From positions 62,001 through 126,000 of IMG/VR virus record IMGVR_UViG_3300032298_001311: a stretch of 64,000 nt of DNA. The stretch is one strand, 5' to 3'. The notes below the pieces were generated by a model. That model was not told where the DNA came from, made no database searches, and worked only from the letters and a program-made list of their open reading frames with translations. A program made the position numbers and the translations under genes. This DNA comes from a virus. Of the stretch, positions 1 through 64,000 are shown piece after piece. Each line of letters starts with the position of its first letter. Positions within the stretch are counted from its first letter, which is position 1.

Positions 1-55
1 AACTGCGTTCGCCGCCTGATTCCTTTTCAACAACAACTGGAACGAGATTAGCCAT
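1..55 (-). CDS. clpP: ATP-dependent Clp protease proteolytic subunit, N-terminal fragment
   Basis: Reading the minus strand from the ATG at 55 gives MANLVPVVVEKESGGERS, which runs off the left edge. This closely matches the bacterial ClpP N-terminus, where NLVPMVVEQ..RGER forms the axial loop and handle start. ClpP is the serine peptidase barrel that degrades substrates fed by ClpX or ClpA. The start codon overlaps the TAA of the upstream gene (TAATG), so the two are translationally coupled. The catalytic residues lie outside the window, so activity cannot be judged. A second ClpP-like gene lies at 14004-14591. Confidence 0.8.
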   Translation of the reverse strand, partial: MANLVPVVVEKESGGERS

Positions 56-288
56 TAGCGTCTTTTTACCTCCGTACGCTGAATTTCGTTAGGTCCTGAA
101 CAAACAAATTCAAGACCACTTTGATTAGCAATATACAACTTATTACGGGGATTGTAAATCATTTCCATCCGAATTGAACGATTAAGACTTACAATAAGAT
201 TAGATTTAGGAGAAAATCGAATCACTTCCGCTGTCTGTGACTTCCCGTTGTCTGAGCATGTTACTGTTACTGACTGTTCGTAACTCAT
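55..288 (-). CDS. Hypothetical protein (77 aa)
   Basis: Small soluble protein with no family recognised. It begins at an ATG preceded by AAAGGA about 12 nt upstream and ends in the TAATG overlap with clpP. Its first 83 nt overlap the 3' end of the preceding gene in another frame, an unusually long overlap, so an internal start (for example Met41) is possible. Its position suggests co-translation with clpP. Confidence 0.55.
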   Translation of the reverse strand: MSYEQSVTVTCSDNGKSQTAEVIRFSPKSNLIVSLNRSIRMEMIYNPRNKLYIANQSGLEFVCSGPNEIQRTEVKRR

Positions 289-1006
289 TTTGTGTTTGTG
301 TCCTTTCGTGAACTCTATTTAATTTAGTCATTGGAATTGTGCTTTGTTCCATAACGTGATCTTTTATCTTACCTTCAAGGTTGATTTTATCACCGGGTTT
401 ACGATCTGCCCATGTATCATGTCTTGTAAAGAACAAGAATAGATTACCTTCGCAAATACCTTGTACAACCCAACCTGGATAATTGTTGCTTTTATTATTA
501 CGAATGATTTCAAAATTGTCTAGATATACTTTTCCACCAACACTTCCAACATGTTGACTTTGAATATTAGCAATACTTTGTTTGTAATAATCTTTACCTT
601 TATTAATTTGGTAATAAAACGGAGAACTAGCAATAAAACCAAAGTCTTTTGCCTGTATGTATTCCCTATTAACAATTTCGTAAATTTTTGTATTATATGA
701 ATCTTGATTAGCAAGTAGATTGAAAATCTCTTTCTTGGAATACTCTCGGATCACTTTTGCTTTGTCGAAATGTTCCTCTCTAACTTTTACAAGAGGAGGC
801 TTCTGAGTACTATTATTATAATAGTCTACCATAAATTGGCTACGTAGAATTTCTTTATTAGCATATCTTGTGGAATGGATATCTTCACCATCGTTAATAA
901 ATTCGTTAGTTTTAAAATAGCCATTATTATATTCAAAGATAGCAATAGCAGCCGCAAGAACCTCGAGAGTTTCAAACTCTTTAATTTCAATACCAGTGAC
1001 GGACAT
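206..1006 (-). CDS. Hypothetical protein (266 aa) with possible OB-like C-terminal part
   Basis: Not recognised. The ATG at 1006 gives MSVTGIEIKEF. The first two thirds are charged and helical. Residues about 155-235 read as alternating beta strands ending in GDKINLEGKIKDH and TKLNRV, a pattern that could be an OB-type nucleic-acid fold, but this is only an impression. A sigma70-like promoter at 1046-1074 lies just upstream inside the previous gene, so this gene, the 77-aa gene and clpP may form one transcript. Confidence 0.7.
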   Translation of the reverse strand: MSVTGIEIKEFETLEVLAAAIAIFEYNNGYFKTNEFINDGEDIHSTRYANKEILRSQFMVDYYNNSTQKPPLVKVREEHFDKAKVIREYSKKEIFNLLANQDSYNTKIYEIVNREYIQAKDFGFIASSPFYYQINKGKDYYKQSIANIQSQHVGSVGGKVYLDNFEIIRNNKSNNYPGWVVQGICEGNLFLFFTRHDTWADRKPGDKINLEGKIKDHVMEQSTIPMTKLNRVHERTQTQNELRTVSNSNMLRQREVTDSGSDSIFS

Positions 1007-1030
1007 TCAGATTTTCCTATGGTTGGATTT

Positions 1031-1849
1031 CTATTCTACTATAATAGTATATGATAATCCAAACTCTTTGTCAAGTTGCTTTAGACTTTCGTTCACTCGT
1101 TTTGTTTCTTTTTCGATTTGTCCATTGCGTTCAGCAACACGGGCTTCGCGTTGCTGTTGTTTCATTTGTTGTTGAACAAATTGATACGTTTTCTTCATTA
1201 GATTTTTAAGAACTGGATGAGTTGTATCAAATCCAAAGTCTTTAAAATATCCAAAAAGATTAGGACTAAGCAGTCGACCTGCTTGGTCTTTTGTCATAGC
1301 AGTTTGACTAAAGTTTTTTAGCAGACGAAGTGTGTGATCGTAGTCATTATTAGTTTTACGTAATAGCTCACGACTAAGATTGTACGCATAGGCTTCTATC
1401 TCGTCCGGATTACCAAGGTACTCTTGGGACCGTTGTATTGCCGGATCGTTATGTCTGCTTCGATATTGCCTACCGGTACGGAATTCACGAGATCGATACT
1501 GAGCTTGATGTATCATTTCATGTTCAAGAAAGTCAATGACTTTAGTTGCGAATTCTCGCCACCCTTCTTTATCCATAGTGACATTTGGATTGTCCTTTGG
1601 AAATATTACCATTATTTCAAATGGCTTTTCTTCTTGTTCATCTTCATCAGGATCGTAATAAGCATTAAGATTTAAATCATTGGAATCAATATTAGAACTC
1701 TTCTGTGTTGTTATTACAACATTTGGTCCAACGATCTTACGAAGATGAGATACAACCTGTTTTGGAGTAACTTCTTTATTAAAGAACTTTGTGAAACTTT
1801 GGTAGATGCGATCACCCTCAGTTTCACCGTGATAAGGAATTGGAATCAT
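1031..1849 (-). CDS. Putative zinc metalloprotease (HExxH)
   Basis: 272-residue protein with a clear zinc-protease signature: HEMIH at residues 110-114 (two His ligands and the catalytic Glu), followed by NPDEIEAYAY near residue 147, where a Glu could be the third ligand. The C-terminus (about 215-255) is Gln/Arg-rich and probably coiled coil. It has no signal peptide and so should act in the cytoplasm or in the virion. The substrate is unknown; neighbouring lysis and head genes make a role in virion maturation possible but unproven. Confidence 0.7.
   Translation of the reverse strand: MIPIPYHGETEGDRIYQSFTKFFNKEVTPKQVVSHLRKIVGPNVVITTQKSSNIDSNDLNLNAYYDPDEDEQEEKPFEIMVIFPKDNPNVTMDKEGWREFATKVIDFLEHEMIHQAQYRSREFRTGRQYRSRHNDPAIQRSQEYLGNPDEIEAYAYNLSRELLRKTNNDYDHTLRLLKNFSQTAMTKDQAGRLLSPNLFGYFKDFGFDTTHPVLKNLMKKTYQFVQQQMKQQQREARVAERNGQIEKETKRVNESLKQLDKEFGLSYTIIVE
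1046..1074 (-). promoter_or_regulatory. Sigma70-like promoter inside the 3' end of the metalloprotease gene
   Basis: On the minus strand TTGACA (1069-1074), a 17-nt spacer and TATACT (1046-1051). It points at the gene starting at 1006 and overlaps coding sequence for the last residues of the upstream protein. Confidence 0.6.
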
Positions 1850-1856
1850 ATACTAT

Positions 1857-2075
1857 TTAATGTCTATACTTGATACGACCTTTGTCAAGATCGTATGGAG
1901 TCATTTCAACAGTAACTATATCACCTTCGAGGATCTTAATCTTATTCTGTCTTATCTTACCACTGCCATATGCAAGTAGCACATGACCATTGTCATTTAT
2001 TGTAACTCTATACATACTATTTGGTAGAACTTCAGTTACAAGTCCTACCATTTCAATCATTTGTTCTTTAGCCAT
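1857..2075 (-). CDS. infA: Translation initiation factor IF-1
   Basis: The 72-residue product matches bacterial IF-1 end to end: [18 protein letters not shown] at the start, a central [15 protein letters not shown]-type segment and the terminal [14 protein letters not shown]. The length equals that of E. coli IF-1. IF-1 is a single OB-fold protein that binds the 30S A site with IF-2 and IF-3. A consensus-like promoter (2082-2110) sits directly upstream, so it can be expressed independently of the lysis genes. IF-1 is very rarely reported in phages. Identity is secure; that it acts on host ribosomes is inferred. Confidence 0.95.
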
Positions 2076-2081
2076 GTGTTT

Positions 2082-2110
2082 ATATTAATTAATCCTTTTC
2101 TATTTGTCAA
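2082..2110 (-). promoter_or_regulatory. Sigma70-like promoter of infA
   Basis: Minus strand TTGACA (2105-2110), 17-nt spacer, TAATAT (2082-2087), 7 nt before the infA ATG. The -10 box is so close to the ATG that the transcript would have almost no leader. Confidence 0.65.
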
Positions 2111-2664
2111 CCTTTACGACGACCTTTCATATTAGCCGGAGGCAATACTGTATCATCACCTTCATCGTCTTCTGGATTGTAAGGTTCAATATCGTGACTA
2201 TGATCAAATTTTGGTTTAGGTCTCCAACCACGGTCAACTGCTTTTTCTTCAATTTCAAAAGTTTTATCAATTTCTTTATCGCGCTGTCTTAAATATCTAT
2301 TGAATAGAGCATTACCTACCCAAGCAGCCATGTATCCCATAAAATACCATTCGGTAAACTTACCTGTTGTGATTAGAAATACAAATCCCCAAGTACTAAT
2401 AACAAACGCAATGAAACGAGTCATTTTAGCTTCTTCGAGTTTCCCATCAATAGTAATTAAGTCCATCATATTGAACCTATTACCTTTTTGATTGTGCCAT
2501 GACATCAGTAGAAAAATACCAAAAGCCATAAGAAGAACTAATAAGAACCACATAAAGAGATGTTCAGGCTTATCGGCCATAGCATCTAAAAAGGCATTAA
2601 GTATAGGACGATCTGGTTTAGAAACTGTTGCCAGCACATCCATATCAGGTAAGTGTTGTGTCAT
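2107..2664 (-). CDS. Holin-like membrane protein
   Basis: 185 residues with hydrophobic segments at about 37-55, 84-99 and 105-121, then a charged cytoplasmic-type tail rich in Asp, Glu and Pro. It is the last gene of a cassette in the order endolysin, inner spanin, outer spanin, this gene, and its ATG overlaps the outer spanin stop (ATGA). Three membrane segments in a lysis cassette suggest a holin that would permeabilise the inner membrane. No holin family was recognised by sequence, so the call rests on context. Confidence 0.65.
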   Translation of the reverse strand: MTQHLPDMDVLATVSKPDRPILNAFLDAMADKPEHLFMWFLLVLLMAFGIFLLMSWHNQKGNRFNMMDLITIDGKLEEAKMTRFIAFVISTWGFVFLITTGKFTEWYFMGYMAAWVGNALFNRYLRQRDKEIDKTFEIEEKAVDRGWRPKPKFDHSHDIEPYNPEDDEGDDTVLPPANMKGRRKG

Positions 2665-3008
2665 TTCGTCTCTTCAACAGGTGACTCATAGTACTCTTTA
2701 AGAGCGTCAATCTGAGCACCCTGTTCTTCTATAAAGCGACGCAACTCTGCAGAATTAAGACTCATGTTCTTATATCCCTCTGGAGTGGTAGCAATTAGTG
2801 TTACAGTACCTCCATCCTTTTCAAGTTGTGCTAACTTTGATTCTAGATTCTTACGAGTAATAACGGTCCAATGTACAGGACGTTGATGTACAGGACGAAT
2901 CTTTGGAAGTACGAGATCTGGACGATCTTGAACTACTGGCTTAACGGCCATTGTGCTATTACATGCTGCCAAACCTAATGCGGAAGCAATGATTAGTAAT
3001 TTTTTCAT
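2661..3008 (-). CDS. Outer-membrane spanin lipoprotein (Rz1-like)
   Basis: Starts MKKLLIIASALGLAAC: a lipoprotein signal with a lipobox whose Cys16 would be lipidated. The mature part (about 99 aa) is Pro-rich at first, then helical. It overlaps the preceding inner-spanin gene by ATGA and follows the endolysin, the classical arrangement of Rz/Rz1 pairs that fuse inner and outer membranes in the last step of lysis of Gram-negative hosts. It is longer than lambda Rz1 and lies after Rz rather than inside it, which is common in T4-like phages. Confidence 0.8.
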   Translation of the reverse strand: MKKLLIIASALGLAACNSTMAVKPVVQDRPDLVLPKIRPVHQRPVHWTVITRKNLESKLAQLEKDGGTVTLIATTPEGYKNMSLNSAELRRFIEEQGAQIDALKEYYESPVEETK

Positions 3009-3484
3009 TTCTTAACTCCTAGTAGTCTTGGACAAACTGAATTCTTAACTCTACCTGATTTTTCGTCTGCGGTTAAAGGAGAACCTGAAACAATCTCATT
3101 ACAACGAAGACTATCTTTTGAAGCACGGTTTATAATTTTTTCAAAAGCAGTTGGTTTTTTGTTAGCAATTTTATTAAGGTTTCTTGCATTACCGCTTTTT
3201 GTAGTAGTAAGTTTCTTTTCAAGTTCTTGAGTATCTTTTTCTATTACTTGGACACTATCGGAATATTTTCCTTGAACTTTATTCATTTTAATCACATCAT
3301 TTTTAAGATTATCCATTGCTACTTTTTGTGAAGTAACAACATCTTCTAATCTTGCGTTCATTGCTTTTACTGCATCTAGACTTGATTCTAAATGTTTTAC
3401 ATAGAACCATGCTGCTACTAACATTAGTATTATAATTACAGCAGCAATAAACTTTGCTTGTATACCACCTAAAAATCCAAACAT
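3005..3484 (-). CDS. Inner-membrane spanin (Rz-like)
   Basis: 159 residues: one N-terminal transmembrane segment (about residues 9-29, FIAAVIIILMLVAAWFYV), then a long periplasmic coiled coil (about 32-100), then a C-terminal part with two Cys that could make disulfides. This is the architecture of an i-spanin. It begins one base after the endolysin stop and shares ATGA with the outer spanin. Confidence 0.8.
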   Translation of the reverse strand: MFGFLGGIQAKFIAAVIIILMLVAAWFYVKHLESSLDAVKAMNARLEDVVTSQKVAMDNLKNDVIKMNKVQGKYSDSVQVIEKDTQELEKKLTTTKSGNARNLNKIANKKPTAFEKIINRASKDSLRCNEIVSGSPLTADEKSGRVKNSVCPRLLGVKK

Positions 3485-3485
3485 T

Positions 3486-4103
3486 TTATGCCTCCAATAC
3501 GTCTGATATGCGGTTATAAAATGCTACACGTTCGTCGTGGCCGTTCAATCCGCCATTTATTCTTTTTGTAATTCCTCTTAAATTATCTGCATCTGCAAGT
3601 TCGTTAAGTCCTCTTGACTTCCAGAACCATGCTGCTGATATTGCTGCTCCATCGGGGGTCAGCAACCAATCTGGATTGTTAACAATATCAACATCTAACG
3701 CATCACCTAGCATCTTATAATTGTCTTTTCCTGTAAGCTGAATAAATCCACGGCCTCTATACTTCCAACCGTCTCCAGTACGCTCACCACCGTTGCCCAT
3801 TCTAGCGGCATAAACTACATTAGCAATTCTTTCAGGATGATGATTGTAAGCCCAAACATTTCTACCTCTGAAGTATTTTGGGAAAACCTGCATAAGGCGT
3901 TTAGCACTATAGTTTAGATTTTCTTCTAAAAGGCGTAGTGAACCACTTTCGTGTGCTAAGTTTGCTAAAAAAGCAGAAATTCTTCGGGGAGTATTGATTT
4001 CAAAGTGTTCCATTGCTGCTACTAGCGGCTCGTAATACATTTCAATATCACCGTCGCGAGCAAGCGGAATTGCTTTGTCAAGTTGCTTTTTAGTAATCTG
4101 CAT
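3486..4103 (-). CDS. Endolysin, GH19 chitinase/lysozyme family
   Basis: 205-residue glycoside hydrolase family 19 domain. The catalytic acid/base pair is probably Glu52 in LAHESG and Glu61 in EENLNYS; the RGRGFIQLTGKDNY motif of the substrate groove is present near residue 115. GH19 phage endolysins cleave the peptidoglycan glycan strand. There is no signal peptide, so release needs the holin. The ATG at 4103 was chosen because GGAG lies 6 nt before it; an upstream TTG at 4115 would overlap that ribosome-binding site. Confidence 0.9.
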   Translation of the reverse strand: MQITKKQLDKAIPLARDGDIEMYYEPLVAAMEHFEINTPRRISAFLANLAHESGSLRLLEENLNYSAKRLMQVFPKYFRGRNVWAYNHHPERIANVVYAARMGNGGERTGDGWKYRGRGFIQLTGKDNYKMLGDALDVDIVNNPDWLLTPDGAAISAAWFWKSRGLNELADADNLRGITKRINGGLNGHDERVAFYNRISDVLEA

Positions 4104-4134
4104 AGCTGTCTCCAATTATGTACAGCTATTTAGT

Positions 4135-5550
4135 TTAATTAGGGTTTAATTTCCAAGTCATAGCAGATCCCCATTTATGAGCTTCATCTTTAGGGTCTAT
4201 AGTTACTTTTCCGCCTACTTTATGAGGCCATGTAGCAGTTGATATTATTTGTGCTCCAGGCTGCATTTTTGGTTTAGGTGCTGATGTTATTAATACAAAG
4301 TTATGTCCTAATATTTCTATCATTCTAGCTGAGAATTGCGGAATTGCTTTGCCGCTATTAACTGCCGGAGCAACGAATTTATCCTTCACACAATTTTTTA
4401 GTAGATAAAATAAAGGCCACTTTCCGGTAATTGACTTTTGGACTAGATTATATAAATCTTGATATTCGGGTGGAATTTCTTTTATTTTAGAAGGAACTTT
4501 CTTTTGTTTATCACGAAGATAACTTTCAGTCCATGCATAGAATTTATCATCAAACAAATGAACAAATGGTTCTAGAGCACCTAAAGCACCTGGGCTGTGT
4601 TCGGCTATAAACTTAGCAGCTTCAAATGATTGTTTGTATGTTGATGCTTGATTTCGTTTATTAAATTGCTGTAGAAGTTGTATAAATTGTAGACTTTCGT
4701 CATTTTTATAAGTCTTCAACATATATTCAGGAATTTTAATTTCGTTAATACTCGAAGCTGCTCCGGTCCCTTTTTGACCACCTTTGCTGCTTAAATAGAT
4801 TCTATTTCCTGTTTTATTATTTGTTAAGGCATAACTGTCGGCTAATGGGTTGTTTGTTGATCCGGGGAAAATTAATAACATATCTGCTGGGTTAACGCCT
4901 ACATGTTGGTAGAACTCATCTCGATTGTTAAAGTTTATAACACCGTCAATTAATGCTTGTACACCTAAGTATTCAAAACCATCATTAACGATACTTGAAA
5001 GTTGCTTACCCTCTAACCCTAAATTAGTAGGTAGAATAGGAATCTGTTTTTTATGAATTTGAGCAGACATCATTTTGATAGCTTTACCGGCGCTTCCTTG
5101 AGTACCTAAATGCTCGTTAGACTGTATTTTACTATAAAGATCTTTAGCCTGAAATCCACCGAGATTTAGTGCTAGTTCTGGAGTTAGATCTTGCTCACCT
5201 TCTTTGTCTCCGCCAAAGGGAAAAACCTTTGCAGGCTTTAATTCAAGAGATGTGTCGCCGCTCTTGCTTTTTCCACCGAAATCTTTATCATTATATTCAA
5301 TTTCGCCTGTAGAAATAGTTTGTCCATTTTTAGTTTTTACCATAAGAGATTTAGTCATCATCTTAGTCTTGCCAGTTAAAATTCCTTGTAATCTAGGAAT
5401 TTCAGCAGGATCTATTTGTATAGGACCGTGTTTAGACTGGAATGTATGATTACCTTTGATTAATTCTAAGAATTTTTCAGGTCTTTCCGGACGACTAGTT
5501 ATTTTACCAATAGTTAACGATGTTTCGTTTAGAAATTCTCTTGCTCTCAT
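4135..5550 (-). CDS. Putative internal head protein with MRxREF leader (471 aa)
   Basis: No enzymatic family recognised. The N-terminus MRAREFLNE matches a short motif shared by at least five proteins in this window and resembles the T4 capsid-targeting sequence (MKTYQEFIAEA type), which directs proteins into the prohead and is cut by the prohead protease. The rest is a mixed alpha/beta protein with a nuclease-like or toxin-like look that I cannot assign. An ATAAATA box ends 7 nt before the ATG, indicating late expression. Packaging in the head is inferred. Confidence 0.65.
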   Translation of the reverse strand: MRAREFLNETSLTIGKITSRPERPEKFLELIKGNHTFQSKHGPIQIDPAEIPRLQGILTGKTKMMTKSLMVKTKNGQTISTGEIEYNDKDFGGKSKSGDTSLELKPAKVFPFGGDKEGEQDLTPELALNLGGFQAKDLYSKIQSNEHLGTQGSAGKAIKMMSAQIHKKQIPILPTNLGLEGKQLSSIVNDGFEYLGVQALIDGVINFNNRDEFYQHVGVNPADMLLIFPGSTNNPLADSYALTNNKTGNRIYLSSKGGQKGTGAASSINEIKIPEYMLKTYKNDESLQFIQLLQQFNKRNQASTYKQSFEAAKFIAEHSPGALGALEPFVHLFDDKFYAWTESYLRDKQKKVPSKIKEIPPEYQDLYNLVQKSITGKWPLFYLLKNCVKDKFVAPAVNSGKAIPQFSARMIEILGHNFVLITSAPKPKMQPGAQIISTATWPHKVGGKVTIDPKDEAHKWGSAMTWKLNPN

Positions 5551-5557
5551 GATGGAG

Positions 5558-5565
5558 TATTTATC
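5558..5565 (-). promoter_or_regulatory. T4-type late promoter box (GATAAATA)
   Basis: GATAAATA on the minus strand, 7 nt before the ATG at 5550 and overlapping the stop of pcyX. By T4 geometry transcription would begin at or next to the start codon. Confidence 0.5.
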
Positions 5566-6241
5566 GAATTTCGGGAAACAGACAATCCTGAATGAATACT
5601 CTCACATCTTCTTCGTTAAGACCTAGACTTGCCATAACTTTAGGAGTATGCGGATTTTGTTTCTGATTATCACAGTAGAAATTCTGTTCCTCGGCGTTAT
5701 TATAGGTATTTCCGTTAGTTTCTCCTACACATTCTAAATAATGATTAAGAGTTTTTTGTATAGTAGAAAAAATTTGATTTAATTCATCTTCTTTAGAGAC
5801 ATTACCCGCAGCAATCATATGTTCACTAAAGATACGAGTTGCCCAATCTGGTAGATCTCTTTTCTTACGCCATTCTAATTTATTAACTTCATGGCCGAAC
5901 CATTCTATAAGAGGATGATTAGGGTCGTCGGTTTTTGAAAAATCGTGGAAGCAACCTGTTATCTTATTCTTACCTGCTACTACATCGTAACCAAAAATAG
6001 GAGCAGGATTATCTACATGAGGAAAGATGCAACAATGCATCATCCATAATCCTTTAGAGTTTCTAGCATCTACAACATCGATGTGAGCACGACGATATTG
6101 TCTACTACCCCAAACTCTATTGATCCACCCAGGCTGATTAAAACGCTCCATGCCTGGCTCTTGTATTTCTATACCTGTTTCGTTTAACTTGTTTATAAAG
6201 AAGTCTTGTATCTTTATAAGACGATTCCAAACATCACTCAT
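5561..6241 (-). CDS. pcyX: Ferredoxin-dependent bilin reductase, PcyX type (phycoerythrobilin synthase)
   Basis: 226 residues of the FDBR family, which reduces biliverdin IXalpha with electrons from ferredoxin. Seen: the core GLWMMHCCIFPHVDNPAPIFGYDVV with His69 and Asp86 (the PcyA Asp105 equivalent), and Asp219 in FIQDCLFPE near the C-terminus. The short length, Asp86/Asp219 pair and linked heme oxygenase fit PcyX, a phage-associated subfamily known from marine metagenomes that makes phycoerythrobilin. The ATG overlaps the heme oxygenase stop by 8 nt, so the two enzymes are coupled. PebS is the main alternative. Confidence 0.88.
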   Translation of the reverse strand: MSDVWNRLIKIQDFFINKLNETGIEIQEPGMERFNQPGWINRVWGSRQYRRAHIDVVDARNSKGLWMMHCCIFPHVDNPAPIFGYDVVAGKNKITGCFHDFSKTDDPNHPLIEWFGHEVNKLEWRKKRDLPDWATRIFSEHMIAAGNVSKEDELNQIFSTIQKTLNHYLECVGETNGNTYNNAEEQNFYCDNQKQNPHTPKVMASLGLNEEDVRVFIQDCLFPEIR

Positions 6242-6794
6242 CTTTGTACTTCGGTATATCCAGTTCCATAAGTTGTTGGAATGTTTTTATAGCAAAGTCG
6301 AAACATATATTTGCTTCATCTGCTAGTGAGTCATCTATGCGGTTACGAATTTCTTCTTTCAGTTTATCAGGGTTTTCAAACTGATAGAATTTACCAGATC
6401 CGGGAACACGTTTAGCAATCATTTGTCCGCCTGCTAAATCACCCATATGTCTAACATAAATATGAGCCATAAGCAGTTGAGTATTAGTAGCAGATAAAAT
6501 CCTGATATGATTTAAATATTCATCAACTACAGGAAGTATAGTAGGTCTTTCTTCTTTAGTCCATAATTCTTGTAAATCTCTATTGATTGCCGGAGCACGA
6601 CGAAATTCTTCGGGCATTCCTGAAACTACTCCATATAGCATAGAATGTAGTTCTAAGAACTCATACATAGGATGTTGATTAGCGAGAAATGTTGCATAAA
6701 AGTCTGGATGAATATTTCCAGAAAACATAATCTTAACAAATTCTTGTCGTTCGGCAGATTTATGCTTATCAGCAGTAAGTTCTCTTAAACTCAT
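6234..6794 (-). CDS. hemO: Heme oxygenase
   Basis: 186 residues. Heme oxygenase opens heme to biliverdin IXalpha, releasing Fe2+ and CO. The proximal-helix His is His11 in LTADKHKSAE, and the distal helix carries GDLAGGQ. The gene overlaps clpS (ATGA) upstream and pcyX downstream, giving a clpS-hemO-pcyX operon in which hemO supplies the bilin reductase substrate. The family assignment is secure; the symbol for the phage version is conventional (ho1/hemO). Confidence 0.93.
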   Translation of the reverse strand: MSLRELTADKHKSAERQEFVKIMFSGNIHPDFYATFLANQHPMYEFLELHSMLYGVVSGMPEEFRRAPAINRDLQELWTKEERPTILPVVDEYLNHIRILSATNTQLLMAHIYVRHMGDLAGGQMIAKRVPGSGKFYQFENPDKLKEEIRNRIDDSLADEANICFDFAIKTFQQLMELDIPKYKDE

Positions 6795-7093
6795 TGTTTT
6801 TCAACTTTGACTTGAAGAGGAAATCCATTATTACGAGCAAGAACTGTGCTTTCTACACCTTTTTGTTCTGCAATTTCATATGAATATACACCTGCAATAG
6901 CTGACCCTTCTGTATGAACAATTAGCATTATTTGTTGTGATGTTTCTAAATCGTGTTTAAATACTTTTTGTAGTAAATCAACAACAAATTCCATCGGAGT
7001 AACTTCATCATTAATAAAAATAACTTTATAAAATCCAGGCTCTTCTAAATCCTGTTTGATTTTTTCAACTGCTATAGGTTCTGCAATAGTCAT
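6791..7093 (-). CDS. clpS: ClpS adaptor protein
   Basis: ClpS binds the N-domain of ClpA and delivers N-degron substrates. Conserved features are visible: the NDEVTPMEFVVDLL specificity loop and helix, then IMLIVHTEGSAIAGVYSYEIAE, then a late ARNNGFPLQV. The frame extends to a TTG at 7138, but that lies inside a hairpin; ATG at 7108 (MVKNYM) or 7093 (MTIAEP) is more likely, and the latter has GGTG upstream and gives 100 aa, close to bacterial ClpS. No clpA is in the window. It is the first gene of the hemO-pcyX operon. Confidence 0.92.
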   Translation of the reverse strand: MTIAEPIAVEKIKQDLEEPGFYKVIFINDEVTPMEFVVDLLQKVFKHDLETSQQIMLIVHTEGSAIAGVYSYEIAEQKGVESTVLARNNGFPLQVKVEKQ

Positions 7094-7122
7094 GTAGTTT
7101 TTCACCATATAATATTTATTAT

Positions 7123-7151
7123 AGTGTAGGGAACACAATGCTCCCTACACT
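7123..7151 (-). terminator. Strong hairpin between hsp20 and clpS
   Basis: A perfect 10-bp stem (AGTGTAGGGA at 7123-7132 pairing with TCCCTACACT at 7142-7151) with a 9-nt loop, 13 nt after the hsp20 stop. The flank is AT-rich but has no long U tract, so it may be a terminator or an RNA-processing/stabilising stem. Confidence 0.6.
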
Positions 7152-7164
7152 TTATATATTACTA

Positions 7165-7584
7165 TCAGTTCTGGCTGATTGCAATTTTCTTAGGCTTCAA
7201 TTCTTCAGGAATATGTCTTTTTAGAGTAACAACTAATAGGCCATTTTTGAGATCAGCACCTTCTACTTCAATATGTGTAGCAAGGCGGAAGGTACGTGTA
7301 AAGTCACGCATAGCAATTCCCTTGTGAACAAATTCACGGGACTCTTCTTCTTCTTTATTGCCAGTAATTGTAAGAACGCCGTTCTCAAGAGTAATATCAA
7401 GATCCTTCTCTGCAAAGCCTGCTACTGCTACTTCGATCTGAAACTTGTTCTCGTCGACGCTTACAATGTTATATGGGGGGTATGCTGTATTTGTTGAGTT
7501 TAGATTGAGTTTATCCATCTCTCTAAATAGGTCTTCAAAACCTACAGCGAAGCGAGTTAGTGGGGCATAATTTAATGTATTCAT
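7165..7584 (-). CDS. Small heat shock protein, Hsp20/IbpA family
   Basis: 139-residue alpha-crystallin domain protein: N-terminal FEDLFREMD, then PPYNIVSVDENKFQIEVAVAGF, the ENGVLTITGNKEEE strands, AMRDFTRTFRLA, and a C-terminal IxI-type tail (KIAISQN). It holds unfolding proteins for refolding by DnaK. The ATG at 7584 is preceded by AAAGGAG and is the IbpA-like start. The leader CTTGCTTAATAAAGGAG is nearly the same as that of dnaK, suggesting co-regulation. T4-like cyanophages also carry Hsp20 genes. Confidence 0.93.
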   Translation of the reverse strand: MNTLNYAPLTRFAVGFEDLFREMDKLNLNSTNTAYPPYNIVSVDENKFQIEVAVAGFAEKDLDITLENGVLTITGNKEEEESREFVHKGIAMRDFTRTFRLATHIEVEGADLKNGLLVVTLKRHIPEELKPKKIAISQN

Positions 7585-7664
7585 CTTTTTATCTCCTTTA
7601 TTAAGCAAGATGTTTTTACCTTTCGGTATAGTGAGCGTAGTCCCATTTGGCAACTAAGCTCAAC

Positions 7665-7699
7665 TATTTATAATATAGTTATAAAACTACGTTTGTCAA
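7665..7699 (-). promoter_or_regulatory. hsp20 promoter region with sigma70-like and late boxes
   Basis: Minus strand TTGACA (7694-7699), 16 nt, TATATT (7672-7677), directly followed by an exact TATAAATA late box (7665-7672). The leader to the ATG is about 80 nt. Confidence 0.55.
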
Positions 7700-7704
7700 G
7701 AGTA

Positions 7705-9594
7705 TCAGTCCTTAACTTCAGTAAATTCAGCGTCAACAACGTCTGGATTTTCCTTCACTGGTTCTGCTTGTGCTTGCTGTTCAGCCTGCATAGCAGCATA
7801 TAGAGGAGCGGCTGCTTCAAAGATCTTCTGCGTTACACCTGTAATCGCTTCCTTATCTTCTCCCTTAACTGTCTCCTCTGCTTCCTTGAGAACATCATCG
7901 AGTTTCTGTCTATCATCGTCAGATATCTTGCTACCGTGTTCTTCAAGTTCCTTACGAATACTAGCAATAGTACCATCGGCTTGGTTGCGAGCGTCTATGA
8001 TCTCCCGTCTCTTGTGGTCCTCTGCCGCATTCTCTTCTGCGTCTTTAATCATCTTTTCAATATCAGCGTCGGTTAGACCTCCGCTTGCTTGAATAGTGAT
8101 CTTCTGCTCCTTACCAGTACCCTTATCCTTTGCAGATACATTGAGGATACCGTTTGCGTCTACGTCGAATGTAACTTCGATTTGAGGAATACCGCGACGT
8201 GCCGGAGCGATGCCTTCGAGATTAAAAAGTCCCAGCAACTTATTATACTCGAAAAGCTCTCTTTCACCCTGTCCAACCTTAATAGTAACTGCTGGTTGAT
8301 TGTCTTCCGCAGTACTGAAGATCTGACTCTTCTTGGTTGGAATAGTAGTATTCTTATCAATGAGCTTAGTAAAAACGCCGCCCATTGTCTCGATACCGAG
8401 CGATAGTGGGGTCACGTCTAATAATAGAACATCTGTTTTGTCCCCACCCAACACGGCACCTTGAATAGCAGCGCCTACGGCGACTGCTTCGTCGGGATTT
8501 ACATCCTTACGTGGATCCTTGCCAAAGAATTCCTTAACAGCTTCTTGGACCATTGGCATTCGAGTTTGCCCGCCGACTAATATCACGTCGTTGATATCAG
8601 AAGCCTTAACACCTGCATCTTTAAGGGCAACTTGACATGGAGCAATAGATCTCTTTACCAAGTCGTCTACAAGCGACTCAAACTTTGCACGGGTGAGTTT
8701 GACCGTCAAATGTTTTGGTCCAGAAGCATCGGCAGTGATATAAGGAAGGTTGACGTCTGTCTGACTTGATGCAGAAAGTTCTATTTTAGCCTTTTCAGCA
8801 GCTTCCTTGAGACGCTGTACAGCCATGACATCCTTCTTAAGATCAATGCCTTGTTCTTTCTTAAATTCTTCTACAAGGTAATCTATGATACGTTGATCAA
8901 AATCTTCACCGCCTAGGTGAGTATCACCGTTAGTGGAAAGAACTTCAAACTGCTTATCACCGTCGGTGTCGCTAATTTCGATAATTGAAATATCGAAAGT
9001 ACCACCACCTAGATCGTATACAGCAATCTTCTGATCTTTCTTTTGCTCTTTATCGCACCCAAACGCAAGAGCAGCAGCAGTTGGTTCGTTAATGATACGC
9101 TTTACCTCAAGTCCAGCAATTTTACCGGCATCCTTTGTAGCCTGTCTTTGGCTATCGTTGAAATAAGCAGGAACAGTTATAACCGCCTCTGTTACTTCAT
9201 GCCCGAGATAGTCTTCAGCAGTCTTCTTCATTTTGCGAAGAACTTCCGCCGATATCTGCTGAGGTGCCATGTCCTTACCATTAGCATGGATCCATGCATC
9301 ACCATTCTTTGCTTCCACAATCTTATATGGAGCATTCTTTACTTCCTTTTGAACAGCATCTTCTTTGAACCTACGTCCAATGAAACGCTTGGAAGCATAA
9401 ACTGTATTTGTTGGGTTTGTTACTGCCTGTCGTTTAGCAGGCTGACCTACCATAACTTCTCCGTCGTTGTACCCGACAATACTAGGAGTAGTTCTAGCAC
9501 CTTCTGCATTTTCAATTACTTTGGGGGTTCCATTTTCTAAAACTGCGACGCAGCTATTGGTGGTTCCGAGGTCAATACCGATTATCTTTGCCAT
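7705..9594 (-). CDS. dnaK: Chaperone protein DnaK (Hsp70), full length
   Basis: 629 residues, essentially the length of bacterial DnaK. It starts [18 protein letters not shown] (phosphate-1 loop), has [14 protein letters not shown] and the VGGQTRMP adenosine motif of the ATPase domain, the [17 protein letters not shown] linker and substrate-domain start, and ends DAEFTEVKD, the EEVKD-like tail. No break is seen. DnaK folds proteins with DnaJ and GrpE, which are not in this window, so host partners would be needed. ATG 9594 has AAAGGAG upstream. A complete Hsp70 is unusual in a phage. Confidence 0.97.
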
Positions 9595-9602
9595 TATGTT
9601 TT

Positions 9603-9657
9603 CTCCTTTGATAAGCAAGAAATCAGCTACACTCTACTAGAGCAATGCAGCTGATTT
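9603..9657 (-). promoter_or_regulatory. dnaK leader: 5' hairpin and shared Shine-Dalgarno element
   Basis: A 12-bp stem with one G-U pair (arms 9620-9631 and 9646-9657) forms the very 5' end of the predicted dnaK mRNA; the loop holds a further CTCT/AGAG pairing. It is followed by CTTGCTTATCAAAGGAG (9603-9619), which differs at only two or three positions from the hsp20 leader (7593-7609). It could stabilise the mRNA or tune translation. Confidence 0.55.
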
Positions 9658-9690
9658 TATTTATATAAGTATTAAATTATTAAATTACAA
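9658..9690 (-). promoter_or_regulatory. dnaK promoter with late box
   Basis: Minus strand TTGTAA (9685-9690), 17-nt spacer, TATATA (9662-9667), overlapped by an exact TATAAATA (9658-9665). Confidence 0.55.
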
Positions 9691-9692
9691 GA

Positions 9693-9851
9693 TTATTTGC
9701 TATTAAATTTTGTCTGAATGTCAGTTACTGCTTTAGCAGCATTAATAGTCATTTCATCAAATGTTTTTGTAGCAACTTCTGGGTTTGAATAATAAAATGC
9801 TCCAGCGCCCATACCAACTAAAGCAAGTACTAATACAAATGCTTTTAACAT
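9693..9851 (-). CDS. Small membrane protein (52 aa)
   Basis: Starts MLKAFVLVLALVGMGAGAFYYS: one N-terminal transmembrane or signal-anchor helix, then about 30 hydrophilic residues. The ATG overlaps the TAA of the bS21 gene (TAATG), so it is translationally coupled to it. No family recognised. Confidence 0.75.
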   Translation of the reverse strand: MLKAFVLVLALVGMGAGAFYYSNPEVATKTFDEMTINAAKAVTDIQTKFNSK

Positions 9852-10111
9852 TAGTTTTCCCTTCGCCATTGCGAGATGCGCTTACGATCTCTGCTAATAG
9901 CGGCAGCAAGACGCTTACGCTTCTTTTCGCCTTTAGAGACATAATGCTCTCTCTTACGCAATTCATTAAACCAGCCCTCATCCTGGAGGCGCTTTTTGAA
10001 CTTGCGTAGTGCTTTATTTACGTCATTATTTTTAACAAATATCTTGGTACCTTTAAAAAGACGACCAGTATTGTTATCGTTAATCCAACCAGTTTCGCTG
10101 TATATACTCAT
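9851..10111 (-). CDS. rpsU: Ribosomal protein bS21
   Basis: 86 residues. The region from about residue 23, KIFVKNNDVNKALRKFKKRL, followed by helix-forming ELRKREHYVSKGEKKRKR, is the bS21 signature (NxPxxxALRRFKR...ExRRREfYEKPxxKRKRK). bS21 binds the 30S platform near the anti-Shine-Dalgarno region and influences initiation. An N-terminal extension of about 20 residues (MSIYSETGWINDNNTG) is not typical. bS21 is the ribosomal protein most often found in phages, including marine ones; together with infA it suggests control of initiation. Confidence 0.93.
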   Translation of the reverse strand: MSIYSETGWINDNNTGRLFKGTKIFVKNNDVNKALRKFKKRLQDEGWFNELRKREHYVSKGEKKRKRLAAAISRDRKRISQWRREN

Positions 10112-10397
10112 TTATTTCATATGTCCTATTTTGATTTATTATTGAGTAATCCAAATTTTGACTATTATAAGTTACTTTTGGATTAGCTATTAAGTAACTA
10201 ATATAATTGTATGATATATCTGTTGTATTGTCAACATTAAAATATATAGAATCTGATGTTGATGCTATATTAAGCAACCAAGTAAGATCAGCATCATTAT
10301 TATAAACATAGAGAACCATTTCAGTATCGTTTTCTTTTAACCATTCCTGTACAAGATTCTTTTCGTCTGCTGTAGGATTGATTAAAAAGGTTTTCAT
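10080..10397 (-). CDS. Hypothetical protein (105 aa)
   Basis: Not recognised. The open frame reaches a GTG at 10451, but the ATG at 10397 (MKTFLINPTADEKN) has GGA about 8 nt upstream and avoids overlap with the upstream ORF. It overlaps the bS21 start by 32 nt. The sequence alternates short strands and helices; no motif stands out. Confidence 0.65.
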   Translation of the reverse strand: MKTFLINPTADEKNLVQEWLKENDTEMVLYVYNNDADLTWLLNIASTSDSIYFNVDNTTDISYNYISYLIANPKVTYNSQNLDYSIINQNRTYEINEYIQRNWLD

Positions 10398-10443
10398 TAT
10401 GTTTCCGTGAAAATAATCGGGAGAAGTTACAATTAATAGTTTA

Positions 10444-10743
10444 TTAGTCACGAGTAATAAAGTCCGCTAACATTTGTCTATACTTAGGTGGAATATCGTC
10501 GTAATATATTTCCTTTTCTTGTATAGCATCAACGTACTTATATAGCTCTAACCAATCTGGATCAGTTAAATCTTGATTAGTAAGATCAATATCGGCAAAT
10601 TTATTAAGTAAATATTCATTATAGAGAACATCTAAAGGTTTAAATATTTGTAATTTTTGATTAATTCTCTCTTTAAAATTTTCTAGTTCTTCTGTACTCT
10701 TCTTTGATTTGTTCCGTCTTTCATCATGACGTATTCTTTTTTT
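10444..10743 (-). CDS. ORF without a usual start codon, probably joined to the upstream gene by -1 frameshift
   Basis: About 99 codons in the -1 frame relative to the membrane coiled-coil gene, reading coding-like sequence through DLTDPDWLELYKYVDAIQ to ADFITRD. There is no ATG, GTG or TTG before its last ten codons. The frame opens inside the run of nine A at 10737-10745, where the upstream frame reads CCT AAA AAA AAA GAA. A -1 slip there gives a fusion of about 536 aa. A near-cognate start or an assembly homopolymer error are the alternatives. Confidence 0.6.
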   Translation of the reverse strand, partial: KKRIRHDERRNKSKKSTEELENFKERINQKLQIFKPLDVLYNEYLLNKFADIDLTNQDLTDPDWLELYKYVDAIQEKEIYYDDIPPKYRQMLADFITRD

Positions 10744-12053
10744 TTAGGTGGCTTTACTTCTTTTAGAATTTTTTCTTCTGCTGCTGCTTTTTCAGCTTCC
10801 TCTATCATTTTGTTCCAAGCATTAAGATCAGTAGGAACTTCTTCACTTGTTTCAACAACAAGATCTACTTTAGGTTCTTTCTTAACTCTTGGCTTTCTAA
10901 CTGGCTTTGCTTGTTTAACAAGTTCTTCGGCAAGCTCATCTAAATCTTCAGCAAGTTTTATTTCTCTTTCAAGTATTTTGCGAGAATTTGCTTCTTCTTC
11001 AATACGTCTACGCTCTGCTTCTTCAGCAGCAATCTTCAAGCGAGAAACTTCTGCTTCGGCTTCGAGGCGTTTCATTTCTATTTCTGCTTCTTGACGCTTA
11101 CGTTCTGCCCTTGCTTCGGCCTCACGTTGTTTACGTTCAGCAATAGCTTCCTCTTCCAGTCTTTGACGCTCTTCTTCGGCGGCAATTTCTTTACGCTTAC
11201 GATCCGCCTTCTCTTCTTTTTCTCTTTTTATTCGTTCAGCTTCTTCTTCAGCTTCACGCTTTACACGTTCTGCTTCAACCTTTACAAACTTCTTATGTTC
11301 CGCGGCTTGTTCAAATCCTATTTGACTTGCGATAAGAAGTAGAACAGCAAGTGGATCAAACACAAAAATAATAACAAATATCATCCATGTAACTGCTTTT
11401 TCTAATAAATTCTTATCTGGATTATCTCCATAGATCATTTGAGCGATATATTTAATTGGTCCAACTTCTGCTTCTGCTTTACGAATTTTTTGACTTAGTG
11501 GAAACTTTTCTTCGTTTAGTTTAGAAATATCTTTTTGTGCTTGATCAATTTGTTTTTGTAATTTTGTACGTTCACCTGAATTTTGTTTACGAGCAGAATT
11601 AGCACTAGAAACAGATTTAACATCAGTACCTTTTTGTAAGTATTGATTCACAACTTCATCCATACCTTTAATTGAAGATTGTGCTGCGATCATTTCATCT
11701 TTTTTAGCTTGTATCTTCATATCAATCATATCTATTTGAGCAGCAACATCTCCAATTGGAGCGGCTTGTTCAATATGTGCTCTAGATAAGAATCCAAAGA
11801 TACCCATTGATGTAATAAACATTAGCACTAATGTTGCTACCATGAAGTAGCCTCTTAATACTTTAGGAGCAGTTTTCCAATTCTTATGTAACCAAACTGC
11901 GGTTACAAGTTTGCCTATTTCTAAACTCATACCCATAATAATAATAGGTATTGCGCTGGCTGCGAATATAGCAGCAAGTCCAGACACGGAGTAATAAATG
12001 GCGACGCTGCTGATTACCAAAGCAGTCAGCAGCGTTATTAATGCAAAAAACAA
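10683..12053 (-). CDS. Membrane-anchored coiled-coil protein
   Basis: 456 residues. Four hydrophobic stretches: about 1-20, 28-48 and 68-90 near the N-terminus and about 222-243 in the middle. A charged heptad-rich segment lies between them (95-200), and a very long Glu/Lys/Arg/Ala coiled coil (250-400) is followed by a basic Pro-rich tail. Similar proteins are common in marine T4-like phages, with no known function. The start is a TTG at 12053 with only a weak AAGG upstream. The 3' end holds the A9 slippery run that may extend the protein by -1 frameshifting. Confidence 0.8.
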   Translation of the reverse strand: MFFALITLLTALVISSVAIYYSVSGLAAIFAASAIPIIIMGMSLEIGKLVTAVWLHKNWKTAPKVLRGYFMVATLVLMFITSMGIFGFLSRAHIEQAAPIGDVAAQIDMIDMKIQAKKDEMIAAQSSIKGMDEVVNQYLQKGTDVKSVSSANSARKQNSGERTKLQKQIDQAQKDISKLNEEKFPLSQKIRKAEAEVGPIKYIAQMIYGDNPDKNLLEKAVTWMIFVIIFVFDPLAVLLLIASQIGFEQAAEHKKFVKVEAERVKREAEEEAERIKREKEEKADRKRKEIAAEEERQRLEEEAIAERKQREAEARAERKRQEAEIEMKRLEAEAEVSRLKIAAEEAERRRIEEEANSRKILEREIKLAEDLDELAEELVKQAKPVRKPRVKKEPKVDLVVETSEEVPTDLNAWNKMIEEAEKAAAEEKILKEVKPPKKKEYVMMKDGTNQRRVQKN

Positions 12054-12067
12054 TTTGCTATTCTACC

Positions 12068-12733
12068 TTAAAATGTTTCCTGTGTCATTGTATCAATGAT
12101 AGCACAAGTTGTAATATCTGCCCAAACATTGGCTGGTGTGTCTGGTTGTGTAACAGTAATGTCACTATCTCTCTGCTCAATTGGAACTGGATCATATGTT
12201 CTATAACGACGAGTATATCCAGCAGCACCACCTATTGTAATACCTCTTGTAACTGCTTCTTTAATGCAAAGTGCAACCTGTGTTGCTTTATTAGCTGATG
12301 ACAATGCTTCATAAGAACTTGTTGAAAGTGACGTAGCACCGTCGCTAAGTGTAGCGGCTCCGACAAGACTTTTTAAGCCGTTGAAGACATATTCCTCTTG
12401 AGAAAAACCAACTGTAAATGTTACAGAAACAGCAGTATCATCAGCAGCAGTTTCAGCAGTCGGTCCAGCCTTCATTACAGTTACGTCGAGGATTTCGCAG
12501 TTTGAAAATCTTTGTAATTCTTGTAGTATAGCGTTCCAACGGAGATTGCCTCGAGCACGACGCTTTGAATTGTTTAATGTTGTATTAAATGTTGTAAAAT
12601 AATTATAATCCCAAGCTTCTACACCACCGCTATTGTTGTCTGCGGCTGTAGTGCTATAACCACTTGTATCAATAGCGACACGGTAGTATGTTGGAGTTAG
12701 TTGATCTTGTGAATTTTGAAATCCTGATGCCAT
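12068..12733 (-). CDS. Putative virion structural protein (221 aa)
   Basis: Gly/Ser/Thr/Ala-rich beta protein with few charged residues, typical of tail or neck components, starting MASGFQNSQDQLTPTYYRVAID. A GATAAATA late box and an AAGAAGGA ribosome-binding site lie upstream. I recognise the general style from T4-like marine phages but cannot name the part. Confidence 0.65.
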   Translation of the reverse strand: MASGFQNSQDQLTPTYYRVAIDTSGYSTTAADNNSGGVEAWDYNYFTTFNTTLNNSKRRARGNLRWNAILQELQRFSNCEILDVTVMKAGPTAETAADDTAVSVTFTVGFSQEEYVFNGLKSLVGAATLSDGATSLSTSSYEALSSANKATQVALCIKEAVTRGITIGGAAGYTRRYRTYDPVPIEQRDSDITVTQPDTPANVWADITTCAIIDTMTQETF

Positions 12734-12762
12734 GTTCAGCGTCCTTCTTTCTATTATTTATC

Positions 12763-13173
12763 TTACCCGCGACGACTTTTACTGCCACTTTTTGTGGGGT
12801 CGTCGCTCTTACTCATAACCATAAACGGTCCTTTGTTATACGCTTGGTCAACTAGTTTAGCCTTGTCTAAAATAGCCTGTTGAGTAGCAGCATTTTCTTT
12901 ATGTAGATTATGCATAACACCGCGCTTAAGGCCGTTAGCCTCGATGGCATTGGAAAGCGGATAATTATCCTCTACCTTAAGATCGGGTAATGCTGACTTA
13001 TACTTGCCCTTAAAGGCCTTCTGTAGTGTACGTTGATTTGGATGAAGGCCGCGATCTATAAGCCATTTGTCATGTTCGGCCGTGGCCTGTGCTAGTTTCT
13101 TGCTCTTGCTTTTCTTGTTCTTACTATTGTATTTGGTAGTGGTAAGATAAGGACCAACAAGATGCATACTCAT
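12763..13173 (-). CDS. Conserved phage protein (136 aa), basic
   Basis: Begins MSMHLVGPYLTTTKY followed by a Lys-rich patch, then a helical middle (LHPNQRTLQKAFKGKYK) and a basic Ser-rich tail. The HLVGPYLTTT opening is a recurring feature of T4-like marine phage proteins of unknown function. No catalytic motif; it may bind nucleic acid because of its charge. Confidence 0.7.
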   Translation of the reverse strand: MSMHLVGPYLTTTKYNSKNKKSKSKKLAQATAEHDKWLIDRGLHPNQRTLQKAFKGKYKSALPDLKVEDNYPLSNAIEANGLKRGVMHNLHKENAATQQAILDKAKLVDQAYNKGPFMVMSKSDDPTKSGSKSRRG

Positions 13174-13184
13174 ATATCAATCTC

Positions 13185-13979
13185 CTAGACATTGTCTAGC
13201 ATGAACCACAACCCCTTCAGTTCGAGCCAAAATACCTTATAGGATGGTATCTTGCTGAGATCGTGTCCGCCAGCGTATTTTACTAGTATATTATAGACAT
13301 TGAGTTGTGTCAACTTCTTACTCAAAACATCTGCTTCGTTGAATGGAACAATAGTGTCGTCCGGAGAATGGACAATCATGGTTGGAGGATAAGCACTAGT
13401 CATTTTGAAAATTGGACTAGCATCTATATAAAGTTGTGGATTATCAAAATATGTTTGTTTTCCAAATACATCTAATCCAGCCATCACTTCTGCCATTTTT
13501 GGTTGTGTTAAGTCGCAAGGTCCAAACATATTAAGAACACAACGAACAATTGGATCTAATCCAAGCCATAATGCTAGATGTCCGCCAGCACTATCTCCCC
13601 CTACAGCAATTCTAGCAGGATTGATTCCAAAATTTAGAGCATTAGAGTTGATCCATTCCATAGCAAGTTGGACATCATCAAATTGCGCTGGCCAATGTGT
13701 ATTTGGATCTGATGTTGCTAAAGTATAATTGAGTGCTATTACATTGAATCCAGCGAGAGCATATTTTCTCGCTCTGCCTTCGTAGACATCGTTATCGCCC
13801 GCGGCCCAACCTCCACCGTGTACAAATACAACAGTAGGATGAAGTCCTTCTTTATTGAGCAAATAGAAATCGGCTGTCTGTCTTGGCTTTGAACCATATG
13901 GAACATCTTTCTTAATAGTCCAATCTGGTTTAATAATTTTTGATAAGAGTGGTAATGTGTATGCGAATATACTTGCCAT
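13185..13979 (-). CDS. Alpha/beta hydrolase, HSL-type esterase
   Basis: 264 residues of the hormone-sensitive-lipase/acetyl esterase family. Seen: oxyanion motif VHGGGW (residues 53-58), nucleophile Ser130 in GGDSAGG, acid Asp207/208 in HSPDDTIVPF, and His239 in GGHD. It would hydrolyse short-chain acyl esters in the cytoplasm; the real substrate is unknown. The ATG has AAGGAG just upstream. It sits between structural genes and a ClpP-like gene, so it looks like an accessory metabolic gene. Confidence 0.88.
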   Translation of the reverse strand: MASIFAYTLPLLSKIIKPDWTIKKDVPYGSKPRQTADFYLLNKEGLHPTVVFVHGGGWAAGDNDVYEGRARKYALAGFNVIALNYTLATSDPNTHWPAQFDDVQLAMEWINSNALNFGINPARIAVGGDSAGGHLALWLGLDPIVRCVLNMFGPCDLTQPKMAEVMAGLDVFGKQTYFDNPQLYIDASPIFKMTSAYPPTMIVHSPDDTIVPFNEADVLSKKLTQLNVYNILVKYAGGHDLSKIPSYKVFWLELKGLWFMLDNV

Positions 13980-14003
13980 AGGAATCTCCTTGGCAAATAC
14001 TTA

Positions 14004-14591
14004 TCAAGCAAGATATGTGCTAACGACTTTATCTGCTATGCTATATGATATTGCTTCTTCTGCGTCGAGATATACATCTGAACTAGGCATTAGGATCTTC
14101 TTGATCTTGGCATCTGTTAGTCCGGTACAATTCTTATAATGATTAAGCATACGCTTACTAGTTAGATTATACTCTTTTACTGCGGCTAGTAGTTCGTGTT
14201 CTTTGCCTTCAGTTCCCCAACTAAATTGATGGCTTAATATACTGGTATTTGGAGTAAGTGTTCTATGTCCTTTAGTACCAGCCATAAAAATAAGCAAGCC
14301 AGCGGAACTGATTTGCCCAAGTCCTAATGTATGTACTGGAATTCTACTGCCCATCATTATATCGATAAGTGCAAACGCAGAAGTCACATCGCCACCTGGA
14401 CTATTGATTATAAGGGTAATATGCTTTGGGCGATTTTTTATGGGCATTAGACACTTTTTTAAGATAAATTCAATAGCATCACTGGTATTAGCACTGGTGA
14501 TTTCGTCATAAAGCAGGAAGATACCATGATCCTCTAGCGTGGTTAAAGACGGGTCTATTGAATCTAATAGTGAGTCTAGTTTTTTAACCAT
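14004..14591 (-). CDS. ClpP-like serine protease
   Basis: 195 residues with the ClpP fold signature: INSPGGDVTSAFALIDIM, the GQISSAG nucleophile loop (Ser96), His121 in LSHQF and Asp172 in SSDVYLDAEEA, i.e. an intact triad at ClpP-like spacing. It diverges from housekeeping ClpP (SSAG instead of AASMG), as in phage ClpP-like enzymes and SppA-like head proteases. It may be a prohead protease or a modified Clp subunit. Its ATG directly follows the upstream TAA. A second, more typical clpP begins at position 55. Confidence 0.87.
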   Translation of the reverse strand: MVKKLDSLLDSIDPSLTTLEDHGIFLLYDEITSANTSDAIEFILKKCLMPIKNRPKHITLIINSPGGDVTSAFALIDIMMGSRIPVHTLGLGQISSAGLLIFMAGTKGHRTLTPNTSILSHQFSWGTEGKEHELLAAVKEYNLTSKRMLNHYKNCTGLTDAKIKKILMPSSDVYLDAEEAISYSIADKVVSTYLA

Positions 14592-14864
14592 TTAGCATCC
14601 TACATCAGTGTCGTAATCATCCTCTATACTACTTATACAACTTCCGCGGAGAGAACGCAATAATTTTTGGAGAGACTCTTCATATACTGGGTCCGGATTA
14701 ATGTCCTTCTTTATAGACTCTAGGATGTTTTCTAAACATATAGCATAAAAAAGTTTAGCATCACCACGTAGGAAGAATCCTGGATAATCGTCGTTAATTT
14801 GGAGTGGACCCGTTAATATCTGATCTGGAAGATGGGAGAGATCTGCGGTGATTTTCTGTATCAT
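14592..14864 (-). CDS. Hypothetical protein (90 aa)
   Basis: No family recognised. Acidic and helical, ending in DDYDTDVGC. The gene overlaps its upstream neighbour by ATGA and abuts the ClpP-like gene, so the three are translated together; it could be a partner of that protease, but only position supports this. Confidence 0.65.
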   Translation of the reverse strand: MIQKITADLSHLPDQILTGPLQINDDYPGFFLRGDAKLFYAICLENILESIKKDINPDPVYEESLQKLLRSLRGSCISSIEDDYDTDVGC

Positions 14865-15088
14865 CTACCAATCTCCGGTTTATTTTCTGTACATTCGTGA
14901 ACTATATCAGTTCTCTTAATGCCCGGATATCTCTTTTCCATATCTTTTACTAATTCAGGCTTTTGCCATGTAAGATCTGCTCTTTTTTCAAAATCTGGTA
15001 GATACTTTGTACAAGCATCCCAATCTGGCATTGGTCCAACAACAGCAGAGACTACTCCTAAAACTTTGACTGTAAGATATGCTGACAT
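14861..15088 (-). CDS. Hypothetical protein (75 aa)
   Basis: Starts MSAYLTVKVLGVVSAVVGPM, a hydrophobic N-terminus that could be a signal or short anchor, followed by a soluble region with two Cys. First gene of the three-gene unit ending in the ClpP-like protease; AGGAG lies before the ATG. Function unknown. Confidence 0.6.
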   Translation of the reverse strand: MSAYLTVKVLGVVSAVVGPMPDWDACTKYLPDFEKRADLTWQKPELVKDMEKRYPGIKRTDIVHECTENKPEIGR

Positions 15089-15138
15089 AAGATTCTCCTA
15101 TTGTTAGAAGTGTAATTGATATTTTGGTATTAGTCAAT

Positions 15139-15172
15139 AAAAAAGGAGCACCATTTCTGGTCTCCTTTTTTT
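15139..15172 (-). terminator. Rho-independent terminator (works in both directions)
   Basis: A 14-bp stem with one bulged base: the arms AAAAAAGGAGcACCA and TGGTCTCCTTTTTT surround a 4-nt loop, giving U tracts on either strand. It separates speD from the operon ending in the ClpP-like gene. The upstream 70 nt (15170-15238) show no ORF. Confidence 0.75.
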
Positions 15173-15238
15173 AGCAAGCAGTTTTTAGCTCACTATGGAG
15201 GTCTACGCCCTATGGGATCCGTAAAACACCCCGACGAA

Positions 15239-15601
15239 TCACGCTTGACGTGTAATATAGTTCAAGCGGATATTTTGAGCTCCGAAGAACTCTTCAACAG
15301 TAGCAACTACAGTATCATTGCTAAAAGGCTTACAGGAAAAAACATCTAAATACATTGTGTTATCCCTGTCTACCGAGTGCATGGCAATATTGGAAGTTTC
15401 AATAAGTTGAACCATACTAAAACCCGCCTTAGCCGGATCGTGAGTAGCAAAATGCTCAATAACTGGTTCGCCGTATGCAACCATATCAATACGCTTTACT
15501 AACTCTTTTGTAAAATTATAAATGTTGTCACGGCTTATAATCCCCTCGTGATTACATCCGCTACAATCCAACATAAGGTGATAACCCCAATACTTGCTCA
15601 T
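15239..15601 (-). CDS. speD: S-adenosylmethionine decarboxylase proenzyme
   Basis: 120 residues of the short prokaryotic SpeD class. Pyruvoyl-forming Ser70 (in ETSNIAMH), processing His75 and catalytic Cys90 (in DVFSC) keep exactly the 5- and 20-residue spacing of Ser63/His68/Cys83 in the Thermotoga enzyme. SpeD decarboxylates SAM to supply aminopropyl groups for spermidine; polyamines could neutralise phage DNA. It is transcribed alone, between a TATAAATA box (15648-15655) and a terminator. speD is also known from cyanophages. No SpeE is seen nearby. Confidence 0.9.
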   Translation of the reverse strand: MSKYWGYHLMLDCSGCNHEGIISRDNIYNFTKELVKRIDMVAYGEPVIEHFATHDPAKAGFSMVQLIETSNIAMHSVDRDNTMYLDVFSCKPFSNDTVVATVEEFFGAQNIRLNYITRQA

Positions 15602-15647
15602 CGCATGTTGACTCCTTTAGTGTCTGTGTTCGATAAGAACAGGACAA

Positions 15648-15655
15648 TATTTATA
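15648..15655 (-). promoter_or_regulatory. Late promoter box of speD (TATAAATA)
   Basis: Exact TATAAATA on the minus strand, 46 nt before the speD ATG. Confidence 0.55.
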
Positions 15656-15679
15656 AAATACTATGTTACTTGAATTAAA

Positions 15680-15871
15680 TTAATCTTCTTGATTGTCTGT
15701 TTTACCAGAGATTGATTTCATTAAGTCGAGATCATAATCAATTAGTCTTGCTAGTGCTTTTACAGCATTTTCCTGACTCACACCACCGGCGATCTTATCT
15801 TTAGACCACATTACATATTTGATTAGTGCGTTAATATCGTATGCGTTGGTATCTTCTAACTTGCCTGTCAT
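15680..15871 (-). CDS. Hypothetical protein (63 aa)
   Basis: Acidic helical protein (MTGKLEDTNAYDINALIKYV), no family recognised. It begins just after the 3' end of the tmRNA gene and could share its transcript; AGAGG lies about 7 nt before the ATG. Confidence 0.65.
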   Translation of the reverse strand: MTGKLEDTNAYDINALIKYVMWSKDKIAGGVSQENAVKALARLIDYDLDLMKSISGKTDNQED

Positions 15872-15884
15872 ATCATACCTCTGT

Positions 15885-16200
15885 AAGTTGCCAGATTCTG
15901 TTTCTAGGCTCTGGCGGGCCCAATGATCATGCTGCTAGAGCAATCTCAGAAGCAACGAAGTTATCGTTTGCATTTATTAATTTTATTGCGTTAACCGAGC
16001 TTTCGCCGGACCATCTACTTCAATCTTTATACGCCTGTCGATCCTTTTTCTGGCCCATCATAAACAGATAACACTCTCCATACCTTCTCGGTGATCAAGC
16101 CGAGGCCTACTTCGTTGAGCCTGCGTCCAGTTGTTATCTGTTTATGGTGGACCAGCCGGGTACCGCCCCCGGGTCCAAATCGTTTTATTACATTGACATC
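15885..16200 (-). ncRNA. ssrA: Circularly permuted (two-piece) tmRNA
   Basis: On the minus strand the acceptor piece comes first: T-arm CCGGG-GGCGGTA-CCCGG, acceptor strand CTGGTCC, discriminator A and CCA ending at 16145. Then an intervening segment (16057-16144) bounded by a 14-bp inverted repeat, then the coding piece starting at 16056 with GGGCCAG, which pairs with CTGGTCC over seven bp. GGATCGACAGG follows, then the tag frame, then a GCCAGA/TCTGGC hairpin ending at 15890. This order is that of alphaproteobacterial permuted tmRNA, which is cut into two RNAs. The outer ends are approximate. tmRNA rescues stalled ribosomes and tags the peptide for ClpXP. Confidence 0.93.
15927..15971 (-). 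other. tmRNA tag-peptide reading frame
   Basis: GCA resume codon to TGA encodes ANDNFVASEIALAA. It begins ANDN like alphaproteobacterial tags and ends LAA, the degron read by ClpX. The insert VASEIA makes it longer than the E. coli tag (10 aa encoded). Confidence 0.92.
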
Positions 16201-16213
16201 AACAATGATGAAT

Positions 16214-16244
16214 TATTTATAGCAGTATATTAAAAATAAGTCAA
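16214..16244 (-). promoter_or_regulatory. tmRNA promoter
   Basis: Minus strand TTGACT (16239-16244), 17-nt spacer, TATAAA (16216-16221) within an exact TATAAATA (16214-16221). The -35 box overlaps the stop of the upstream tail gene. Both host-type and late-type recognition are possible. Confidence 0.65.
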
Positions 16245-18112
16245 CCTTTACGGTTAACAAGCCCAGACTCACATCCTGAAGCAGATGCTGAACTTGCTGC
16301 TCCACCTTTGCAACTTTCTTCAAATTTTAAATGTAACCATCCTGTTTTGAACTGATTCATTTGAACTGTTACAGGTAAATTTTTCCTAGCCCAATCGGCT
16401 ATTTCCATTAATTTAGTAGGATTTGCAGGAAAGGCAACATCTACTACTTTTCCTTTAGCATGTTCACCACTCTCTCTATAACCACTAATAATAGAAATCA
16501 TAGGATATGCTTCTTTTAAAGGCTCTAATACATTTATAGCAACAGATGATAGATTTTTAATGACCTCATCTACTTCGGAGCCGCCTTTTCCTTTATTAAT
16601 TCTATGACTACCACCTTCAACCGCTGTACCTACAAGTTGCCATAAATCAAAATTTGGTGAAAGTGGCTGAGCATAATTAATATCTCTAAATCCCTTTGCA
16701 TTTTTCCCGTCATTAGGAGGTTGTTTTATTTTACATCCACCACCGCCACCACCACTATCTTGATTTCCACCCGATTGATCACTTCCAGGAACCTTTTCAG
16801 GTGCAGCATTGAATACTTGTTCAATTAAATTAGGTGCTGCTCCTTGTATTACAGGTGCAATTTGAGGAATAAGATTTTGTAAATTTCCAGGTAACATGTT
16901 AGTTAATTGAGAAACATTAAAAAGTCCCTGTGCAACATCGGCAGGTATAAATTGGTTTAATCCAGACAATAACATGCCGGCTGGGTTTGATAAATTCGAT
17001 GGTAAAATAGGAATAGAAGGAATAGCATTTCCTCCCATTGCAGCATTAACAATTGATCCCATAGGGTTTCTAGCAAATGTATTTGCTACACCAGTTATAT
17101 TAGCAGGAATAAAATTATTTAATCCAGTACTGTTTAAAGCTAACGAAACTGCTTGACTTAACGAATTTTGATCTAAAGGTATACCTGAATTTCTAGAAGA
17201 TCCGATAGATGTCTGTAAAACAGACAAGAATTGCGAAACACTTCCAGCATTCATAGTTTGATTATTCATTACTCCGGAAGTTATAGAAGATAGTTGTTGT
17301 AATGCTTGTTGTGGTATACCAATTGACGGTAATATAGAACGTAAAGCATTATTAGCAACGTAGCTAATAGCGTTTCCACCAACCATATTCATTAAACCAT
17401 TTAAATTAAATGCAGTTACATTAGGAACTCCGGTTAAAAGATTTGGAGGTATAAATGATTTTAATCCTGTAGGTAAATTATTCATAAAATTGCCTAATAT
17501 TTCATTAGGTATATTTTGAAGTAATTGTTCCATAGCTGGCATTTGTGTAGATATATTTTTAGCTACAGCACCAAGTGATGGTACAAGATCATCTGGTAAA
17601 CTACCCGGGTCTGCCATATCACCACATCCTGAACTTCCTCCTTCGCTATCCATACTTTTTACACCTAAATGTTTCATAGGTTGATGTTTATTACCTTTTT
17701 TAATTCTTTCAATAGCTTTTCTAGGTTCTTTAAGTTCCTTTTTCTTTTTATATTGTCCCTGTTGTCTTTCAGTTTCTTCGGTATCTGGTTGTGCAGGTTC
17801 TGCTTTCTCTTCGGAAGGCTTGCTATCTCCTTCTTGTCCACCGCCTGATTCGGGAGTTTGTCCAAATCCTTCTGGTGGTGGTTCGACTTTATTAGGCCAT
17901 TTTCCTCCACTGATCGGTGGATAAACAGCATTTGGATTAAAAGGAACCAATCTACCGAATCCATTTGCACTAGTATTAGCATTTGTAAATGATCCACTAG
18001 ATCCAGAAAAACCTGACGAATTAATTGGTTGATTATTAATCCATGATGACGGAGATGATGAAGTTGTTGCTCCTGTAGTAGCAAAAGTTCTTACTCCAAA
18101 TACTCCAGCCAT
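16241..18112 (-). CDS. Large tail-associated protein with C-terminal M15-like peptidase domain
   Basis: 623 residues. The first 170 are Ser/Pro/Gly-rich and disordered; 180-440 is an Asn/Leu/Ile/Pro repeat-like helical region; a Gly run near 455 leads to a C-terminal domain (about 480-600) with SGYRESGEHAKGKVVDVAF and GWLHLKFEE. The spaced His, Asp and His match the zinc ligands of M15-type D,D-peptidases/endopeptidases. It probably cuts peptide cross-links during DNA entry as part of the baseplate hub or tail tip. It sits next to a second wall hydrolase. Confidence 0.72.
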   Translation of the reverse strand: MAGVFGVRTFATTGATTSSSPSSWINNQPINSSGFSGSSGSFTNANTSANGFGRLVPFNPNAVYPPISGGKWPNKVEPPPEGFGQTPESGGGQEGDSKPSEEKAEPAQPDTEETERQQGQYKKKKELKEPRKAIERIKKGNKHQPMKHLGVKSMDSEGGSSGCGDMADPGSLPDDLVPSLGAVAKNISTQMPAMEQLLQNIPNEILGNFMNNLPTGLKSFIPPNLLTGVPNVTAFNLNGLMNMVGGNAISYVANNALRSILPSIGIPQQALQQLSSITSGVMNNQTMNAGSVSQFLSVLQTSIGSSRNSGIPLDQNSLSQAVSLALNSTGLNNFIPANITGVANTFARNPMGSIVNAAMGGNAIPSIPILPSNLSNPAGMLLSGLNQFIPADVAQGLFNVSQLTNMLPGNLQNLIPQIAPVIQGAAPNLIEQVFNAAPEKVPGSDQSGGNQDSGGGGGGCKIKQPPNDGKNAKGFRDINYAQPLSPNFDLWQLVGTAVEGGSHRINKGKGGSEVDEVIKNLSSVAINVLEPLKEAYPMISIISGYRESGEHAKGKVVDVAFPANPTKLMEIADWARKNLPVTVQMNQFKTGWLHLKFEESCKGGAASSASASGCESGLVNRKG

Positions 18113-18128
18113 TTACTTACTCCTTTTA

Positions 18129-19826
18129 TTATTTAACAGTTCTTCCTGGTATAAAAGTTCCTGGTTGCGGATTTAATATATAAGGTGTACCTCTAGCTAT
18201 TTCGTCAGGTTTTCTAAAATAAGTATTTCCACGATTTGATGAACTTGTCTGCCCCATTGCAATAGAATTTGGATCATTTGCAGCATCTTGGTGAGCGGTA
18301 CTACTAGAACTCATAATATATTGGGAAGATCTAAAACTAGTAGCACCTAATGTAGGGTCTTCTAGTTGACCATTAACTAATCCGCTTATGATACTTTTCG
18401 CTTCTGAAAGTTGAGCATCTGATAGATTTGCTGCTCTGCGGCCAGAATAACCAACATATTGTTGTGGAGCCCTCGCTACTTCTGCCATATTTTTTCCACC
18501 AGGCCAGTTACCTTGTTGAGCTCTATTAATGATATTTGAGGCAACAGCAACTCTTCCCATAAAGCTACTTCCAGCTTCTCCGTACATAGCTGACGCAACA
18601 TCTCTCATAATTGCATCATTTCCCAATTGTGATTTTAAAGCGGGGTCAACAGTTCTAAAGGTTCCTTCAGGAGAAAGTTGGCTAGGTACTTGATCATAAT
18701 TGTATATTGTTTTATTATCAGGAAATCTTCCTAAAGGTGTACTATCCGGTGCTGCGCCGCCGCCTCCAGTTCCTGGTGCAGGTGTAGAACCTGCAGGTAC
18801 ATTATTAATTTTTCCTGCTCTAAATCCTTCAACCTGTTGCATAGCATCAATCATTTGTTGCTGTTGATTAGGTGTTAGAGATGACATAGGAGTGCTTGCT
18901 GGAACACCTAACGCTCCTGCAACTTCTGAAATATATCTAGCTGTATTATTTTCTCTCGGAGGTGCCCATAATGTTATAGCGCCTGCAATTGTTTTGGAAT
19001 TATATAATGAAGTGTCAAACAATCTTGCTCGCATTGCTTCTCTTCCTGCATTATAACTAGGAAAAACAGCAAACCTACCGTCAGTACCTATTGCTCCTTT
19101 ACTTTTTGAGAAATCACCATATTCCATATTTCCTGGATTATGGTTTCTCCAATTTCTATCACCAGTTCTTTTTTGAACTGAACCATCATTCATCTTAAGA
19201 GTTGTAGTTCCCGGACCAGCTTCTAAAACTTCTACGGCAAAATTTTCTGAATTAGCAGGAGGTATAGTATCTTCAGTAGGAGTATTGATAGGATTCTTTG
19301 GAGTTTGATCTAAAGAAGCAGGAGGATTGGGGTCAGGATTAGTGCTATTATATGGATTCATTGGTGTGTTCCCATAATTAAGAGCATCTGAAATTGTTTG
19401 AGCAGCAGCTTGAGCATATTGGTTTAAAGGAGCGCCGCCGCCTCCTCCTCCTCCGCCTCCGGATTGTTGTTCTTCGTCTTCTTCGGCTTTTCCTTTAACT
19501 TTAGCACCAAGAAGATGTGCCATTTCTTCTGTTTTTGCTTTAAGGTATTCTTTTTTGTTTTTTGCGCCTTTAGGAACTTTAAAAGTAAGTTTATATTCTA
19601 ATGCTTCATTAATATCACCATCGTGATTTTTATTAGCTTTTGATTGAAGTATTTTCTTACGACTATCTAACTTACGATATTTTTTGTCTCTCTTACCTTT
19701 TTCTTCGGCAGGATTTCCTTCAGAATATCTTTTAGTGTTATCGGTCATTTGGGGATGTTTATCCGGATCTTCTGCTGAAAGAGAACCCGTACCTCCACCT
19801 GGAAGTGTACCTGTTACTGATGTCAT
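18129..19826 (-). CDS. Tail-associated cell-wall hydrolase with two domains
   Basis: 565 residues. After a charged linker and a Gly run (about 125) comes a domain at about 200-320 with RNWRNHNPGNMEYGDF and FAVFPSYNAGREAM, typical of phage structural lysozyme/transglycosylase-like modules. A second domain at about 385-520 carries ASAMYGEAGSSFMGRVAVASNIINRA, the SleB-type cell-wall hydrolase (Hydrolase_2) signature. With the neighbouring M15-like protein it forms a set of virion-borne peptidoglycan enzymes. AATAAATA ends 5 nt before the ATG. Confidence 0.75.
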   Translation of the reverse strand: MTSVTGTLPGGGTGSLSAEDPDKHPQMTDNTKRYSEGNPAEEKGKRDKKYRKLDSRKKILQSKANKNHDGDINEALEYKLTFKVPKGAKNKKEYLKAKTEEMAHLLGAKVKGKAEEDEEQQSGGGGGGGGGAPLNQYAQAAAQTISDALNYGNTPMNPYNSTNPDPNPPASLDQTPKNPINTPTEDTIPPANSENFAVEVLEAGPGTTTLKMNDGSVQKRTGDRNWRNHNPGNMEYGDFSKSKGAIGTDGRFAVFPSYNAGREAMRARLFDTSLYNSKTIAGAITLWAPPRENNTARYISEVAGALGVPASTPMSSLTPNQQQQMIDAMQQVEGFRAGKINNVPAGSTPAPGTGGGGAAPDSTPLGRFPDNKTIYNYDQVPSQLSPEGTFRTVDPALKSQLGNDAIMRDVASAMYGEAGSSFMGRVAVASNIINRAQQGNWPGGKNMAEVARAPQQYVGYSGRRAANLSDAQLSEAKSIISGLVNGQLEDPTLGATSFRSSQYIMSSSSTAHQDAANDPNSIAMGQTSSSNRGNTYFRKPDEIARGTPYILNPQPGTFIPGRTVK

Positions 19827-19849
19827 AACAATATTTATTGGAAATTAAT

Positions 19850-20164
19850 TTAAATTAGTTTACCAAAATCACTGCTAGTTGCTGGTTGTATTCCAGATGT
19901 TCCTTTAATATATTGATTAGCTGTTGTTTTTTCTGTTTTAGCCATTACAATAACAACATTTTTAGGAAAACTTATTTCTCCTTCAATGTCTGCGGTTAAA
20001 AGAAGAGGAGTCATTGCTGGACCTTGCTGACTTATTGATAAAACTAAAGGTTTGCTTACCTTATAGAAGGAATCGTCAACGGAAACTAATTTTGTGATAA
20101 TTTCCTCACCTGTTATTAATTTAATAGTAACAACGTCGTTTGGTTTAAATGTTTGTACAAGCAT
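19850..20164 (-). CDS. Conserved phage protein, possible Sm-like fold (104 aa)
   Basis: The N-terminal 50 residues (FKPNDVVTIKLITGEEIITKLVSVDD, then a long strand) have the LITGEEI-x-SV pattern of Sm/LSm-like or small beta-barrel proteins. Proteins of this kind are common in T4-like marine phages with no function assigned. It overlaps the glutaredoxin gene by one base, so it is part of the nrd operon. Confidence 0.6.
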   Translation of the reverse strand: MLVQTFKPNDVVTIKLITGEEIITKLVSVDDSFYKVSKPLVLSISQQGPAMTPLLLTADIEGEISFPKNVVIVMAKTEKTTANQYIKGTSGIQPATSSDFGKLI

Positions 20165-20433
20165 TATACGAATCCTCTTAATTCATTTAATTCAATTTGT
20201 TCTTTTAATACCGCTGGATCTTGATTTTTCAATCCTTCGTATCCGCCAGGAACAAAAACGTCTCCATTAAGATATAATTGTGGAACACTTTTATGTCCAG
20301 CTTCTTTAATCATGTTTAAAGAAACATCGTCTTGTGTTACATCAACGACTTCGTATTCTATCTTATTTGAATCAAGCCAACTCTTTGCAAGTTCACAATG
20401 AGGGCAATTTGGTTTTGAATAAACTGTTAGCAT
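20164..20433 (-). CDS. grx: Glutaredoxin
   Basis: 89 residues, thioredoxin fold. Redox motif Cys10-Pro-His-Cys13 in YSKPNCPHCELAK; the cis-Pro motif SVPQLYLNG and a GGYEGL glutathione-site loop are present. It would reduce the C-terminal Cys pair of the adjacent NrdA. The gene order nrdA-nrdB-grx on one transcript matches T4-like phages. Confidence 0.93.
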   Translation of the reverse strand: MLTVYSKPNCPHCELAKSWLDSNKIEYEVVDVTQDDVSLNMIKEAGHKSVPQLYLNGDVFVPGGYEGLKNQDPAVLKEQIELNELRGFV

Positions 20434-20441
20434 ATAAACTC

Positions 20442-21554
20442 CTATAGTGAAAAACCTTTAAAACTTTCTTCGTCAACGTCTTGCTTTACTCCACCAACAA
20501 TGTAACTGGTAATTTCTGTTTCTTGTGGTGCAACTTGCACCTCTGCACCTGATATCCATTTTTGTGTCCACGGTAATGGATTGCTTCCGCCTTTATACTT
20601 TGTAGGTAATCCAATAGCAGTCATACGCTTATTGGCAATCCATTCAACATAGTCACAAAGTAGTTGCTTGTTAAGACCAATCATAGATCCATCCTTAAAG
20701 AGATATTCTGCCCACTTCTTTTCTTGTTCAACAGCATCGTCAAATAGTTTAACACATTCTGCTTCACATTCAATAGCAATTTGAGCATAATCTGGATCAT
20801 CCTTTGGAAGTAACTTTAATAAAGTCTGTGTTCCAGCAAGATGAATATTCTCATCTCGAGCAATGAACTTAATAATCTTAGCATTGCCTTCCATCTTCTT
20901 AACTTCAGCAAATGCCCACGAACAAGCAAATGAAACATAGAAGCGAATACCTTCAAGAATATTAACACTCATTATGGCCATCCATAATGCTCTTTTGTGT
21001 GAATAATTTGGAGGTTCGTCGAAACAATTATCTCGTTCCCTAGGACTCATATTATTAAGACATATTAATTGATCATAATATTTGCTAATATCTGTAGCAC
21101 AATCAGCTATTTCCTTAACATCTAACATTTCATCAAAAACCTTAGATGGGTTAGGATAAATGTTTCTAATGATATGTGTATAACTTCGACTATGGATAGT
21201 CTCAAAGAATGTCCAAGTATTGATCCAAGTTTCTAGTTCAGGTAAACTACAGATAGGTCCAAAGGCTAATGTTGGAGCACGACCTTGAACACTATCAAGT
21301 AGGATTTGTCTCTTTAAATTACTAGTGAAAATATGTTGCTCATGATCTGTTAGATCTTTGAAATCTTTTGCATCACGGAGAATATCAACTTCGTGAGGTA
21401 ACCAAAAGAAAGATAGCTGCTTTTCGGTTAATTTTTCAAACTGACGATACTTCATAGTATCATAACGCTGTAAAGTCACCCCACCATTAGTATCAAGAAA
21501 TGCCAAAGACTCTGTATGGTTGGCACGATTATTGCTATCAAAAACTGAATTCAT
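20442..21554 (-). CDS. nrdB: Ribonucleotide reductase class Ia, beta subunit
   Basis: 370 residues. NrdB holds the diiron-tyrosyl radical centre that starts nucleotide reduction in NrdA. Ligand-bearing helices are visible: FFWLPHEVDI..D, TFFETIHSRSYTHII (Glu, His, Tyr) and ARDENIHLAGTQ (Glu, His). The C-terminus EESFKGFSL is suited for docking to NrdA. It lies 14 nt after nrdA. Confidence 0.95.
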   Translation of the reverse strand: MNSVFDSNNRANHTESLAFLDTNGGVTLQRYDTMKYRQFEKLTEKQLSFFWLPHEVDILRDAKDFKDLTDHEQHIFTSNLKRQILLDSVQGRAPTLAFGPICSLPELETWINTWTFFETIHSRSYTHIIRNIYPNPSKVFDEMLDVKEIADCATDISKYYDQLICLNNMSPRERDNCFDEPPNYSHKRALWMAIMSVNILEGIRFYVSFACSWAFAEVKKMEGNAKIIKFIARDENIHLAGTQTLLKLLPKDDPDYAQIAIECEAECVKLFDDAVEQEKKWAEYLFKDGSMIGLNKQLLCDYVEWIANKRMTAIGLPTKYKGGSNPLPWTQKWISGAEVQVAPQETEITSYIVGGVKQDVDEESFKGFSL

Positions 21555-21568
21555 CTTTTTCTTATTCC

Positions 21569-23878
21569 TTATATTTTACAACTTTCGCAATCTTCTTCGA
21601 TGAGTTCAGCCTGTTGCGAATCTGGTAACTCTTCCCCCACGAGCTTATTAACATTTAGCTCGCCTTGTCCGTCATACGAATTAAAATAATATAACTGTTT
21701 TCCACCTAATTTGTAAAACATTAAGACATGTTGGAGCATAACGCTCATTGGAATTTTTTCATCTGCAAAGAATTGTGGATTATAACTTGTATTGACACTA
21801 ATACCTTGATCGATATATTTTTGCAAGATAGCACAAATTTTTAGATATCCTTCTGGACTTTGTTGATCCCAAAGCAATTCGTACTTATTCTTAAGACGAC
21901 GATACTCCGGAACGACTTGCTTTAGAACACCATGCTTGCTCTGTTTAATTGAAATATATGAACGAGGCGGCTCTATACCATTTGTTGCATTAGCAATCTG
22001 TGCCGATGTCTCAGCAGGCATTAGAGCCATAAGTGTAGCATTTCTGATTCCGTGTGTTTTTAATTCTTCTCTTAATTTTTCCCAAGGCATACGTTCAATG
22101 TAAGGTACTAATTCATCAATATCTTTTTTGCGTGTATCGATAGGTACAATGCCCTTTGCATACTTTGTATCTTCTGGCTTACCACATGTGCCTTGCTCTT
22201 TGGCGAGGTCGACGCTGGCTTTAATTAGATAATAACTCCATGCTTCTGCATATTCGTCAATTTTTACCAATGCATCTGTATCAGAATAACTTAAATCATT
22301 CTTAGCAAGCCAATAAGCGAGATTAATAATACCAACACCAAGTGGACGATATTCTTTAGTTGCTATATCAGCAGCCTTAACAGGATAACTTTGATAACTC
22401 AACAGAGCATCGAGTCCTCTTACTGCTAATGCACAAGGTTTTTCAAAATCTTCTGGGTCTCTAATATTTCCCCAGTTGATGGCACTCAATGTACATAATG
22501 CAATACGACCATCTTCGTCGAAAATATTGGTTAGTGGTTTTGTTGGTAAATCAATTTCACAGCAAAGATTACTTTGTTTAATTGGAGCAACCTTTTCATC
22601 AAACGAACTGTGTGTATTTGCATTATCAACATTCATAAGATAGATACGTCCTGTATCTTTTCTTTCTTTCATAAATGCTGAAAATAAATCGATAGCTTTA
22701 ACTTTCTTCTTACGAAGCTTTGAATTAGACTCTGCTTTTTCATACAGTTCAGCAAATTTATTTTGATCACTAAAAAACGCTTCGAACATATCAGGTACGT
22801 CATTAGGACTAAACAAAGTTATATCACCTCCCTTTATCAATCGTTGATAGAACAGTCTACTAAACTGTACCCCGTAGTCCATATGACGCACCCTATTGTC
22901 CTCGATGCCCTTACTGTTTTTAAGGACAAGGAGATCTTCAACTTCGTAATGCCATATTGGATAATACAATGTGGCCGCACCATTACGAACTCCTCCTTGC
23001 GAACAGCTTCTAACTGCCGCTTGGAACATTTTGTAGAAAGGTATAACACCTGTGTGACTTGTGTCACCGTTACGAACTGGAGAGCCTAATGCTCTAATTC
23101 TTCCTGCTCCTAACCCAATGCCTGCTTTCTGCGAAACATACTTTACTATAGCAGAAGTTGTGGCATTGATGCTATCTAAACTATCATCTGTTTCAATTAA
23201 AACGCATGAACTAAACTGACGCTGTGGTGTACGAACACCTGCCATAACAGGTGTAGGCAATGAAATGTCATGTGTAGAAATTGCTTCATAGTATTCTCGG
23301 ATCCAATGCATACGTGTTTCTTTTGGATACGCATGAAATAGTGTAGCAGCGATTAACAAATATGATACTTGGGGAGTTTCGAGTATCTGTCCTGTTACAC
23401 GATTTTGTACAAGATACTTTCCTCGCATTTGTTCCATAGCAACATATGTAAGATCCATGTCTCTTTCATGTTTAATATATGACTCTAATTTAGTCCATTC
23501 ATTTTCTGCATACCAATTAATTAATTCATTTGTATAATAACCTAATTGAACATTTCTTTTTACAAGTTCTAACAATGAAATAGGTTTGTAATCGTTATAA
23601 ACTTCTTTGCGTAATGCATAATTAATGAGTCTACCTGCAACATATTGATAATTAGGTGCTTCTTCAGAAATAAGGTCAGCTGCGGCTTTAATAAGTGTTT
23701 CTTGAATATCTGTAGTCTTTATATTATTATAAAATTGTAATTGTGACTTAATTTCTAATTCACTAGCACTAACTCCAGTTAATCCTTCAGTAGCCCAAAA
23801 GACAACACGATGTATCTTGTCTAGATTTAGATCTTCTTTTCTTCCGTCCCTTTTTATAATTGTTATGCGTGAACTCAT
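21569..23878 (-). CDS. nrdA: Ribonucleotide reductase class Ia, alpha subunit
   Basis: 769 residues, close to E. coli NrdA (761). An N-terminal ATP-cone (ITIIKRDGRKEDLNLDKIHRVV) indicates dATP feedback control. Cys225 in QFSSCVLIE, Cys in NLCCEIDLP and the C-terminal CESC pair are the redox-active cysteines; PAETSAQIANATNGIEPP is the radical-transfer loop region. It converts rNDPs to dNDPs for phage DNA synthesis. A CATAAATA box lies about 63 nt upstream. Confidence 0.96.
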   Translation of the reverse strand: MSSRITIIKRDGRKEDLNLDKIHRVVFWATEGLTGVSASELEIKSQLQFYNNIKTTDIQETLIKAAADLISEEAPNYQYVAGRLINYALRKEVYNDYKPISLLELVKRNVQLGYYTNELINWYAENEWTKLESYIKHERDMDLTYVAMEQMRGKYLVQNRVTGQILETPQVSYLLIAATLFHAYPKETRMHWIREYYEAISTHDISLPTPVMAGVRTPQRQFSSCVLIETDDSLDSINATTSAIVKYVSQKAGIGLGAGRIRALGSPVRNGDTSHTGVIPFYKMFQAAVRSCSQGGVRNGAATLYYPIWHYEVEDLLVLKNSKGIEDNRVRHMDYGVQFSRLFYQRLIKGGDITLFSPNDVPDMFEAFFSDQNKFAELYEKAESNSKLRKKKVKAIDLFSAFMKERKDTGRIYLMNVDNANTHSSFDEKVAPIKQSNLCCEIDLPTKPLTNIFDEDGRIALCTLSAINWGNIRDPEDFEKPCALAVRGLDALLSYQSYPVKAADIATKEYRPLGVGIINLAYWLAKNDLSYSDTDALVKIDEYAEAWSYYLIKASVDLAKEQGTCGKPEDTKYAKGIVPIDTRKKDIDELVPYIERMPWEKLREELKTHGIRNATLMALMPAETSAQIANATNGIEPPRSYISIKQSKHGVLKQVVPEYRRLKNKYELLWDQQSPEGYLKICAILQKYIDQGISVNTSYNPQFFADEKIPMSVMLQHVLMFYKLGGKQLYYFNSYDGQGELNVNKLVGEELPDSQQAELIEEDCESCKI

Positions 23879-23940
23879 GGTTATATCCTTATTCAGAAGC
23901 TATTTTTAATTTTATGAACTGCTCGTCGAAACAAGTCGAA

Positions 23941-23948
23941 TATTTATG
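23941..23948 (-). promoter_or_regulatory. Late-type box upstream of nrdA (CATAAATA)
   Basis: CATAAATA on the minus strand 62 nt before the nrdA ATG. The 190-nt gap to the next gene (23879-24071) also holds TATAATAGGTATTAT (about 24007-24021), a possible early -10 box, and no ORF. Confidence 0.4.
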
Positions 23949-24071
23949 AGAGTGGTGGACGGGATATTCTAGTAGTATATTTCTCTGTCTCAAAGTGATA
24001 AATTGTCTCATAATACCTATTATACTAATTCGATATGCATTTGTATAGTATTAATTACCTTAAGGCAACCA

Positions 24072-24503
24072 TTATGAGTAATTTTTCAACATAGGATAAG
24101 ATGCTTGTATTATTATATCTAAAGGTAGTTCTTCTTGTAATATAGCACGGTTGTAAAAATAGCCAATTACATGATCGTCTACAAATAACAAATATCGTAA
24201 TTCGTGTGCTTCTCGATCGTTTACTATTTGTATTTCAAAATAACTATCTTTGAATCTATCAGTTAAAGAAAGTGTGTAGTATATTGCAAGAATTTTTGAA
24301 AATTCACAATAATGATTATCTTCAATTAATGTCCAAGGGTCGAGCCAGGATGTTTGATTAAACGGGTCACAGGATAATGCACTGATTGGCGCTTTATTCC
24401 AAAAGTCTATAGTTGCTTGAATAGGATCAAAATGATCTTCGAGATTCTTTCGAAATTCAAACCAATAACTAAGTCTAGTTTCAAACTTCTCAAAGAAAAT
24501 CAT
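24072..24503 (-). CDS. Conserved phage protein (143 aa)
   Basis: Tryptophan- and acidic-rich protein (FWNKAPISALSCDPFNQTSWLDPWTLI) with no catalytic motif I can name. The composition and its site next to the tail fibre gene resemble small T4-like marine phage proteins of unknown function. It starts 9 nt after the tail fibre stop. Confidence 0.65.
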   Translation of the reverse strand: MIFFEKFETRLSYWFEFRKNLEDHFDPIQATIDFWNKAPISALSCDPFNQTSWLDPWTLIEDNHYCEFSKILAIYYTLSLTDRFKDSYFEIQIVNDREAHELRYLLFVDDHVIGYFYNRAILQEELPLDIIIQASYPMLKNYS

Positions 24504-24512
24504 TAATATAAA

Positions 24513-26165
24513 CTAAGTTCCTTTTGCTAAAGCACGGTAAGAATAACTCATAACACCAACGCCGTTTCCTGTAGGATTCCATAATTTAAGCACTAATGTT
24601 TCTTTATATCCGTCACCGTCGTAGTCTTGTAAAGCAGATGAAAATTCTATATTTTCAACTGTAGTGCTTCCGCTGTAGGTGTAATTATCTTCTAAATGAT
24701 ATTTATTAGTGTATAAATTAGCAGTTATATGAATAGTTCCTGTTCTTACAGATGAACCTCCACTATTTTTGTGAATAATATATTCAATAATATATATAGA
24801 AGATTCGTGAATTGGAAAACGGAAAAATTCTATTGGAACACTAGGTGTAGTTTCTAAAGGTCTAGTAAATGATGTAGGATCTATAACAAGTCCGCTAGTT
24901 CTAATATTAGAATAAAATGGAATAAGGCCAAAATTTGTTTGGTCTCTTAATTTATCATTCCTTTCAAAAAAATCATTACTACTTTGATTATTAGGAGTAT
25001 CATATCTTATAATTGGATATGTAGCACTTGCATGTCCTTCGTTATTATTTCCTACAAGCATAAATTTATTATTTGAGCTAGTATTCCCAAAACCAATTTT
25101 TATATATATTCCATAACGATCAATTAAATCAAAGTAACAGCTATCAACTTTTGTATTTACAGCACCAAATACAGAATTATCAATATCTCCTGATTGAATA
25201 CCATCATATAATTGATAAAATTGACAATTTTGAAAACTTATATCATTATGATCTGTATCGGAGAAAAATCCAAATCCTGTCTTATTAAAAATACAAGATA
25301 AAAATTGTACATTTTCGGATCTATGAATACCTGAAGTTCCTCTAGCATATATCCCTGTTTGCATTTCTACATCAATGGGAGAAGTTCCTTTTGGTTGAAT
25401 TCCGTTAACCCAAGATCCTAAAAACTTTACTTGATTGAAAATTGAGCTATCAGTATTATCTAAAAGAACAATAGTATCACTATGATCTGTTTGTAATGTT
25501 AATTTTTCAATAGTTATAAATCTAGGACGTGACTCGGTATAAGACATACTTTCAAATGGTGTATAAACTCCAGGAGTGCTTACGCCATCAACCATACGCA
25601 TTAAAGATCCATATGATCCTGTCCCTGTTAAATGTATAATTGTACTATCGATTCCAGCCCCCATTATATGACAATAAGGAGGAATTTTTAATTCTTCCGA
25701 AATAAAATATTCACCAGGACCAAAATATAGTATAACTCTAGTATCTGGATTTCTATTAGCAACATTCAAATATAATTGGTCAATTGCCCTTTGTATATCT
25801 TCAGTGACATCATCTCCTCTTTCTACACTCTTTTCATATATAAAGGATTTAATATCTACTCTTTCATCAAATCTTTGTTGTAATGTTCTTTGTACAGGTT
25901 GTAGATCTGTTGGACCAGTCTTAATAATGTAATTATTTCTTTGATATTGGTAAGCCTCTGCAAAATCTAAAATATTTACATGTTCTGTAAGGATTTGTGT
26001 ATTACCAACGTATGGAGCACCCTCGGAAACTGATCCATTTCCTATATAAAGTTCTTGAGTATCTATAGCCCAGCCTATTTCGCCACTAGCTAACTGTGGA
26101 AATCCTGTAGCAGAATCTTTTCTACCTCTACGTTGCTGAATGCGTGAAATCTGGACGACAGCCAT
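24513..26165 (-). CDS. Tail fibre/tailspike with beta-helix
   Basis: 550 residues. The N-terminus (ISRIQQRRGRKDSATGFPQLASGEIGWAIDTQELYIGNG) is the Mtd-type N-terminal domain that attaches fibres to the baseplate. Residues about 90-400 are a right-handed parallel beta-helix of pectate-lyase style (RVILYFGPGEYFISEELKIPPYCHIMGAG, then repeated short strands with Asn/Asp turns). The C-terminal 130 residues are a separate beta domain. It probably binds or depolymerises a host surface glycan. Confidence 0.82.
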   Translation of the reverse strand: MAVVQISRIQQRRGRKDSATGFPQLASGEIGWAIDTQELYIGNGSVSEGAPYVGNTQILTEHVNILDFAEAYQYQRNNYIIKTGPTDLQPVQRTLQQRFDERVDIKSFIYEKSVERGDDVTEDIQRAIDQLYLNVANRNPDTRVILYFGPGEYFISEELKIPPYCHIMGAGIDSTIIHLTGTGSYGSLMRMVDGVSTPGVYTPFESMSYTESRPRFITIEKLTLQTDHSDTIVLLDNTDSSIFNQVKFLGSWVNGIQPKGTSPIDVEMQTGIYARGTSGIHRSENVQFLSCIFNKTGFGFFSDTDHNDISFQNCQFYQLYDGIQSGDIDNSVFGAVNTKVDSCYFDLIDRYGIYIKIGFGNTSSNNKFMLVGNNNEGHASATYPIIRYDTPNNQSSNDFFERNDKLRDQTNFGLIPFYSNIRTSGLVIDPTSFTRPLETTPSVPIEFFRFPIHESSIYIIEYIIHKNSGGSSVRTGTIHITANLYTNKYHLEDNYTYSGSTTVENIEFSSALQDYDGDGYKETLVLKLWNPTGNGVGVMSYSYRALAKGT

Positions 26166-26193
26166 ATATAATACTCCGAAGTGTTTTATATAT

Positions 26194-26871
26194 TTAGTTG
26201 TTCAGATAATACTGCTCCACCCGGCGCCACCACTTATCGCGCCAATAATCATACTTGTCTTCTGTTAAATCAAATTGTTGGTATACCAAATCACGACTGC
26301 ACATAAAAACATGTCCATGGCGTATTTTACTATTGTAAACTTCATTATGAGCTTCTGCATATGCTATAAGTTGTAGATAGTAATCTTCAATCCACTCTTC
26401 TTTTTTAGGCTTATTAGTCTGCTTAAAATCCATGATACATTCATTGCCTTTAAAAACACCCGGCAAGTCTGTAGCACCAGCATATATCTGAGGGAAATAA
26501 AGACTAACTTCACTGCCCCATATTTCATCAATATGACACATTGCTTCGTCACGAATTCTTTCCGCCATTTTATGTGCTTGTTGAGAATAAGGGTTAGTAC
26601 CTGGGTCAGGCCAGTCTCCTGTAGCAATATATTTTTCAAGGAAGGTATGCATCCTTGTCCCAACACCTGCTGCTTCTGTGACAATTTCTTGTGCTTTCTT
26701 TTCACCTACACGTTTACGCCACTCTATTAAATGAGTCTTGTCTTTAGTACTATCAAGAATCGTAGTTACAGAAGGTACCTTATTTCCATCTGGACACTCG
26801 TAGAGTCTTTTACCATTTTCTGATTTGCGATTAATTGGGGTATAATCAAACCGTGGTTTTATTAGGGTCAT
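26194..26871 (-). CDS. PD-(D/E)XK exonuclease (RecB/MGME1-like)
   Basis: 225 residues. VPSVTTILDSTKD and the helix VGTRMHTFLEKYI lead to the catalytic core GATDLPGVFKGNECIMDFKQTNK, where Asp, Asp and Lys form the PD-(D/E)XK site; a QLIAYAEAH helix with Gln follows. Such phage proteins act in DNA recombination or degradation. A promoter (26879-26907) lies 8 nt upstream. Confidence 0.85.
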   Translation of the reverse strand: MTLIKPRFDYTPINRKSENGKRLYECPDGNKVPSVTTILDSTKDKTHLIEWRKRVGEKKAQEIVTEAAGVGTRMHTFLEKYIATGDWPDPGTNPYSQQAHKMAERIRDEAMCHIDEIWGSEVSLYFPQIYAGATDLPGVFKGNECIMDFKQTNKPKKEEWIEDYYLQLIAYAEAHNEVYNSKIRHGHVFMCSRDLVYQQFDLTEDKYDYWRDKWWRRVEQYYLNN

Positions 26872-26878
26872 TGTTTAC

Positions 26879-26907
26879 ATTTTAACTTCTATCGAAATAA
26901 AGGTCAA
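26879..26907 (-). promoter_or_regulatory. Sigma70-like promoter of the PD-(D/E)XK nuclease gene
   Basis: Minus strand TTGACC (26902-26907), 17-nt spacer, TAAAAT (26879-26884), with the -35 box at the stop codon of the previous gene. Confidence 0.6.
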
Positions 26908-27239
26908 CCAACTCGGCGTTTTGCAGCATTTTTAGCCATTTTAGAAATACTAGTTTCTTTTTCGCCGCCTTGTGACTTTTTAGGATCTGTACCATAAGTT
27001 TTAAGTTCAACACCTCTATCGTCAAACTTGAAAACTAATTTCTGTATCATTGGGGAAGCATCATATTGTGCTTTGAAACTTTCGTAATCAAACTGTTCAT
27101 CGCCAACATTCTGCATAAGATTGTTTAAAGCAGCCCAATTAAGAAAACTAGGCTGCTGCTTACTATTTGCTTGTGCTACTAAATTTCTTAAAAGTAGCAC
27201 GAGATTATTACTTACGGCTTCTACTTCAGTTATTCTCAT
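26904..27239 (-). CDS. Conserved phage protein (111 aa)
   Basis: Begins MRITEVEAVSNNLVLLLRNLVAQAN; acidic helical protein with a basic tail (KNAAKRRVG). I recognise its type from T4-like marine phages, where it follows the head protein encoded upstream. Its ATG overlaps that gene's stop. No function known. Confidence 0.7.
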   Translation of the reverse strand: MRITEVEAVSNNLVLLLRNLVAQANSKQQPSFLNWAALNNLMQNVGDEQFDYESFKAQYDASPMIQKLVFKFDDRGVELKTYGTDPKKSQGGEKETSISKMAKNAAKRRVG

Positions 27240-28357
27240 CTGCCAACTAAAAGTTTTGTAAGACGTAGACGATGCTCAATGCTTTCTCTCTTAGCGCGAT
27301 CTGCTGGAGCAGCAACATCTATATCCATCTCTGCATCATCTGTTGGCATCTCTGCATCTAATTCTGCGTCCATGCCTGGTTCCATATCCATGTCCATTCC
27401 TGCATCCATGCCTGGCTCTGCTCCCATTGGAGTTGGAGCAACACCTGTTAGTGATGCAACTGAACCGTTAAGTGCTTCACGTGCGCCCTTAACTGACTGG
27501 AAAGCTGCGTCTAGTGCAGGTTGAACTGAAGCAGTAAATGCTTCTGCTTGGTCTGCACCTAGCTCGTCACGAATAGCATCAGCCATTTCCATAGCAGTCT
27601 GTGCCTGCATCTGAGCAATATCTTCTGACCAACCAGTGAACTTATCAACCATATCCTTGACAGCCATAATTAGTTCTGCCTTTGATTCTTCACCTTCGCG
27701 AAGTAAACGTGATATTGATTCCATTACAGATTCCTTTACCTTCTTCTTATCTTTAGCAGCCTTCTTCATAGGCTCTTTCTTGTTATTATTTTTATTAAGA
27801 TCTAGAAAGTCTGGCTTTGCTGCTTCCTTAACAGGATATGTCTTTCCACCAACTTTAATCTTTTCACCAGGTTGAATATCATTTTCTTTAGCTTTACTAA
27901 CTGCTAGACCGAAAGCATTACCCTCGTTTGGTGATTCGTCAGTCTTCTTATGCTTTGGAAGTCCCTTGTGCTTTGTGCCAGCAAACTTCTCAAGTTCCTT
28001 TGTACTCATTCCTGCCATTGACTTTGATGGTCCCTTAAGACCTGCTGTAGAACCCTTACGCTTTGCTGTTAGAGCAGCACCAGCAGCCTGTTGTTGAGCT
28101 TTACTTACAGCTCTTTCACTAATTGTAGTTCTAACAATATCCTGCATGAGCTTTAGGCGATGAAATTCTTCACTTTCTAAAGTCTCATTAAACTTGCCCT
28201 TTTTAAGAACAGAAATACGGCTTTCGATCAATCTTGCTGCCTTTTCTAGTTGTGCTGAATTATAGCTGTCAATATCAAGTTTTTCCCCGAAATGCTTACT
28301 AAGGGTCTCGTTCATAACCTTTGCAGTTGGTTTAGTTGTAAAGTCGCTGGTTCTCAT
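27236..28357 (-). CDS. Conserved head-associated or scaffold-like protein (373 aa)
   Basis: Starts MRTSDFTTKPTAKVMNETL. Three parts: an N-terminal helical region (20-95), a Lys/Gly-rich linker with PDFLDLNKNNNKKEPMKK (about 185), and a C-terminal helical part with a Met/Asp/Glu-rich low-complexity stretch (MDAGMDMDMEPGMDAELDAEM, in part) and the end EHRLRLTKLLVGR. The linker motif recurs in T4-like marine phage virion proteins. A scaffold or prohead-core role is a guess. GATAAATA and AGGAAAC lie upstream. Confidence 0.65.
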   Translation of the reverse strand: MRTSDFTTKPTAKVMNETLSKHFGEKLDIDSYNSAQLEKAARLIESRISVLKKGKFNETLESEEFHRLKLMQDIVRTTISERAVSKAQQQAAGAALTAKRKGSTAGLKGPSKSMAGMSTKELEKFAGTKHKGLPKHKKTDESPNEGNAFGLAVSKAKENDIQPGEKIKVGGKTYPVKEAAKPDFLDLNKNNNKKEPMKKAAKDKKKVKESVMESISRLLREGEESKAELIMAVKDMVDKFTGWSEDIAQMQAQTAMEMADAIRDELGADQAEAFTASVQPALDAAFQSVKGAREALNGSVASLTGVAPTPMGAEPGMDAGMDMDMEPGMDAELDAEMPTDDAEMDIDVAAPADRAKRESIEHRLRLTKLLVGR

Positions 28358-28398
28358 TGTTAGTTTCCTGTTTTGGATGTTGTATTATTTATCATCAG

Positions 28399-28842
28399 TT
28401 AAAATAATAAAGAATAACTTTTTTGAAGTGTTGCTTTAGCTTGTTGATACTTTTGATCTGTTACTTCAAATCTTGTTGTATATAGTTCTTCTTTAAGATA
28501 GTTGTTATTCTTTTCAGCAACTTTTATTTGACGCTTATAAACTTCTAAGTCCTGTCGAGCACTAAAGGCGATGCGATCCGACTCTATTACTTCTCTTATT
28601 TGATCTCCTCCTATTTTCTTTGTGAGCATACGAGCAACAATCATTGCTGCTGATTTTGAATAGGTGGAATATAACAATTGAGCACTATGCTTTACATGAT
28701 ACTTCCCATCCTTAGGTTGAATAATGTATGTTCCAATGAGAATGCCATTTTTCGTAATGATAGGCATTGCTCCACTACGAACAACATCTTTAGAGATAGA
28801 TTCTAGTTTATCAGCTACTTCTTTGGGATTTTGGACCAACAT
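28399..28842 (-). CDS. Conserved phage protein (147 aa)
   Basis: Mixed alpha/beta protein: an N-terminal helix (NPKEVADKLESISKDV), strands, then a long C-terminal helix with YKRQIKVAEKNNNYLKEEL. No family named. It overlaps the preceding gene by 32 nt, and both belong to a four-gene unit starting at 29715. Confidence 0.65.
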   Translation of the reverse strand: MLVQNPKEVADKLESISKDVVRSGAMPIITKNGILIGTYIIQPKDGKYHVKHSAQLLYSTYSKSAAMIVARMLTKKIGGDQIREVIESDRIAFSARQDLEVYKRQIKVAEKNNNYLKEELYTTRFEVTDQKYQQAKATLQKSYSLLF

Positions 28843-29041
28843 AATCGTTCACCATGAGTTGAGTATCAGTTAGTTTACATAAAATGTCTTTAATAAGCAA
28901 GTTTTCTGCAATTCTAATTTCTCGCTCTGATAGCGAATGTGTTTCGATTATTTCTTTGTCTTTGTTCTGGCGAAGGAAGGATGCTTCCTCATTAGTAAGA
29001 GCCACATATATATTAGGATTAACTAATTCTCTGAATCTCAT
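28811..29041 (-). CDS. Small protein with MRFREL leader (76 aa)
   Basis: Begins MRFRELVNPNIY, the recurring capsid-targeting-like leader, followed by a compact helical part. It overlaps the upstream gene by ATGA. Probably a small virion protein; inferred only from the leader. Confidence 0.6.
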   Translation of the reverse strand: MRFRELVNPNIYVALTNEEASFLRQNKDKEIIETHSLSEREIRIAENLLIKDILCKLTDTQLMVNDYVGPKSQRSS

Positions 29042-29457
29042 ACTTTTTTGTTTCCTTGTAAAGCAGCAAGTGTAGATAAAATCTCTTGTTTAGGAACTTT
29101 AACTGATACAGTTTTATTGCTTCCGGGGGTTTTATTTACCGGAGTTAATATCATATCATTTCCTTTAGAATCAATTTTATAAGGAGCTAATTCATCCCCT
29201 GTTGGAAGGATAATATCTTTCGGGATCGTCGGATTAATCGGGGTGGTCTGCCCTGTTGGTTTTTGAGATAGAGATGGTTGTTGGCCGATTTTCTGATTAG
29301 GATTACTTGCTACTGCTGGATTAGTACCCTGTGTAGCTTTTTGAGTTGCTATTTTGTTAGCATCTTGAGTTGCCTTGAGGACTGAAGGAGGTAACTTACT
29401 AAAATCTCTCCTACCGACTGTAGGTATTTGTTGAGTGTTGAATTCTTTGAATCTCAT
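29038..29457 (-). CDS. Pro/Gln/Thr-rich protein with MRFKEF leader (139 aa)
   Basis: Begins MRFKEFNTQQIP and then is largely disordered, rich in Pro, Gln, Thr and Asn, with a structured end (SVKVPKQEILSTLAALQGNK). The leader resembles T4 capsid-targeting sequences. Its ATG directly follows a 9-bp hairpin and a TAAATA box. Confidence 0.6.
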   Translation of the reverse strand: MRFKEFNTQQIPTVGRRDFSKLPPSVLKATQDANKIATQKATQGTNPAVASNPNQKIGQQPSLSQKPTGQTTPINPTIPKDIILPTGDELAPYKIDSKGNDMILTPVNKTPGSNKTVSVKVPKQEILSTLAALQGNKKV

Positions 29458-29458
29458 G

Positions 29459-29482
29459 GTAACACTATTTAGCTAGTGTTAC
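29459..29482 (-). promoter_or_regulatory. Intergenic hairpin with late-type box
   Basis: Perfect 9-bp stem (GTAACACTA / TAGTGTTAC) with a 6-nt loop. It spans the stop codon of the upstream gene and ends one base before the ATG at 29457. The loop and 3' arm contain CTAAATA, 8 nt from the ATG. Confidence 0.45.
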
Positions 29483-29715
29483 TTCATTAGTAATACTACT
29501 ATGGTTGATAGTAGTCCTGCTACAATGGTGCCTGCGGATCCAATAAGGACTTTTACCATTGTTTGATTTCCGTCAGTAATATCTTTACTGATTTCATCTA
29601 CTTTCTTTTCTATAACTGATAGCCTATTTTCCAATGCCTCATACCTCTGTTGACACAACTCAACATGAGCTTCTAGTGATTCTTTCTCAATTTGAGCTGC
29701 TGGTCTTGGTGCCAT
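29479..29715 (-). CDS. Tail-anchored coiled-coil protein, XhlA-like
   Basis: 78 residues: a coiled coil at about 12-50 (RYEALENRLSVIEKKVDEIS) and a C-terminal transmembrane helix (about 56-77). This matches the architecture of haemolysin XhlA-type proteins, which in phages can assist lysis, though this copy lies among structural genes. The ATG has GGAAG upstream. Confidence 0.65.
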   Translation of the reverse strand: MAPRPAAQIEKESLEAHVELCQQRYEALENRLSVIEKKVDEISKDITDGNQTMVKVLIGSAGTIVAGLLSTIVVLLMK

Positions 29716-29837
29716 TGGCTTTCTTCCTTCTGTTATTTCATAGCAACTGTGTCTCTTGTTGCTGCCTTTTTAGGGCCTTGGAATAAAATGCCTTTGTTTG
29801 CCTTACGAATAATATTTAGTGAGTATACTGGTCAAAG

Positions 29838-30218
29838 TTATCTACTAATAAATTCAACTCGAGTGTTATCGGGTACAGAAAAAAAACAATTTTTAAATTT
29901 AGCAGTTTCTTCACAATCATTTATGAATGGTACATATTCTAAATCTGTACGAATTAAGTAGGCTGGATCGTTGTCTTTTAAAAATATATCGTCTCTTTCG
30001 GTCCAAAATTCCCAAATCCATGTTAATTCTTTTTTACCATTCCAATCTATAATTTTTCGTTCAGGATCTTTGTCAGAAAAGATGATTGCTCTCATTTCTA
30101 ATGTTTGATGGAGAGTATTATAATTGTCTTGTTGTTTTTTCTTTAGAGGATCGATATGTTCTTTGAATACTTGTGTTCTTGTTATATCTACCAATGTTGT
30201 GATGCGAAACCATTGCAT
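29838..30218 (-). CDS. Conserved phage protein (126 aa)
   Basis: Starts MQWFRITTLVDITRTQV. Aromatic- and acidic-rich soluble protein (WIWEFWTERDDIF) resembling unassigned T4-like marine phage proteins. The 120 nt after it (29716-29837) hold a short coding-like stretch without a usual start codon that ends at 29732. Confidence 0.65.
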   Translation of the reverse strand: MQWFRITTLVDITRTQVFKEHIDPLKKKQQDNYNTLHQTLEMRAIIFSDKDPERKIIDWNGKKELTWIWEFWTERDDIFLKDNDPAYLIRTDLEYVPFINDCEETAKFKNCFFSVPDNTRVEFISR

Positions 30219-30233
30219 TACTTTAATTAGTCA

Positions 30234-30263
30234 AGAAAAAAGGGCAGTTAAAAAACTGCCCTT
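30234..30263 (-). terminator. Rho-independent terminator
   Basis: Minus strand GGGCAGTT, TTTT loop, AACTGCCC and then TTTTTTC; stem arms 30242-30249 and 30254-30261. It ends transcription after the virion protein gene 30287-30790. Confidence 0.85.
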
Positions 30264-30286
30264 CTTGAAGTGATATAAACTTTCGA

Positions 30287-30790
30287 TTAGAAAGTGAATT
30301 CTGAAACAACTGCACCTGAAAGGTTGATTGTTTGAGCAGCACCAGCATCGTCTGTATAAGCGAATGATGCATAGTTGTCAAACATATCAGTTAGAGCAGT
30401 TGAAAGAACTGCTGAAAGCTGTGATGTACCAACTGATGGATCAATGTAGTTAACAGTTGGATCAGCAACTGAAGCTGACCAAACATAACCATCATTTTCG
30501 TCAGTATCAACAGCCATTACTTCACCGCCACTTACTTCGATAGCAAAACGTAGAAGCTGACCAGCATTTGATCCAGCATCTGCCTGAATTGTACCAATGT
30601 GAACTGGTGTCCATCCGAGCTGTGAAAGAAGTGTATAAGTTAACCATGTTACTTCGCGAGAACCATCTGCTTGACGAATATCAACACCAAAGTCGATTTC
30701 GTAAAACTTTAGAGCTGCACCCTGAAGAGTAACTCCAGTTGTAACCTTACCAGCGTTAGCTGCTACTGTAGTACCGTATAGATCGGCCAT
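30287..30790 (-). CDS. Putative virion structural protein (167 aa)
   Basis: Gly/Ala/Thr/Asp-rich beta protein (MADLYGTTVAANAGKVTTG to SGAVVSEFTF) with few Lys or Arg. It is transcribed alone with AGGAG upstream, a GATAAATA box about 50 nt before the ATG and a strong terminator after it, as expected for an abundantly made virion component. No specific part identified. Confidence 0.65.
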   Translation of the reverse strand: MADLYGTTVAANAGKVTTGVTLQGAALKFYEIDFGVDIRQADGSREVTWLTYTLLSQLGWTPVHIGTIQADAGSNAGQLLRFAIEVSGGEVMAVDTDENDGYVWSASVADPTVNYIDPSVGTSQLSAVLSTALTDMFDNYASFAYTDDAGAAQTINLSGAVVSEFTF

Positions 30791-30868
30791 AATTTATCTC
30801 CTAATTTTTGTCGAGTCTCACTATAGAGCTCGTTACAATTATTTATCATCGGGAGAAATATTTGCTTG

Positions 30869-31165
30869 TTAAGCGTCAGAATCGCTGTCATCTAAACGAG
30901 ACAATCTTGTCCCTGCTCTTTTGCTTTCTTGTATTTTGCGAATTCCACGGCGGAACTTATCAGGATCACTGCCTTTAATACTGTTGATCAAGCGACGTTC
31001 AAGATCAAGAGCAACTTCTTCTGGAAAGTTTTCTCTAACCATATCAAGGATATTAATAGCACCATTGATAACATGTAGTGCTCTGCTCTCTACAATAAGT
31101 TCAACATCCTTTTTTGCAGCATAGGAGTTAAGCTCTTGTAATATTGATCTTGTTTGTTTCCTCAT
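30869..31165 (-). CDS. Conserved phage protein (98 aa)
   Basis: Helical protein starting MRKQTRSILQELNSYAAKKDVEL and ending in an Asp/Ser tail. The style fits small T4-like marine phage proteins near head genes. TTAAATA lies 4 nt before the ATG, another close late-type box. Function unknown. Confidence 0.65.
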   Translation of the reverse strand: MRKQTRSILQELNSYAAKKDVELIVESRALHVINGAINILDMVRENFPEEVALDLERRLINSIKGSDPDKFRRGIRKIQESKRAGTRLSRLDDSDSDA

Positions 31166-31245
31166 CTATTATTTAACATATACTCAACCGAAAGAAAAAC
31201 AAACTGTTTATTCATCCTGATAATAAATATCTGGCTAATAAGATG

Positions 31246-31274
31246 TTGCTTTATACCAAGTAAACATGTATATT
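31246..31274 (+). promoter_or_regulatory. Sigma70-like promoter of the plus-strand island
   Basis: TTGCTT (31246-31251), 17-nt spacer, TATATT (31269-31274), 31 nt before the ATG at 31305. Confidence 0.55.
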
Positions 31275-31304
31275 AGTAAAATACAGACACACAGGAGAAA
31301 TAAA

Positions 31305-31577
31305 ATGTTCGACAGCAAAGAGATCAAAGACATGAACAAGTACATTCCAGAAGTTAAGTTCAACAAGAACGGTTATGAAATCCGCACTCAGATGTTAGAA
31401 ATGGCACAGACTCAGCTCTGGAACGACTATCAGGCTAAGTGGGGTCAGTTTGAGTTAACAGTAAAGAAGGATGGGGATCAGGTTGTTACTACTATTGAAG
31501 CACCTCAGATTCCGGGTGCTGATCAAATCCTTAAGACCGCAGAAATGTTCTACAATTTTGTGAACATGAAGAAGTAA
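31305..31577 (+). CDS. Hypothetical protein (90 aa), first plus-strand gene
   Basis: Starts MFDSKEIKDMNKYIPEVKF with AGGAG 8 nt upstream; the frame is open further upstream but that lies in the promoter. The helical, Gln/Lys-rich product with an amphipathic C-terminal helix loosely resembles phasin-type proteins, but I would not assign it. Own promoter and terminator: a single-gene transcript. Confidence 0.75.
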   Translation: MFDSKEIKDMNKYIPEVKFNKNGYEIRTQMLEMAQTQLWNDYQAKWGQFELTVKKDGDQVVTTIEAPQIPGADQILKTAEMFYNFVNMKK

Positions 31578-31634
31578 TTTCAAAACATATTATATTAAAG
31601 CGCATAGCGCATATAGACATTTTTATAAAGTAAG

Positions 31635-31664
31635 AAGGGTAGGACCAAAATCCTACCTTTTCTC
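31635..31664 (+). terminator. Rho-independent terminator
   Basis: GGTAGGA, loop, TCCTACC followed by TTTTCTCTTATTT, 57 nt after the stop at 31577. Confidence 0.8.
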
Positions 31665-31668
31665 TTAT

Positions 31669-31697
31669 TTGACAAAAGCCAATTCGTTCCGTATAAT
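31669..31697 (+). promoter_or_regulatory. Consensus sigma70 promoter of the HNH-radical SAM operon
   Basis: TTGACA (31669-31674), 17-nt spacer, TATAAT (31692-31697): a full consensus, 21 nt before the HNH ATG and just after the preceding terminator. Confidence 0.8.
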
Positions 31698-31718
31698 AAG
31701 TAAAATTATGAGGAGAAC

Positions 31719-32240
31719 ATGCCAAATACTTTATTGCTGAATGCTGATGCTCAACCAATGAGTTTAGTTCCACTGTCAGCTATTGATTGGCAAAGTGCGG
31801 TACGCTACATCTGGCTCGATAAAGTTAAAGTTCTACACGAATACGAGGAATGGCAAATTCACAGTCCAACTCATGTTATGAATGTACCTGCTGTGATTAT
31901 GCTCAATGAATATTGGCAACCAAAAGCCCGTGTGCGTTTCAATCGTAAATGGGTTTTCTTGCGTGACAATTATACTTGTCAATATTGCGGTGATCAACTT
32001 AATGTGAGTCAGTGTACAATTGATCATGTTGTTCCGGTTTCAAAAGGTGGTAAGACTACCTGGCATAATGTTGTTACGGCTTGCTACCCTTGTAATAATA
32101 GCAAAGGTAACAATCCAAAAATTCGTCCAAAGATAGATCCAGAGCAGCCAAATTATTGGATGCTGGCTAACAATCGTAAACAGAAGAGTTGGACTGTTCC
32201 TCACGAAAGTTGGCTAAATTATATTGATGGAAGATTTTGA
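31719..32240 (+). CDS. HNH endonuclease
   Basis: 173 residues. C-terminal half holds the HNH core: CQYCG zinc pair, TIDHVVPVSKGG (catalytic His of the beta-beta-alpha metal motif), WHNVVTACYPCNN with the second zinc pair. The N-terminal half (LLLNADAQPMSLVPLSAIDWQSAVRYIW) is the usual companion of free-standing bacterial HNH proteins. It may be a homing-type nuclease or act in packaging or host DNA cleavage. It lies under a full consensus promoter and overlaps the radical SAM gene by 14 nt. Confidence 0.88.
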   Translation: MPNTLLLNADAQPMSLVPLSAIDWQSAVRYIWLDKVKVLHEYEEWQIHSPTHVMNVPAVIMLNEYWQPKARVRFNRKWVFLRDNYTCQYCGDQLNVSQCTIDHVVPVSKGGKTTWHNVVTACYPCNNSKGNNPKIRPKIDPEQPNYWMLANNRKQKSWTVPHESWLNYIDGRF

Positions 32241-33084
32241 ACGACCTAAAACCAGAATACAATGGATGCTAGGCAATAATTGCAATTACGATTGTAGTTA
32301 TTGTCTAGACCTCTTTAAAAGAGGAGATTATTCAGCGCCCGATGAAGAATTATTTTTAGAAATTTGTAAAGATATCATTTATCATTATGATGATTTAGGA
32401 AATGATGTTGTCTTTGAATTCATAGGTGGTGAGCCAACATTAACTGAAAAAATTCCAGACATTGGGCAAAGACTACATAATTATCCAACAAGTATAATAT
32501 TAAGAACGAATGGTAGTGCTAGTTTAGATTGGTGGCTAAAATCAAGTAGGTATCTGTCTGAAGTAATAATATCTGTGCATCGAGAATTTGCTGACATAGA
32601 ACATATCATAAACGTAATTAAATTATTAAAAGAATCTAAAAATATGCATCCTATCGAAGTTAAAGTTTTATTTCCGGTAACAGTTAGACCAGAGAGCTGG
32701 AATTGGGGAATATCTCATGTTAAAAAATTTAGGAAAAGATTTGGAGTTGGTGAATTACAGTTACTTTATAGCAATTTCGGAAGAAAAAGTGACACGCTAC
32801 TTCCTTATAAAGAAGAACAATTAAATCAAATAGGTAAAAGTTCTATAGTAACTAACCAAAGTAGTGTAAAGACAGATCCATTTAATTATAAAGGAAAAAC
32901 TTGTTATGCAGGAATTGATACTCTAGTTATTGATGCAATTGGGGATATTTTTAGAGGCTGGTGCTTACAAGAAGGTAAAATTGGTAATATTTACAAAATG
33001 CCCGTTGCATGGCCAAAAACTACAATTATCTGCCAAAAAGAATCTTGCAAAAACGGTTTTGACCAATCAGCAAAGAAAATTTAA
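32227..33084 (+). CDS. Radical SAM protein A (plus strand)
   Basis: 285 residues. The 4Fe-4S motif is Cys19-Cys23-Cys26 in CNYDCSYC; the SAM-binding GGEP motif follows in FEFIGGEPTLTE, and later SVHREFAD. The C-terminus has three Cys (GWC, ICQKESC) that could bind a second cluster. It is closest in layout to radical SAM protein C at 55132-56094. The ATG at 32227 is preferred to the TTG one codon earlier. It is coupled to the HNH gene. Substrate unknown. Confidence 0.85.
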   Translation: MEDFERPKTRIQWMLGNNCNYDCSYCLDLFKRGDYSAPDEELFLEICKDIIYHYDDLGNDVVFEFIGGEPTLTEKIPDIGQRLHNYPTSIILRTNGSASLDWWLKSSRYLSEVIISVHREFADIEHIINVIKLLKESKNMHPIEVKVLFPVTVRPESWNWGISHVKKFRKRFGVGELQLLYSNFGRKSDTLLPYKEEQLNQIGKSSIVTNQSSVKTDPFNYKGKTCYAGIDTLVIDAIGDIFRGWCLQEGKIGNIYKMPVAWPKTTIICQKESCKNGFDQSAKKI

Positions 33085-33323
33085 CTATAATCAGGTAAAG
33101 GCCCGCCGTGCTTTTTGCCTTTTATAATTTTACCGTCTATCTTTTTTCGATTCTTACCAACACGTTGAGTTTTTCCACTACGATGAGAGAGAAATCCTTG
33201 ACTAATACAGGATGATAGTTGACTAGCTCCTATGTTTCTACCCTTCTTTGCTTTATTACAAAGAGCTTTAGAAGCTGGTCCTTCTTCGTCTGTTATAGAG
33301 TTGGCGAATTCATATAATCTCAT
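33081..33323 (-). CDS. Small basic protein with MRLYEF leader (80 aa)
   Basis: Begins MRLYEFANSI (capsid-targeting-like leader), then two Cys and a Lys/Arg/Gly-rich body ending KKHGGPLPDYS. The basic composition suits a DNA-associated internal head protein. ATAAATA ends 5 nt before the ATG. It converges on radical SAM gene A, sharing 4 nt. Confidence 0.65.
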   Translation of the reverse strand: MRLYEFANSITDEEGPASKALCNKAKKGRNIGASQLSSCISQGFLSHRSGKTQRVGKNRKKIDGKIIKGKKHGGPLPDYS

Positions 33324-33331
33324 AAAAATAT

Positions 33332-34039
33332 TTATCTAGATTTGATATAGTTATTAGCTCTAACTAAATCTTCTTCAGTATTAACTTCGGGAGGAACTAC
33401 ATTAGTTTTGAGAGCAGCAATCTTATATCCAAGCTCTATCCATCTCAATTGTTCAAGATTTTCTGCAATTTCGTGAGGTGTTCTTTCATTAGATAACAAC
33501 ATTAGATTTTGTCTTTTGTAAGCATAAACACCTACATGATGATATCCATAACTCAAGGCACTTCTACAAAACCAATGTGCTCTCATAATATTTGGATCTA
33601 TGTCTGATGCAACTTGACAACAAATTGCTTTAACAGTATTGATATCATTTTGTCCTCCAGGACTCATTTCGTGAACAAGAGTAGCAACATCTGCTCCTGT
33701 TCTTTCTAGAGTAATAGCAGCATCAACTATTTGATAAGGATCAATAAAAGGCAAATCACCTTGACAGTTTACAATTATATCTTCATTAAAATCATTAGCT
33801 GCCCATGCTATTCTGTCAGTACCTGTTGCACAAGCTTCTGGGGTTAATCTTACGTCCCAGTGAGGGAATTTTTCTTTAAGATCAGGACTATCTGTTAGAA
33901 CAGTAACGAGATAGTCAGTAGCACAAGCTCTAGCATGAACATGTTCGATAAGAGTCTTTTCGCCTATCATAGCTAAAGGCTTGTTAGGTAATCTTGTGCT
34001 TTGCATTCTTGCTGGTATTACGATTCGCATTGTGGGCAT
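33332..34039 (-). CDS. kdsB: CMP-KDO synthetase-like cytidylyltransferase
   Basis: 235 residues with the KdsB signature: IVIPARMQSTRLPNKPLAMIG (CTP-binding loop), LTPEACATGTDRIAWAA, VNCQGDLPFIDP and a late NTEEDL. KdsB activates 3-deoxy-manno-octulosonate with CTP for lipopolysaccharide inner core; related enzymes activate other sugar acids. No KdsA/KdsC/WaaA is in the window. KdsB genes occur in other marine phages. It may feed surface-glycan modification with the epimerase downstream, which is inference. Confidence 0.85.
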   Translation of the reverse strand: MPTMRIVIPARMQSTRLPNKPLAMIGEKTLIEHVHARACATDYLVTVLTDSPDLKEKFPHWDVRLTPEACATGTDRIAWAANDFNEDIIVNCQGDLPFIDPYQIVDAAITLERTGADVATLVHEMSPGGQNDINTVKAICCQVASDIDPNIMRAHWFCRSALSYGYHHVGVYAYKRQNLMLLSNERTPHEIAENLEQLRWIELGYKIAALKTNVVPPEVNTEEDLVRANNYIKSR

Positions 34040-34067
34040 TTGGATTTTCTCTCTTATAAGTATTCGG

Positions 34068-34388
34068 ATGTTGAGTTACATTTATATAATCGGATCAGAC
34101 AAACCTCCTTACAAAATTGGAATAAGCAGAAATCCAGAACGTCGTTTGAAAAACATTCAAACAGGACATCCTCATAAATTACAGATTTGGGAATTAAGAG
34201 AGACAGATTCAAAGAGAACAAAATTATTAGAATCTGTCATTCACAAGCATCTCGTTAATTATAGAATGACAGGAGAGTGGTTCAATATTCCTTTAGAGGA
34301 AGCAAAACATCATGTTGATTTTGCTTTAATTAGATACGAAGATGATCCATTGTTAGAACATCTGGTAAAAAATAAATTAATTAGATGA
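34068..34388 (+). CDS. GIY-YIG-like protein (Mug113/T5orf172 type)
   Basis: 106 residues: MLSYIYIIGSDKPPYKIGISRNPERRLKNIQTGHP is a compact GIY-YIG-related core (Y-I-x-I ... YKIGIS ... R), and HKHLVNYRMTGEWF near the middle is typical of the Mug113/T5orf172 family. These are predicted nucleic-acid-binding or nuclease domains. The ATG at 34068 is chosen because the open frame before it overlaps the kdsB start on the other strand. Confidence 0.75.
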   Translation: MLSYIYIIGSDKPPYKIGISRNPERRLKNIQTGHPHKLQIWELRETDSKRTKLLESVIHKHLVNYRMTGEWFNIPLEEAKHHVDFALIRYEDDPLLEHLVKNKLIR

Positions 34389-35621
34389 ATTCATCCATTT
34401 AATTAAATCTGGTTCTAATATATCTTCATAATTTTCTAATCTATATGTATCAAGTTGTTTTGTTATTTTTACCAATTCTAATTTAAGAAATTCATTATCT
34501 AAGTTATGGGGTGAATTCATAAATTCGATAATTCCTTGGTATTGAGAATTAAAATGGTTTCTAAATCTTTCTTCTAAACAATTTATATGATATCTAAATT
34601 TTTCTTCAATTTTAATTTTAATATCTTTTGGTAATATTTGAATATTATAATAATTAGGATAATTTAAAATATTGTTTATTAGAATTTTATCGTGTGGCAC
34701 TCCTAATAGTAAAAGTTTATCAACTAATAAAGGAATATTGAAAATATTAAAAATTTGTGTAGTGGTGCTTATTCCTAATATAGATGGATTAAAATCTAAA
34801 ATTGTCTTTATATTTTTTTCGATAATTTTCCAATTTGTCCCACTTCTAATGTATTCCCCAATTCTATCACTACCGTCAATCGATGCATAAACTGATAAGT
34901 TATTTTCAAAATATTTCCAAAAATCTATAATATTTCTTCCTTTGTATTCTAATTTACTAATATTTGTATTATATCTTAATTTTACATAATTTCTATTTCG
35001 ATTAATTAATTCTTCTAAAATAAAATAATGTTCATCCATTAATAACGGCTCGCCACCAGCAAAATATATCTCCTCAACAACATCTATAAATTCTAACAAA
35101 TATTCTTTTATTGATTTTTTAGAATAATTGTCTATATGTATAAGTCTTGGGTCATTAATTGTTCCCCCTATACTTTCATTTAATTTTAAATGATCATCAT
35201 ACCAACTGCTACTTAATCTGCTCCCACACATTCTGCATTTAAAATTACAAATATTGCTAAATCTAAAATCCCAATAGATTAAATTAAATTTAGAGTATTC
35301 TCCGTCAATGTTTGTGTCTTCTACTGCTGATTTTATATGACTTGCAAAATTTTTATTAGATTCTTTTCTAAAACTATCTAAACCCAATTCTTCATTTAAA
35401 TAACACCTATCACAACTAGGATGTTTGGTACCATTAAGCATAGATTTTCTTAATGATTTAAGATAATCATTATTCCAAATTTCTTCTAATGACTGTTTTT
35501 TTGTATTCCCGCAACTATTTTTCCATTCTGTAGTACAACATTGATAAACATCGCCATTTGGCCAAATGTTTAGATGTATCCAAGGAAGTATACAAAATGT
35601 ATTGTTTATGGAGTTGTTCAT
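34377..35621 (-). CDS. Radical SAM protein B with N-terminal Cys module
   Basis: 414 residues. The order FCILPWIHLNIWPNGDVYQCC, SCDRCYLNEELG (extra Cys), then the radical SAM motif Cys125-Cys129-Cys132 (CNFKCRMC) and YFAGGEPLL. This is the phage/cyanobacterial 'twitch/SPASM-like' type in which an auxiliary cluster module precedes the radical SAM barrel. It is much more AT-rich in codon choice (Asn, Ile, Lys) than neighbours. Related to the proteins at 56079-59929. Substrate unknown. Confidence 0.87.
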   Translation of the reverse strand: MNNSINNTFCILPWIHLNIWPNGDVYQCCTTEWKNSCGNTKKQSLEEIWNNDYLKSLRKSMLNGTKHPSCDRCYLNEELGLDSFRKESNKNFASHIKSAVEDTNIDGEYSKFNLIYWDFRFSNICNFKCRMCGSRLSSSWYDDHLKLNESIGGTINDPRLIHIDNYSKKSIKEYLLEFIDVVEEIYFAGGEPLLMDEHYFILEELINRNRNYVKLRYNTNISKLEYKGRNIIDFWKYFENNLSVYASIDGSDRIGEYIRSGTNWKIIEKNIKTILDFNPSILGISTTTQIFNIFNIPLLVDKLLLLGVPHDKILINNILNYPNYYNIQILPKDIKIKIEEKFRYHINCLEERFRNHFNSQYQGIIEFMNSPHNLDNEFLKLELVKITKQLDTYRLENYEDILEPDLIKWMNSSN

Positions 35622-35641
35622 TTCAAAATATATTACTTAAC

Positions 35642-35902
35642 TCATCCGGTTCGATGAATTAAGTGATAACCAAACTGTGTTTGAATAGGTTGACTAATCT
35701 CACCAACTGGAGTTGCTACAGTTGCATCTTCAAACGGCTTGACCATTTGTCCAGGACCAAATTCTCCAAGGTCGCCGGAGCGGGCCTTACTTGGACACTT
35801 GCTATGTTGCTGTGCTAATGTTCCAAAATTTAAAGCATTAGCTTCTGCTAATATTGATTGTGCTTGTTCTAATGAATCTACTAAAATATGACTTGCTCTC
35901 AT
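35642..35902 (-). CDS. ppiC: Parvulin-type peptidyl-prolyl isomerase
   Basis: 86 residues, the minimal parvulin domain: RASHILVDSLEQAQSIL, then FGTLAQQHSKCPSKARSGDLGEFGPGQMVKPFEDA, then TQFGYHLIHRTG. The catalytic-site His, Asp/Cys and His positions are kept. It speeds cis-trans isomerisation of Xaa-Pro bonds; E. coli PpiC has 93 aa. No signal peptide, so cytoplasmic. It joins DnaK and Hsp20 as a phage-borne folding factor. Confidence 0.92.
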   Translation of the reverse strand: MRASHILVDSLEQAQSILAEANALNFGTLAQQHSKCPSKARSGDLGEFGPGQMVKPFEDATVATPVGEISQPIQTQFGYHLIHRTG

Positions 35903-35917
35903 TTTCTTTCCTTTAAG

Positions 35918-35995
35918 TGGTCTCGGTGGAGAGATTCGAACTCCCGACCCTCTGGTCCCAAACCAGATGCGCTAGCCAGACTGCGCTACACCGAG
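35918..35995 (-). tRNA. tRNA-Pro (UGG)
   Basis: Full cloverleaf: acceptor CTCGGTG/CACCGAG, anticodon stem TCTGG/CCAGA with loop TTTGGGA (anticodon TGG), T-arm GGGAG-TTCGAAT-CTCTC, discriminator A and an encoded CCA. C1-G72 is the typical tRNA-Pro identity pair. Confidence 0.95.
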
Positions 35996-35998
35996 GTA

Positions 35999-36074
35999 TG
36001 GTGGAAGATACCGGACTCGAACCGATCGCCTCTTGAATGCAAATCAAGCGCTCTCCCAGATGAGCTAATCTCCC
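35999..36074 (-). tRNA. tRNA-Ala (UGC)
   Basis: Cloverleaf with acceptor GGGAGAT/ATCTTCC, containing the G3-U70 alanine identity pair, anticodon stem CTTGA/TCAAG with loop TTTGCAT (anticodon TGC), TTCGAGT T-loop and encoded CCA. It lies 3 nt from tRNA-Pro. Confidence 0.95.
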
Positions 36075-36116
36075 ATTGTCTTATATTACTTTACTTGCTG
36101 AATTCTGTCAACCTCG

Positions 36117-36515
36117 TTATTGGATATGAATGGTTGTATATTCTCTATCTTGTCCAACTATTTCATAGAGTCGTCTGGCATTAGCAGGTGCCAAACGGAC
36201 ACAACCGTGACTAGCAGGCCTACCCAAATTGCCCACATGAGGAGTCCCATGAATAGCGTAGCCGCCATTAAAAAATATGGAATAAGGCATAGGAGCATTA
36301 TCATACTTCTTACTGTAGTGCATACGTTGTAATGAATACGGGCTAAAAGTTCCACTTGGTGTATGATATCCTCTTTTTGCTGTTGATACTTTCCATGTAA
36401 ATGTTCCTTCTGGACTATCTACATACATTGTTTGTGTTCTCTTATCTACTACTATCTGTGTAGCAAGTGCCGGTGTTGATAAAAATAATGCTAATGCTAT
36501 TAGTATCTTCTTCAT
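36117..36515 (-). CDS. Secreted L,D-transpeptidase (YkuD family)
   Basis: 132 residues: Sec signal peptide (MKKILIALALFLSTPALA), then a minimal YkuD domain with His89 in AIHGTPHVG and the active site SHGCVRL (His103, Cys105). L,D-transpeptidases make 3-3 cross-links in peptidoglycan or attach proteins to it in the periplasm. A phage version could strengthen or remodel the wall of the infected cell. The stand-alone domain without LysM is shorter than bacterial enzymes. Confidence 0.9.
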   Translation of the reverse strand: MKKILIALALFLSTPALATQIVVDKRTQTMYVDSPEGTFTWKVSTAKRGYHTPSGTFSPYSLQRMHYSKKYDNAPMPYSIFFNGGYAIHGTPHVGNLGRPASHGCVRLAPANARRLYEIVGQDREYTTIHIQ

Positions 36516-36564
36516 GTCTGGATCCTAATGTCTGATACATTATATATCCAGATAATGATTTGAA

Positions 36565-36810
36565 TTATTTAGAATCGGTATTATAAGTTCTTGTTACACC
36601 GTGCTTTTTTAAACCTCGTAATATTCTTTCATCTATATAATCATCAAGAGCATCTTTTAATTTTTCTCTTGCTGGAAGAAATCTTTCTTCATATATTTTA
36701 CGACGAGCGTGAATATTTTCATATTTCTCTTCTTCCCACATATCGTCCTGGCAATCGATAACTTCTTCTAATGATTCGATAAATTTATCAAACATACGTT
36801 CAGTAGTCAT
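36565..36810 (-). CDS. Hypothetical protein (81 aa)
   Basis: Charged helical protein (MTTERMFDKFIESLEEVIDCQDDMWEEEKYENI), no family recognised. Its ATG overlaps the stop of the membrane protein gene before it (ATGA). Confidence 0.6.
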   Translation of the reverse strand: MTTERMFDKFIESLEEVIDCQDDMWEEEKYENIHARRKIYEERFLPAREKLKDALDDYIDERILRGLKKHGVTRTYNTDSK

Positions 36811-37193
36811 GCTTTTTCCTTTTGTGCTAATGCTTTAATGACTTGATATTGTTCCCAGGCATTTTTTACTGCGGGACTTTCTTCACGAAGTTTCTTTTCT
36901 TTTTCTTGTTCATACCTAAAATTCTGTAACCATTGAAGATTATCTTTAGCAACAGAATTCATGCTAATTTTTAATTCTTGTCCGCCATATACATCACTTA
37001 GTGTAGTATAGATCATTTCGTCGCCATATATATTTTTGAAACTCATACTTCTTCTCCAGTGTCTTACAAAGTGTATAACATTTTCATAGAAAGTTTCAAG
37101 TATAAAGACAACCTCTAACCAAAGATCAGTGTATATGAGAAAGAACATGCCGGCGGCAAACCCGAGCACAAATGCGAGAATAATCCAAATCAT
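36807..37193 (-). CDS. Membrane-anchored hypothetical protein (128 aa)
   Basis: N-terminal transmembrane helix (IILAFVLGFAAGMFFLIY, residues about 3-21), a second weaker amphipathic stretch to 45, and a soluble, charged helical domain. No family recognised. Confidence 0.65.
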   Translation of the reverse strand: MIWIILAFVLGFAAGMFFLIYTDLWLEVVFILETFYENVIHFVRHWRRSMSFKNIYGDEMIYTTLSDVYGGQELKISMNSVAKDNLQWLQNFRYEQEKEKKLREESPAVKNAWEQYQVIKALAQKEKA

Positions 37194-37201
37194 ACATATA
37201 G

Positions 37202-37384
37202 TTATTTTTTAGGCTTGAGAGGCTTGACTTCTCTTGGTTGACCCCTTAAGGAAACATTTGAGCCGGCATATTGTGCTTTAAGGAGATCTTTAGCAACAAT
37301 TTGATTTGGTGCTTCTATACGAACATTAATGAGTCTATGATTTCCGGGCTGTTTAATTGAAGCTATTATTTCCCACATTTTCAT
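37202..37384 (-). CDS. Hypothetical protein (60 aa)
   Basis: MKMWEIIASIKQPGNHRLINVRIEAPNQIVAKDLLKAQYAG: a beta-alpha-beta pattern typical of small phage proteins that lack the C-terminal enzyme part; ends in a Lys/Pro tail. The ATG at 37384 has AAGGA 8 nt upstream and overlaps the previous gene. Confidence 0.6.
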   Translation of the reverse strand: MKMWEIIASIKQPGNHRLINVRIEAPNQIVAKDLLKAQYAGSNVSLRGQPREVKPLKPKK

Positions 37385-37535
37385 TATCAAATTCCTTCAT
37401 CATCTGTTCTTCTAATTTCTTAAGATGAGATTTATATTGAGCATATGCAAGTGGATCTTCGTCTCTGGTCATTTTACAAAGCATTATTAAACAAACTACT
37501 AATCGGTGGTTTTCATTTAATTCAAAGGTTTCCAT
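37353..37535 (-). CDS. Hypothetical protein (60 aa)
   Basis: Helical protein (METFELNENHRLVVCLIMLCKMTRDEDPLAYAQYKSHLKKLEEQMM), GAGGAG-type ribosome-binding site upstream; overlaps the next gene by 32 nt. No family recognised. Confidence 0.55.
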   Translation of the reverse strand: METFELNENHRLVVCLIMLCKMTRDEDPLAYAQYKSHLKKLEEQMMKEFDNENVGNNSFN

Positions 37536-37553
37536 TTGCTCCTCATAAAATAT

Positions 37554-38114
37554 TTAGTCCATCTTTGTCACGTTTAGGGCTTTAAGACATTGCTGTAATT
37601 TTATAGTTTGTTGATAGCAATCGTCTAGGGCATTGTGATTATTCGCTTTTTCTTCTCTTTGTGGGTTTAATCGAAATACAGTCCTACAATCGCGGGCTTG
37701 CCAAAAATTCCAAGGTACAGGCACTCTAGCATGTTTAGCTGCTGTTTCTAAAATGATGATATCAAATGCAGGACCATTTGCCCAAATTCTATCTAAAGGT
37801 CTACAAAAATCAAATAGCTGATTAAGAGCTTCTTTAACAGTTAAACGCTCAACACCTTCACCAAACGCTTCGTGTTGAATTTCGGGAGGTTGTTTGCTCC
37901 ACCATGCTAATGTGTCATCATTGATTTCAGCTTCCGGATAATCAAAACTTTCAGGATCAACCCTACAGTAAAAGTGAGGCATGTCTTTAACATTAATTTT
38001 GCGATTGTCGGCATATGGATCAAAGCGGAGAGCTCCGATTGTTAGGATCACAGCGTTCGGACCGGTGGCAAGTGTTTCGATGTCTACCATTACATCGCGT
38101 TCTTTAATGATCAT
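37554..38114 (-). CDS. dexA: DexA-like 3'-5' exonuclease (DnaQ/RNase T fold)
   Basis: 186 residues. DEDD exonuclease motifs: MVDIETLATGPNAVI (Asp, Glu), IWANGPAFDIIILE (Asp), and NNHNALDDC (His/Asp). The TLAWWSKQ insert is a trait of the T4 exonuclease A/Rv2179c-like group. It would trim DNA or RNA 3' ends, for example in host DNA breakdown. The listed start is a plausible ATG just downstream of a TTGACT-N17-TACAAT promoter. Confidence 0.85.
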   Translation of the reverse strand: MIIKERDVMVDIETLATGPNAVILTIGALRFDPYADNRKINVKDMPHFYCRVDPESFDYPEAEINDDTLAWWSKQPPEIQHEAFGEGVERLTVKEALNQLFDFCRPLDRIWANGPAFDIIILETAAKHARVPVPWNFWQARDCRTVFRLNPQREEKANNHNALDDCYQQTIKLQQCLKALNVTKMD

Positions 38115-38120
38115 ACACGT

Positions 38121-38149
38121 ATTGTATGACTATTCGTTGTTTAAGTCAA
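38121..38149 (-). promoter_or_regulatory. Sigma70-like promoter of the exonuclease operon
   Basis: Minus strand TTGACT (38144-38149), 17-nt spacer, TACAAT (38121-38126), placed at the end of the lipase gene. Confidence 0.6.
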
Positions 38150-38711
38150 TGAAGTCCTTTACCAACTTTACTGTATCATCATGCATCATAACTTCAGCGT
38201 GATTGGCAGGAATATCGTGTATGTCTCCTATAGACCATCCACGTTGTGATCGCATTGTTACAACACCATCGCTTTCTTCGTATATAAATGGATTGTATCC
38301 TTTGGTAGTAATGATATGTTGGACAGGCATATAAAAATCTTGTTCATGTATATGTTTTAGGAATTTACTACCATGTGCCATTTCTTTAACATATGGGCTT
38401 CTTGTTAACATTGATTGGAATATACTAATATCTAATCCATCTAATGGTGTTGCTATTGTTGTTATACTTCGTACACCTAAATGATCACCTAACCATAAAC
38501 CTAATATACCTCCCATCGAATGTCCTATAACATGACAATCCTGTGTTACAAGTTTTTGTAATTGTTCAATGAGAGGACCCATATGTCCTTCTGGATTTTT
38601 TCTATAGTCGAAGAACTGCCATTTATATGATTTTGGCAGTTGCTTCTGTAGGTAGTTAAAAATGAACGGTGATGAATAAGCACCGTGTATTGCAAGTATC
38701 TGTGTAGCCAT
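38130..38711 (-). CDS. Alpha/beta hydrolase (lipase-like)
   Basis: 193 residues. Opening IHGAYSSPFIF (oxyanion HG motif), nucleophile Ser65 in VIGHSMGG, later DGVVTMRSQRGW (acid) and ANHAEVMMHD (His). The layout is that of small intracellular lipases/acyl-esterases (PGAP1/RsbQ-like). The acyl substrate is unknown. Together with PlcP and the FadJ-like enzyme it hints at phage interest in host lipids. Confidence 0.82.
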   Translation of the reverse strand: MATQILAIHGAYSSPFIFNYLQKQLPKSYKWQFFDYRKNPEGHMGPLIEQLQKLVTQDCHVIGHSMGGILGLWLGDHLGVRSITTIATPLDGLDISIFQSMLTRSPYVKEMAHGSKFLKHIHEQDFYMPVQHIITTKGYNPFIYEESDGVVTMRSQRGWSIGDIHDIPANHAEVMMHDDTVKLVKDFIDLNNE

Positions 38712-38752
38712 GGTAGGTTTATTTAACCTGTGCGATGCAGCATTTTATATTA

Positions 38753-38986
38753 CTACTTAATGACTTCCTTTAGTTCATTAAGTCTACCTTTAAGATAATT
38801 TTCTACAATTATTAAATTAGAAAGTTCTTGTCTTTCTTCATCTGTTAATTCATTATGTCTTTGACTTAATCTTTTTTTTCTAATACCAATTGTATTATTC
38901 TCATAAACAAACGCACTTTTTAAATTAAATCTCATTGGATCATAGGCGAGCGAATATTCGCCCGGAGCAACGGCTGACTGTGGCAT
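38753..38986 (-). CDS. Hypothetical protein (77 aa)
   Basis: Starts MPQSAVAPGEYSLAYDPMRFNLKSAFVYENN; the second half is a charged helix pair (RQELSNLIIVENYLKGRLNELKEV). No family recognised; AAAGTTATG context with GGGGAAAG upstream. Confidence 0.6.
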   Translation of the reverse strand: MPQSAVAPGEYSLAYDPMRFNLKSAFVYENNTIGIRKKRLSQRHNELTDEERQELSNLIIVENYLKGRLNELKEVIK

Positions 38987-39037
38987 AACTTTCCCCTTGT
39001 GTAGCAGTTCAAATGGAAACGTAAAAAATTACTTATC

Positions 39038-39406
39038 TCAAATCTTAGGATTTACCTTATCTAAAGCTCTCTTTAAAAGATCCACTGAATCACCATTAAA
39101 AGTTATATTTTCGCCAAATCCTAAAATGCAAACTTGTTTTACTGATTCTGGCTTATTATCCTTCATCTCATAGTTAAACATAACCATTTCTCTCTTACCA
39201 TTAAACCAGAATTCTATAGTCTTCTTATTAGGATCTAGACCTCTAACAAGAAGTTCATATCCGCCACTCTCAACTACACTGTCTGCTGCTTCTCTAGTAA
39301 TACAGCCTGGATCTAATTTTGGTTTTACTTCAACTATTGATTTAGTTTCAGCAATAGTATTATATGGGGTAAGCGAAATTAAAGTAGCAATTAAGAACTT
39401 GTTCAT
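39038..39406 (-). CDS. Exported hypothetical protein (122 aa)
   Basis: Signal peptide (MNKFLIATLISLTPYNTIA, cleavage near residue 19), then a small beta domain with two Cys (GCITREAAD, QVCILGFG) that could form a disulfide in the periplasm. No family recognised. Confidence 0.7.
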   Translation of the reverse strand: MNKFLIATLISLTPYNTIAETKSIVEVKPKLDPGCITREAADSVVESGGYELLVRGLDPNKKTIEFWFNGKREMVMFNYEMKDNKPESVKQVCILGFGENITFNGDSVDLLKRALDKVNPKI

Positions 39407-39439
39407 TATTTTCTCCTGACAAGTTCTATATATGCTACT

Positions 39440-39880
39440 TTAATAATCTCCCTCACAAACTTGGAGAACACGAACACCTTGTTCACGAATCGCTTTTACA
39501 ACTTGATTACGATCGTCAATCCAAAGATAAGGTTCTCCAAATTCTTTACGGATTTCTTCTAAAAGTTCTACCTTTACAATACCGTCCTGTCTATAATCCT
39601 TTAGAGGACGCATATACATTTTTTCGTATTTGATATCAAACTTTGCTAACCACTCCTCTGAAACTTCTCTATGTCCTTCATTTCTTCCGGTACAAATAAG
39701 AATAGTATTACCAGTTTCGTAAAACTGATTTGCCATCCAAACAATTTCTTCGTGAGCAGGGTCTAAATGCTGGGCGGCAAAAAAAGAATTCCAATTCTTT
39801 TGTTCACCTTCGAACCAGTGTCTACGATGCTCCATATCGGCAAGAGTACCGTCAATATCAAACACTATAATTCTTTTCAT
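39440..39880 (-). CDS. HAD-family phosphatase, Pnk 3'-phosphatase-like
   Basis: 146 residues. HAD motif I FDIDGTLAD (nucleophile Asp), motif II ILICTGRNEGHR, motif III/IV near KVELLEEI and LWIDDRN. The size and motifs match the 3'-phosphatase domain of T4 polynucleotide kinase, which removes 3' phosphates during tRNA or DNA repair. A separate kinase-like protein is at 51436-51894, so the two Pnk activities may be split. A generic HAD phosphatase is the alternative. Confidence 0.8.
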   Translation of the reverse strand: MKRIIVFDIDGTLADMEHRRHWFEGEQKNWNSFFAAQHLDPAHEEIVWMANQFYETGNTILICTGRNEGHREVSEEWLAKFDIKYEKMYMRPLKDYRQDGIVKVELLEEIRKEFGEPYLWIDDRNQVVKAIREQGVRVLQVCEGDY

Positions 39881-39927
39881 GTGTGTCTCCCTATATGCTA
39901 ATTTAACATCTTAAGAGATATTGTCAA

Positions 39928-40071
39928 CTACCTTGCTGCCAAATATAATCCAATATTTGAAACAGCATATCCTCCAAAGGTAATGGCCATAGCACTATTA
40001 CCTTTTAGATATTGTTCTAAAGCAATATAAGCATAAACAACACCAACTAGTGCTATGAGCCAACTACTCAT
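39928..40071 (-). CDS. Small membrane protein (47 aa)
   Basis: MSSWLIALVGVVYAYIALEQYLKGNSAMAITFGGYAVSNIGLYLAAR: two short hydrophobic helices with a hydrophilic turn. The ATG overlaps the stop of the Gly-rich gene (TAATG). The longer frame to 40134 is the anti-frame of that gene and is not used. Confidence 0.75.
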   Translation of the reverse strand: MSSWLIALVGVVYAYIALEQYLKGNSAMAITFGGYAVSNIGLYLAAR

Positions 40072-40442
40072 TATAGACAAACCTTTCTGTAAACATATCC
40101 TTGTAAAGCATCCCACTCTTGCATAATTTGGCACTTGCGTTTTATAACGACAACAGGTGCGGGTTCTTCAACGACTACTGGAGCAGGCTGTTGAACTACA
40201 ACAGGAGGTGGAGCATAAACAACTGGACGATTAGCATTGGCAATAGCACCACCGATAATGCCACCAAGTAGAGCACCACCGGCAGCAGCACCAATCATTG
40301 CGCCGCCATATCCCCAGCCACCTCCATATCCCCAGCCACCATATCCACCATAACCCCAGCCACCATACCCCCACTGAGCATGAGCAGGTGCTGACACCAA
40401 TAGTGAAGCAGCAACTAATGTACCAATAATAGTCTTACGCAT
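40071..40442 (-). CDS. Exported glycine-rich protein 1 (WGYGG repeats)
   Basis: 123 residues: Sec signal peptide (MRKTIIGTLVAASLLVSAPAHA), five or six WGYGG/GYGG repeats (about 24-46), a glycine-zipper-like stretch GAAAGGALLGGIIGGAIA, a Pro/Val-rich segment and a C-terminal Cys pair in KCQIMQEW...YRKVCL. The glycine-zipper suggests membrane insertion or oligomerisation in the envelope. It shares architecture with the protein at 49753-50424. Confidence 0.8.
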   Translation of the reverse strand: MRKTIIGTLVAASLLVSAPAHAQWGYGGWGYGGYGGWGYGGGWGYGGAMIGAAAGGALLGGIIGGAIANANRPVVYAPPPVVVQQPAPVVVEEPAPVVVIKRKCQIMQEWDALQGYVYRKVCL

Positions 40443-40443
40443 T

Positions 40444-40542
40444 TTATTCTCCTCTAAACAATCCAAAGATAACCATAATTAGTGTGGCAACAGCAACTAC
40501 CTGTCCAAGATAGACTGCTCCCCAAATTAAATCAACAGTCAT
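40444..40542 (-). CDS. Single-pass membrane peptide (32 aa)
   Basis: MTVDLIWGAVYLGQVVAVATLIMVIFGLFRGE, one transmembrane helix. Start at 40542 because GGAGGAG lies 6 nt upstream; the first codons overlap the previous gene's end. Small toxins or holin-like peptides have this shape, but nothing more can be said. Confidence 0.7.
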   Translation of the reverse strand: MTVDLIWGAVYLGQVVAVATLIMVIFGLFRGE

Positions 40543-40693
40543 AGAACTCCTCCGTTCCTGGTACCATCCATTCACTATCGCTTGGACAACTATACCATCG
40601 TTCACCAAAGTAGCAAATGGTATAAGCACTATATCCACCATACCATATCCGAGTGGAGAGACGATATGACCTCGGTTGTTTTAATTCTTCCAT
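40532..40693 (-). CDS. Hypothetical protein (53 aa)
   Basis: MEELKQPRSYRLSTRIWYGGYSAYTICYFGERWYSCPSDSEWM: Tyr/Trp/Cys-rich, possibly a small metal-binding or disulfide fold. ATG 40693 is preferred because GGAG lies 7 nt upstream. Confidence 0.6.
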   Translation of the reverse strand: MEELKQPRSYRLSTRIWYGGYSAYTICYFGERWYSCPSDSEWMVPGTEEFYDC

Positions 40694-40695
40694 CC

Positions 40696-40848
40696 TTATC
40701 TCCATTGAATCCATTTATTGATCCAACTCATTATATATGACCATGTTCCCATGTCCTTGCCAATTTGGTAGACTATGTATGCTGCCATGGAATACCAAAA
40801 TGCTACAACAAATGCCGAGAAAACTAATAACAGATAGATAGTTCTCAA
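40696..40848 (-). CDS. Small membrane protein (50 aa)
   Basis: TTG start at 40848 reads LRTIYLLLVFSAFVVAFWYS (transmembrane) then MAAYIVYQIGKDMG to WIQWR-stop. It ends 2 nt before the next ATG. Promoter-like TTGACA (40907-40912) and TATAAT (40882-40887) with a 19-nt spacer lie upstream. No ATG, so the call is moderate. Confidence 0.55.
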   Translation of the reverse strand: MRTIYLLLVFSAFVVAFWYSMAAYIVYQIGKDMGTWSYIMSWINKWIQWR

Positions 40849-40908
40849 TTTATATTCTTTTCAATCTTTGAAAACTGATATATTATAATAACATCTTTAA
40901 GAACTGTG

Positions 40909-41904
40909 TCAAGCCTTAACTAAATTTTCAACGAATTGATCTGTTGCTGCTTCCCAAGAAAACTTTTGGGCACGAGCAATAGCATTTTCGCTAGGGATTT
41001 GAGAAGCATACAATATATTTCTTTCAAAATTGTCGCTTAATATCCCCGATTCCCGATGTGTAATAATATGACGATTGACTGGATTGTCAAATGCTGCTAC
41101 AGGTAATCCACAAGCCATTGCTTCAAGAACAACAAGTCCAAATGTATCTGTTAGCGAAGGCCAAGCAAAGACATCCATTGTTTGTAATAGTTTAGCGATC
41201 TCTTCGTGAGTCTTTCTACCTAAGAAAAACGCATCCGGATAACGAAGTTTATATGTTTCTAAATGTGGGCCATCACCGATAACATACTTTACAATTTTAG
41301 GATTGTCTATAGACAGGAATGCTTCTATGTTCTTTTCAACAGAGACACGACCAACATAAACAGCACGGATATTGTCACCTTGTTTTGTATAATTTGGATC
41401 TGGTTTGAATAATTCTGTATCCACACCTCGTCCCCAAATTCTTAATTTTTTGATACCATATTCAGTACAGTAATCAACCATGGCGGGGGTAGGTACCATA
41501 ACAGAATTGCTGTTTCTATGGAACCAACGAAAATACTTGCCAGTAATTCGTGGTGGTATACCAGCATGTTCATGAAGATAATCCGGGTACTGAGTATGAA
41601 AGGCTGTTGTATAATTCTTTTTATATTTCTTACAACTATGTCTCGCAGCAACACCAATAGATCCCTCCGTCGCTATGTGGATATACTCAGAGTCCTTCAC
41701 AGCGTCGTCGGCAATACCAAGAGGCATTAAAGGCATCCAAATACCTGTTGACGGTTGTATTGGAATAGTGAGTTTATACAAATTAGGATGAACTACATTT
41801 ACTTCCCAACCTCTCTTCTCAAGATGAGAAATGGTTGTTTTTAATGTAGTCACAACTCCGTTTATTTGTGGTTCCCAAGCATCTGTAAATATTGTTAGTT
41901 TCAT
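40909..41904 (-). CDS. agt: GT4-family glycosyltransferase, Agt-like (glycolipid synthase)
   Basis: 331 residues of the GT-B/GT4 fold: N-terminal TDAWEPQINGVVTTL, HTQYPDYLHEHAGIP, and C-terminal nucleotide-sugar motif TDTFGLVVLEAMACGLPV (residues 253-269, with Glu261 of the EX7E element). It overlaps plcP by ATGA. In marine heterotrophs the plcP-agt pair makes mono-glycosyl or glucuronosyl diacylglycerol to replace phospholipids under phosphate stress; this pairing and sequence style support the same role. The sugar donor cannot be told. Confidence 0.85.
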   Translation of the reverse strand: MKLTIFTDAWEPQINGVVTTLKTTISHLEKRGWEVNVVHPNLYKLTIPIQPSTGIWMPLMPLGIADDAVKDSEYIHIATEGSIGVAARHSCKKYKKNYTTAFHTQYPDYLHEHAGIPPRITGKYFRWFHRNSNSVMVPTPAMVDYCTEYGIKKLRIWGRGVDTELFKPDPNYTKQGDNIRAVYVGRVSVEKNIEAFLSIDNPKIVKYVIGDGPHLETYKLRYPDAFFLGRKTHEEIAKLLQTMDVFAWPSLTDTFGLVVLEAMACGLPVAAFDNPVNRHIITHRESGILSDNFERNILYASQIPSENAIARAQKFSWEAATDQFVENLVKA

Positions 41905-42653
41905 ATCAACCTCAGTAATTCGAATCTGCCGTCATAGTGTTCAACAATAGCAGTACATGATTCCACAAAGTCTCCAGTGTTCATGTATTCTATATTATCT
42001 ATTTTAGTAATGTTGGCATGGTGAATATGACCACACATAACTCCGTCAACATTTTTCTTACTGGCATAATCAACTACAACCTTTTCGTAATCGCCGATAA
42101 ACTTTACTGCTTCTTTAACTGAATGTTTCGCCCAAGCACTCAAACTAAATCCTCTAATGTTTATAGTTTTATAAATCCATTGTAGTTTAGAATTTAATTC
42201 CATAAGGAAATCATAAGCCCAACTTCCCATATGTACTAACCATTTAGCATTAGTAGTAACCAAGTCAAATTGATCACCATGTATAAGCAAATAGCGTTTA
42301 CCATTTACACCAATGTGGATAAAGTGATCAACAAGTGATATATTACCTAACACAAGTCCACTATGTTCTCTTAAGAACTCATCGTGATTACCTGTGATAT
42401 AAATGACTTGGTGATCTCGTTTGGATAATTTTAAAAAGTATTGGATAATATTACTGTGGGTTTGTGGCCAGTATGTTTTATTCTTCATTGCCCAACCGTC
42501 AATAATATCACCTATTAAGTAATAGCGTTCTGCTTCAGTATCTTTGAGGAATTCTAGCAATAATTCTGCGTTACAATATTTGGTGCCAAGATGGATATCA
42601 GACAGGAAAATGGACTTGTATTTTTTCTTTTTTTTCTTCTGGCTCTGTGTCAT
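41901..42653 (-). CDS. plcP: PlcP-type phospholipase C (calcineurin-like)
   Basis: 250 residues. All metallophosphoesterase ligands are visible: Asp19/His21 (LSDIHLG), Asp49 (IGDIIDGW), Asn89/His90 (GNHDEF), His125 (HGD), His209/His211 (CGHIHH). The extended features WPQTHSN, LSAWAKHSVKEAVKFIGDYE and YMNTGDFVESCTA match alphaproteobacterial PlcP, often misannotated as UDP-2,3-diacylglucosamine hydrolase. PlcP removes phospholipid headgroups to give diacylglycerol. A TATAAATA box lies 7 nt before the ATG; no Pho box is seen. Confidence 0.88.
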   Translation of the reverse strand: MTQSQKKKKKKYKSIFLSDIHLGTKYCNAELLLEFLKDTEAERYYLIGDIIDGWAMKNKTYWPQTHSNIIQYFLKLSKRDHQVIYITGNHDEFLREHSGLVLGNISLVDHFIHIGVNGKRYLLIHGDQFDLVTTNAKWLVHMGSWAYDFLMELNSKLQWIYKTINIRGFSLSAWAKHSVKEAVKFIGDYEKVVVDYASKKNVDGVMCGHIHHANITKIDNIEYMNTGDFVESCTAIVEHYDGRFELLRLI

Positions 42654-42660
42654 GTCCTAA

Positions 42661-42668
42661 TATTTATA
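42661..42668 (-). promoter_or_regulatory. Late promoter box of plcP-agt (TATAAATA)
   Basis: Exact TATAAATA on the minus strand followed by TTAGGAC and the plcP ATG; the AGGA may double as a ribosome-binding site. Confidence 0.55.
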
Positions 42669-42685
42669 TTTGGTGTTTGGTATTT

Positions 42686-42934
42686 TTATGCGTACTTCAT
42701 TATCCAAACCAGATAATCCTGTTCGCTTTCAAATTCTAAGTATTGCCAAACTAATGTATTATCCATTTTAGTAAGATGGCATTTAATATTATATTTCTCT
42801 TCTATTTTTCTAGCAAGTTCAAGATAGTAATCTGTTGGGTTGTGATATATACGACTTCGTTGAATGGTTAAAGGTATTAAACAATTTTGAAATGTTTTGT
42901 AGTTCTTTTCAACTTCTATGATATAGGACATCAT
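42686..42934 (-). CDS. Hypothetical small protein (82 aa)
   Basis: MMSYIIEVEKNYKTFQNCLIPLTIQRSRIYHNPT, ending FESEQDYLVWIMKYA. The end resembles the 'D-hydrophobic-LLRWS' ends of other small proteins here (see 44995, 47464). AAGGAAAT precedes the ATG. Confidence 0.65.
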   Translation of the reverse strand: MMSYIIEVEKNYKTFQNCLIPLTIQRSRIYHNPTDYYLELARKIEEKYNIKCHLTKMDNTLVWQYLEFESEQDYLVWIMKYA

Positions 42935-43649
42935 ATTTCCTTACTAAAAAGTTTAAAAATTTTTCTGCTAATAGTTGATGTCCTCTTTCAGACGGATGAG
43001 GACTAGAAATACATGTCTCTATATCAGACATATTTGTTATACATTCATCTATATTATTATTGTACCAAACAAAATTTTTACAATAATTTTTTTTAGTTTC
43101 ATCCAATTCTACTTTATTCATTGAAACGAAAAAGTATTTGATATCATGTTTTTCAAAAAAATCACCTAACATCAAAATCTCATTAAACATTTTTTCTTGC
43201 CATGCTTTTTCATGATTCCAAAAAAATTGAGACAATATCATTTTTTCTTCTTCTTTTGATAGTCTTCTTCTTGTTTCGGTGAAGACAATTTCGCTTTTAA
43301 CTAATCCCCAGCTATTTGATAATATGTCAAAAAATTCAAATCTGCTTGGTTCCGACCATTGAATAACAGCAATCCAATCTGACAAATCTTCTTTTTTATT
43401 AATTTTGTCTATAAAAAAATCTATAGTTTTTCTTATAATTCTATTATTAGATCCGCAGCCCATACTATGATTATGGAATTCAGAAAAAGATCCAATTTTA
43501 TGAAGTTGTCCTGGCCATGTTATACTCAATCTTTGTAAATTAATTAATGAAGTATTTGTTTCATCAAATAAATTTCCTTCATAATCATGAACATGTGTAA
43601 ATAGTCCACCACCCCATGTAAAAGAGCAACCAGAAGCAAATAATTTCAT
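42909..43649 (-). CDS. SGNH/GDSL-like hydrolase 1
   Basis: 246 residues. MKLFASGCSFTWGGGLF carries the GxSxT variant (GCSFT) of the SGNH nucleophile block; SMGCGSNNRI supplies the Gly/Asn blocks; HPSERGHQLLAEKF near the C-terminus has the catalytic His. Such phage esterases may deacylate surface glycans. Start ATG 43649 overlaps the DUF454 stop by ATGA. Two relatives are at 54369 and 61306. Confidence 0.75.
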   Translation of the reverse strand: MKLFASGCSFTWGGGLFTHVHDYEGNLFDETNTSLINLQRLSITWPGQLHKIGSFSEFHNHSMGCGSNNRIIRKTIDFFIDKINKKEDLSDWIAVIQWSEPSRFEFFDILSNSWGLVKSEIVFTETRRRLSKEEEKMILSQFFWNHEKAWQEKMFNEILMLGDFFEKHDIKYFFVSMNKVELDETKKNYCKNFVWYNNNIDECITNMSDIETCISSPHPSERGHQLLAEKFLNFLVRKYDVLYHRS

Positions 43650-44095
43650 CTTATCCAACCTATCTTCTCACCTTGTGCTATTCTTCTATTATATTCTTCT
43701 ATACTGGAAGGGTATCTCCAAGCCCATATTGCTACTGCTAACATAAACAAAGCAGTATAGACTATACCTCTCAAAGGTACATTTCCCGCAAACATCATTA
43801 TAAGACTTATTGACATAGTAAGCAACATAAGATATTTCATTTTAAGGGGAAACACTTGCTTCTCTGTCCAGTTAGTTAGAAATGGTCCAAATAGTTTATG
43901 ATTATAGATCCACTTGTGTAGTGTCTCACTACCATTACTAAAGCAGTAGGCAGCAAATACAACAAATGGTGAATAAGGCAAGCCAGGAGTAATAACTCCT
44001 ATATAAGCCATACCAAGTGACAGTATTCCTAATGTGTTCCAAAATATATTTTTCAATTTAATATTTTTAAGGAGCAAAATTAATTTGGTCAACAA
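43646..44095 (-). CDS. DUF454 (YbaN-like) inner-membrane protein
   Basis: About 149 residues; GVITPGLPYSPFVVFAAYCFSNGSETLHKWIYNHKLFGPFLTNW matches the YbaN/DUF454 core (GLPTTPF...H..FGP...W). Three or four membrane helices. The frame starts at a TTG (44095) inside the previous gene; a TTG at 44059 is also possible. The family role is unknown. Confidence 0.8.
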   Translation of the reverse strand: MLTKLILLLKNIKLKNIFWNTLGILSLGMAYIGVITPGLPYSPFVVFAAYCFSNGSETLHKWIYNHKLFGPFLTNWTEKQVFPLKMKYLMLLTMSISLIMMFAGNVPLRGIVYTALFMLAVAIWAWRYPSSIEEYNRRIAQGEKIGWIR

Positions 44096-44690
44096 TCTCT
44101 TTCAATGTTAATTCATAAGCAATTGTAAATTTATTTAAATTGCTTTGATTTTTTAAAGTTTTATGATATAGATTATTTTGGAAAATTACAACATCTCCTT
44201 CATCCATTTCAACTTCGTAATCAAAATAAGAATTATCTTGAGGTATTTCTAATATTAAATTCCCAGAATTTTCAGGTTTTTCTAAATATAAAATAACAGC
44301 GATCATGTCGTTTTGAGAATAAAATTTAGGTAAAGAATTTTCAAAAATGTATGTATGTCTATGTCTTTGAACATAAGTTCCTGGCGGATAATTGTTTGAC
44401 CACATGGCTGTGACACAGTAATCATCTTCATTCATATTGATACTTTTTATATAATTATTAACGTGGGGTCTTATGAAATCTAAATATGATGAAAGTTCAT
44501 CCCAAAGATAAAGATTTCTTCCGGAATTATCTTTATTAAAAAAAGAACAACTTCCTCCTATAATAAATTCACTGTTTAAATTATCTTTTGTATTATTTTC
44601 TATTACTTTATGTAGAATTAAATTTTTAAGAAAGTCGTTATCATTATACTTTACTTTGTAGATTTTTGTAATTCCGTCATCGTATAGCAT
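44067..44690 (-). CDS. Putative 2-oxoglutarate/Fe(II)-dependent oxygenase
   Basis: 207 residues. YPPGTYVQRHRHTYIFE (His110/His112), IAVILYLEKPENSGNLIL and GDVVIFQNNLYHKTLKN (His176) follow the double-stranded beta-helix layout of prolyl-hydroxylase-like oxygenases common in T4-like phages. The first iron site reads HxH instead of HxD, so activity is uncertain. Substrate unknown. Confidence 0.7.
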   Translation of the reverse strand: MLYDDGITKIYKVKYNDNDFLKNLILHKVIENNTKDNLNSEFIIGGSCSFFNKDNSGRNLYLWDELSSYLDFIRPHVNNYIKSINMNEDDYCVTAMWSNNYPPGTYVQRHRHTYIFENSLPKFYSQNDMIAVILYLEKPENSGNLILEIPQDNSYFDYEVEMDEGDVVIFQNNLYHKTLKNQSNLNKFTIAYELTLKEIVDQINFAP

Positions 44691-44774
44691 AAGTATCTCC
44701 CATCTGAGATATTTATGTTTTCTTTTCTACTTAATTCCACCTCAATATTAACAATGTATTCCACAATAACTTTT

Positions 44775-44993
44775 TCATTTTTTAATTATATCGCTAAACT
44801 TTAATAATACTAACATTTCTATTTTAGGATCTTTAGTTATTAATTGAGCATATCTAAAACTAAAGTGTGCTCTGGCATTATGATCAACGATCATATTCCA
44901 ACCGTAGTCGTTATCTGTATATCCGCGATCCTTTATCCAATTATCTACTTCAATGTAGTTATATTCTCCCCAAGATGTTTCTATAGTGATCAA
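44775..44993 (-). CDS. Hypothetical protein (72 aa)
   Basis: Probably starts at TTG 44993 (ITIETSWGEYNYIEVDNWIKDRGY), with GAGGTGG supplied by the last codons of the upstream gene (Arg-Trp-Ser). No family recognised. The 80 nt after it hold no ORF. Confidence 0.6.
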   Translation of the reverse strand: MITIETSWGEYNYIEVDNWIKDRGYTDNDYGWNMIVDHNARAHFSFRYAQLITKDPKIEMLVLLKFSDIIKK

Positions 44994-44994
44994 T

Positions 44995-45219
44995 TTAGGA
45001 CCACCTCAATAAGAACATAGCATAATCTGTTTCTAATTCAAAGTACCAGATACTAAAATAATTGTGCCATTTACCATGTAAGTGTTTATCTGCCCACTCT
45101 CTCATTACCTCATTAGTTTTTATCATATTTTCAATAGTGCTATAAGCATAGGAATAATGATGCCATCCCTTAGTTTCTGTTAGGTGGTCTGTTAGTTTCT
45201 GTAAGTCATCATTACTCAT
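44995..45219 (-). CDS. Hypothetical small protein, RWS-tail family (74 aa)
   Basis: MSNDDLQKLTDHLTETKGWHHYSYAYSTIENM, ending ELETDYAMFLLRWS. The end is shared with 47464-47700 (DITCFLMRWS) and loosely with 42686 and 47258. The final codons AGG TGG TCC form a Shine-Dalgarno-like sequence for the next gene. Overlaps the GGCT gene by ATGA. Confidence 0.65.
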   Translation of the reverse strand: MSNDDLQKLTDHLTETKGWHHYSYAYSTIENMIKTNEVMREWADKHLHGKWHNYFSIWYFELETDYAMFLLRWS

Positions 45220-45635
45220 TCTTTAACATATGTCCGCTCTAATGTCATTTGTAGTTGTTCTGGATCTACACCATTCTCCAAATAGCCTTCCATACAATGG
45301 TTGTAATAAGATTCAGCAGGAGAAGATTCATATGACTGATCATTCATAATATAAACAAGTGCTCCGTGAGTCTCACTCTCGTATTCAACGTCAACAACAA
45401 TGCTTGTGTAGTAGTCTGGATAGCCTTCAAGTGCGTCAAGATTTTGGAGACATTCTTCTGTAATCTCCCAAAGCACACCTTCCATACTTGATTCAGGACA
45501 TTGTTCAATATCAGCATGTCCACGAAAGCGAAGTTCATAATCGTAAAGAGTTGCCTTGCCTAATAGTTGGGCATTAGGGCAGCGATTAGCCATGTTGGAT
45601 AAGTTGGTATTCATACCATATGCGAAGTATTTCAT
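45216..45635 (-). CDS. Gamma-glutamylcyclotransferase-like (GGCT/AIG2) protein
   Basis: 139 residues. FAYGMNTNL is the glycine-rich substrate loop (YGSN type), and LDALEGYPDYY holds the catalytic Glu. Members release 5-oxoproline from gamma-glutamyl compounds, or act as gamma-glutamylamine cyclotransferases. It lies near an amidoligase-like gene, whose gamma-glutamyl products it might act on; this link is inferred. A near-consensus promoter (45642-45670) precedes it. Confidence 0.87.
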   Translation of the reverse strand: MKYFAYGMNTNLSNMANRCPNAQLLGKATLYDYELRFRGHADIEQCPESSMEGVLWEITEECLQNLDALEGYPDYYTSIVVDVEYESETHGALVYIMNDQSYESSPAESYYNHCMEGYLENGVDPEQLQMTLERTYVKE

Positions 45636-45641
45636 ATTATT

Positions 45642-45670
45642 AGTATACTATAATGATTGAGTTATGTCAA
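45642..45670 (-). promoter_or_regulatory. Sigma70-like promoter of the GGCT operon
   Basis: Minus strand TTGACA (45665-45670), 17-nt spacer, TATACT (45642-45647), 7 nt before the ATG at 45635, so an almost leaderless transcript. Confidence 0.7.
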
Positions 45671-47241
45671 CTGCCTTGCGGAGTAGCGGATAGAACAACA
45701 GCACCAGGATTATCTTTCATAAAGAGTTTCATGGCTTCTTCTTTGGAGTTTGCTCTAACAACATCTTTACGCTCGCGATAATCAGTTTCACTTGGATTAT
45801 AACTGATAATAAAGTTCTGTCCAGGACCAAGTAGTGATTTCTCTTTGTCAGTATCTTGGCGAGACATCTTACGCTGTCTTAGATGTCTTAAGAGAATATC
45901 CTTTGGAACCTGTCCACTGCTATAGAGAGCGAACAATTTAATTGTTTGATCACCTTCTAATGTATTACCCATTATAAGTTTATAAAGTTTTGTATCGTAT
46001 TCTTTCTTATTCTTTGTTGGATTGCAAGCAATGTCAAGTGCTACAACAAATCTTAACATTGTGTTTGTTAGTTTGCCAATGTCTTGGTTAAGCCAATCGC
46101 CACCTGGTGAGCGGAACTCAAGTCTATTGTCTTGTATATTAAGAGTGACATACTTTTGTGTACGATTACTATGTATAAGTTTGGAAGCAATCTTACCAAG
46201 TCCTGCTCTCATTGCTTCAAGGTACGCAGGAACTTTATCTGGATTTACCTTAATAGCACTCTTAATCTTATCCATGGTACTATCAGCATAGTCATTCCCC
46301 AGTCTACCAAATTGTTCAGCGACCCAATTATCACCGACAAATAGTGCTAACTTCACATAGTCAAGGTTCTCAAGATCATAGTTAGGCACTGACACATTCA
46401 TATGTAAGCCAGTTGACTTATTTGTTTCACAACCTCTATTCTTCGCCCATTCTACAGTTTTGCGAAGGACATCAATCATCTTGTCTATTGGTAGTGGTGG
46501 ACTGACAAATTCTAATCCAGCACCATTTCCTCTAATGCTGCCATCTGGCTCAATAGTGAACTTCTTTGTGGATTTTGTTTGTCCGTGATATGAACTACTA
46601 ACATCAACACCAAGTCCGATAACTTCACTAAACTCTGCGCCAAGAAAATCTAATGACTCACTGCCACCTTCTGGCTCAGTGATGTAAGGCCAAGATAAGT
46701 CATACATACTACCAAAGGAACTGAATGTATTGATATCTGCGAATTCTAACCATTCTTGAATAATGGTACTACTATCGTAGGCATCTTCATACCATGCTTC
46801 TTTATATTTCTCGTATTCGTCATCGTAGAATTTACCATCGCTTGGTCGTGGAGCGGGACCGTCTTCGTTTTCTTCCCACCATCTTTCAAAACCATTATCT
46901 TCTGAGTCTTCTATAAATTGTTGGTCAATAAAACTCGTAAAGTCTTCGTTAGCACCTTCTAATGCTCTGCTAACTTCTCCGCTACTGTTGGAGAATTCAC
47001 CACTTTCAAAAAATTCGTGAATCTTTTGATCAAAGTCCTTCCAAGTTCTTGAACTGATTCGACTATCATAATCGTAGTCTGGTTCGTATTCTGGAAAGTC
47101 GTCTGGGTTCTCTATACCTGGAACAACCATTTCAAATTCCATGCCAACAAGGGCACCTTCAATTTGGGAAGCCATTGATTTTAGGCTTCCTGGGCTCATT
47201 TTTAGTTCATCAAGTTTTTGGTTAAATTCGCGAAGTCTCAT
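45667..47241 (-). CDS. Amidoligase-like protein with MRLREF leader
   Basis: 524 residues. The N-terminus MRLREFNQKLDEL is the capsid-targeting-like leader. The body has GMEFEMVVP near residue 35, GAGLEFVSPPLP about 240, TGLHMNVSVP about 280 and NRLEFRSPGGDW about 375, the pattern of the amidoligase_2 family (glutamine-synthetase-like fold that makes amide or gamma-glutamyl bonds). An acidic insert (60-190) separates the first motifs. If both signals hold, a ligase is packaged in the virion. ATAAATA ends 7 nt before the ATG. Confidence 0.75.
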   Translation of the reverse strand: MRLREFNQKLDELKMSPGSLKSMASQIEGALVGMEFEMVVPGIENPDDFPEYEPDYDYDSRISSRTWKDFDQKIHEFFESGEFSNSSGEVSRALEGANEDFTSFIDQQFIEDSEDNGFERWWEENEDGPAPRPSDGKFYDDEYEKYKEAWYEDAYDSSTIIQEWLEFADINTFSSFGSMYDLSWPYITEPEGGSESLDFLGAEFSEVIGLGVDVSSSYHGQTKSTKKFTIEPDGSIRGNGAGLEFVSPPLPIDKMIDVLRKTVEWAKNRGCETNKSTGLHMNVSVPNYDLENLDYVKLALFVGDNWVAEQFGRLGNDYADSTMDKIKSAIKVNPDKVPAYLEAMRAGLGKIASKLIHSNRTQKYVTLNIQDNRLEFRSPGGDWLNQDIGKLTNTMLRFVVALDIACNPTKNKKEYDTKLYKLIMGNTLEGDQTIKLFALYSSGQVPKDILLRHLRQRKMSRQDTDKEKSLLGPGQNFIISYNPSETDYRERKDVVRANSKEEAMKLFMKDNPGAVVLSATPQGS

Positions 47242-47257
47242 AGTTCTATATTTATTA

Positions 47258-47467
47258 TTAGAACTTCAGTAGCAACATCATTAGATCGCGTTCATCTCCT
47301 TGGACCCAAAGTCCTTTTTCAGAGGCTGTTAAGTATGTGATGTTGTAATGTCTTAAGAGCCAATGAGCAAAACTGTCATCATCCTTCCATTTACCTTCAT
47401 CCCAGTATGCTTTAAATATTTTCTCCATTTGCGGTTCAATGATATGAATATTCTTTAATTCGTTCAC
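47258..47467 (-). CDS. Hypothetical small protein (69 aa)
   Basis: Likely starts at GTG 47467, overlapping the previous TGA (GTGA) with AGGTGG as ribosome-binding site. Reads NELKNIHIIEPQMEKIFKAYWDEGKW and ends DERDLMMLLLKF, similar to the tails of its neighbours. Confidence 0.6.
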   Translation of the reverse strand: MNELKNIHIIEPQMEKIFKAYWDEGKWKDDDSFAHWLLRHYNITYLTASEKGLWVQGDERDLMMLLLKF

Positions 47468-47700
47468 GACCACCTCATAAGAAAACAAGTAATATCTTTG
47501 CTCTTGCCACTTATTTTAATATCACTATGATTTACATTAGTATATTCTAAATTATGTGTTTCTTTCAACCATTTAGCAAAAGTAGTAGATTTAGTATTAA
47601 AGATTGTTTTATAGTAATAATCCCACGCATGTTCTATGGGGCGTTCATATGTACCAAACTCAAAATCTTCGTAGATGATTTCTAAAAAGTTAGGCTTCAC
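47464..47700 (-). CDS. Hypothetical small protein, RWS-tail family (78 aa)
   Basis: MKPNFLEIIYEDFEFGTYERPIEHAWDYYY, ending SKDITCFLMRWS. Same size and end as the protein at 44995. The AGG TGG TCG codons act as the likely ribosome-binding site of the next gene. Confidence 0.65.
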   Translation of the reverse strand: MKPNFLEIIYEDFEFGTYERPIEHAWDYYYKTIFNTKSTTFAKWLKETHNLEYTNVNHSDIKISGKSKDITCFLMRWS

Positions 47701-48028
47701 ACTTCTCTTCCTTGCCGTGCTTAATCATATGAGCAAGTTTCTTATTGCGATAGTCTAACTTCTTACGATCAATAATTTTGGCACTCGTTGCACCTAACAC
47801 ATTAAGGTATTGATGTGCGAATTGCCACCCGCGCAGAAAGTGAATTATGTCTTCAACATTTCCACAATACAAGGCCATGGTTATATTGTAAATGACCAAC
47901 TCATCTGTGGGCATAAGATTAAGCGTGGCACTACTGTAGTCTCGGCCACTACGCTTGTATGTAAATCCAAGACTTTTACAGAGTTGATTGAGATCATTAA
48001 TCCGCTCAATGTCTATAAAGTTTGTCAA
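47690..48028 (-). CDS. Hypothetical protein (112 aa)
   Basis: TTG start overlapping the upstream TGA. TNFIDIERINDLNQLCKSLGFTYKRSGRDYSS; the middle VEDIIHFLRGWQF resembles the tail motif of the neighbouring small proteins, here followed by a basic extension. No family recognised. Confidence 0.6.
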   Translation of the reverse strand: MTNFIDIERINDLNQLCKSLGFTYKRSGRDYSSATLNLMPTDELVIYNITMALYCGNVEDIIHFLRGWQFAHQYLNVLGATSAKIIDRKKLDYRNKKLAHMIKHGKEEKCEA

Positions 48029-48201
48029 AAGACTTTTTCCTTATTCCAATCTGCCCATTGCTGTGGATCCATGTAGTATTCCAGCACCACACTGATAGCA
48101 TTTTTTAAATCATCCTCATCGGCTATCTCATAGTCTCTCTTAAGACTTTCAATAACCAAACCGGTTATGATCTCATCATTAAAGTCAACACTAATCTTCA
48201 T
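48025..48201 (-). CDS. Hypothetical acidic protein (58 aa)
   Basis: MKISVDFNDEIITGLVIESLKRDYEIADEDDLKN to WADWNKEKVF. The ATG overlaps the previous gene by 11 nt and the stop overlaps the next start, giving a coupled chain. Acidic helical, function unknown; similar small proteins occur in T4-like marine phages. Confidence 0.72.
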   Translation of the reverse strand: MKISVDFNDEIITGLVIESLKRDYEIADEDDLKNAISVVLEYYMDPQQWADWNKEKVF

Positions 48202-48589
48202 CTTTCACATCCTTTACTACTTCTTCATATTCAGTTGGTAATCGTATTAGGTCTACACTTTCACTGTAATAGCCATTTGAGGTACCTAACCAACGAACGG
48301 TTACAGAACCCTTAATGGTGCGGAAGTTATAGAAAGTCCAAGTAGCACTTTCAAAATCACCGACTACGCCTTCCTGCGTATCCTCGCGAGCCTCGAGAAT
48401 TGGCACTCCTACAAGATCCTCGAGGTCACCGTGAATCTCCGCGATGCTCACACTCTCGCAACAATCCTGCTCATGGTAGAACTTGAAAGTAGGAACATCA
48501 CCTACTCCAACGAACAGCAATTCGTCGTCCTCAACCTTACCCTCAATGTGGTGGAAGGTTAATCCAATCAGATCATTGATGTCAGCCAT
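48191..48589 (-). CDS. Hypothetical protein (132 aa)
   Basis: Acidic beta-rich protein (MADINDLIGLTFHHIEGKVEDDELLFV...TVRWLGTSNGYYSESVDLI). The GTSNGYYSE turn and regular strands suggest a small beta-barrel. Overlaps the SWIM protein gene by one base. No family recognised. Confidence 0.7.
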   Translation of the reverse strand: MADINDLIGLTFHHIEGKVEDDELLFVGVGDVPTFKFYHEQDCCESVSIAEIHGDLEDLVGVPILEAREDTQEGVVGDFESATWTFYNFRTIKGSVTVRWLGTSNGYYSESVDLIRLPTEYEEVVKDVKDED

Positions 48590-49002
48590 TACAACGATTC
48601 CTGTATCTGTTTAATATGCTTACACTCAACCTTCTTACCTTTGCGGAAGGAGAAAGCAGGACAATCACATGTCCACTTACCGCTATCGTTGATTACATTA
48701 TATACAGATCCCTTACTGCCGTCAACTTGATAGCAGTGGAAATTAGAATTCTCTTTTACCTCTACGGTACTTTCTGCCAGATGCAGTTCTAATACTCTGT
48801 CTTTATCCAATATGCGAACAGGTGATTCTCTATTGTCCGTTGACAAACAGAACATGTCGCCCGTCATCCAATTTAATGACTTTAGGATCTTGCCGCGGTA
48901 CCAATTACGATCAGGCATACCTGGATAGCGAGCGGAAATTGGAAGTGGATTGGCAATGCAAACTTCAATATTTGTGCCAACTGCGGGAATAGCAAAAGTC
49001 AT
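48589..49002 (-). CDS. SWIM-type zinc-finger protein
   Basis: 137 residues. The C-terminal SGKWTCDCPAFSFRKGKKVECKHIKQIQESL is a SWIM zinc finger (CxCxnCxH), a nucleic-acid or protein-binding module. The N-terminal part is an uncharacterised beta domain. An extended -10 promoter (49021-49048) lies upstream. Confidence 0.78.
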   Translation of the reverse strand: MTFAIPAVGTNIEVCIANPLPISARYPGMPDRNWYRGKILKSLNWMTGDMFCLSTDNRESPVRILDKDRVLELHLAESTVEVKENSNFHCYQVDGSKGSVYNVINDSGKWTCDCPAFSFRKGKKVECKHIKQIQESL

Positions 49003-49020
49003 TGTGATCTCCTATAATGT

Positions 49021-49048
49021 ATAATAGCATAGATAGGATATGTGTCAA
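49021..49048 (-). promoter_or_regulatory. Extended -10 promoter
   Basis: Minus strand TTGACA (49043-49048), 16-nt spacer ending TGC, TATTAT (49021-49026). Confidence 0.6.
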
Positions 49049-49058
49049 GAGACTCTCT

Positions 49059-49280
49059 TTACTTTATAATAACTTCACTGGTTGTTTCAATCCAAACTCT
49101 TGCTCCACAACTCAACGGCTTGTCTGGACTGTAAACAACACGGCTTGGTCCTAATATCTCAACCTCGTGAGCATAGGTATTCTTCTTACCTTGCTTAACA
49201 GATAAGACTGGCTCACGATTGCCAGTCTTATGATTGGAACGAATGACATGTTGGTTAACATGTATAATTGTCTTTGCCAC
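49059..49280 (-). CDS. Hypothetical protein (73 aa)
   Basis: Small basic beta protein (MAKTIIHVNQHVIRSNHKTGNREPVLSVKQGKKNTYAHEV). No family recognised. Starts on the last base of the preceding gene's stop (TAATG type overlap). Confidence 0.65.
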   Translation of the reverse strand: MAKTIIHVNQHVIRSNHKTGNREPVLSVKQGKKNTYAHEVEILGPSRVVYSPDKPLSCGARVWIETTSEVIIK

Positions 49281-49510
49281 TAGGCTTCTGCTGCCTCTAG
49301 ATTACCGTGAATTTTTGTTAAGACATTCTTAATTGCTGCTTCAACTTTATCAACAGCCTTATTGTCTCCCGGAAAGAGTTCACTTGCCATTCCAACAACA
49401 AAAAGCCAATGTTCATTTTCTGCCTGTTGCTGCTGTTTCTCAATTTCCTCGAGAATAAGTTCTTTCATTTCATCCGTAAGCTGGATGTCGTTGCTTTTAT
49501 TCCAAAACAT
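49280..49510 (-). CDS. Hypothetical helical protein (76 aa)
   Basis: MFWNKSNDIQLTDEMKELILEEIEKQQQQAENEHWLF; helical with a Gln-rich turn. One-base overlaps with both neighbours indicate translational coupling. Function unknown. Confidence 0.65.
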   Translation of the reverse strand: MFWNKSNDIQLTDEMKELILEEIEKQQQQAENEHWLFVVGMASELFPGDNKAVDKVEAAIKNVLTKIHGNLEAAEA

Positions 49511-49692
49511 TATGCCGCCTCCTTTAAGCCATCTGTTAGACCAAGAGCCTTACACTCTTCCGGAAAGCGGCGCCACACTTCCTTGATCAAATCACTGCGC
49601 TGTTCCTCAATACCCGGCACTTCACAAATTTCGGATAAGGAGATGATCTCCTCAATGAAGTCCTGAAAAGTCCAATGCCAAGTCTTTTCCAT
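49510..49692 (-). CDS. Hypothetical protein (60 aa)
   Basis: MEKTWHWTFQDFIEEIISLSEICEVPGIEEQRSDLI; acidic helical. It is the first gene behind the promoter in repeat copy 1 (49701-49756). Function unknown. Confidence 0.65.
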   Translation of the reverse strand: MEKTWHWTFQDFIEEIISLSEICEVPGIEEQRSDLIKEVWRRFPEECKALGLTDGLKEAA

Positions 49693-49700
49693 TGTAGTGA

Positions 49701-49756
49701 CTCCTTCGTTGTCTACAATTATATATTAGCACCTTTGCAGAATACGTCAACCTCAG
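49701..49756 (-). promoter_or_regulatory. Repeated promoter element, copy 1
   Basis: Minus strand TTGACG (49745-49750), 16 nt ending TGC, TAATAT (49723-49728), then a leader with GAAGGAG. The 36 bp at 49701-49736 are identical to 50621-50656. Confidence 0.65.
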
Positions 49757-50424
49757 TAGCAGACTTTAGTATAAGTAACTCCATTACTTACAACCTGACA
49801 AGTAGGACGACGAGGCATTGCTGGGAGGTATTGGACTGGCGGTTGATATCCAGAAGCCATAGCATTACGATAGTTAGCGCCACCACCATATTGCTGAGAT
49901 TGAGCAAATGGATAACCCGGTCCAGGTCCTCTACCATTATATAATTGTGGATTGCGGTATTGTGGGTGAGGATAAGATCCGCCGCCACCTCCTCTTGTAG
50001 CACCGTAAGCATAGTTACCCGGTGGCACTCCGGGACGCTGATAGATAGCTCCCGGATAGTAATTACCTCCCATAAACAAACCACCGAGCATTGAGCCTAA
50101 TCCGCCTAGCATACCTAAACCACCGCCGCCCATAAACAAACCGCCGAGCATACCCATTCCGGCATTACCGCCCCATCCTCTGCCGTAGCCATTAGCAGAC
50201 GGAACTCCACCCCAACCTAACATACCACGACCAAAACCGTTAGTTCCACCTGCCCACTGTTGGTAAAAGCCGCCGCCGGGACCAAATCCTCTCATACCAC
50301 AATTAGAACAGGCGTTCCAGCCTCCACCCATTCCAAAGCCGGGACCACTTCCCCAAAAGTATTGAGCATTAGCAGGAGTAGCAAGAGCAGTAGCAATAGC
50401 AGCCGCAGCAAGAATCTTACGCAT
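49753..50424 (-). CDS. Exported glycine-rich protein 2
   Basis: 223 residues: signal peptide (MRKILAAAAIATALATPANA), a Gly/Met/Phe-rich body with repeats such as GMLGG and GGLFMGG, two early Cys (CSNCG) and a Pro/Tyr/Gln-rich second half. It ends CQVVSNGVTYTKVCY, like the C-terminus of the exported protein at 40071. It could form a structure in the envelope or outside the cell. Its 3' end is followed by repeat copy 1. Confidence 0.8.
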   Translation of the reverse strand: MRKILAAAAIATALATPANAQYFWGSGPGFGMGGGWNACSNCGMRGFGPGGGFYQQWAGGTNGFGRGMLGWGGVPSANGYGRGWGGNAGMGMLGGLFMGGGGLGMLGGLGSMLGGLFMGGNYYPGAIYQRPGVPPGNYAYGATRGGGGGSYPHPQYRNPQLYNGRGPGPGYPFAQSQQYGGGANYRNAMASGYQPPVQYLPAMPRRPTCQVVSNGVTYTKVCY

Positions 50425-50614
50425 AGTCTTGTTCCTCGGTTGTATTCATAAAACGATCAAACCATTGAATTACATTCTCTTCAGTCCACATCGGAACGGA
50501 CGGAGGATAACGATACTTCTCTTTAAAAGCATCTGTGAAAACTTCCCATAGAGCTTCGTTTACAATAGCACAAAGTTCGTTCTCAGGTATCTCTTTGTGG
50601 AACACATATCCCAT
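50417..50614 (-). CDS. Hypothetical protein (65 aa)
   Basis: MGYVFHKEIPENELCAIVNEALWEVFTDAFKEKYRYPPSVPMW; acidic helical protein, first gene behind repeat copy 2 and overlapping the Gly-rich protein gene by 8 nt. Function unknown. Confidence 0.65.
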   Translation of the reverse strand: MGYVFHKEIPENELCAIVNEALWEVFTDAFKEKYRYPPSVPMWTEENVIQWFDRFMNTTEEQDYA

Positions 50615-50620
50615 TGTCTG

Positions 50621-50676
50621 CTCCTTCGTTGTCTACAATTATATATTAGCACCTTTACGGAGTAAGTCAACCAGTC
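50621..50676 (-). promoter_or_regulatory. Repeated promoter element, copy 2
   Basis: Minus strand TTGACT (50665-50670), 16 nt ending TGC, TAATAT (50643-50648). Overlaps the end of the upstream gene. Identical to copy 1 over 36 bp, then diverging. Confidence 0.65.
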
Positions 50677-50854
50677 CATTCTGCAACATAGTTAACTCCT
50701 CATTGTCAACATAGAAGTCTGTCCGAGGATCCCAATACTGTCCTTCACGGGGATCATAGTATAACACTCTGCCATTAGCGTATGTAAACGGACCTTCCAA
50801 TCCTTTGCGGGGACCAAAACCATGATTGATTTTTGGAAGAACGGCATAGCCCAT
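50639..50854 (-). CDS. Hypothetical protein (71 aa)
   Basis: MGYAVLPKINHGFGPRKGLEGPFTYANGRVLYYDPREGQYWDPRTDFYV. Start chosen at 50854, where GGAG lies 9 nt upstream; the longer frame overlaps the previous gene. Aromatic-rich with a DP-repeat feel; function unknown. Confidence 0.65.
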   Translation of the reverse strand: MGYAVLPKINHGFGPRKGLEGPFTYANGRVLYYDPREGQYWDPRTDFYVDNEELTMLQNGLVDLLRKGANI

Positions 50855-50855
50855 A

Positions 50856-51119
50856 TTACATGCTCCAATATCGTTCAGTGGATGGATCACAAACACCACC
50901 AACATCCTGTTGGTTAATGTAAACATCTTTGCCAGTCATTATATTTTTGACAGCAACCTTTTGATTGTAAACAGCGTTGAAAGCATTTTCTTCCATAACG
51001 CCATATGCCTCACTACCGGCCTTACGGTTCATAGCAGCCTTACTAATTTTGGCACCACGCTCTGTGGGATACCATTTAACGGATTGTTTACGTTTAATGT
51101 GGTAAACTAAGTAAGCCAT
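50856..51119 (-). CDS. Hypothetical protein (87 aa)
   Basis: Basic protein (MAYLVYHIKRKQSVKWYPTERGAKISKAAMNRKAGSEAYGVM) with a second half of beta character. The ERGAKISK segment recalls small phage DNA-binding proteins, but no family is claimed. GGAG precedes the ATG. Confidence 0.65.
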   Translation of the reverse strand: MAYLVYHIKRKQSVKWYPTERGAKISKAAMNRKAGSEAYGVMEENAFNAVYNQKVAVKNIMTGKDVYINQQDVGGVCDPSTERYWSM

Positions 51120-51146
51120 TTGCTTGCTCCTTATTGCCTATAATAC

Positions 51147-51174
51147 ATAATAGCACCATAAGAGAGCCTGTCAA
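51147..51174 (-). promoter_or_regulatory. Extended -10 promoter
   Basis: Minus strand TTGACA (51169-51174), 16 nt ending TGC, TATTAT (51147-51152); same class as the repeated elements. Confidence 0.65.
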
Positions 51175-51190
51175 CCGGGCTTTGTTTACA

Positions 51191-51427
51191 TTATCGTTGT
51201 GGACCTTTTTGGATTTGTTTAACAAAACTTCCCAAACCTTTAGCAGCCTTTCCAAATTTAGTATATGGAAGTTCTTTCTGAAAGTCTGATGCTTGATTAT
51301 ATCCTTTCTTTACACCCTGTTTAAATGATTTAAAAAAAGAGTTAGAAGTACCTGTTTTTTTCGACTGTGTTTTTAAAGTTTGATTAAACGAATCAGCAGC
51401 CGTTTCTAATAGTTCATGTATTTTCAT
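51191..51427 (-). CDS. Small basic protein with MKIHEL leader (78 aa)
   Basis: MKIHELLETAADSF resembles the T4 capsid-targeting type (with LxE near residue 8 as a possible protease site); the rest is Lys/Phe/Gln-rich and helical, suited to a DNA-associated internal head protein. TATAAATA ends 5 nt before the ATG. Confidence 0.65.
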   Translation of the reverse strand: MKIHELLETAADSFNQTLKTQSKKTGTSNSFFKSFKQGVKKGYNQASDFQKELPYTKFGKAAKGLGSFVKQIQKGPQR

Positions 51428-51432
51428 ACAGA

Positions 51433-51440
51433 TATTTATA
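51433..51440 (-). promoter_or_regulatory. Late promoter box (TATAAATA)
   Basis: Exact TATAAATA on the minus strand, 5 nt before the ATG at 51427, overlapping the upstream kinase stop. Confidence 0.55.
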
Positions 51441-51894
51441 CCACAATAATATCATCAAACCCCTCGTCAGGGGTAGGTTTTTCTATGGTTTTAATCATAC
51501 TATTCATTACGTAGTCTGGTATATTTTTTCCAGGGCGACTGGACAAACGCTTTTTAAGAACATCTGTGTGTGGAGTTGGAAAAAATACTGCAACTTTTCT
51601 ATAATTATTTGGAACCATCTTAAGTTTATTACGACGTCCATTTTTTGTAAGATTAGTTTGGTCCCAAATTAAATCCATATTATCACTAAAGGCTTTTCGA
51701 GCAGTAGTTATTGCATGAGTATTTGCTGCTTTAATATAATCATCAAATACATCATTATAAGTTGAACCCATCTTTTCGGCTTGTTTTTCAATAAAGTCAT
51801 CCGAACTAGCCACTAAAGCACTACTCTGGTTATTTTTTGCCCAAGTACTTTTTCCAGATGCAGGAACACCAACTAGCATATATAAAGTAGGCAT
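51436..51894 (-). CDS. P-loop kinase, polynucleotide 5'-kinase-like
   Basis: 152 residues. Walker A GVPASGKSTWAK (residues about 8-19), SSDDFIE (Asp of the kinase site), DLIWDQTNLTKNGRR and the Arg-rich lid KKRLSSRPGKNIP. It resembles the kinase half of T4 Pnk and related zeta-toxin/AAA_33 kinases. Combined with the HAD phosphatase at 39440 it may reproduce Pnk end healing. Confidence 0.78.
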   Translation of the reverse strand: MPTLYMLVGVPASGKSTWAKNNQSSALVASSDDFIEKQAEKMGSTYNDVFDDYIKAANTHAITTARKAFSDNMDLIWDQTNLTKNGRRNKLKMVPNNYRKVAVFFPTPHTDVLKKRLSSRPGKNIPDYVMNSMIKTIEKPTPDEGFDDIIVV

Positions 51895-51972
51895 TTAAAA
51901 CTCCTAGCATTACTTATAACTTATTTTATCAAAATCTACAAGTTCTATTTTAGGTTCTTGAATCAAATCTTC

Positions 51973-53367
51973 TTATCTAAACTGATTTCTATAAATTTGA
52001 TTTACTTGTTGTATATAATAATTTGTACGATCAACACTATTCATTAATAGATTATAATTATGTTCTATTATTTCTTCCATCGAATTATACCAAGAAATTT
52101 TATTATCTATTGTAATAATTTTCTTTAACGAATTTATTATGCTTTCAAATCTTTCAGTATCAGATAATTTATCATATGTTTCGTCTATGAATCCTTCAAA
52201 TGTTTTATATCCTAACTCTTTTAATTTTTCTAAAGATCCTTTATTACCTAAAATAATAAATGGATGTTTACACGCAATAGATTTGAAAGTTTTTTCACTT
52301 ATAAAAATAGTTTCGTCTTCGGTCACATATTTTTTATAGTATGATGCTTCAGACACAATAGAGACCCAGGAATCTTTATAAACTTGATCTACAATTCTAT
52401 TGATATATGTAATATCCTCCCCTTTATTATTTTTATTATAGATTTGGATAGGTAATCTAGATAAAGCATCATTAAAGTCTTTTTCTGTAAACATATTGTT
52501 CATTTCTACAAATCTATGTCTTTCAATTTTTTGCATACTTACTAACCCATAATCTAATAGATTATTGTTGTAGAGATAAAGATAAAAAACTGCTCTATGT
52601 AATCTATCTCTTTTATTAAGACAATTATAAACTTTAATATCTTGTAAATGTTCTTTCTTATAATTTAAAAGAGAATTAAAATTATTATTTTGATTATTTT
52701 CTTCTACAGTATACTTTACTATAGTTTCAAAATTAACAAAAGGAATTACATTAATTCTTTCCTTGATATTATTATCTATAACCCATTTATTATATTGTGT
52801 ATCTGCTAATAAATTTCCAGGCATGTAAATAACAAGGGAAGGAGATATATTAAAATTGTTACAAGATTTATGAAAAAACTCCCATATCCAATCTGCATGA
52901 TACCCTTCTAAACTCTGATCTATCAGTAAAAGGGCTTTCTTATTTTGTAATTTTTCTAAATATGTAGAATTTAAATTTTCAAAAATACCTTTTCTTTCTT
53001 TGTTAAATTTAATTTTAGAATACATTCCTCCAGCCCAATCATATGGAGTTCTACCAACCGACGTAGAAATAATATAAGGATCTGATGAATTTATATTAAC
53101 GATATAAGCAGGAATATCAATAAATTTATTAACTAATGGTAATGTCTCTTTTAATGATAGATTAGATCCTGACACATATAATTTTCGTAGTTCGTCTGGA
53201 CATTTTTGTTTTAAAAATGGAATAATATCATTGTAACTATTAAATCTTTCAAAGAGGGCTTTTCTAACAAACGGAGATATACTATAAATGGGTTGATCAA
53301 ATAAACAAACTTCTTTACTGTTTATAAAATTTAAAAGATTTTCACAGTCTTCGAAAGCAAAATTCAT
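51973..53367 (-). CDS. Putative glycosyltransferase-like protein (464 aa)
   Basis: The C-terminal third holds TIFISEKTFKSIACKHPFIILGNKGSLEKLKELGYKTF, a motif of exostosin-like or GT-B-type proteins in marine phages. The N-terminal part has an alpha/beta domain with LLIDQSLEGYHADWIW. It opens a long operon with the epimerase, an SGNH protein and radical SAM proteins; it overlaps the epimerase gene by 4 nt. The enzymatic call is tentative. Very Asn/Ile/Lys-rich. Confidence 0.6.
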   Translation of the reverse strand: MNFAFEDCENLLNFINSKEVCLFDQPIYSISPFVRKALFERFNSYNDIIPFLKQKCPDELRKLYVSGSNLSLKETLPLVNKFIDIPAYIVNINSSDPYIISTSVGRTPYDWAGGMYSKIKFNKERKGIFENLNSTYLEKLQNKKALLLIDQSLEGYHADWIWEFFHKSCNNFNISPSLVIYMPGNLLADTQYNKWVIDNNIKERINVIPFVNFETIVKYTVEENNQNNNFNSLLNYKKEHLQDIKVYNCLNKRDRLHRAVFYLYLYNNNLLDYGLVSMQKIERHRFVEMNNMFTEKDFNDALSRLPIQIYNKNNKGEDITYINRIVDQVYKDSWVSIVSEASYYKKYVTEDETIFISEKTFKSIACKHPFIILGNKGSLEKLKELGYKTFEGFIDETYDKLSDTERFESIINSLKKIITIDNKISWYNSMEEIIEHNYNLLMNSVDRTNYYIQQVNQIYRNQFR

Positions 53368-54362
53368 ATTAATTTATTAGCCCAAGTTTTAGGAGTTAAA
53401 TCATTAATTATTTCAATAGGAAAATCATATTTAAAATCTTTTGTACCTTTAAACTTAATCCAATCGGCAGTATTCTTTATCGCAGTTTTAATATCAGTTT
53501 TAGTTTCATATCCTAACAATTGCCTTGCTTTATTAGACGAACAAGTTGCATATTTTACTTCTGCGGGTCGATCAGCCATAAAAATAGGTAATGCATTTAA
53601 TCCAGTTTCATTCGCAACAAGAGACGCTAATTCTTTTATTGTAATAGGATTCTCATCAGGTCCTATGTTTATGACCTCATATATAATATCTTCTAGTACA
53701 AGTTTTTCTAAACAAAAAATACAATCGTCTATGTAAGAAAAACATCTTTGTTGTTCTCCATCTCCATAAATTATAGAAGGTTTACCTTGTAAATTACGAT
53801 TAATCATTATACTAACTACGTTTCTAAATGGATCATCGTATCTTTGTCTTGGTCCTATTATGTTATGAGGAACAGCAATATTCCATTCCATCTTGTGTAT
53901 TTTAGATAATGATTTAAGAATATCTTCTCCTGCAACTTTTGCAATTCCGTAAGGATCAACAGGTTGAGGTATATCGGTTTCTAAAAACGGACTTCTCTGA
54001 TTACCATATCTTGCCATACTACTACAATAAACAAATCTTCTTACATTATTTTCGATAGCAGAGCTTATACACGAAACCGATGCTTGAAATATGTTTTTAG
54101 TAATAAAATCTGGACTAAAAATACTCAATCCTTCGTGTGCAGTAGCAGCAGTATGAATTACTATTTCCGTTCCTTGCATAATTTTTGTCATTTGATCTCT
54201 ATCACAACAATCAGTTAGAAAAAAATTAGCATTTTTTGGAACATTATCTTTAAAGCCACCTATTAGGTTATCATTGCCTGATACTTCGTGACCTAGATCT
54301 ATTAATCGATCAGCTAAATGACTACCTAAGAAACCTGCTATTCCTGTAATAAAGATTTTCAT
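53364..54362 (-). CDS. NAD-dependent sugar epimerase/dehydratase
   Basis: 332 residues of the extended SDR family: ITGIAGFLGSHLADRL (NAD-binding GxxGxxG), YCSSMARYG, and active-site YGIAKVAGE (Tyr, Lys), HNIIGPRQRYDDPF. It resembles GalE/UDP-glucuronate epimerases and similar nucleotide-sugar enzymes; the exact sugar is unknown. With KdsB and the GT-like protein it suggests a phage-made or modified glycan. Confidence 0.88.
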   Translation of the reverse strand: MKIFITGIAGFLGSHLADRLIDLGHEVSGNDNLIGGFKDNVPKNANFFLTDCCDRDQMTKIMQGTEIVIHTAATAHEGLSIFSPDFITKNIFQASVSCISSAIENNVRRFVYCSSMARYGNQRSPFLETDIPQPVDPYGIAKVAGEDILKSLSKIHKMEWNIAVPHNIIGPRQRYDDPFRNVVSIMINRNLQGKPSIIYGDGEQQRCFSYIDDCIFCLEKLVLEDIIYEVINIGPDENPITIKELASLVANETGLNALPIFMADRPAEVKYATCSSNKARQLLGYETKTDIKTAIKNTADWIKFKGTKDFKYDFPIEIINDLTPKTWANKLI

Positions 54363-54368
54363 ATTAAA

Positions 54369-55130
54369 TTATTTTAAATTTAATTTTTCAAATTCTTTTT
54401 CTAAAAAGTCAGCATAAAAAGCATGAGCCTCTTTAGGTAAGTGCCATAGTAGTTTACTTTGTCTTCCAAATCCCTCTTTTGTACACATAAACAAGTATGA
54501 CATATCTTTATCATTTAAATAAGGATAATAATCTTTATCTAATAATTTTAATAAAGAATTTGAGGTTTTAGTTGGAATATATGTATCAAATGCATTTCCG
54601 AACCAAAAATTACATCCATGATTCTTTAATAATTCCTGTAGGAAGATTATATTTTTTATTTTATTATCACTCCAAAAAGGAGGATCTTCGACAAATATTC
54701 TTTCAAACCATTCAAATAGTTTTGCTTGAAACCCGGTATATTTTTGCACAGTAGTCTGTCTAACTGTAAAACTTTTATAAGCATAATCATGTTCATAATC
54801 AACAAAATGTGTATAAAACGGTTGAGAAGCAAACCTATATTCCCAACGCTCTGCTCCGGTCCAATGTATTAATACTAAAACATTAAGACTGCCATTAGCA
54901 ATACTTTCAGCATTATCAGCTATCCAACATGCAGTAGATCTAGCAATCCAATCATTACTTCCTCCAGGAACAGCAATATTTACAGGATCACGACCTAGTT
55001 TTTTTGCTAGATATGCTCCGAAACAATTATTCCTACAAGATTTGCTATCACCATCAAGTGGAGAAACTGATTCGCTACCAACAGAATGACTGCACCCGTT
55101 TATTAATAAAACACGTCTTGTTTTTTTCAT
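54369..55130 (-). CDS. SGNH-like hydrolase 2
   Basis: 253 residues. LLINGCSHSVGSES (nucleophile block, GCSHS), NIAVPGGSNDWIAR (Gly/Asn block) and LWHLPKEAHAFYADFL (His block). Same family as 42909-43649 but with a different middle. It lies between the epimerase and radical SAM genes. Confidence 0.75.
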   Translation of the reverse strand: MKKTRRVLLINGCSHSVGSESVSPLDGDSKSCRNNCFGAYLAKKLGRDPVNIAVPGGSNDWIARSTACWIADNAESIANGSLNVLVLIHWTGAERWEYRFASQPFYTHFVDYEHDYAYKSFTVRQTTVQKYTGFQAKLFEWFERIFVEDPPFWSDNKIKNIIFLQELLKNHGCNFWFGNAFDTYIPTKTSNSLLKLLDKDYYPYLNDKDMSYLFMCTKEGFGRQSKLLWHLPKEAHAFYADFLEKEFEKLNLK

Positions 55131-55131
55131 C

Positions 55132-56094
55132 TTATCCTTTATCCTTAGGAATTATTATATCGGTTCCACAAGTACAATGATACTTATTACAAATTATTTT
55201 TAAAGGAGCAACCTTTGATACATCGCCTAAAATGTGACCAATCATACTTCCTTGGCCACAACTTGCCGCGCTCACATTTCCTCTCGGATTGATAAAAATA
55301 CTGTCTCCAATATTACATTTCCACCCTTGGAAGAAATTTAAACCTCGGACGATTAAATCGTTTGAGTTAACTGGTGCTATCTTATTATCACTATATCTAG
55401 CATAACTTACACAATTATTTTCTTTATAAGGTTTTGATTTAGTAAAGTTCATTTCTATATTATGATTTTTAATCCATTCTTGTTTATCAGGATCATTGTA
55501 CTTCCACGGACCGGCATTTATACTTAATTCGTCAAATAAAGGTGTCCATTCTAAAAAATAATTTGGTAGTTCTCTCTTTAATTTTTCTCCAAATTCTACA
55601 ACTTCCCAAAATCTTTCTTCGTGCATTAATAATTTTGATGAAAGATAATTAATCTTATCACATAGAAAAAAAGTATTATTGAAATATTTTTCTTTGTCAG
55701 CAAATTCTATATGAAAACTTGCTACAATGTCGTCAATCAGATGATAATTATTTTCCCACCACTTTAAAGGTCTACTCAAATTAGTATTAACTGCAATAGT
55801 GCAATCAGGTAGTACAGATTTTAACCATTTAACTATTGGAAGAAAGTTCTTCCAAGCAGTTGGTTCTCCACCGCTGAAAAAGAATTTAAAATCGTTGTAT
55901 CCGACATCTTTATATTTGTCAATAATAATTTCAAGATTTTTTATGTATAGAGATACATCCTCTTCATTCCGATCTCTTCCACTCCAATTACCTGGATTAC
56001 AATAACTACACTTATAATTACAGAAATTATTAACTTGCCATGTTACTGCTAGATAAGGCTTTTTAGATTCAATTGCAATTAGATCTGCGACCAT
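55132..56094 (-). CDS. Radical SAM protein C
   Basis: 320 residues. 4Fe-4S motif Cys25-Cys29-Cys32 (CNYKCSYC) near the N-terminus, FFFSGGEPTAW for SAM, SFHIEFADKE, and C-terminal Cys residues (NCVSYARY, GWKCNIGD, AASCGQGSM, CNKYHCTCG) that could bind auxiliary clusters, as in SPASM proteins. Like protein A, it lacks the N-terminal Cys module of proteins B, D, E and F. It overlaps the upstream gene by 16 nt. Substrate unknown. Confidence 0.88.
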   Translation of the reverse strand: MVADLIAIESKKPYLAVTWQVNNFCNYKCSYCNPGNWSGRDRNEEDVSLYIKNLEIIIDKYKDVGYNDFKFFFSGGEPTAWKNFLPIVKWLKSVLPDCTIAVNTNLSRPLKWWENNYHLIDDIVASFHIEFADKEKYFNNTFFLCDKINYLSSKLLMHEERFWEVVEFGEKLKRELPNYFLEWTPLFDELSINAGPWKYNDPDKQEWIKNHNIEMNFTKSKPYKENNCVSYARYSDNKIAPVNSNDLIVRGLNFFQGWKCNIGDSIFINPRGNVSAASCGQGSMIGHILGDVSKVAPLKIICNKYHCTCGTDIIIPKDKG

Positions 56095-57332
56095 TCGTAA
56101 ACCTCTCGTAATTCTGGTAGAGCATCGAATAACTTTTCTTTTCTAACTTCGTCTAATTCGTCATTAAACGAAAAGAATTGTTTAATTCCATCTTTGTTTT
56201 CTTCTCCAGATTTAAGAGTATTCAATACAGTTTTATATGCATTTCTGATTGATTCAGAATATGACAAATCTCTAAATACGTCGTCGTACATTGATGCTAT
56301 TCTATCTCTATAAAATTGTGGTAAAATTAATATAGAACAATACCAAGGATTAGTTAATATATTCAATCTAACTTCTCGATCCTTGTGTAAAAATCCTTTT
56401 TCAATCCAATCTTTATGGAATTGTGGAAACTGATGAAGATTCCAAATAGAAATTGTAGGAGTTAGTTCAAATCTTATGTGTGGAACTTCTTTTAAAATCA
56501 TTCTAGCATTTTCTTCTATTTGATTCCAATCGGTACCTTTTCTCATAAATTCAGCCAATGGTCCGCTTGCATCTAAACTAGCGTAAATTTCAACAAACTG
56601 AAATTTTCTCCAATACTTTAAAATATCTTTATTTTTATAATTCAATTGGCTAAAGTTTGTAGTATACGTAATTCTTACATCTGTTTTATTATGTTCTAAC
56701 CAATAGTCTAATATTTTATAATGTTCTGGAGTAATTAATGCCTCACCTCCAGCAAAATAAACTTCATCAACATCGAGCAAATGCGGTTTTAGTTTTTCCC
56801 AGAACGATCCATCATCGTTATTGCTAACAACTATTTTTTCTAAACCGAAACGAGTTTTTAATCTAGCTTCACCATATCTTTCTCGGTATTCAGATGCCCA
56901 TTGACTACTACAGGAAGGTCCACAACTACGACATTTCATATTACAAATATTACTAAAACGAATATCCATATATTTTAATTCAAATTTGTCTATACTACCA
57001 TCGTCATTCGTAGCATTTACTTGATCCAAATTTGCAATACCTCTTACAGTATTTTGACTTTGTCTTAAACTCCAAGTTCCAAATAGTTCTACATCATAGC
57101 ATCTTTTACATATATCACTAGGAACATCATTAAGCATGTTTAATCTTAATTCTTTAAATTTTTCCGAATTCATCATATCAAGGAGAGTATCATGTTCGGT
57201 CAAATTTGTTAGAGGTTTAGATGAATCAGCCATACAGCAAGGAAAAACTTTACTATCTGGCCAAGCATGGAAATGTAACCAAGGAAGTATGCAAAAGTTT
57301 TTTGTATAAAAAATATCTTCAGAGGCTTTCAT
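56079..57332 (-). CDS. Radical SAM protein D with N-terminal Cys module
   Basis: 417 residues. FCILPWLHFHAWPDSKVFPCCMA and ICKRCYDVELFG form the N-terminal Cys module; the radical SAM motif is Cys130-Cys134-Cys137 (CNMKCRSC), then YFAGGEALI where the usual GGEP is GGEA. SLDASG is kept. It follows AAGGAG and overlaps protein E's end by 14 nt. Confidence 0.88.
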   Translation of the reverse strand: MKASEDIFYTKNFCILPWLHFHAWPDSKVFPCCMADSSKPLTNLTEHDTLLDMMNSEKFKELRLNMLNDVPSDICKRCYDVELFGTWSLRQSQNTVRGIANLDQVNATNDDGSIDKFELKYMDIRFSNICNMKCRSCGPSCSSQWASEYRERYGEARLKTRFGLEKIVVSNNDDGSFWEKLKPHLLDVDEVYFAGGEALITPEHYKILDYWLEHNKTDVRITYTTNFSQLNYKNKDILKYWRKFQFVEIYASLDASGPLAEFMRKGTDWNQIEENARMILKEVPHIRFELTPTISIWNLHQFPQFHKDWIEKGFLHKDREVRLNILTNPWYCSILILPQFYRDRIASMYDDVFRDLSYSESIRNAYKTVLNTLKSGEENKDGIKQFFSFNDELDEVRKEKLFDALPELREVYEWSQI

Positions 57333-58578
57333 ACCAACTCCTTAATTCTGGAAATGTTTCAACAAATAATTCATTACGAACTCTATCAATTGTATCAATG
57401 TGTGACTTCATAATATGATTAGGTATCGGAGTATCTTCTAAAGGTTGTGCCATATATTCCTTAATCTCATTAAGTCTATCAACTAATCCTCCGGATATAT
57501 TCCATTCTCTTTGTTTAATATAATTGTTAATCTTGTCAATTCCGGTAGCTCTTAATTCTAAAGGAAGATGTTTTAATGATTGCCACGAAGGTGTTATTTG
57601 TCTATAGAGGGTTGCTCTGCTAGTCAAAGGATCAAACAATCCTCTATCTTCGAGATCCTCAAGAAAGTCAGTTATGGTCATACAATTCCATAATCCTACT
57701 ACAGCATTATATTCAATCTTTACATTAGGGCATTCATTCTTAATTTTTGTTAAATTAAAAACTACTTCGTCCCAATTAGTACCGCTTCTAATATATTCTG
57801 CTCTTTTGCCCCAACTATCAATACTCGCATAAAGATCTATTTCTTTAAAGTGCTTCCAATAGTCAATAATGTTTTTGCTTTTATAATTTAAAACACTAAC
57901 ATTACTGTTATATCTTAACAATGCTTCTGTTGAGTTATTTTCTATTAAAAAGTCTAATATCTTATAATGTTCAGGAGTAATTAAAGGTTCGCCGCCTGCA
58001 AAATAAACCACCTTCATAAATGGTAGATGAGGTTTAAATTGTTCTAATAACTGATCATTATTATTAGTTGCTTTTATAAAGACTTGATAGTCCGGATTAT
58101 CTTTTTCCCAATTTGCCTTTGCTTCTTGAGCCCAAGCAGAAGAAAACCAATCCCCACAAGTCCTACATTTAAAATTACAAATGTTACTCCATCTAACATC
58201 GAAATATCTTAATTTCATTTCATCAATGGAGCCATCCTCGTTAGTTTCTTCAACTTGAGTTATAAACTCTTCGAAGTCTCTATTTGCCCATTGTCTAAAT
58301 GATGTAGGAGATTGATCGTCAGCAGTAGCATTTTCGTGAATATAACAAGTTTCACAATGTGGCGACTTTTTTCCTTGTAACATATTCAATCGAAGTTGTT
58401 TATATTCTTCACTATTCCAAACTTCTTCAATTGTATTAGTTCTAACATTACCTAGAGGAAAATCATATTTTGCTGTGCAACAAGGATATACATCACCAGT
58501 TGTATTGATATACTGGTGTATCCAAGGCATTATGCAAAATGATGGATTATTGAATAATTCTTCTTTATCTATTTTCAT
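57319..58578 (-). CDS. Radical SAM protein E with N-terminal Cys module
   Basis: 419 residues. FCIMPWIHQYINTTGDVYPCCTA and HCETCYIHENA, then Cys134-Cys138-Cys141 (CNFKCRTC) and YFAGGEPLI. Clear paralogue of B and D. ATG 58578 (MKIDKEEL) is favoured over the GTG at 58590 because GGGA lies 7 nt upstream. Confidence 0.88.
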   Translation of the reverse strand: MKIDKEELFNNPSFCIMPWIHQYINTTGDVYPCCTAKYDFPLGNVRTNTIEEVWNSEEYKQLRLNMLQGKKSPHCETCYIHENATADDQSPTSFRQWANRDFEEFITQVEETNEDGSIDEMKLRYFDVRWSNICNFKCRTCGDWFSSAWAQEAKANWEKDNPDYQVFIKATNNNDQLLEQFKPHLPFMKVVYFAGGEPLITPEHYKILDFLIENNSTEALLRYNSNVSVLNYKSKNIIDYWKHFKEIDLYASIDSWGKRAEYIRSGTNWDEVVFNLTKIKNECPNVKIEYNAVVGLWNCMTITDFLEDLEDRGLFDPLTSRATLYRQITPSWQSLKHLPLELRATGIDKINNYIKQREWNISGGLVDRLNEIKEYMAQPLEDTPIPNHIMKSHIDTIDRVRNELFVETFPELRSWYESL

Positions 58579-58579
58579 A

Positions 58580-59929
58580 TTAATTCCCACATGAATCGTA
58601 AAATGTTTTCATCTCTGGAAAAGTTTCTTTAAAGTTAGTTCCACGTCGTCTATCATATTCATCGAACCACTTATAAAAGTCAACTTGACCTTCTATTATT
58701 TTTTCAAATGGATACTTTGTAGTTTCCATATACTTAACAACTCTTCTAAACTTTTCAATTTCTAATTGTGAAAATTTACAAGGATCATTATCATCGTGAT
58801 TGTTCATCATAAATTCTAAAGACTCATACATGTAAGGCATGAATTCATCTTTTGGAAGAATATTCATATCATATTGTAACGGTTCTTTCAAATAAGGAGT
58901 ATCGAATTTAATTTTATCTCCTCCATATTTCTTACGCCATAGAAGTATTCTTTCTAATAATGATTTAAAACTAGTAACAGTTAAAATATTAAATGTAATC
59001 ATAAGACGTATAGGATTGTTTGTTGAAGTAAGATAATGATCTAAATTCTTTTCCCAAACATTTAAGTCTAAACCTGTTCTAATATATTCTGCTCTAGGTC
59101 CCCAAGTATCTATACTAGAGAATAGACTAAAATTTCTAATCTTATTTTCGTCTTGTAGCTTTTTTATTTTAGTTGTCATTCTTTCTACAAGAATATTCTT
59201 TATTCCTAGATTACTGTTAATATTGAGTTCTAACCAAGGCAATGGCTCTTCATCAATTGACTCTAACAGTTTCCATGTACTATTCTGTAATAATGGTTCG
59301 CCACCTGTTATTCTTAAAATGTTAAGTGTTTTCTTAACTTCTGGCCACCACTTCCACCATGCATCTACATAAGGATTTTCTTCTTCCTTATGATATATCT
59401 TAAACCAATCAATATCGTTTCTATGATTCTTTACAGCTCGATAAGGACCGTGTTGTTCTATTTCCTTATAATAAGAACTAGATGCTTTTGGGTGACAATA
59501 TCCGCATTTAAAATTGCATTCGTGGCCAAAACTTATTTCAATATATTCTGGATTTATATTGCCATCCCAAGATAAATTCTTTATTTCTTTAAATCGTTCT
59601 TCGGTAAAGATACTAGCATTTCGTTCATGCCGATCACTTACATAATCAGACCCTAATTCTTCGATATTCCAACAATACTTGCATCCTGCTGGTTTCTCAC
59701 CATCTAACATAGCTTTTCTTTGTATTTTCTTTTCGTTAGTGTTATGTAAAGCACTAGGGTTATTTTGTAATTCAGTTAGAGGTATTGAGTGAGGAGCCGG
59801 ATGATAACAACTATGTGTTTCTCCTGTTTGAAGATAAATGGTAGTATGATGCCATTTTGCTAAACAAAAAGTACAGCTTATGGAATCGGTGATTTTTTTG
59901 ATTTCTTGAATTTTATTAATGTCTGACAT
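58580..59929 (-). CDS. Radical SAM protein F with N-terminal Cys module
   Basis: 449 residues. SCTFCLAKWHHTTIYLQTGETHSCYHP and GCKYCWNIEELG, then Cys138-Cys142-Cys145 (CNFKCGYC) and LRITGGEPLL. It is the most divergent of the four, with an insert at about 165-185 (DIDWFKIYHKEEE). It is the first gene of the tandem set; the stop is one base from the next ATG. Confidence 0.88.
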   Translation of the reverse strand: MSDINKIQEIKKITDSISCTFCLAKWHHTTIYLQTGETHSCYHPAPHSIPLTELQNNPSALHNTNEKKIQRKAMLDGEKPAGCKYCWNIEELGSDYVSDRHERNASIFTEERFKEIKNLSWDGNINPEYIEISFGHECNFKCGYCHPKASSSYYKEIEQHGPYRAVKNHRNDIDWFKIYHKEEENPYVDAWWKWWPEVKKTLNILRITGGEPLLQNSTWKLLESIDEEPLPWLELNINSNLGIKNILVERMTTKIKKLQDENKIRNFSLFSSIDTWGPRAEYIRTGLDLNVWEKNLDHYLTSTNNPIRLMITFNILTVTSFKSLLERILLWRKKYGGDKIKFDTPYLKEPLQYDMNILPKDEFMPYMYESLEFMMNNHDDNDPCKFSQLEIEKFRRVVKYMETTKYPFEKIIEGQVDFYKWFDEYDRRRGTNFKETFPEMKTFYDSCGN

Positions 59930-59975
59930 GATACTACTTTAGCATATTTAATTTAGTCATGTCTACAATTTAAAA

Positions 59976-60323
59976 TTATTCTAATATAGATAAAACTTTA
60001 ATTATCTTATGATTAGAGCCATATCTATACTTCCAAGATCGTCTAGTATCATGATATTTTCCGCTTAAAGTTAATATAGATTCAAACTCTTCCATAGCAT
60101 CGACTAGATTATCCATGTTCTCAAATTTAACATGAAATTCAATTGTTCTTGCTTTCTTTTTAAATTCACTATCACGAAAGAACGTTTCCCATAATTCATA
60201 ATCTACCCCGGATAAGTTAACTTTATCTCGAGTTTTAGACTTAATTATCTCAACATTATGTCGTTTCATAGCCGCAGTAAACATGCGACGAGTTTGTTTC
60301 GTAGTTGGTAAATTAATAGTCAT
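59976..60323 (-). CDS. Hypothetical protein (115 aa)
   Basis: MTINLPTTKQTRRMFTAAMKRHNVEIIKSKTRDKVNLSG; basic helix then strands, ending in KYRYGSNHKIIKVLSILE. Possibly nucleic-acid binding by charge. It starts 8 nt after the TilS-like gene. Confidence 0.65.
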   Translation of the reverse strand: MTINLPTTKQTRRMFTAAMKRHNVEIIKSKTRDKVNLSGVDYELWETFFRDSEFKKKARTIEFHVKFENMDNLVDAMEEFESILTLSGKYHDTRRSWKYRYGSNHKIIKVLSILE

Positions 60324-60330
60324 TTAGTAT

Positions 60331-60942
60331 TTACTCTATTGTTTCAGCATTAATTCTTTTAGCTATAACCTTATGTAATCCAGGATTGACTTTTAAGATA
60401 GAAGGCATGACATGATATCTAATATAATTTCTTTTATAGATACTGTTAATATTAGTTGGATCATTTATCCATACTACTGCATTTTTTTGTGCCCAGTTCA
60501 ACAATTGAGTTTTTCTGTTTATTCGAAAAGGTCTAATACAATTATTATATCTGTAAGGAATGGTATAATCTTTTCCATTACACATATTAAAAATATATGA
60601 CTCAACACAATCGTCTAAATGATGTCCGAGAACAATTGTTTGATCTTGTTGTGTTAACCAATTATATCTTTGTTCTCTCCAATACTCTTCCATACTTTCT
60701 TTTTTGTTTTTCTCTCTTGTAATATCTCCAACTTTAACTGGTAATTCATATTTTTGACAGGTTGCTCTTACAAATCTTTCAAAAAGATCAGCATTTGTTG
60801 TTCCATGATTAAAATAATAAACAGTGACTTTATGATTTTGATTTAAAAAATGTAAAATAGACATACTATCAACGCCGCCACTAACAGCGACCCCAACTTC
60901 TCTAGGAATCTTGCCTTGTATCTTAATCACGCTTTGCCTCAT
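60331..60942 (-). CDS. tilS: TilS-like tRNA(Ile)-lysidine synthase, catalytic domain only
   Basis: 203 residues. PP-loop ATP-pyrophosphatase motif SGGVDS (21-26), YYFNHGT, LGHHLDDCVESYIFN and RNYIRYHVMPSI, all typical of the TilS N-terminal domain. TilS converts the wobble C of CAU tRNA-Ile to lysidine so it reads AUA. The usual C-terminal tRNA-binding domains are missing, as in short bacterial TilS forms. No tRNA-Ile(CAU) lies in the window. A related PP-loop enzyme is possible. Confidence 0.82.
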   Translation of the reverse strand: MRQSVIKIQGKIPREVGVAVSGGVDSMSILHFLNQNHKVTVYYFNHGTTNADLFERFVRATCQKYELPVKVGDITREKNKKESMEEYWREQRYNWLTQQDQTIVLGHHLDDCVESYIFNMCNGKDYTIPYRYNNCIRPFRINRKTQLLNWAQKNAVVWINDPTNINSIYKRNYIRYHVMPSILKVNPGLHKVIAKRINAETIE

Positions 60943-61300
60943 ATAGACTTGCTAAAACTATAAATCGATCCCATGCTTCCTGTGCTGCTTTGGGCATGTC
61001 TTTTTGATCATATATTATCTGTGCCCAAACTTTTGACCGTGGCATAGCAGGAGGTTGAGTACCATATTGTCTTGGCTGATGTATTTTACCTTGTTTCAAA
61101 AAACTTATTAATAGATCTTTTATCTTTTCTTTATCATAGTCATACCAAGGACCTCGAGGACAACAATATTCCTCCAATAAGCGATCTACATTTCTTATAG
61201 TGAAGTCAGTCCTACCGATAATCACAAGGACTTCGTCAGGATCAACTTTGTCTTCCATAATGTCAGCGATACATTTAGATATGCTGAATCCAATTAGCAT
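60923..61300 (-). CDS. Conserved phage protein (125 aa)
   Basis: MLIGFSISKCIADIMEDKVDPDEVLVIIGRTDF, then RNVDRLLEEYCCPRGPWYDYDKEKIKDLLISF and RQYGTQPPAM. I recognise the general form from T4-like marine phages, function unknown. It overlaps the TilS-like gene by 20 nt. Confidence 0.65.
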   Translation of the reverse strand: MLIGFSISKCIADIMEDKVDPDEVLVIIGRTDFTIRNVDRLLEEYCCPRGPWYDYDKEKIKDLLISFLKQGKIHQPRQYGTQPPAMPRSKVWAQIIYDQKDMPKAAQEAWDRFIVLASLYEAKRD

Positions 61301-61305
61301 TAATT

Positions 61306-62100
61306 TTATACCTTTAATTTGTCTTTAATTATTGGCTTTATCAATTTGAAAAATTCCTTTCCAAAAGTTTTATTGGCTATAGGTCCTGCATGAATTCCAT
61401 CTCTTGCATGGTCCCAATTTTCTAAGTTGATTCTAAAATCTTTAAGCTGAATAACTCTATTCAAATTCATATAAGAAATGTCTTGTCCGGTAATTTGGGA
61501 GTTATGGACAAATATAATATTACTATTCCATCTTTCTAACAATGTGTTTATGAAACATAAATTCTTTTCGGTTTGATAAGTTATAAATCTATCGTCGATA
61601 ATAACTCCGGCATTACGATCAGCATCGAAAACACCAAAGATATCATCTTTCCATCTTTCTCTTCTAGAAGGATCTGGCAAATTTGATATTATTAATTGTG
61701 GTCTTAAAAGATCACCAACATGATACAAATATCTACATAAGTGATCTAACCCTGCTCCGCCTACTGCTATACTCCAGAATGGCATAGATATATTAAAATT
61801 TTTACATATTTTTTTATGAAGAACACTAGCCCAAGTGTCTTCTAGTGGTAATGCTGTTCCTTCAGTAAAACTACAACCAGCGAATAAAATTCTATACTTA
61901 TGATTTTTCCAAGAATTAAAATTATCACACCTAAACCCATAATTATTATAGCGATAATTGATGTCATTAATTCCGTAAGGAATGTCTAATTTATTCTTTA
62001 GAGCTTTATTATAATTTTCTTCAGTATCAGTTAAACTCCATTGTTCAGTTTTATTGAAAAAAGATTCTCTAGGAGTAGATAAAAATTCTTTATCTTTCAT
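61306..62100 (-). CDS. SGNH-like hydrolase 3
   Basis: 264 residues. ILFAGCSFTEGTALP (nucleophile block), WSIAVGGAGLDHLCRYL (Gly block), ISNLPDPSRRERW and ARDGIHAGPIANKTFG (Asp-x-x-His block). Related to 42909 and 54369; an N-terminal 65 residues with YRYNNYGFRCDNF is specific to this type. It begins directly after the ligase stop. Confidence 0.75.
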   Translation of the reverse strand: MKDKEFLSTPRESFFNKTEQWSLTDTEENYNKALKNKLDIPYGINDINYRYNNYGFRCDNFNSWKNHKYRILFAGCSFTEGTALPLEDTWASVLHKKICKNFNISMPFWSIAVGGAGLDHLCRYLYHVGDLLRPQLIISNLPDPSRRERWKDDIFGVFDADRNAGVIIDDRFITYQTEKNLCFINTLLERWNSNIIFVHNSQITGQDISYMNLNRVIQLKDFRINLENWDHARDGIHAGPIANKTFGKEFFKLIKPIIKDKLKV

Positions 62101-63399
62101 TTATAATTTTTCTCCAATAATAAATCCACGGAATCGAAGGAAGCGAGGAAAGCGCAAACTATATGTGCCATCTTGATTCTGTGTAACAGCATCGGCTCTT
62201 ACTTCCACAATCTGTCCCATAACGTCACTGCGGCTATCCCAGAAAGAACTGCGATCGGAATCACTAAATCCTGAACCCACGTTGACAAGAATGTTTCTAC
62301 CATCATCCTCCCCTTCACAAACAAGAGCACCGAGTCTGCCCTCGTTGCGACCTGTACCTGCTTCTAAATCTTTTACAGTTAAACTAACTTCAATAAATGG
62401 CTTCTGTTTGAGCCAAGCAGTTGAACGTTTACACTCATAAGGAGCATCAACGTCCTTAATCATAATGCCTTCATAACCATTCTTAATAGCATCGGCATTA
62501 ATATCGGTAAAACGCTTTTGTCCTTCTTCGTTATCTAAGTTAACAAATTCAAATCCAAGTTGTTGAATTGACTCAAAGTTATATGGCTTTAGAAATTGCT
62601 GTAAGAGATTGCTGCGATTAATTTGAGCAACATCGCAACGACCTGATTCAAATTCCTTAAGAGTTAGCCAATCAAATAGATATAGTGTAGCATCCTGTGC
62701 TTGAACATTATCTTTACGATGTACTTGCTTCATAAGATCTTGGAATGAGCTCGACATAACTTCACCGTCGAACACCATAGCCTCATCTAAGTCTTTGGCT
62801 AGTTTTGAAAATTCCGATCGAATATGAGGAAAGTTGGCAAGTTCTTTTCCGTTACGACTAAACTGATCAACCCTACCGCTAGGGTAAACAATAGTAATAA
62901 TCCGTACACCATCGAGTTTAACCTCGATCTGCTTGTGCCCGGTAATCTTTGATTCATGATTGGCTCCATCATGTGCAAGCTGACATGTGAAAACAGGAAC
63001 ATTGTATTCTTCCTTGCCTGCTTTCTTTGCTGCACTATTAATGGATTTATCACTAATACCACAACGTAGATCCTTAATTAGAATACGTCGATACCAACCA
63101 TTCCACTGATCTTTCGTAGCCGAATGCATTAGTCCTTCAAGAGCCATACGAGCCATGTTGCCAGTAATCTCTCGACGAACAAATAGTTCAACTGTAGAAA
63201 GAAAATCATTCCAACTCAATCCTGGACCATCTTGAGTTGCTTCTGGAACCTGCTTGATTCCAAAAGTTGTCATAGCATCATATGCCAAACGACAACCGTG
63301 AAAGAATTCCTTATTGTCTGCATTAGCTTCGCGCAGAAGAATTGCCTCTTTAGCAAGACGACTATTATCGGATTCAAGTTCTTGGATAATGTGATGCAT
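62101..63399 (-). CDS. ATP-dependent DNA ligase
   Basis: 432 residues. Nucleotidyl-Lys161 in VKLDGVR (KxDG), then VDQFSRNGKELANFP, VFDGEVMSSS, GYEGIMIKD and TAWLKQKPF (motifs III-V), followed by an OB domain. T4 gp30-like; it seals nicks in phage DNA. A TTGACA-N16-TATAAT promoter lies 21 nt upstream. Confidence 0.95.
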   Translation of the reverse strand: MHHIIQELESDNSRLAKEAILLREANADNKEFFHGCRLAYDAMTTFGIKQVPEATQDGPGLSWNDFLSTVELFVRREITGNMARMALEGLMHSATKDQWNGWYRRILIKDLRCGISDKSINSAAKKAGKEEYNVPVFTCQLAHDGANHESKITGHKQIEVKLDGVRIITIVYPSGRVDQFSRNGKELANFPHIRSEFSKLAKDLDEAMVFDGEVMSSSFQDLMKQVHRKDNVQAQDATLYLFDWLTLKEFESGRCDVAQINRSNLLQQFLKPYNFESIQQLGFEFVNLDNEEGQKRFTDINADAIKNGYEGIMIKDVDAPYECKRSTAWLKQKPFIEVSLTVKDLEAGTGRNEGRLGALVCEGEDDGRNILVNVGSGFSDSDRSSFWDSRSDVMGQIVEVRADAVTQNQDGTYSLRFPRFLRFRGFIIGEKL

Positions 63400-63419
63400 G
63401 GTTCCTCACTGTTATCTAC

Positions 63420-63447
63420 ATTATATACTATCGATAATATTTGTCAA
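63420..63447 (-). promoter_or_regulatory. Sigma70-like promoter of the DNA ligase operon
   Basis: Minus strand TTGACA (63442-63447), 16-nt spacer, TATAAT (63420-63425), overlapping the stop of the FadB/J-like gene. Confidence 0.7.
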
Positions 63448-64000
63448 CTCGCCTACAGAAAATCTAGATCCAAACTTATGTTCTAATTTCTTAGCAATTT
63501 GGACGAACTTATCCTTACCAATATACTTAACAAAGGATACAGTTCCGCCAGTGAATGGAGGAAATCCAAATCCAAAAATAGAACCAACATCTGCTTCACG
63601 CTGATCCGTTACAATACCTTCCTTCATTGTTCTGAGTGCTTCAATTGATTGTGTAAACAGGAATCGATTTTTGAGTTCTTCTGCATCAAAAAATTGTGAA
63701 TTAACTGTTGGACACATAGTAGATAATTTTGGCCACAAAGACTTCTTACCATCTTCATGATAGTCATAAAATCCTTTACCGTTCTTTTTACCATGTCTTC
63801 CGTATGACTCTACCATCCAATATAGTATTTCTTCTTGTTTTGGATTAACAGCCTCTGGGCCTAGATCCTTTTTAGTTGCTTGTAATATCTTCCAACCTAA
63901 ATCTATACCAACTTCATCATTAAGTGCTAATGGACCAACAGGCATACCTGCCATTTTAGCAACATTTTCAATCATAGCAGGAGGAACACCTTCCGCAAAC
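63421..64000 (-). CDS. 3-hydroxyacyl-CoA dehydrogenase, FadB/FadJ-like C-terminal part (runs off the window)
   Basis: The in-frame sequence enters at the right edge as FAEGVPPAMIENVAKMAGM and continues PVGPLALNDEVGIDLGW, then GRHGKKNGKGFYDY and GFGFPPFTGGTVSFVKYIG. These are the two C-terminal domains of the dehydrogenase part of the multifunctional beta-oxidation protein. The enzyme oxidises L-3-hydroxyacyl-CoA with NAD+. The N-terminal NAD-binding and any enoyl-CoA hydratase domain lie outside the window. A beta-oxidation gene next to phage ligase is unexpected. Confidence 0.88.
   Translation of the reverse strand, partial: FAEGVPPAMIENVAKMAGMPVGPLALNDEVGIDLGWKILQATKKDLGPEAVNPKQEEILYWMVESYGRHGKKNGKGFYDYHEDGKKSLWPKLSTMCPTVNSQFFDAEELKNRFLFTQSIEALRTMKEGIVTDQREADVGSIFGFGFPPFTGGTVSFVKYIGKDKFVQIAKKLEHKFGSRFSVGELTNIIDSI

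Follow-up and report, generated by a model that had tools for sequence, protein, structure and literature searches.

The closest described system is the bacterial plcP-agt operon, whose function has been described (PMC4796936, PMC9239053) and which occurs as a 'type 2' neighbourhood in SAR11 HTCC7211, Erythrobacter NAP1 and Methylosinus OB3b; PhoB sites have been reported for bacterial plcP genes, and SAR11 plcP served to complement a plcP mutant of a laboratory alphaproteobacterium (PMC4796936). The glycosyltransferase of SAR11, GTcp, produces glucosyl-, galactosyl- and glucuronosyl-diacylglycerol, and all or nearly all of its activity is lost in mutants of G16, G82, G85, H104, R163, R190, K195, D256, T257, F258, G259, E264 or W320, with more than 90% lost even in D256E (PMC8231724). 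Phage genes that act on host membrane lipid are represented by the cyanophage desaturases (reference 17 in PMC11480375), whereas PstS-like proteins, such as that of Pelagibacter phage Mosig, possibly supply phosphate during infection. No published account of a phage plcP-agt pair was found in the open-access literature.

In this study, we analyzed a window of 64,000 nucleotides (bases 62001-126000 in a virus record 128,772 bases long), in which a sequence-only reading had proposed a phage-borne PlcP-Agt operon for membrane lipid remodelling. Both genes lie on the minus strand, plcP first (41901-42653, 250 aa) and then a GT4 glycosyltransferase gene (40909-41904, 331 aa), and the ORF coordinates confirmed that they are coupled by the claimed ATGA overlap, with a shared stop/start at 41901-41904. 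A 4-nt overlap was the commonest spacing among viral pairs (23 of 75), and it also occurred in low-GC, small alphaproteobacterial genomes. Gene order, overlap type, enzyme families and key residues are thus those of the bacterial operon. However, the window pair is phage-carried, falls within its own viral clades, shares 50% (PlcP) and 44% (GT4) identity with the best host genes found, and has a late-promoter-like box and no Pho-box signal. In contrast with the desaturases, it represents a predicted phospholipid-for-glycolipid exchange pathway that releases phosphate, and unlike the uptake served by PstS-like proteins, it would mine the internal phosphate of the membrane. The view that this is likely a phage-borne lipid-remodelling operon is supported, at the sequence level, by the enzyme families and their key residues, by the coupling, by the long shared inheritance of the two genes in phages and by the late-promoter-like element. 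The pathway is already known in bacteria; here it is found as a module that is widespread among phages and under a control of its own.

We consider the identity of the two enzymes highly probable. The phosphoesterase matched Pfam Metallophos at 4e-10, and the metal ligands of a calcineurin-like enzyme were all present as claimed, with no variation at D19, H21, D49, N89, H125, H209 or H211 in the viral and host alignments. As for the segments proposed to be specific for PlcP, WPQTHSN and YMNTGDFVESCTA were both found, but 'YMN.GD' was not universal, occurring in 104 of 135 viral and 23 of 123 host homologues, and the conserved core is better written as Y-x-N-x-G-D-x-x-E-x-C. LpxH has the calcineurin-like fold and the metal ligands in common with the window protein, but an LpxH identity was rejected, as the earlier reading had implied: curated LpxH models gave 50.8 bits (cut-off 134) and 41.4 bits (cut-off 190), the window protein has GNHD (GNH[DE] in 135/135 viral and 123/123 host homologues) whereas E. 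coli LpxH has GNRD, and LpxH was a very distant outgroup in a 94-row PlcP tree. In this tree, whose reference rows are relatives of the tested PlcPs from related genera or families and not the tested sequences themselves, the window protein clustered with bacterial PlcP, as one of the 14 members of a viral clade (SH-aLRT 99) inside a broad bacterial set. Its top bacterial matches were from Hyphomicrobiales and other alphaproteobacteria (47-53%), and a PlcP homologue was present in 100 of 289 sampled alphaproteobacterial genomes. The AlphaFold model was of moderate confidence (pLDDT 81.5, below 60 in the lid helices), and its closest solved calcineurin-type fold was LpxH. Such a fold would be expected for PlcP and LpxH alike and does not decide between them; the choice of substrate, predicted to be glycerophospholipid for a Mn2+-dependent phospholipase C of this type, therefore rests on sequence. 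The link to a synthase of non-phosphorus lipid that characterizes PlcP was also found, in the form of the overlapping Agt-type GT4.

The second gene was correctly read as a GT4 glycosyltransferase and could be assigned to the Agt type, predicted to act as a diacylglycerol glucosyl/glucuronosyltransferase. It matched Pfam Glyco_transf_4 (1e-16) and Glycos_transf_1 (2e-21), and all 13 residues essential in GTcp were kept (G16, G81, G84, H103, R159, R186, K191, D253, T254, F255, G256, E261 and W317), including the unusual catalytic Asp that marks the Agt/GTcp group in place of the usual Glu. Nearly all of 82 viral and 90 host GT4 homologues also keep these residues, and the T162 position was variable in hosts and phages alike. 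In a tree with a single non-Agt GT4 as outgroup and, as the Agrobacterium row, a congener of the tested strain, the window protein fell into the group of the Agt-type GT4 of Agrobacterium and the GT4 linked to plcP, apart from other GT4. It differs from GTcp and Agt in its place on a long stem inside the Agt-like set, within a 14-member viral clade (support 100). A GT-B fold was modelled with high confidence (pLDDT 92.3), and the nearest structure was MshA.

Searches of IMG/VR, which returned 147 relatives for PlcP, of which 80 were kept, and 58 for the window GT4, revealed that the pair is recurrent in phages. After removal of five duplicate contigs, PlcP followed by GT4 on the same strand was found in 75 contigs, mostly with an overlap of 4 or 1 nt. 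PlcP adjoined 53 of the 58 GT4 loci (52 upstream and one downstream), and the other five were cut off at a contig end, so every viral GT4 locus with room adjoins PlcP. Among 19 phage records (18 from IMG/VR and cultured phage Mosig), T4-type gp23 was present in 12 and terminase in 13. Distances of PlcP and GT4 among 34 viral pairs were closely correlated (Mantel r = 0.89; 0 of 999 permutations as high), which argues that the operon is old in phages. Compared with SAR11, Roseobacter and rhizobial genes, the window pair was not particularly close to any. The idea that the pair was recently acquired from a host, be it SAR11, rhizobia or another, was not supported, given the long stems of the viral clades, and the clade of the window is viral. 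Almost no conserved neighbours other than the pair itself were observed in relatives, except for genes at 48191-49002, common to one close relative. A 1.6 Mb alphaproteobacterial genome of 29% GC was observed to carry two plcP-agt operons (L263:2871-4674 and 9131-10929), which are oppositely oriented and separated by about 4.5 kb.

The control of the operon appeared to differ from that in bacteria. The box noticed 7 nt before the plcP ATG, TATAAATA, is present at 42661-42668 on the minus strand. Its plain count in the window was not above chance (6 versus 11 expected), which rejected significance by count, and therefore placement and conservation were tested instead. ATAAATA occurred upstream of plcP in 14 of 20 non-redundant relatives, but in 0/20 in a control zone 300 nt away and in 0/91 bacterial plcP genes. 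Within the window, 14 of 19 occurrences of NATAAATA were located on the coding strand of a gene and no more than 60 nt upstream of it, compared with 14% for permuted octamers (p ~6e-9); this box is the T4 late-promoter consensus. Boxes like TATAAATA thus lie upstream of genes on the coding strand, as in T4-type late promoters. All six copies of TATAAATA in the window (7665, 9658, 15648, 16214, 42661 and 51433, minus strand) are on the coding strand and close upstream of genes including dnaK, except one inside a tmRNA match; such positions suggest a set of late promoters of the phage. On the other hand, using a simple 14-base score with at least 11 matches as a site, Pho-box-like sites were found upstream of 20/72 bacterial plcP genes (0/72 shuffles), but in only 1/19 of the window clade and 3/37 other phages. 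PhoB control is usual for PlcP, although not defining, and the best Pho-box match in the window was 9/14, in agreement with the reported lack of a Pho box. It appears from these sequence comparisons that host PhoB control was replaced by a phage late-promoter-like element, which favors the earlier suggestion of phage timing. The 7-nt distance from box to ATG is odd and would leave the mRNA almost leaderless.

Other phage designs around PlcP were also observed. In 26 viral loci, PlcP was accompanied by a GT2 glycosyltransferase about 235 aa long, which in most cases directly precedes it with an overlap of about 20 nt (L015:4322-5026 with L015:5007-5750, and 25 more, e.g. L047, L056 and L062), and neither GT4 nor GT2 adjoined PlcP in 28 loci. 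The GT2 partner is highly conserved, and 11 of 11 members tested also matched Pfam GT21, a family that includes processive diacylglycerol glycosyltransferases (PMC8231724). None of the host loci examined had it next to plcP, and a search of 190 alphaproteobacterial genomes, run without a positive control, gave no match at 1e-20. The plcP gene of cultured phage Mosig, which carries the annotation UDP-2,3-diacylglucosamine hydrolase, lacks an adjoining glycosyltransferase and is divergent from an adjoining gene for a PstS-like phosphate-binding protein (L001:6888-8723).

According to the proposed mechanism, PlcP would split the phosphorylated head group from glycerophospholipids of the host (PG, PE or PC), leaving diacylglycerol, and the translationally coupled GT4 would transfer a sugar from UDP-glucose or UDP-glucuronate onto the diacylglycerol, so that phosphate would be freed while the membrane stays filled. 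Enzyme activity, timing in infection and benefit are all predicted in this scheme. There is about an even chance that phosphate for replicating phage DNA in the late phase is the main benefit. The same enzymes might instead have been selected for an altered membrane (its charge or curvature, the blocking of a second phage, or easier lysis or assembly), which we regard as a serious but less probable explanation. Late-promoter-like control would place expression in the assembly and lysis phase, loss of the Pho box uncouples the operon from phosphate status, and lipid make-up affects phage attachment in the case of Ruegeria aminolipids (PMC9938194). However, phage DNA synthesis still proceeds in the late phase, and the PstS-like gene beside plcP in Mosig provides a link to phosphorus in a cultured phage. 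Of the two purposes left side by side by the sequence-only reading, we slightly favor phosphorus for DNA over a late change of the membrane. The variety of partners raises the further idea that PlcP alone matters, the need of the phages being for released diacylglycerol or phosphate, and that the glycosyltransferase is exchangeable or optional, with diacylglycerol capped by GT4, GT2 or host enzymes depending on the lineage. The GT2-partnered contigs, the loci with neither enzyme adjoining and the GT21 match, which indicates a class of processive lipid glycosyltransferases, are compatible with this idea, but it seems rather unlikely, as in the clade of the window itself GT4 is never missing and is inherited together with PlcP. 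A broader scenario, for which we see slightly less than an even chance, is that T4-like phages moved the bacterial lipid pathway of phosphate starvation from PhoB control to that of phage late promoters, so that phosphate for virion DNA is drawn from the host membrane, and that the second step is carried out by two unrelated glycosyltransferases, GT4 or GT2, in different lineages.

Two more alternatives concern the identity and origin of the genes rather than the purpose of the exchange. An LpxH-like phosphoesterase acting on lipid A precursors, together with a GT4 modifying LPS, would agree with the nearest solved folds and with the annotation of phage copies as UDP-2,3-diacylglucosamine hydrolase; the low LpxH model scores, the GNHD/E motif in every viral copy, the distant position of LpxH in the tree and the coupling to an Agt-type GT4 make it very improbable. 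Likewise, a chimeric contig or a piece of host chromosome, which would make the pair bacterial, might be suspected from cell-like genes in the record (DnaK, FtsH and Clp ATPase) and from the terminase and gp23 profiles, which found no match in the 128.8 kb record although the gp23 profile did match related phages. However, the record contains phage-type genes for baseplate and tail-fibre proteins, ribonucleotide reductase, ligase, exonuclease and polynucleotide kinase, the nearest pairs are all viral and on contigs with capsid or terminase genes, and a terminase-bearing relative shares the genes at 48191-49002 with 94-96% identity. This origin is hardly credible and already largely refuted, and since those profiles had no match, the record is probably a fragment of a phage genome.

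If the preferred reading of a phage lipid-exchange operon is true, phages would take phosphorus from the membrane of the living host, a source missing from models of viral production in phosphorus-poor water. Infected cells would also make glycolipids regardless of phosphate, and environmental glycolipid or plcP signals would partly report infection. Because phage copies are annotated as LpxH and 'lpxH' is listed in surveys of viral genes from the Eastern Mediterranean and from Lake Baikal, the phage PlcP pathway may have been overlooked under the wrong name.

Some other features of the record were observed. A permuted tmRNA gene of alphaproteobacterial type is located at 15836-16248 on the minus strand (RF01849, 123 bits), and RF01849 was above cut-off in 7 of 16 related phages, Mosig included. 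Two-piece phage tmRNA is already known, and phage Melnitz, which carries an alphaproteobacterial two-piece tmRNA, infects OM43 (PMC9004378); the tmRNA is therefore only a hint of an alphaproteobacterial history of the phage. Together with the tmRNA, genes for DnaK, a ClpA/B-type ATPase and an FtsH-type membrane protease (window 7705-9618, minus strand; record bases 1760-4027 and 45719-47536, minus strand) make up a protein quality-control set. Directly upstream of plcP, overlapping genes encode a DUF6071 protein, a DUF454 membrane protein and a 2OG-Fe(II) oxygenase (42909-44690, minus strand), whose conservation near the pair was not seen in relatives. The window also has at least five radical SAM genes (34377-35621 and 55132-59929, minus strand), and four of these follow one another almost without a break. 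Finally, an amidoligase gene adjoins a gamma-glutamyl cyclotransferase gene at 45216-47241 (minus strand), possibly representing a peptide-making or peptide-trimming pair.

Follow-up and report, generated by a model that had tools for sequence, protein, structure and literature searches.

Results

The window, as we call the whole 64,000-nucleotide stretch analysed (positions 62,001 to 126,000 of IMG/VR record IMGVR_UViG_3300032298_001311), carries on its minus strand four consecutive radical SAM genes, F, E, D and C, followed by genes for an SGNH-hydrolase-like protein, an NAD-dependent epimerase/dehydratase (EPI) and a glycosyltransferase-like protein (GTX) (Table 1). The spacings are -11 (F/E), -14 (E/D) and -16 (D/C), then +1 (C/SGNH-like), +6 (SGNH-like/EPI) and -4 (EPI/GTX). 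This agrees with the tandem arrangement, overlapping or with a single-base gap, and with the continuation into sugar-type genes that a first-pass annotation had read from the sequence; the F/E overlap depends on the GTG start of E, and a start at its ATG codon 5 would leave a 1-base gap. The window holds six radical SAM genes, the number given by that annotation, and at least two more lie elsewhere in the same record, where the phage also encodes an A-type Fe-S carrier (PF01521, record positions 27166-27492). A T4-type late promoter, TATAAATA, was considered for the region 5' of the cassette and is not there; the window as a whole has 6 matches to it against 11.2 expected, all 6 on the minus strand.

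Table 1. Cassette genes and other radical SAM genes of the window (positions counted from its first letter)
Feature	Position	Strand	Remarks
Protein F, N-terminal-twitch radical SAM	58580..59929	-	449 aa, ATG start
Protein E, N-terminal-twitch radical SAM	57319..58590	-	423 aa, GTG start
Protein D, N-terminal-twitch radical SAM, GGEA	56079..57332	-	417 aa
Protein C, radical SAM with Cys-rich SPASM/twitch-like C-terminus	55132..56094	-	320 aa
SGNH-hydrolase-like protein, DUF6071	54369..55130	-	253 aa; PF19547 39.2 bits
EPI, NAD-dependent epimerase/dehydratase, extended SDR	53364..54362	-	332 aa; PF01370 4.8e-43
GTX, predicted GT-B-fold glycosyltransferase-like protein	51973..53367	-	464 aa; AlphaFold model, no family match
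Further radical SAM gene	32224-33084	+	
Further radical SAM gene	34377-35621	-	

Four distinct radical SAM proteins

F, E and D belong to NF033640 (N_Twi_rSAM), a family whose description names no reaction, scoring 317.3, 372.5 and 363.2 bits over nearly the whole model against a cut-off of 170, while C falls outside it with 35.7 bits. On the general radical SAM model PF04055 (gathering score 29.5) the scores are 32.0 for C, 31.1 for E, 28.4 for D and 23.5 for F. Within NF033640 the three members form separate branches (support 1.0 for all F, 0.918 for phage F, 0.995 for phage E and 0.406 for phage D), and redundancy of the four genes is rejected on this ground, as the first-pass annotation had anticipated. 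The observations thus support F, E, D and C as distinct, non-redundant and coupled genes.

The radical SAM motif CxxxCxxC retains all three cysteines in 75/75 F, 75/75 E, 28/28 D and 35/35 C homologues. Ahead of it, each of F, E and D has an N-terminal cysteine module followed by G-x4-C and C-x2-C; the annotated FCI(L/M)PW form of this module holds for E (FCIMPW) and D (FCILPW), but F reads FCLAKW. The SPASM model PF13186 sits N-terminally in E (residues 19-83, 2.6e-16) and in D. F has no such match, yet its C22, C41, C83 and C86, like C138, C142 and C145, are kept in 75/75 homologues; the cluster cysteines of D are kept in 28/28, and those of E are invariant save C38 (73/75), a pattern that bears on the prospect, raised by the annotation, that the clusters cannot form. 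These residues point to an extra N-terminal Fe-S-type cysteine domain in F, E and D, with predicted cluster binding. In having a radical SAM barrel plus an extra Fe-S domain the three proteins resemble the SPASM/twitch enzymes SkfB, SuiB, anSME, PqqE and MoaA, in which, however, the extra domain lies C-terminal to the barrel rather than N-terminal. The Cys-rich C-terminus noted for C is borne out by C260, C302 and C307 in 35/35 homologues, with C279 and C309 in 26/35.

D does carry the annotated GGEA, and the motif varies among its 28 homologues (GGEI 12, GGES 5, GGEP 5, GGEA 4, GGEV 2). GGEA as the sign of a dead enzyme was rejected because of this variation; the motif is a subfamily trait.

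PDB profile searches with F and C gave weak radical SAM matches only. The AlphaFold model of F (pLDDT 86.2) matches radical SAM barrels, with SkfB best (Z 12.1) and SkfB, SuiB, anSME, MoaA, BlsE and DesII at Z 10-12; AprD4 appeared in Foldseek only. F thus shares its barrel both with peptide maturases and with the sugar/aminocyclitol radical enzymes BlsE, AprD4 and DesII. BtrN is a further sugar/aminocyclitol radical enzyme; it has no row in the VIA list of F fold matches, an absence that excludes nothing. Given that SkfB, SuiB and anSME differ from BlsE, RlmN, MoaA and viperin by only about 1 Z, the fold of F does not choose a substrate class.

A conserved cassette in uncultured viruses

Uncultured viruses contain at least 588 F-like and at least 373 C-like stretches, whereas 50,697 deposited phage records gave just two F-like matches, both partial and 25% identical. 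When the best 80 viral loci were kept per scan, D stood directly 5' of the C homologue in 77/80 C loci and within two genes in 79/80, and F lay upstream of C in 74/80, the remaining 6 having less than 7 kb of flank. The loci share ancestry and the counts are of non-independent events; still, the same gene order in dozens of other contigs is more than chance would give, and F-E(1-3)-D-C is a real, conserved cassette order, shared by many uncultured aquatic viruses. F is its anchor, standing alone in 19 of the 49 dereplicated F loci with room (F neighbourhoods were counted over 70 dereplicated of 149 loci), and E, in one to three copies, and D-C are add-ons. Since D and C hardly ever part, and F occurs by itself beside glycosyltransferase and epimerase genes, it is plausible that the proteins perform sequential steps on one substrate.

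Bdellovibrionota chromosomes carry homologues of F and of D-C too, in most cases with no sugar or glycosyltransferase genes nearby; SGNH/GDSL-like, carbamoyltransferase or methyltransferase genes adjoin some of them. Homologues are thus not always single and unlinked from sugar genes, the outcome that the first-pass annotation named as refuting its reading, although the frequent lack of such genes at the Bdellovibrionota loci counts in part against that reading.

Constant radical enzymes and variable putative transferases

The proposed link to sugar genes is upheld in 44 of 49 dereplicated F loci with room, which have GTX, EPI, SGNH-like or UDP-glucose-dehydrogenase-like (UGD) genes within 6 kb 3' of F. 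Within 6 kb 3' of C (63 loci) we counted the GTX family in 61, SGNH-like genes in 58, a gene for a B12-binding radical SAM protein (B12-rSAM) in 50, EPI in 33 and UGD in 14. RmlC, DegT aminotransferase, 2OG oxygenase and UbiG-like methyltransferase genes are extras in some loci.

Over 46 dereplicated of 81 loci (80 plus the window), median pairwise identity is 65% for F, 68% for E, 63% for D, 68% for C, 70% for B12-rSAM and 73% for UGD, and in the same loci 24.5% for GTX and 19% for the SGNH-like proteins, although the latter two pool paralogous subfamilies and so exaggerate the contrast. We read the difference between about 65% for the radical SAM proteins and about 24% for GTX as building-block enzymes that probably stay constant while the transferases vary. 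EPI is 70.5% identical among the other loci, and the window copy is divergent, at 25%. EPI matches PF01370 with 147.7 bits (cut-off 20.9) and no NCBIfam equivalog above cut-off. The product of 54369-55130, which we take to be SGNH-like by its motif, matches no Pfam GDSL/SGNH family, only DUF6071.

GTX has no family in Pfam, NCBIfam or PHROG, none of 28 members matches a glycosyltransferase Pfam family at E 1, the GT10 profile included, and a PDB profile search returned nothing relevant. Its AlphaFold model predicts a GT-B fold, closest to the GT10 alpha-1,3-fucosyltransferase 2nzx (Z 14.3, rmsd 4.4, 283 residues aligned) at an identity of just 10-11%. The presence of T4 beta-glucosyltransferase (1qkj, Z 12.5) among the matches would fit a scheme in which the radical enzymes hypermodify phage DNA bases and GTX acts as that transferase does. 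We consider this very improbable: the fucosyltransferase scores higher and many other GT-B proteins reach Z 10-12, the neighbours are surface-sugar-type genes, and the record, possibly a fragment, has no match to PF00303 (thymidylate synthase/dCMP hydroxymethylase).

A B12-binding partner

The B12-rSAM gene was found in 32 of 33 records with C, against 2 of 17 records whose locus has F but lacks a C orthologue (Fisher 9e-10). All records were longer than 60 kb. The 33 come from 36 C records listed by eye (L176, L231 and L239 left out); L135, which has a C-like gene, was kept out of the 17, several of which nevertheless contain C-like genes of distant kind (about 80 bits). Near-copies occur among the records. 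In Bdellovibrionota, none of the 4 genomes with C has a B12-rSAM match at 1e-60, whereas 6 of 74 genomes do, with at most 258 bits; a fragment of 81 aa where L282 ends scores 33 bits.

The B12-rSAM family (c35) resembles the KedN5 family, with 259 bits against a cut-off of 700, which would suit the production of a small diffusible or lipid-linked metabolite, antibiotic- or aminocyclitol-like, that aids host takeover and is glycosylated as a late tailoring step. DegT aminotransferase and amidinotransferase-like genes in some loci, and a carbamoyltransferase gene near D-C in one Bdellovibrionota locus, point the same way; the amidinotransferase-like gene, which matches no Pfam or NCBIfam family, is putatively assigned by motif. 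However, these extras occur in a minority of loci (the amidinotransferase-like gene within 6 kb of C in 3/63) and the annotated neighbours included no recognisable assembly-line genes; we think this outcome quite unlikely.

Upstream genes and the search for a peptide substrate

Directly 5' of F lies a GT2-like gene (family c3) in 55 of 70 dereplicated loci, and tail-fibre-like and GT8-like genes precede F in many; in PDB profile searches family c2 matched glycogenin and c3 nothing relevant. Such neighbours raise the alternative that the target is a peptide or protein, namely a tail fibre or another virion component mostly encoded just 5', which would undergo RiPP-like radical chemistry and then be glycosylated. 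Several SPASM/twitch enzymes of solved structure are peptide maturases, and it is SkfB that tops the F list; in two giant-phage contigs, moreover, F and E are separated by small-ORF arrays whose products end in LRW(S/G). However, in the window's genome the fibre-like profile match is at record 20111-27151, away from the cassette, and no PqqD or RRE domain was matched in F, E, D or C by Pfam at E 0.01, a search that divergent RREs can escape. The conserved small precursor peptide that the first-pass annotation proposed to look for did not emerge across loci, the C-locus search covering ORFs of at least 45 aa: among 14,012 ORFs no longer than 260 aa, 13 have an LRW ending (the two loci account for 12, the window for 1), and only 9/80 loci have a small ORF separating E from D, so both were rejected as a general precursor. 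An alternative genetic code behind the small-ORF arrays was also rejected, since table 15 left them unjoined. Taken together, we hold protein modification to be rather unlikely.

Discussion

We put at about even the chance that the cassette encodes a multi-radical pathway, acting on a putative substrate, whose product is an unusual sugar-type unit destined for a glycan. On this reading F would do the entry step, and E and the D-C pair later radical steps on one sugar-type building block, for which dehydrogenation, epimerisation, deoxygenation or C-C bond chemistry are candidates; the B12 enzyme may add a methyl group or do related chemistry, and the A-type Fe-S carrier of the same phage may help to supply clusters. 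The variable GT-B proteins would transfer the unit onto a glycan, possibly a coat of the virion or of the infected host, with a potential part in recognising hosts or excluding rival phages. A bolder version, which we regard as doubtful, has five cooperating radical enzymes (three N-terminal-twitch, one C-terminal-Cys and one B12), partly common to predatory Bdellovibrionota, building a sugar or other monomer by undescribed chemistry, which fast-changing transferases would attach as a variable surface signature.

The cassette has no equivalog-level match among characterised pathways. Earlier papers mention radical SAM cassettes in the host-recognition islands of phages, and those that we found do not dissect them. 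With the components, their fixed order, the B12 partner and relatives in cells now defined, function becomes directly testable, and if the cassette makes a new sugar or monomer, the surface where phage and host meet would harbour a large body of unexplored chemistry.

In the available sections of PMC7029224, T4-like phages are described with radical SAM cassettes and glycosyltransferases in a hypervariable fibre/host-recognition island, the pelagimyophage host recognition cluster lying between the VrlC and gp14 genes; those sections give no gene order, partner genes or function for the cassettes, and the window cassette, in contrast, lies away from fibre genes. Nor is a function given to the cassette in the available sections of PMC7029224, PMC5332604 and PMC10783043, our search having bioRxiv preprints outside its scope. 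The corresponding part of PMC5332604 frames its genes as Fe-S cluster metabolism rather than as a product-making pathway. The phage reported there, the T4-like TARA_ERS488813_N000010, encodes 12 radical SAM proteins together with an A-type Fe-S carrier and so resembles the window's phage in combining many radical SAM genes with such a carrier (PMC5332604).

Organization of the radical SAM cassette

The first-pass annotation had described four radical SAM (rSAM) genes, F, E, D and C, as a coupled tandem, and this arrangement holds, with overlaps at all three junctions (see table). C is followed, at spacings of +1, +6 and -4 bases, by genes for an SGNH-like (DUF6071) protein, an NAD-dependent epimerase/dehydratase (EPI) and a glycosyltransferase-like protein (GTX). 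As read from the ORFs, the gene string reaches upstream of F as well: a 115-aa ORF, a TilS-like gene and further genes follow one another closely there, ahead of a 46-base gap to F. The window has a DNA ligase gene upstream of F, too. Because of the gene spacing, the string is likely to be a single transcript.

Features of the window (bases 62001-126000 of the 128,772-base record), its record and two related loci; positions refer to the window unless marked
Feature	Position	Strand	Remark
F, rSAM	58580-59929	-	ORF
E, rSAM	57319-58590	-	ORF; overlaps F by 11 bases
D, rSAM	56079-57332	-	ORF; overlaps E by 14 bases
C, rSAM	55132-56094	-	ORF; overlaps D by 16 bases
Two further rSAM genes	32224-35621		either side of the cytidylyltransferase gene
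CMP-sugar-type cytidylyltransferase gene	33332-34039		PF02348
LRW-ending ORF	44995-45219	-	74 aa
Permuted tmRNA gene	15836-16239	-	tag ANDNFVASEIALAA
TATAAATA words	7665, 9658, 15648, 16214, 42661, 51433	-	six in all
A-type Fe-S carrier gene	27166-27492 (record)		
c26, B12-binding rSAM gene	57636-59747 (record)		just outside the window
Fatty-acid oxidation genes	125421-128772 (record)		to record end
Small-ORF array, L249	2244-4632 (locus)		between F and E
Small-ORF array, L233	2583-4816 (locus)		between F and E

Protein families and folds

F, E and D belong to the N-terminal-twitch rSAM family NF033640, scoring 317, 372 and 363 bits against a cut-off of 170, and C falls outside it at 35.7 bits; Pfam places a SPASM domain N-terminally in E and D. 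Besides the three barrel cysteines, C22, C41, C83 and C86 of F and C19, C37, C79 and C82 of E are kept in 75/75 homologues each (C38 of E in 73/75), as are C14, C32, C33, C75 and C78 of D in 28/28. In protein C, C25, C29, C32, C260, C302 and C307 occur in 35/35 homologues, and C279 and C309 in 26/35. Given this conservation, all four proteins could plausibly form Fe-S clusters. The GGE motif is constant in F homologues (GGEP in 75/75) and varies in those of D (GGEI 12, GGES 5, GGEP 5, GGEA 4, GGEV 2; n=28). Compared by way of its AlphaFold model (mean pLDDT 86.2), F matches SkfB, RlmN, BlsE and anSME in a tie at Z 11.3-12.1 over ~220 barrel residues. For GTX, no sequence-family match was found in Pfam, NCBIfam or PHROG; its AlphaFold model (pLDDT 74.8) has a predicted GT-B fold, with a GT10 fucosyltransferase as top match (Z 14.3).

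The cassette across viral loci

Scans of viral contigs returned at least 557 relatives with the twitch alignment, at least 588 with F and at least 373 with C. A GT2-like gene, c3, stands immediately upstream of F in 55 of 70 dereplicated F loci, and E immediately downstream in 34. Where 6 kb of room was available (49 F loci), the contiguous rSAM run including F comprised one gene in 19, two in 10, three in 1, four in 10, five in 6 and six in 3. Among the best 80 C loci, D is immediately upstream of C in 77 and at most two genes away in 79; F lies upstream of C in 74, the other six having less than 7 kb of flank; and C is immediately followed by a GTX-family gene in 64 loci and by c26 in 12. 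From these counts, F is the anchor of the cassette, the number of E copies differs between loci, and D and C travel as a pair. Closest to the window's cassette by C, among the same 80, are L172 and L173, both with a DNA ligase gene, then F-E-D-C, then SGNH-like genes. The ligase gene is also present in L098, L100, L130 and L160, where the F at that site stands without E, D and C and is followed by GTX-family genes, with EPI also after F in L098 and L100.

The B12-binding c26, a fifth radical enzyme, occurs in 32 of 33 C records versus 2 of 17 F records that lack a C orthologue (Fisher 9e-10, counting records as independent despite shared ancestry). The sole exception among the C records is L172, one of the closest relatives of the window's cassette. 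The c26 of the window's genome is 58-65% identical to six other aligned members. At most viral loci the cassette is preceded by tail-fibre-like genes, a GT8-like c2 with glycogenin matches, and c3, whose GT2 likeness is weak (3/11 members, best E 0.015); a profile search found c2, c3, c4, c6 and c7 absent from the window's genome. Some loci add RmlC, a DegT aminotransferase, a 2OG oxygenase, an SDR, a UbiG-like methyltransferase or a KedN5-like B12-rSAM.

Conserved and changing genes, and candidate products

Over 46 dereplicated loci, median pairwise identity is 65.2 for F, 67.6 for E, 63.3 for D, 67.6 for C, 69.8 for c26, 72.8 for a UDP-glucose-dehydrogenase-like protein, 70.5 for EPI, 42.3 for c3, 24.5 for GTX and 18.8 for the SGNH-like protein, part of the contrast for the last two being paralogy, because their sets pool several subfamilies. 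The window's proteins are 64 (F), 63 (C), 50 (D), 38 (E), 25 (EPI) and 23 (GTX) per cent identical to the rest, and its E and EPI are therefore divergent. The identities fit, without proving, a scheme in which the enzymes for the building block stay conserved and the transferases change.

For the cassette, the order of the genes, the conserved cysteines, the partners and the folds are what the analysis shows; its reactions, step order, substrate and biological role we infer. The first-pass annotation had proposed sequential steps on one substrate, with a modified sugar or glycoconjugate as candidate product; we favour, at an even chance, a multi-step radical pathway that would supply a sugar-type unit for a glycan. 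That the cassette instead modifies a protein or peptide appears unlikely, that it makes a small metabolite somewhat less likely still, and that it modifies DNA highly improbable. Pelagimyophages are reported to carry radical SAM cassettes in their host recognition cluster (PMC7029224), and a T4-like genome to carry 12 rSAM genes and an Fe-S carrier (PMC5332604); the parts of these two reports that were consulted assign no pathway to such genes. Among 50,697 deposited phage records, E matches three and F two, at 23-25% identity. Given the earlier reports and these few, distant matches, the cassette is a new, well-delimited form of a phage locus type already on record, and its main interest is that its function is now open to testing. 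The deposited jumbo Vibrio phage K566 carries a cluster with three annotated rSAM genes, the best ~23% identical to E.

Relatives in Bdellovibrionota

The F profile matches 74 of 290 Bdellovibrionota genomes at 1e-50, four of the 74 having C orthologues; a named-genome scan, whose search patterns would miss variants, placed F only in five Bdellovibrionota MAGs. D adjoins C in 4/4 of the genomes with C orthologues, with a third, short twitch rSAM on C's other side. Sugar genes are mostly absent near these homologues; L282 has an SGNH/GDSL-like gene, L264 one that we take, by motif, to be SGNH/GDSL-like, and L283 carbamoyltransferase and methyltransferase genes. In a midpoint-rooted tree of 97 sequences (four rows being duplicate entries of MAG sequences), the phage F sequences fall into a single clade (0.918), which groups with two sequences from Bdellovibrio-type MAGs (0.993), and all of these sit within a wider F clade of Bdellovibrionota (1.0). 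Phage E forms a separate clade (0.995), and the D nodes are without support. Genes have likely been exchanged between Bdellovibrionota and phages, in one direction or the other. L262 and L266 carry chromosomal clusters of several twitch rSAM genes; the eight in L262 adjoin probable ribosomal-protein and obg-like genes.

Small ORFs and other features

The L249 and L233 arrays consist of overlapping small ORFs with C-termini LRW(S/G). LRW-ending small ORFs gave 13 matches among 14,012 short ORFs, and the window's single example had none among deposited phages. A small ORF (56-103 aa) lies between E and D in 9/80 C loci (L210, L214, L216, L218, L222, L233, L235, L247 and L249). The genes for fatty-acid oxidation, which encode a 3-hydroxyacyl-CoA dehydrogenase and a thiolase, are either phage cargo or host flank. 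The tmRNA tag has what we take to be an alphaproteobacterial look. Several TATAAATA words lie closely upstream of ORFs, their total being below chance expectation.
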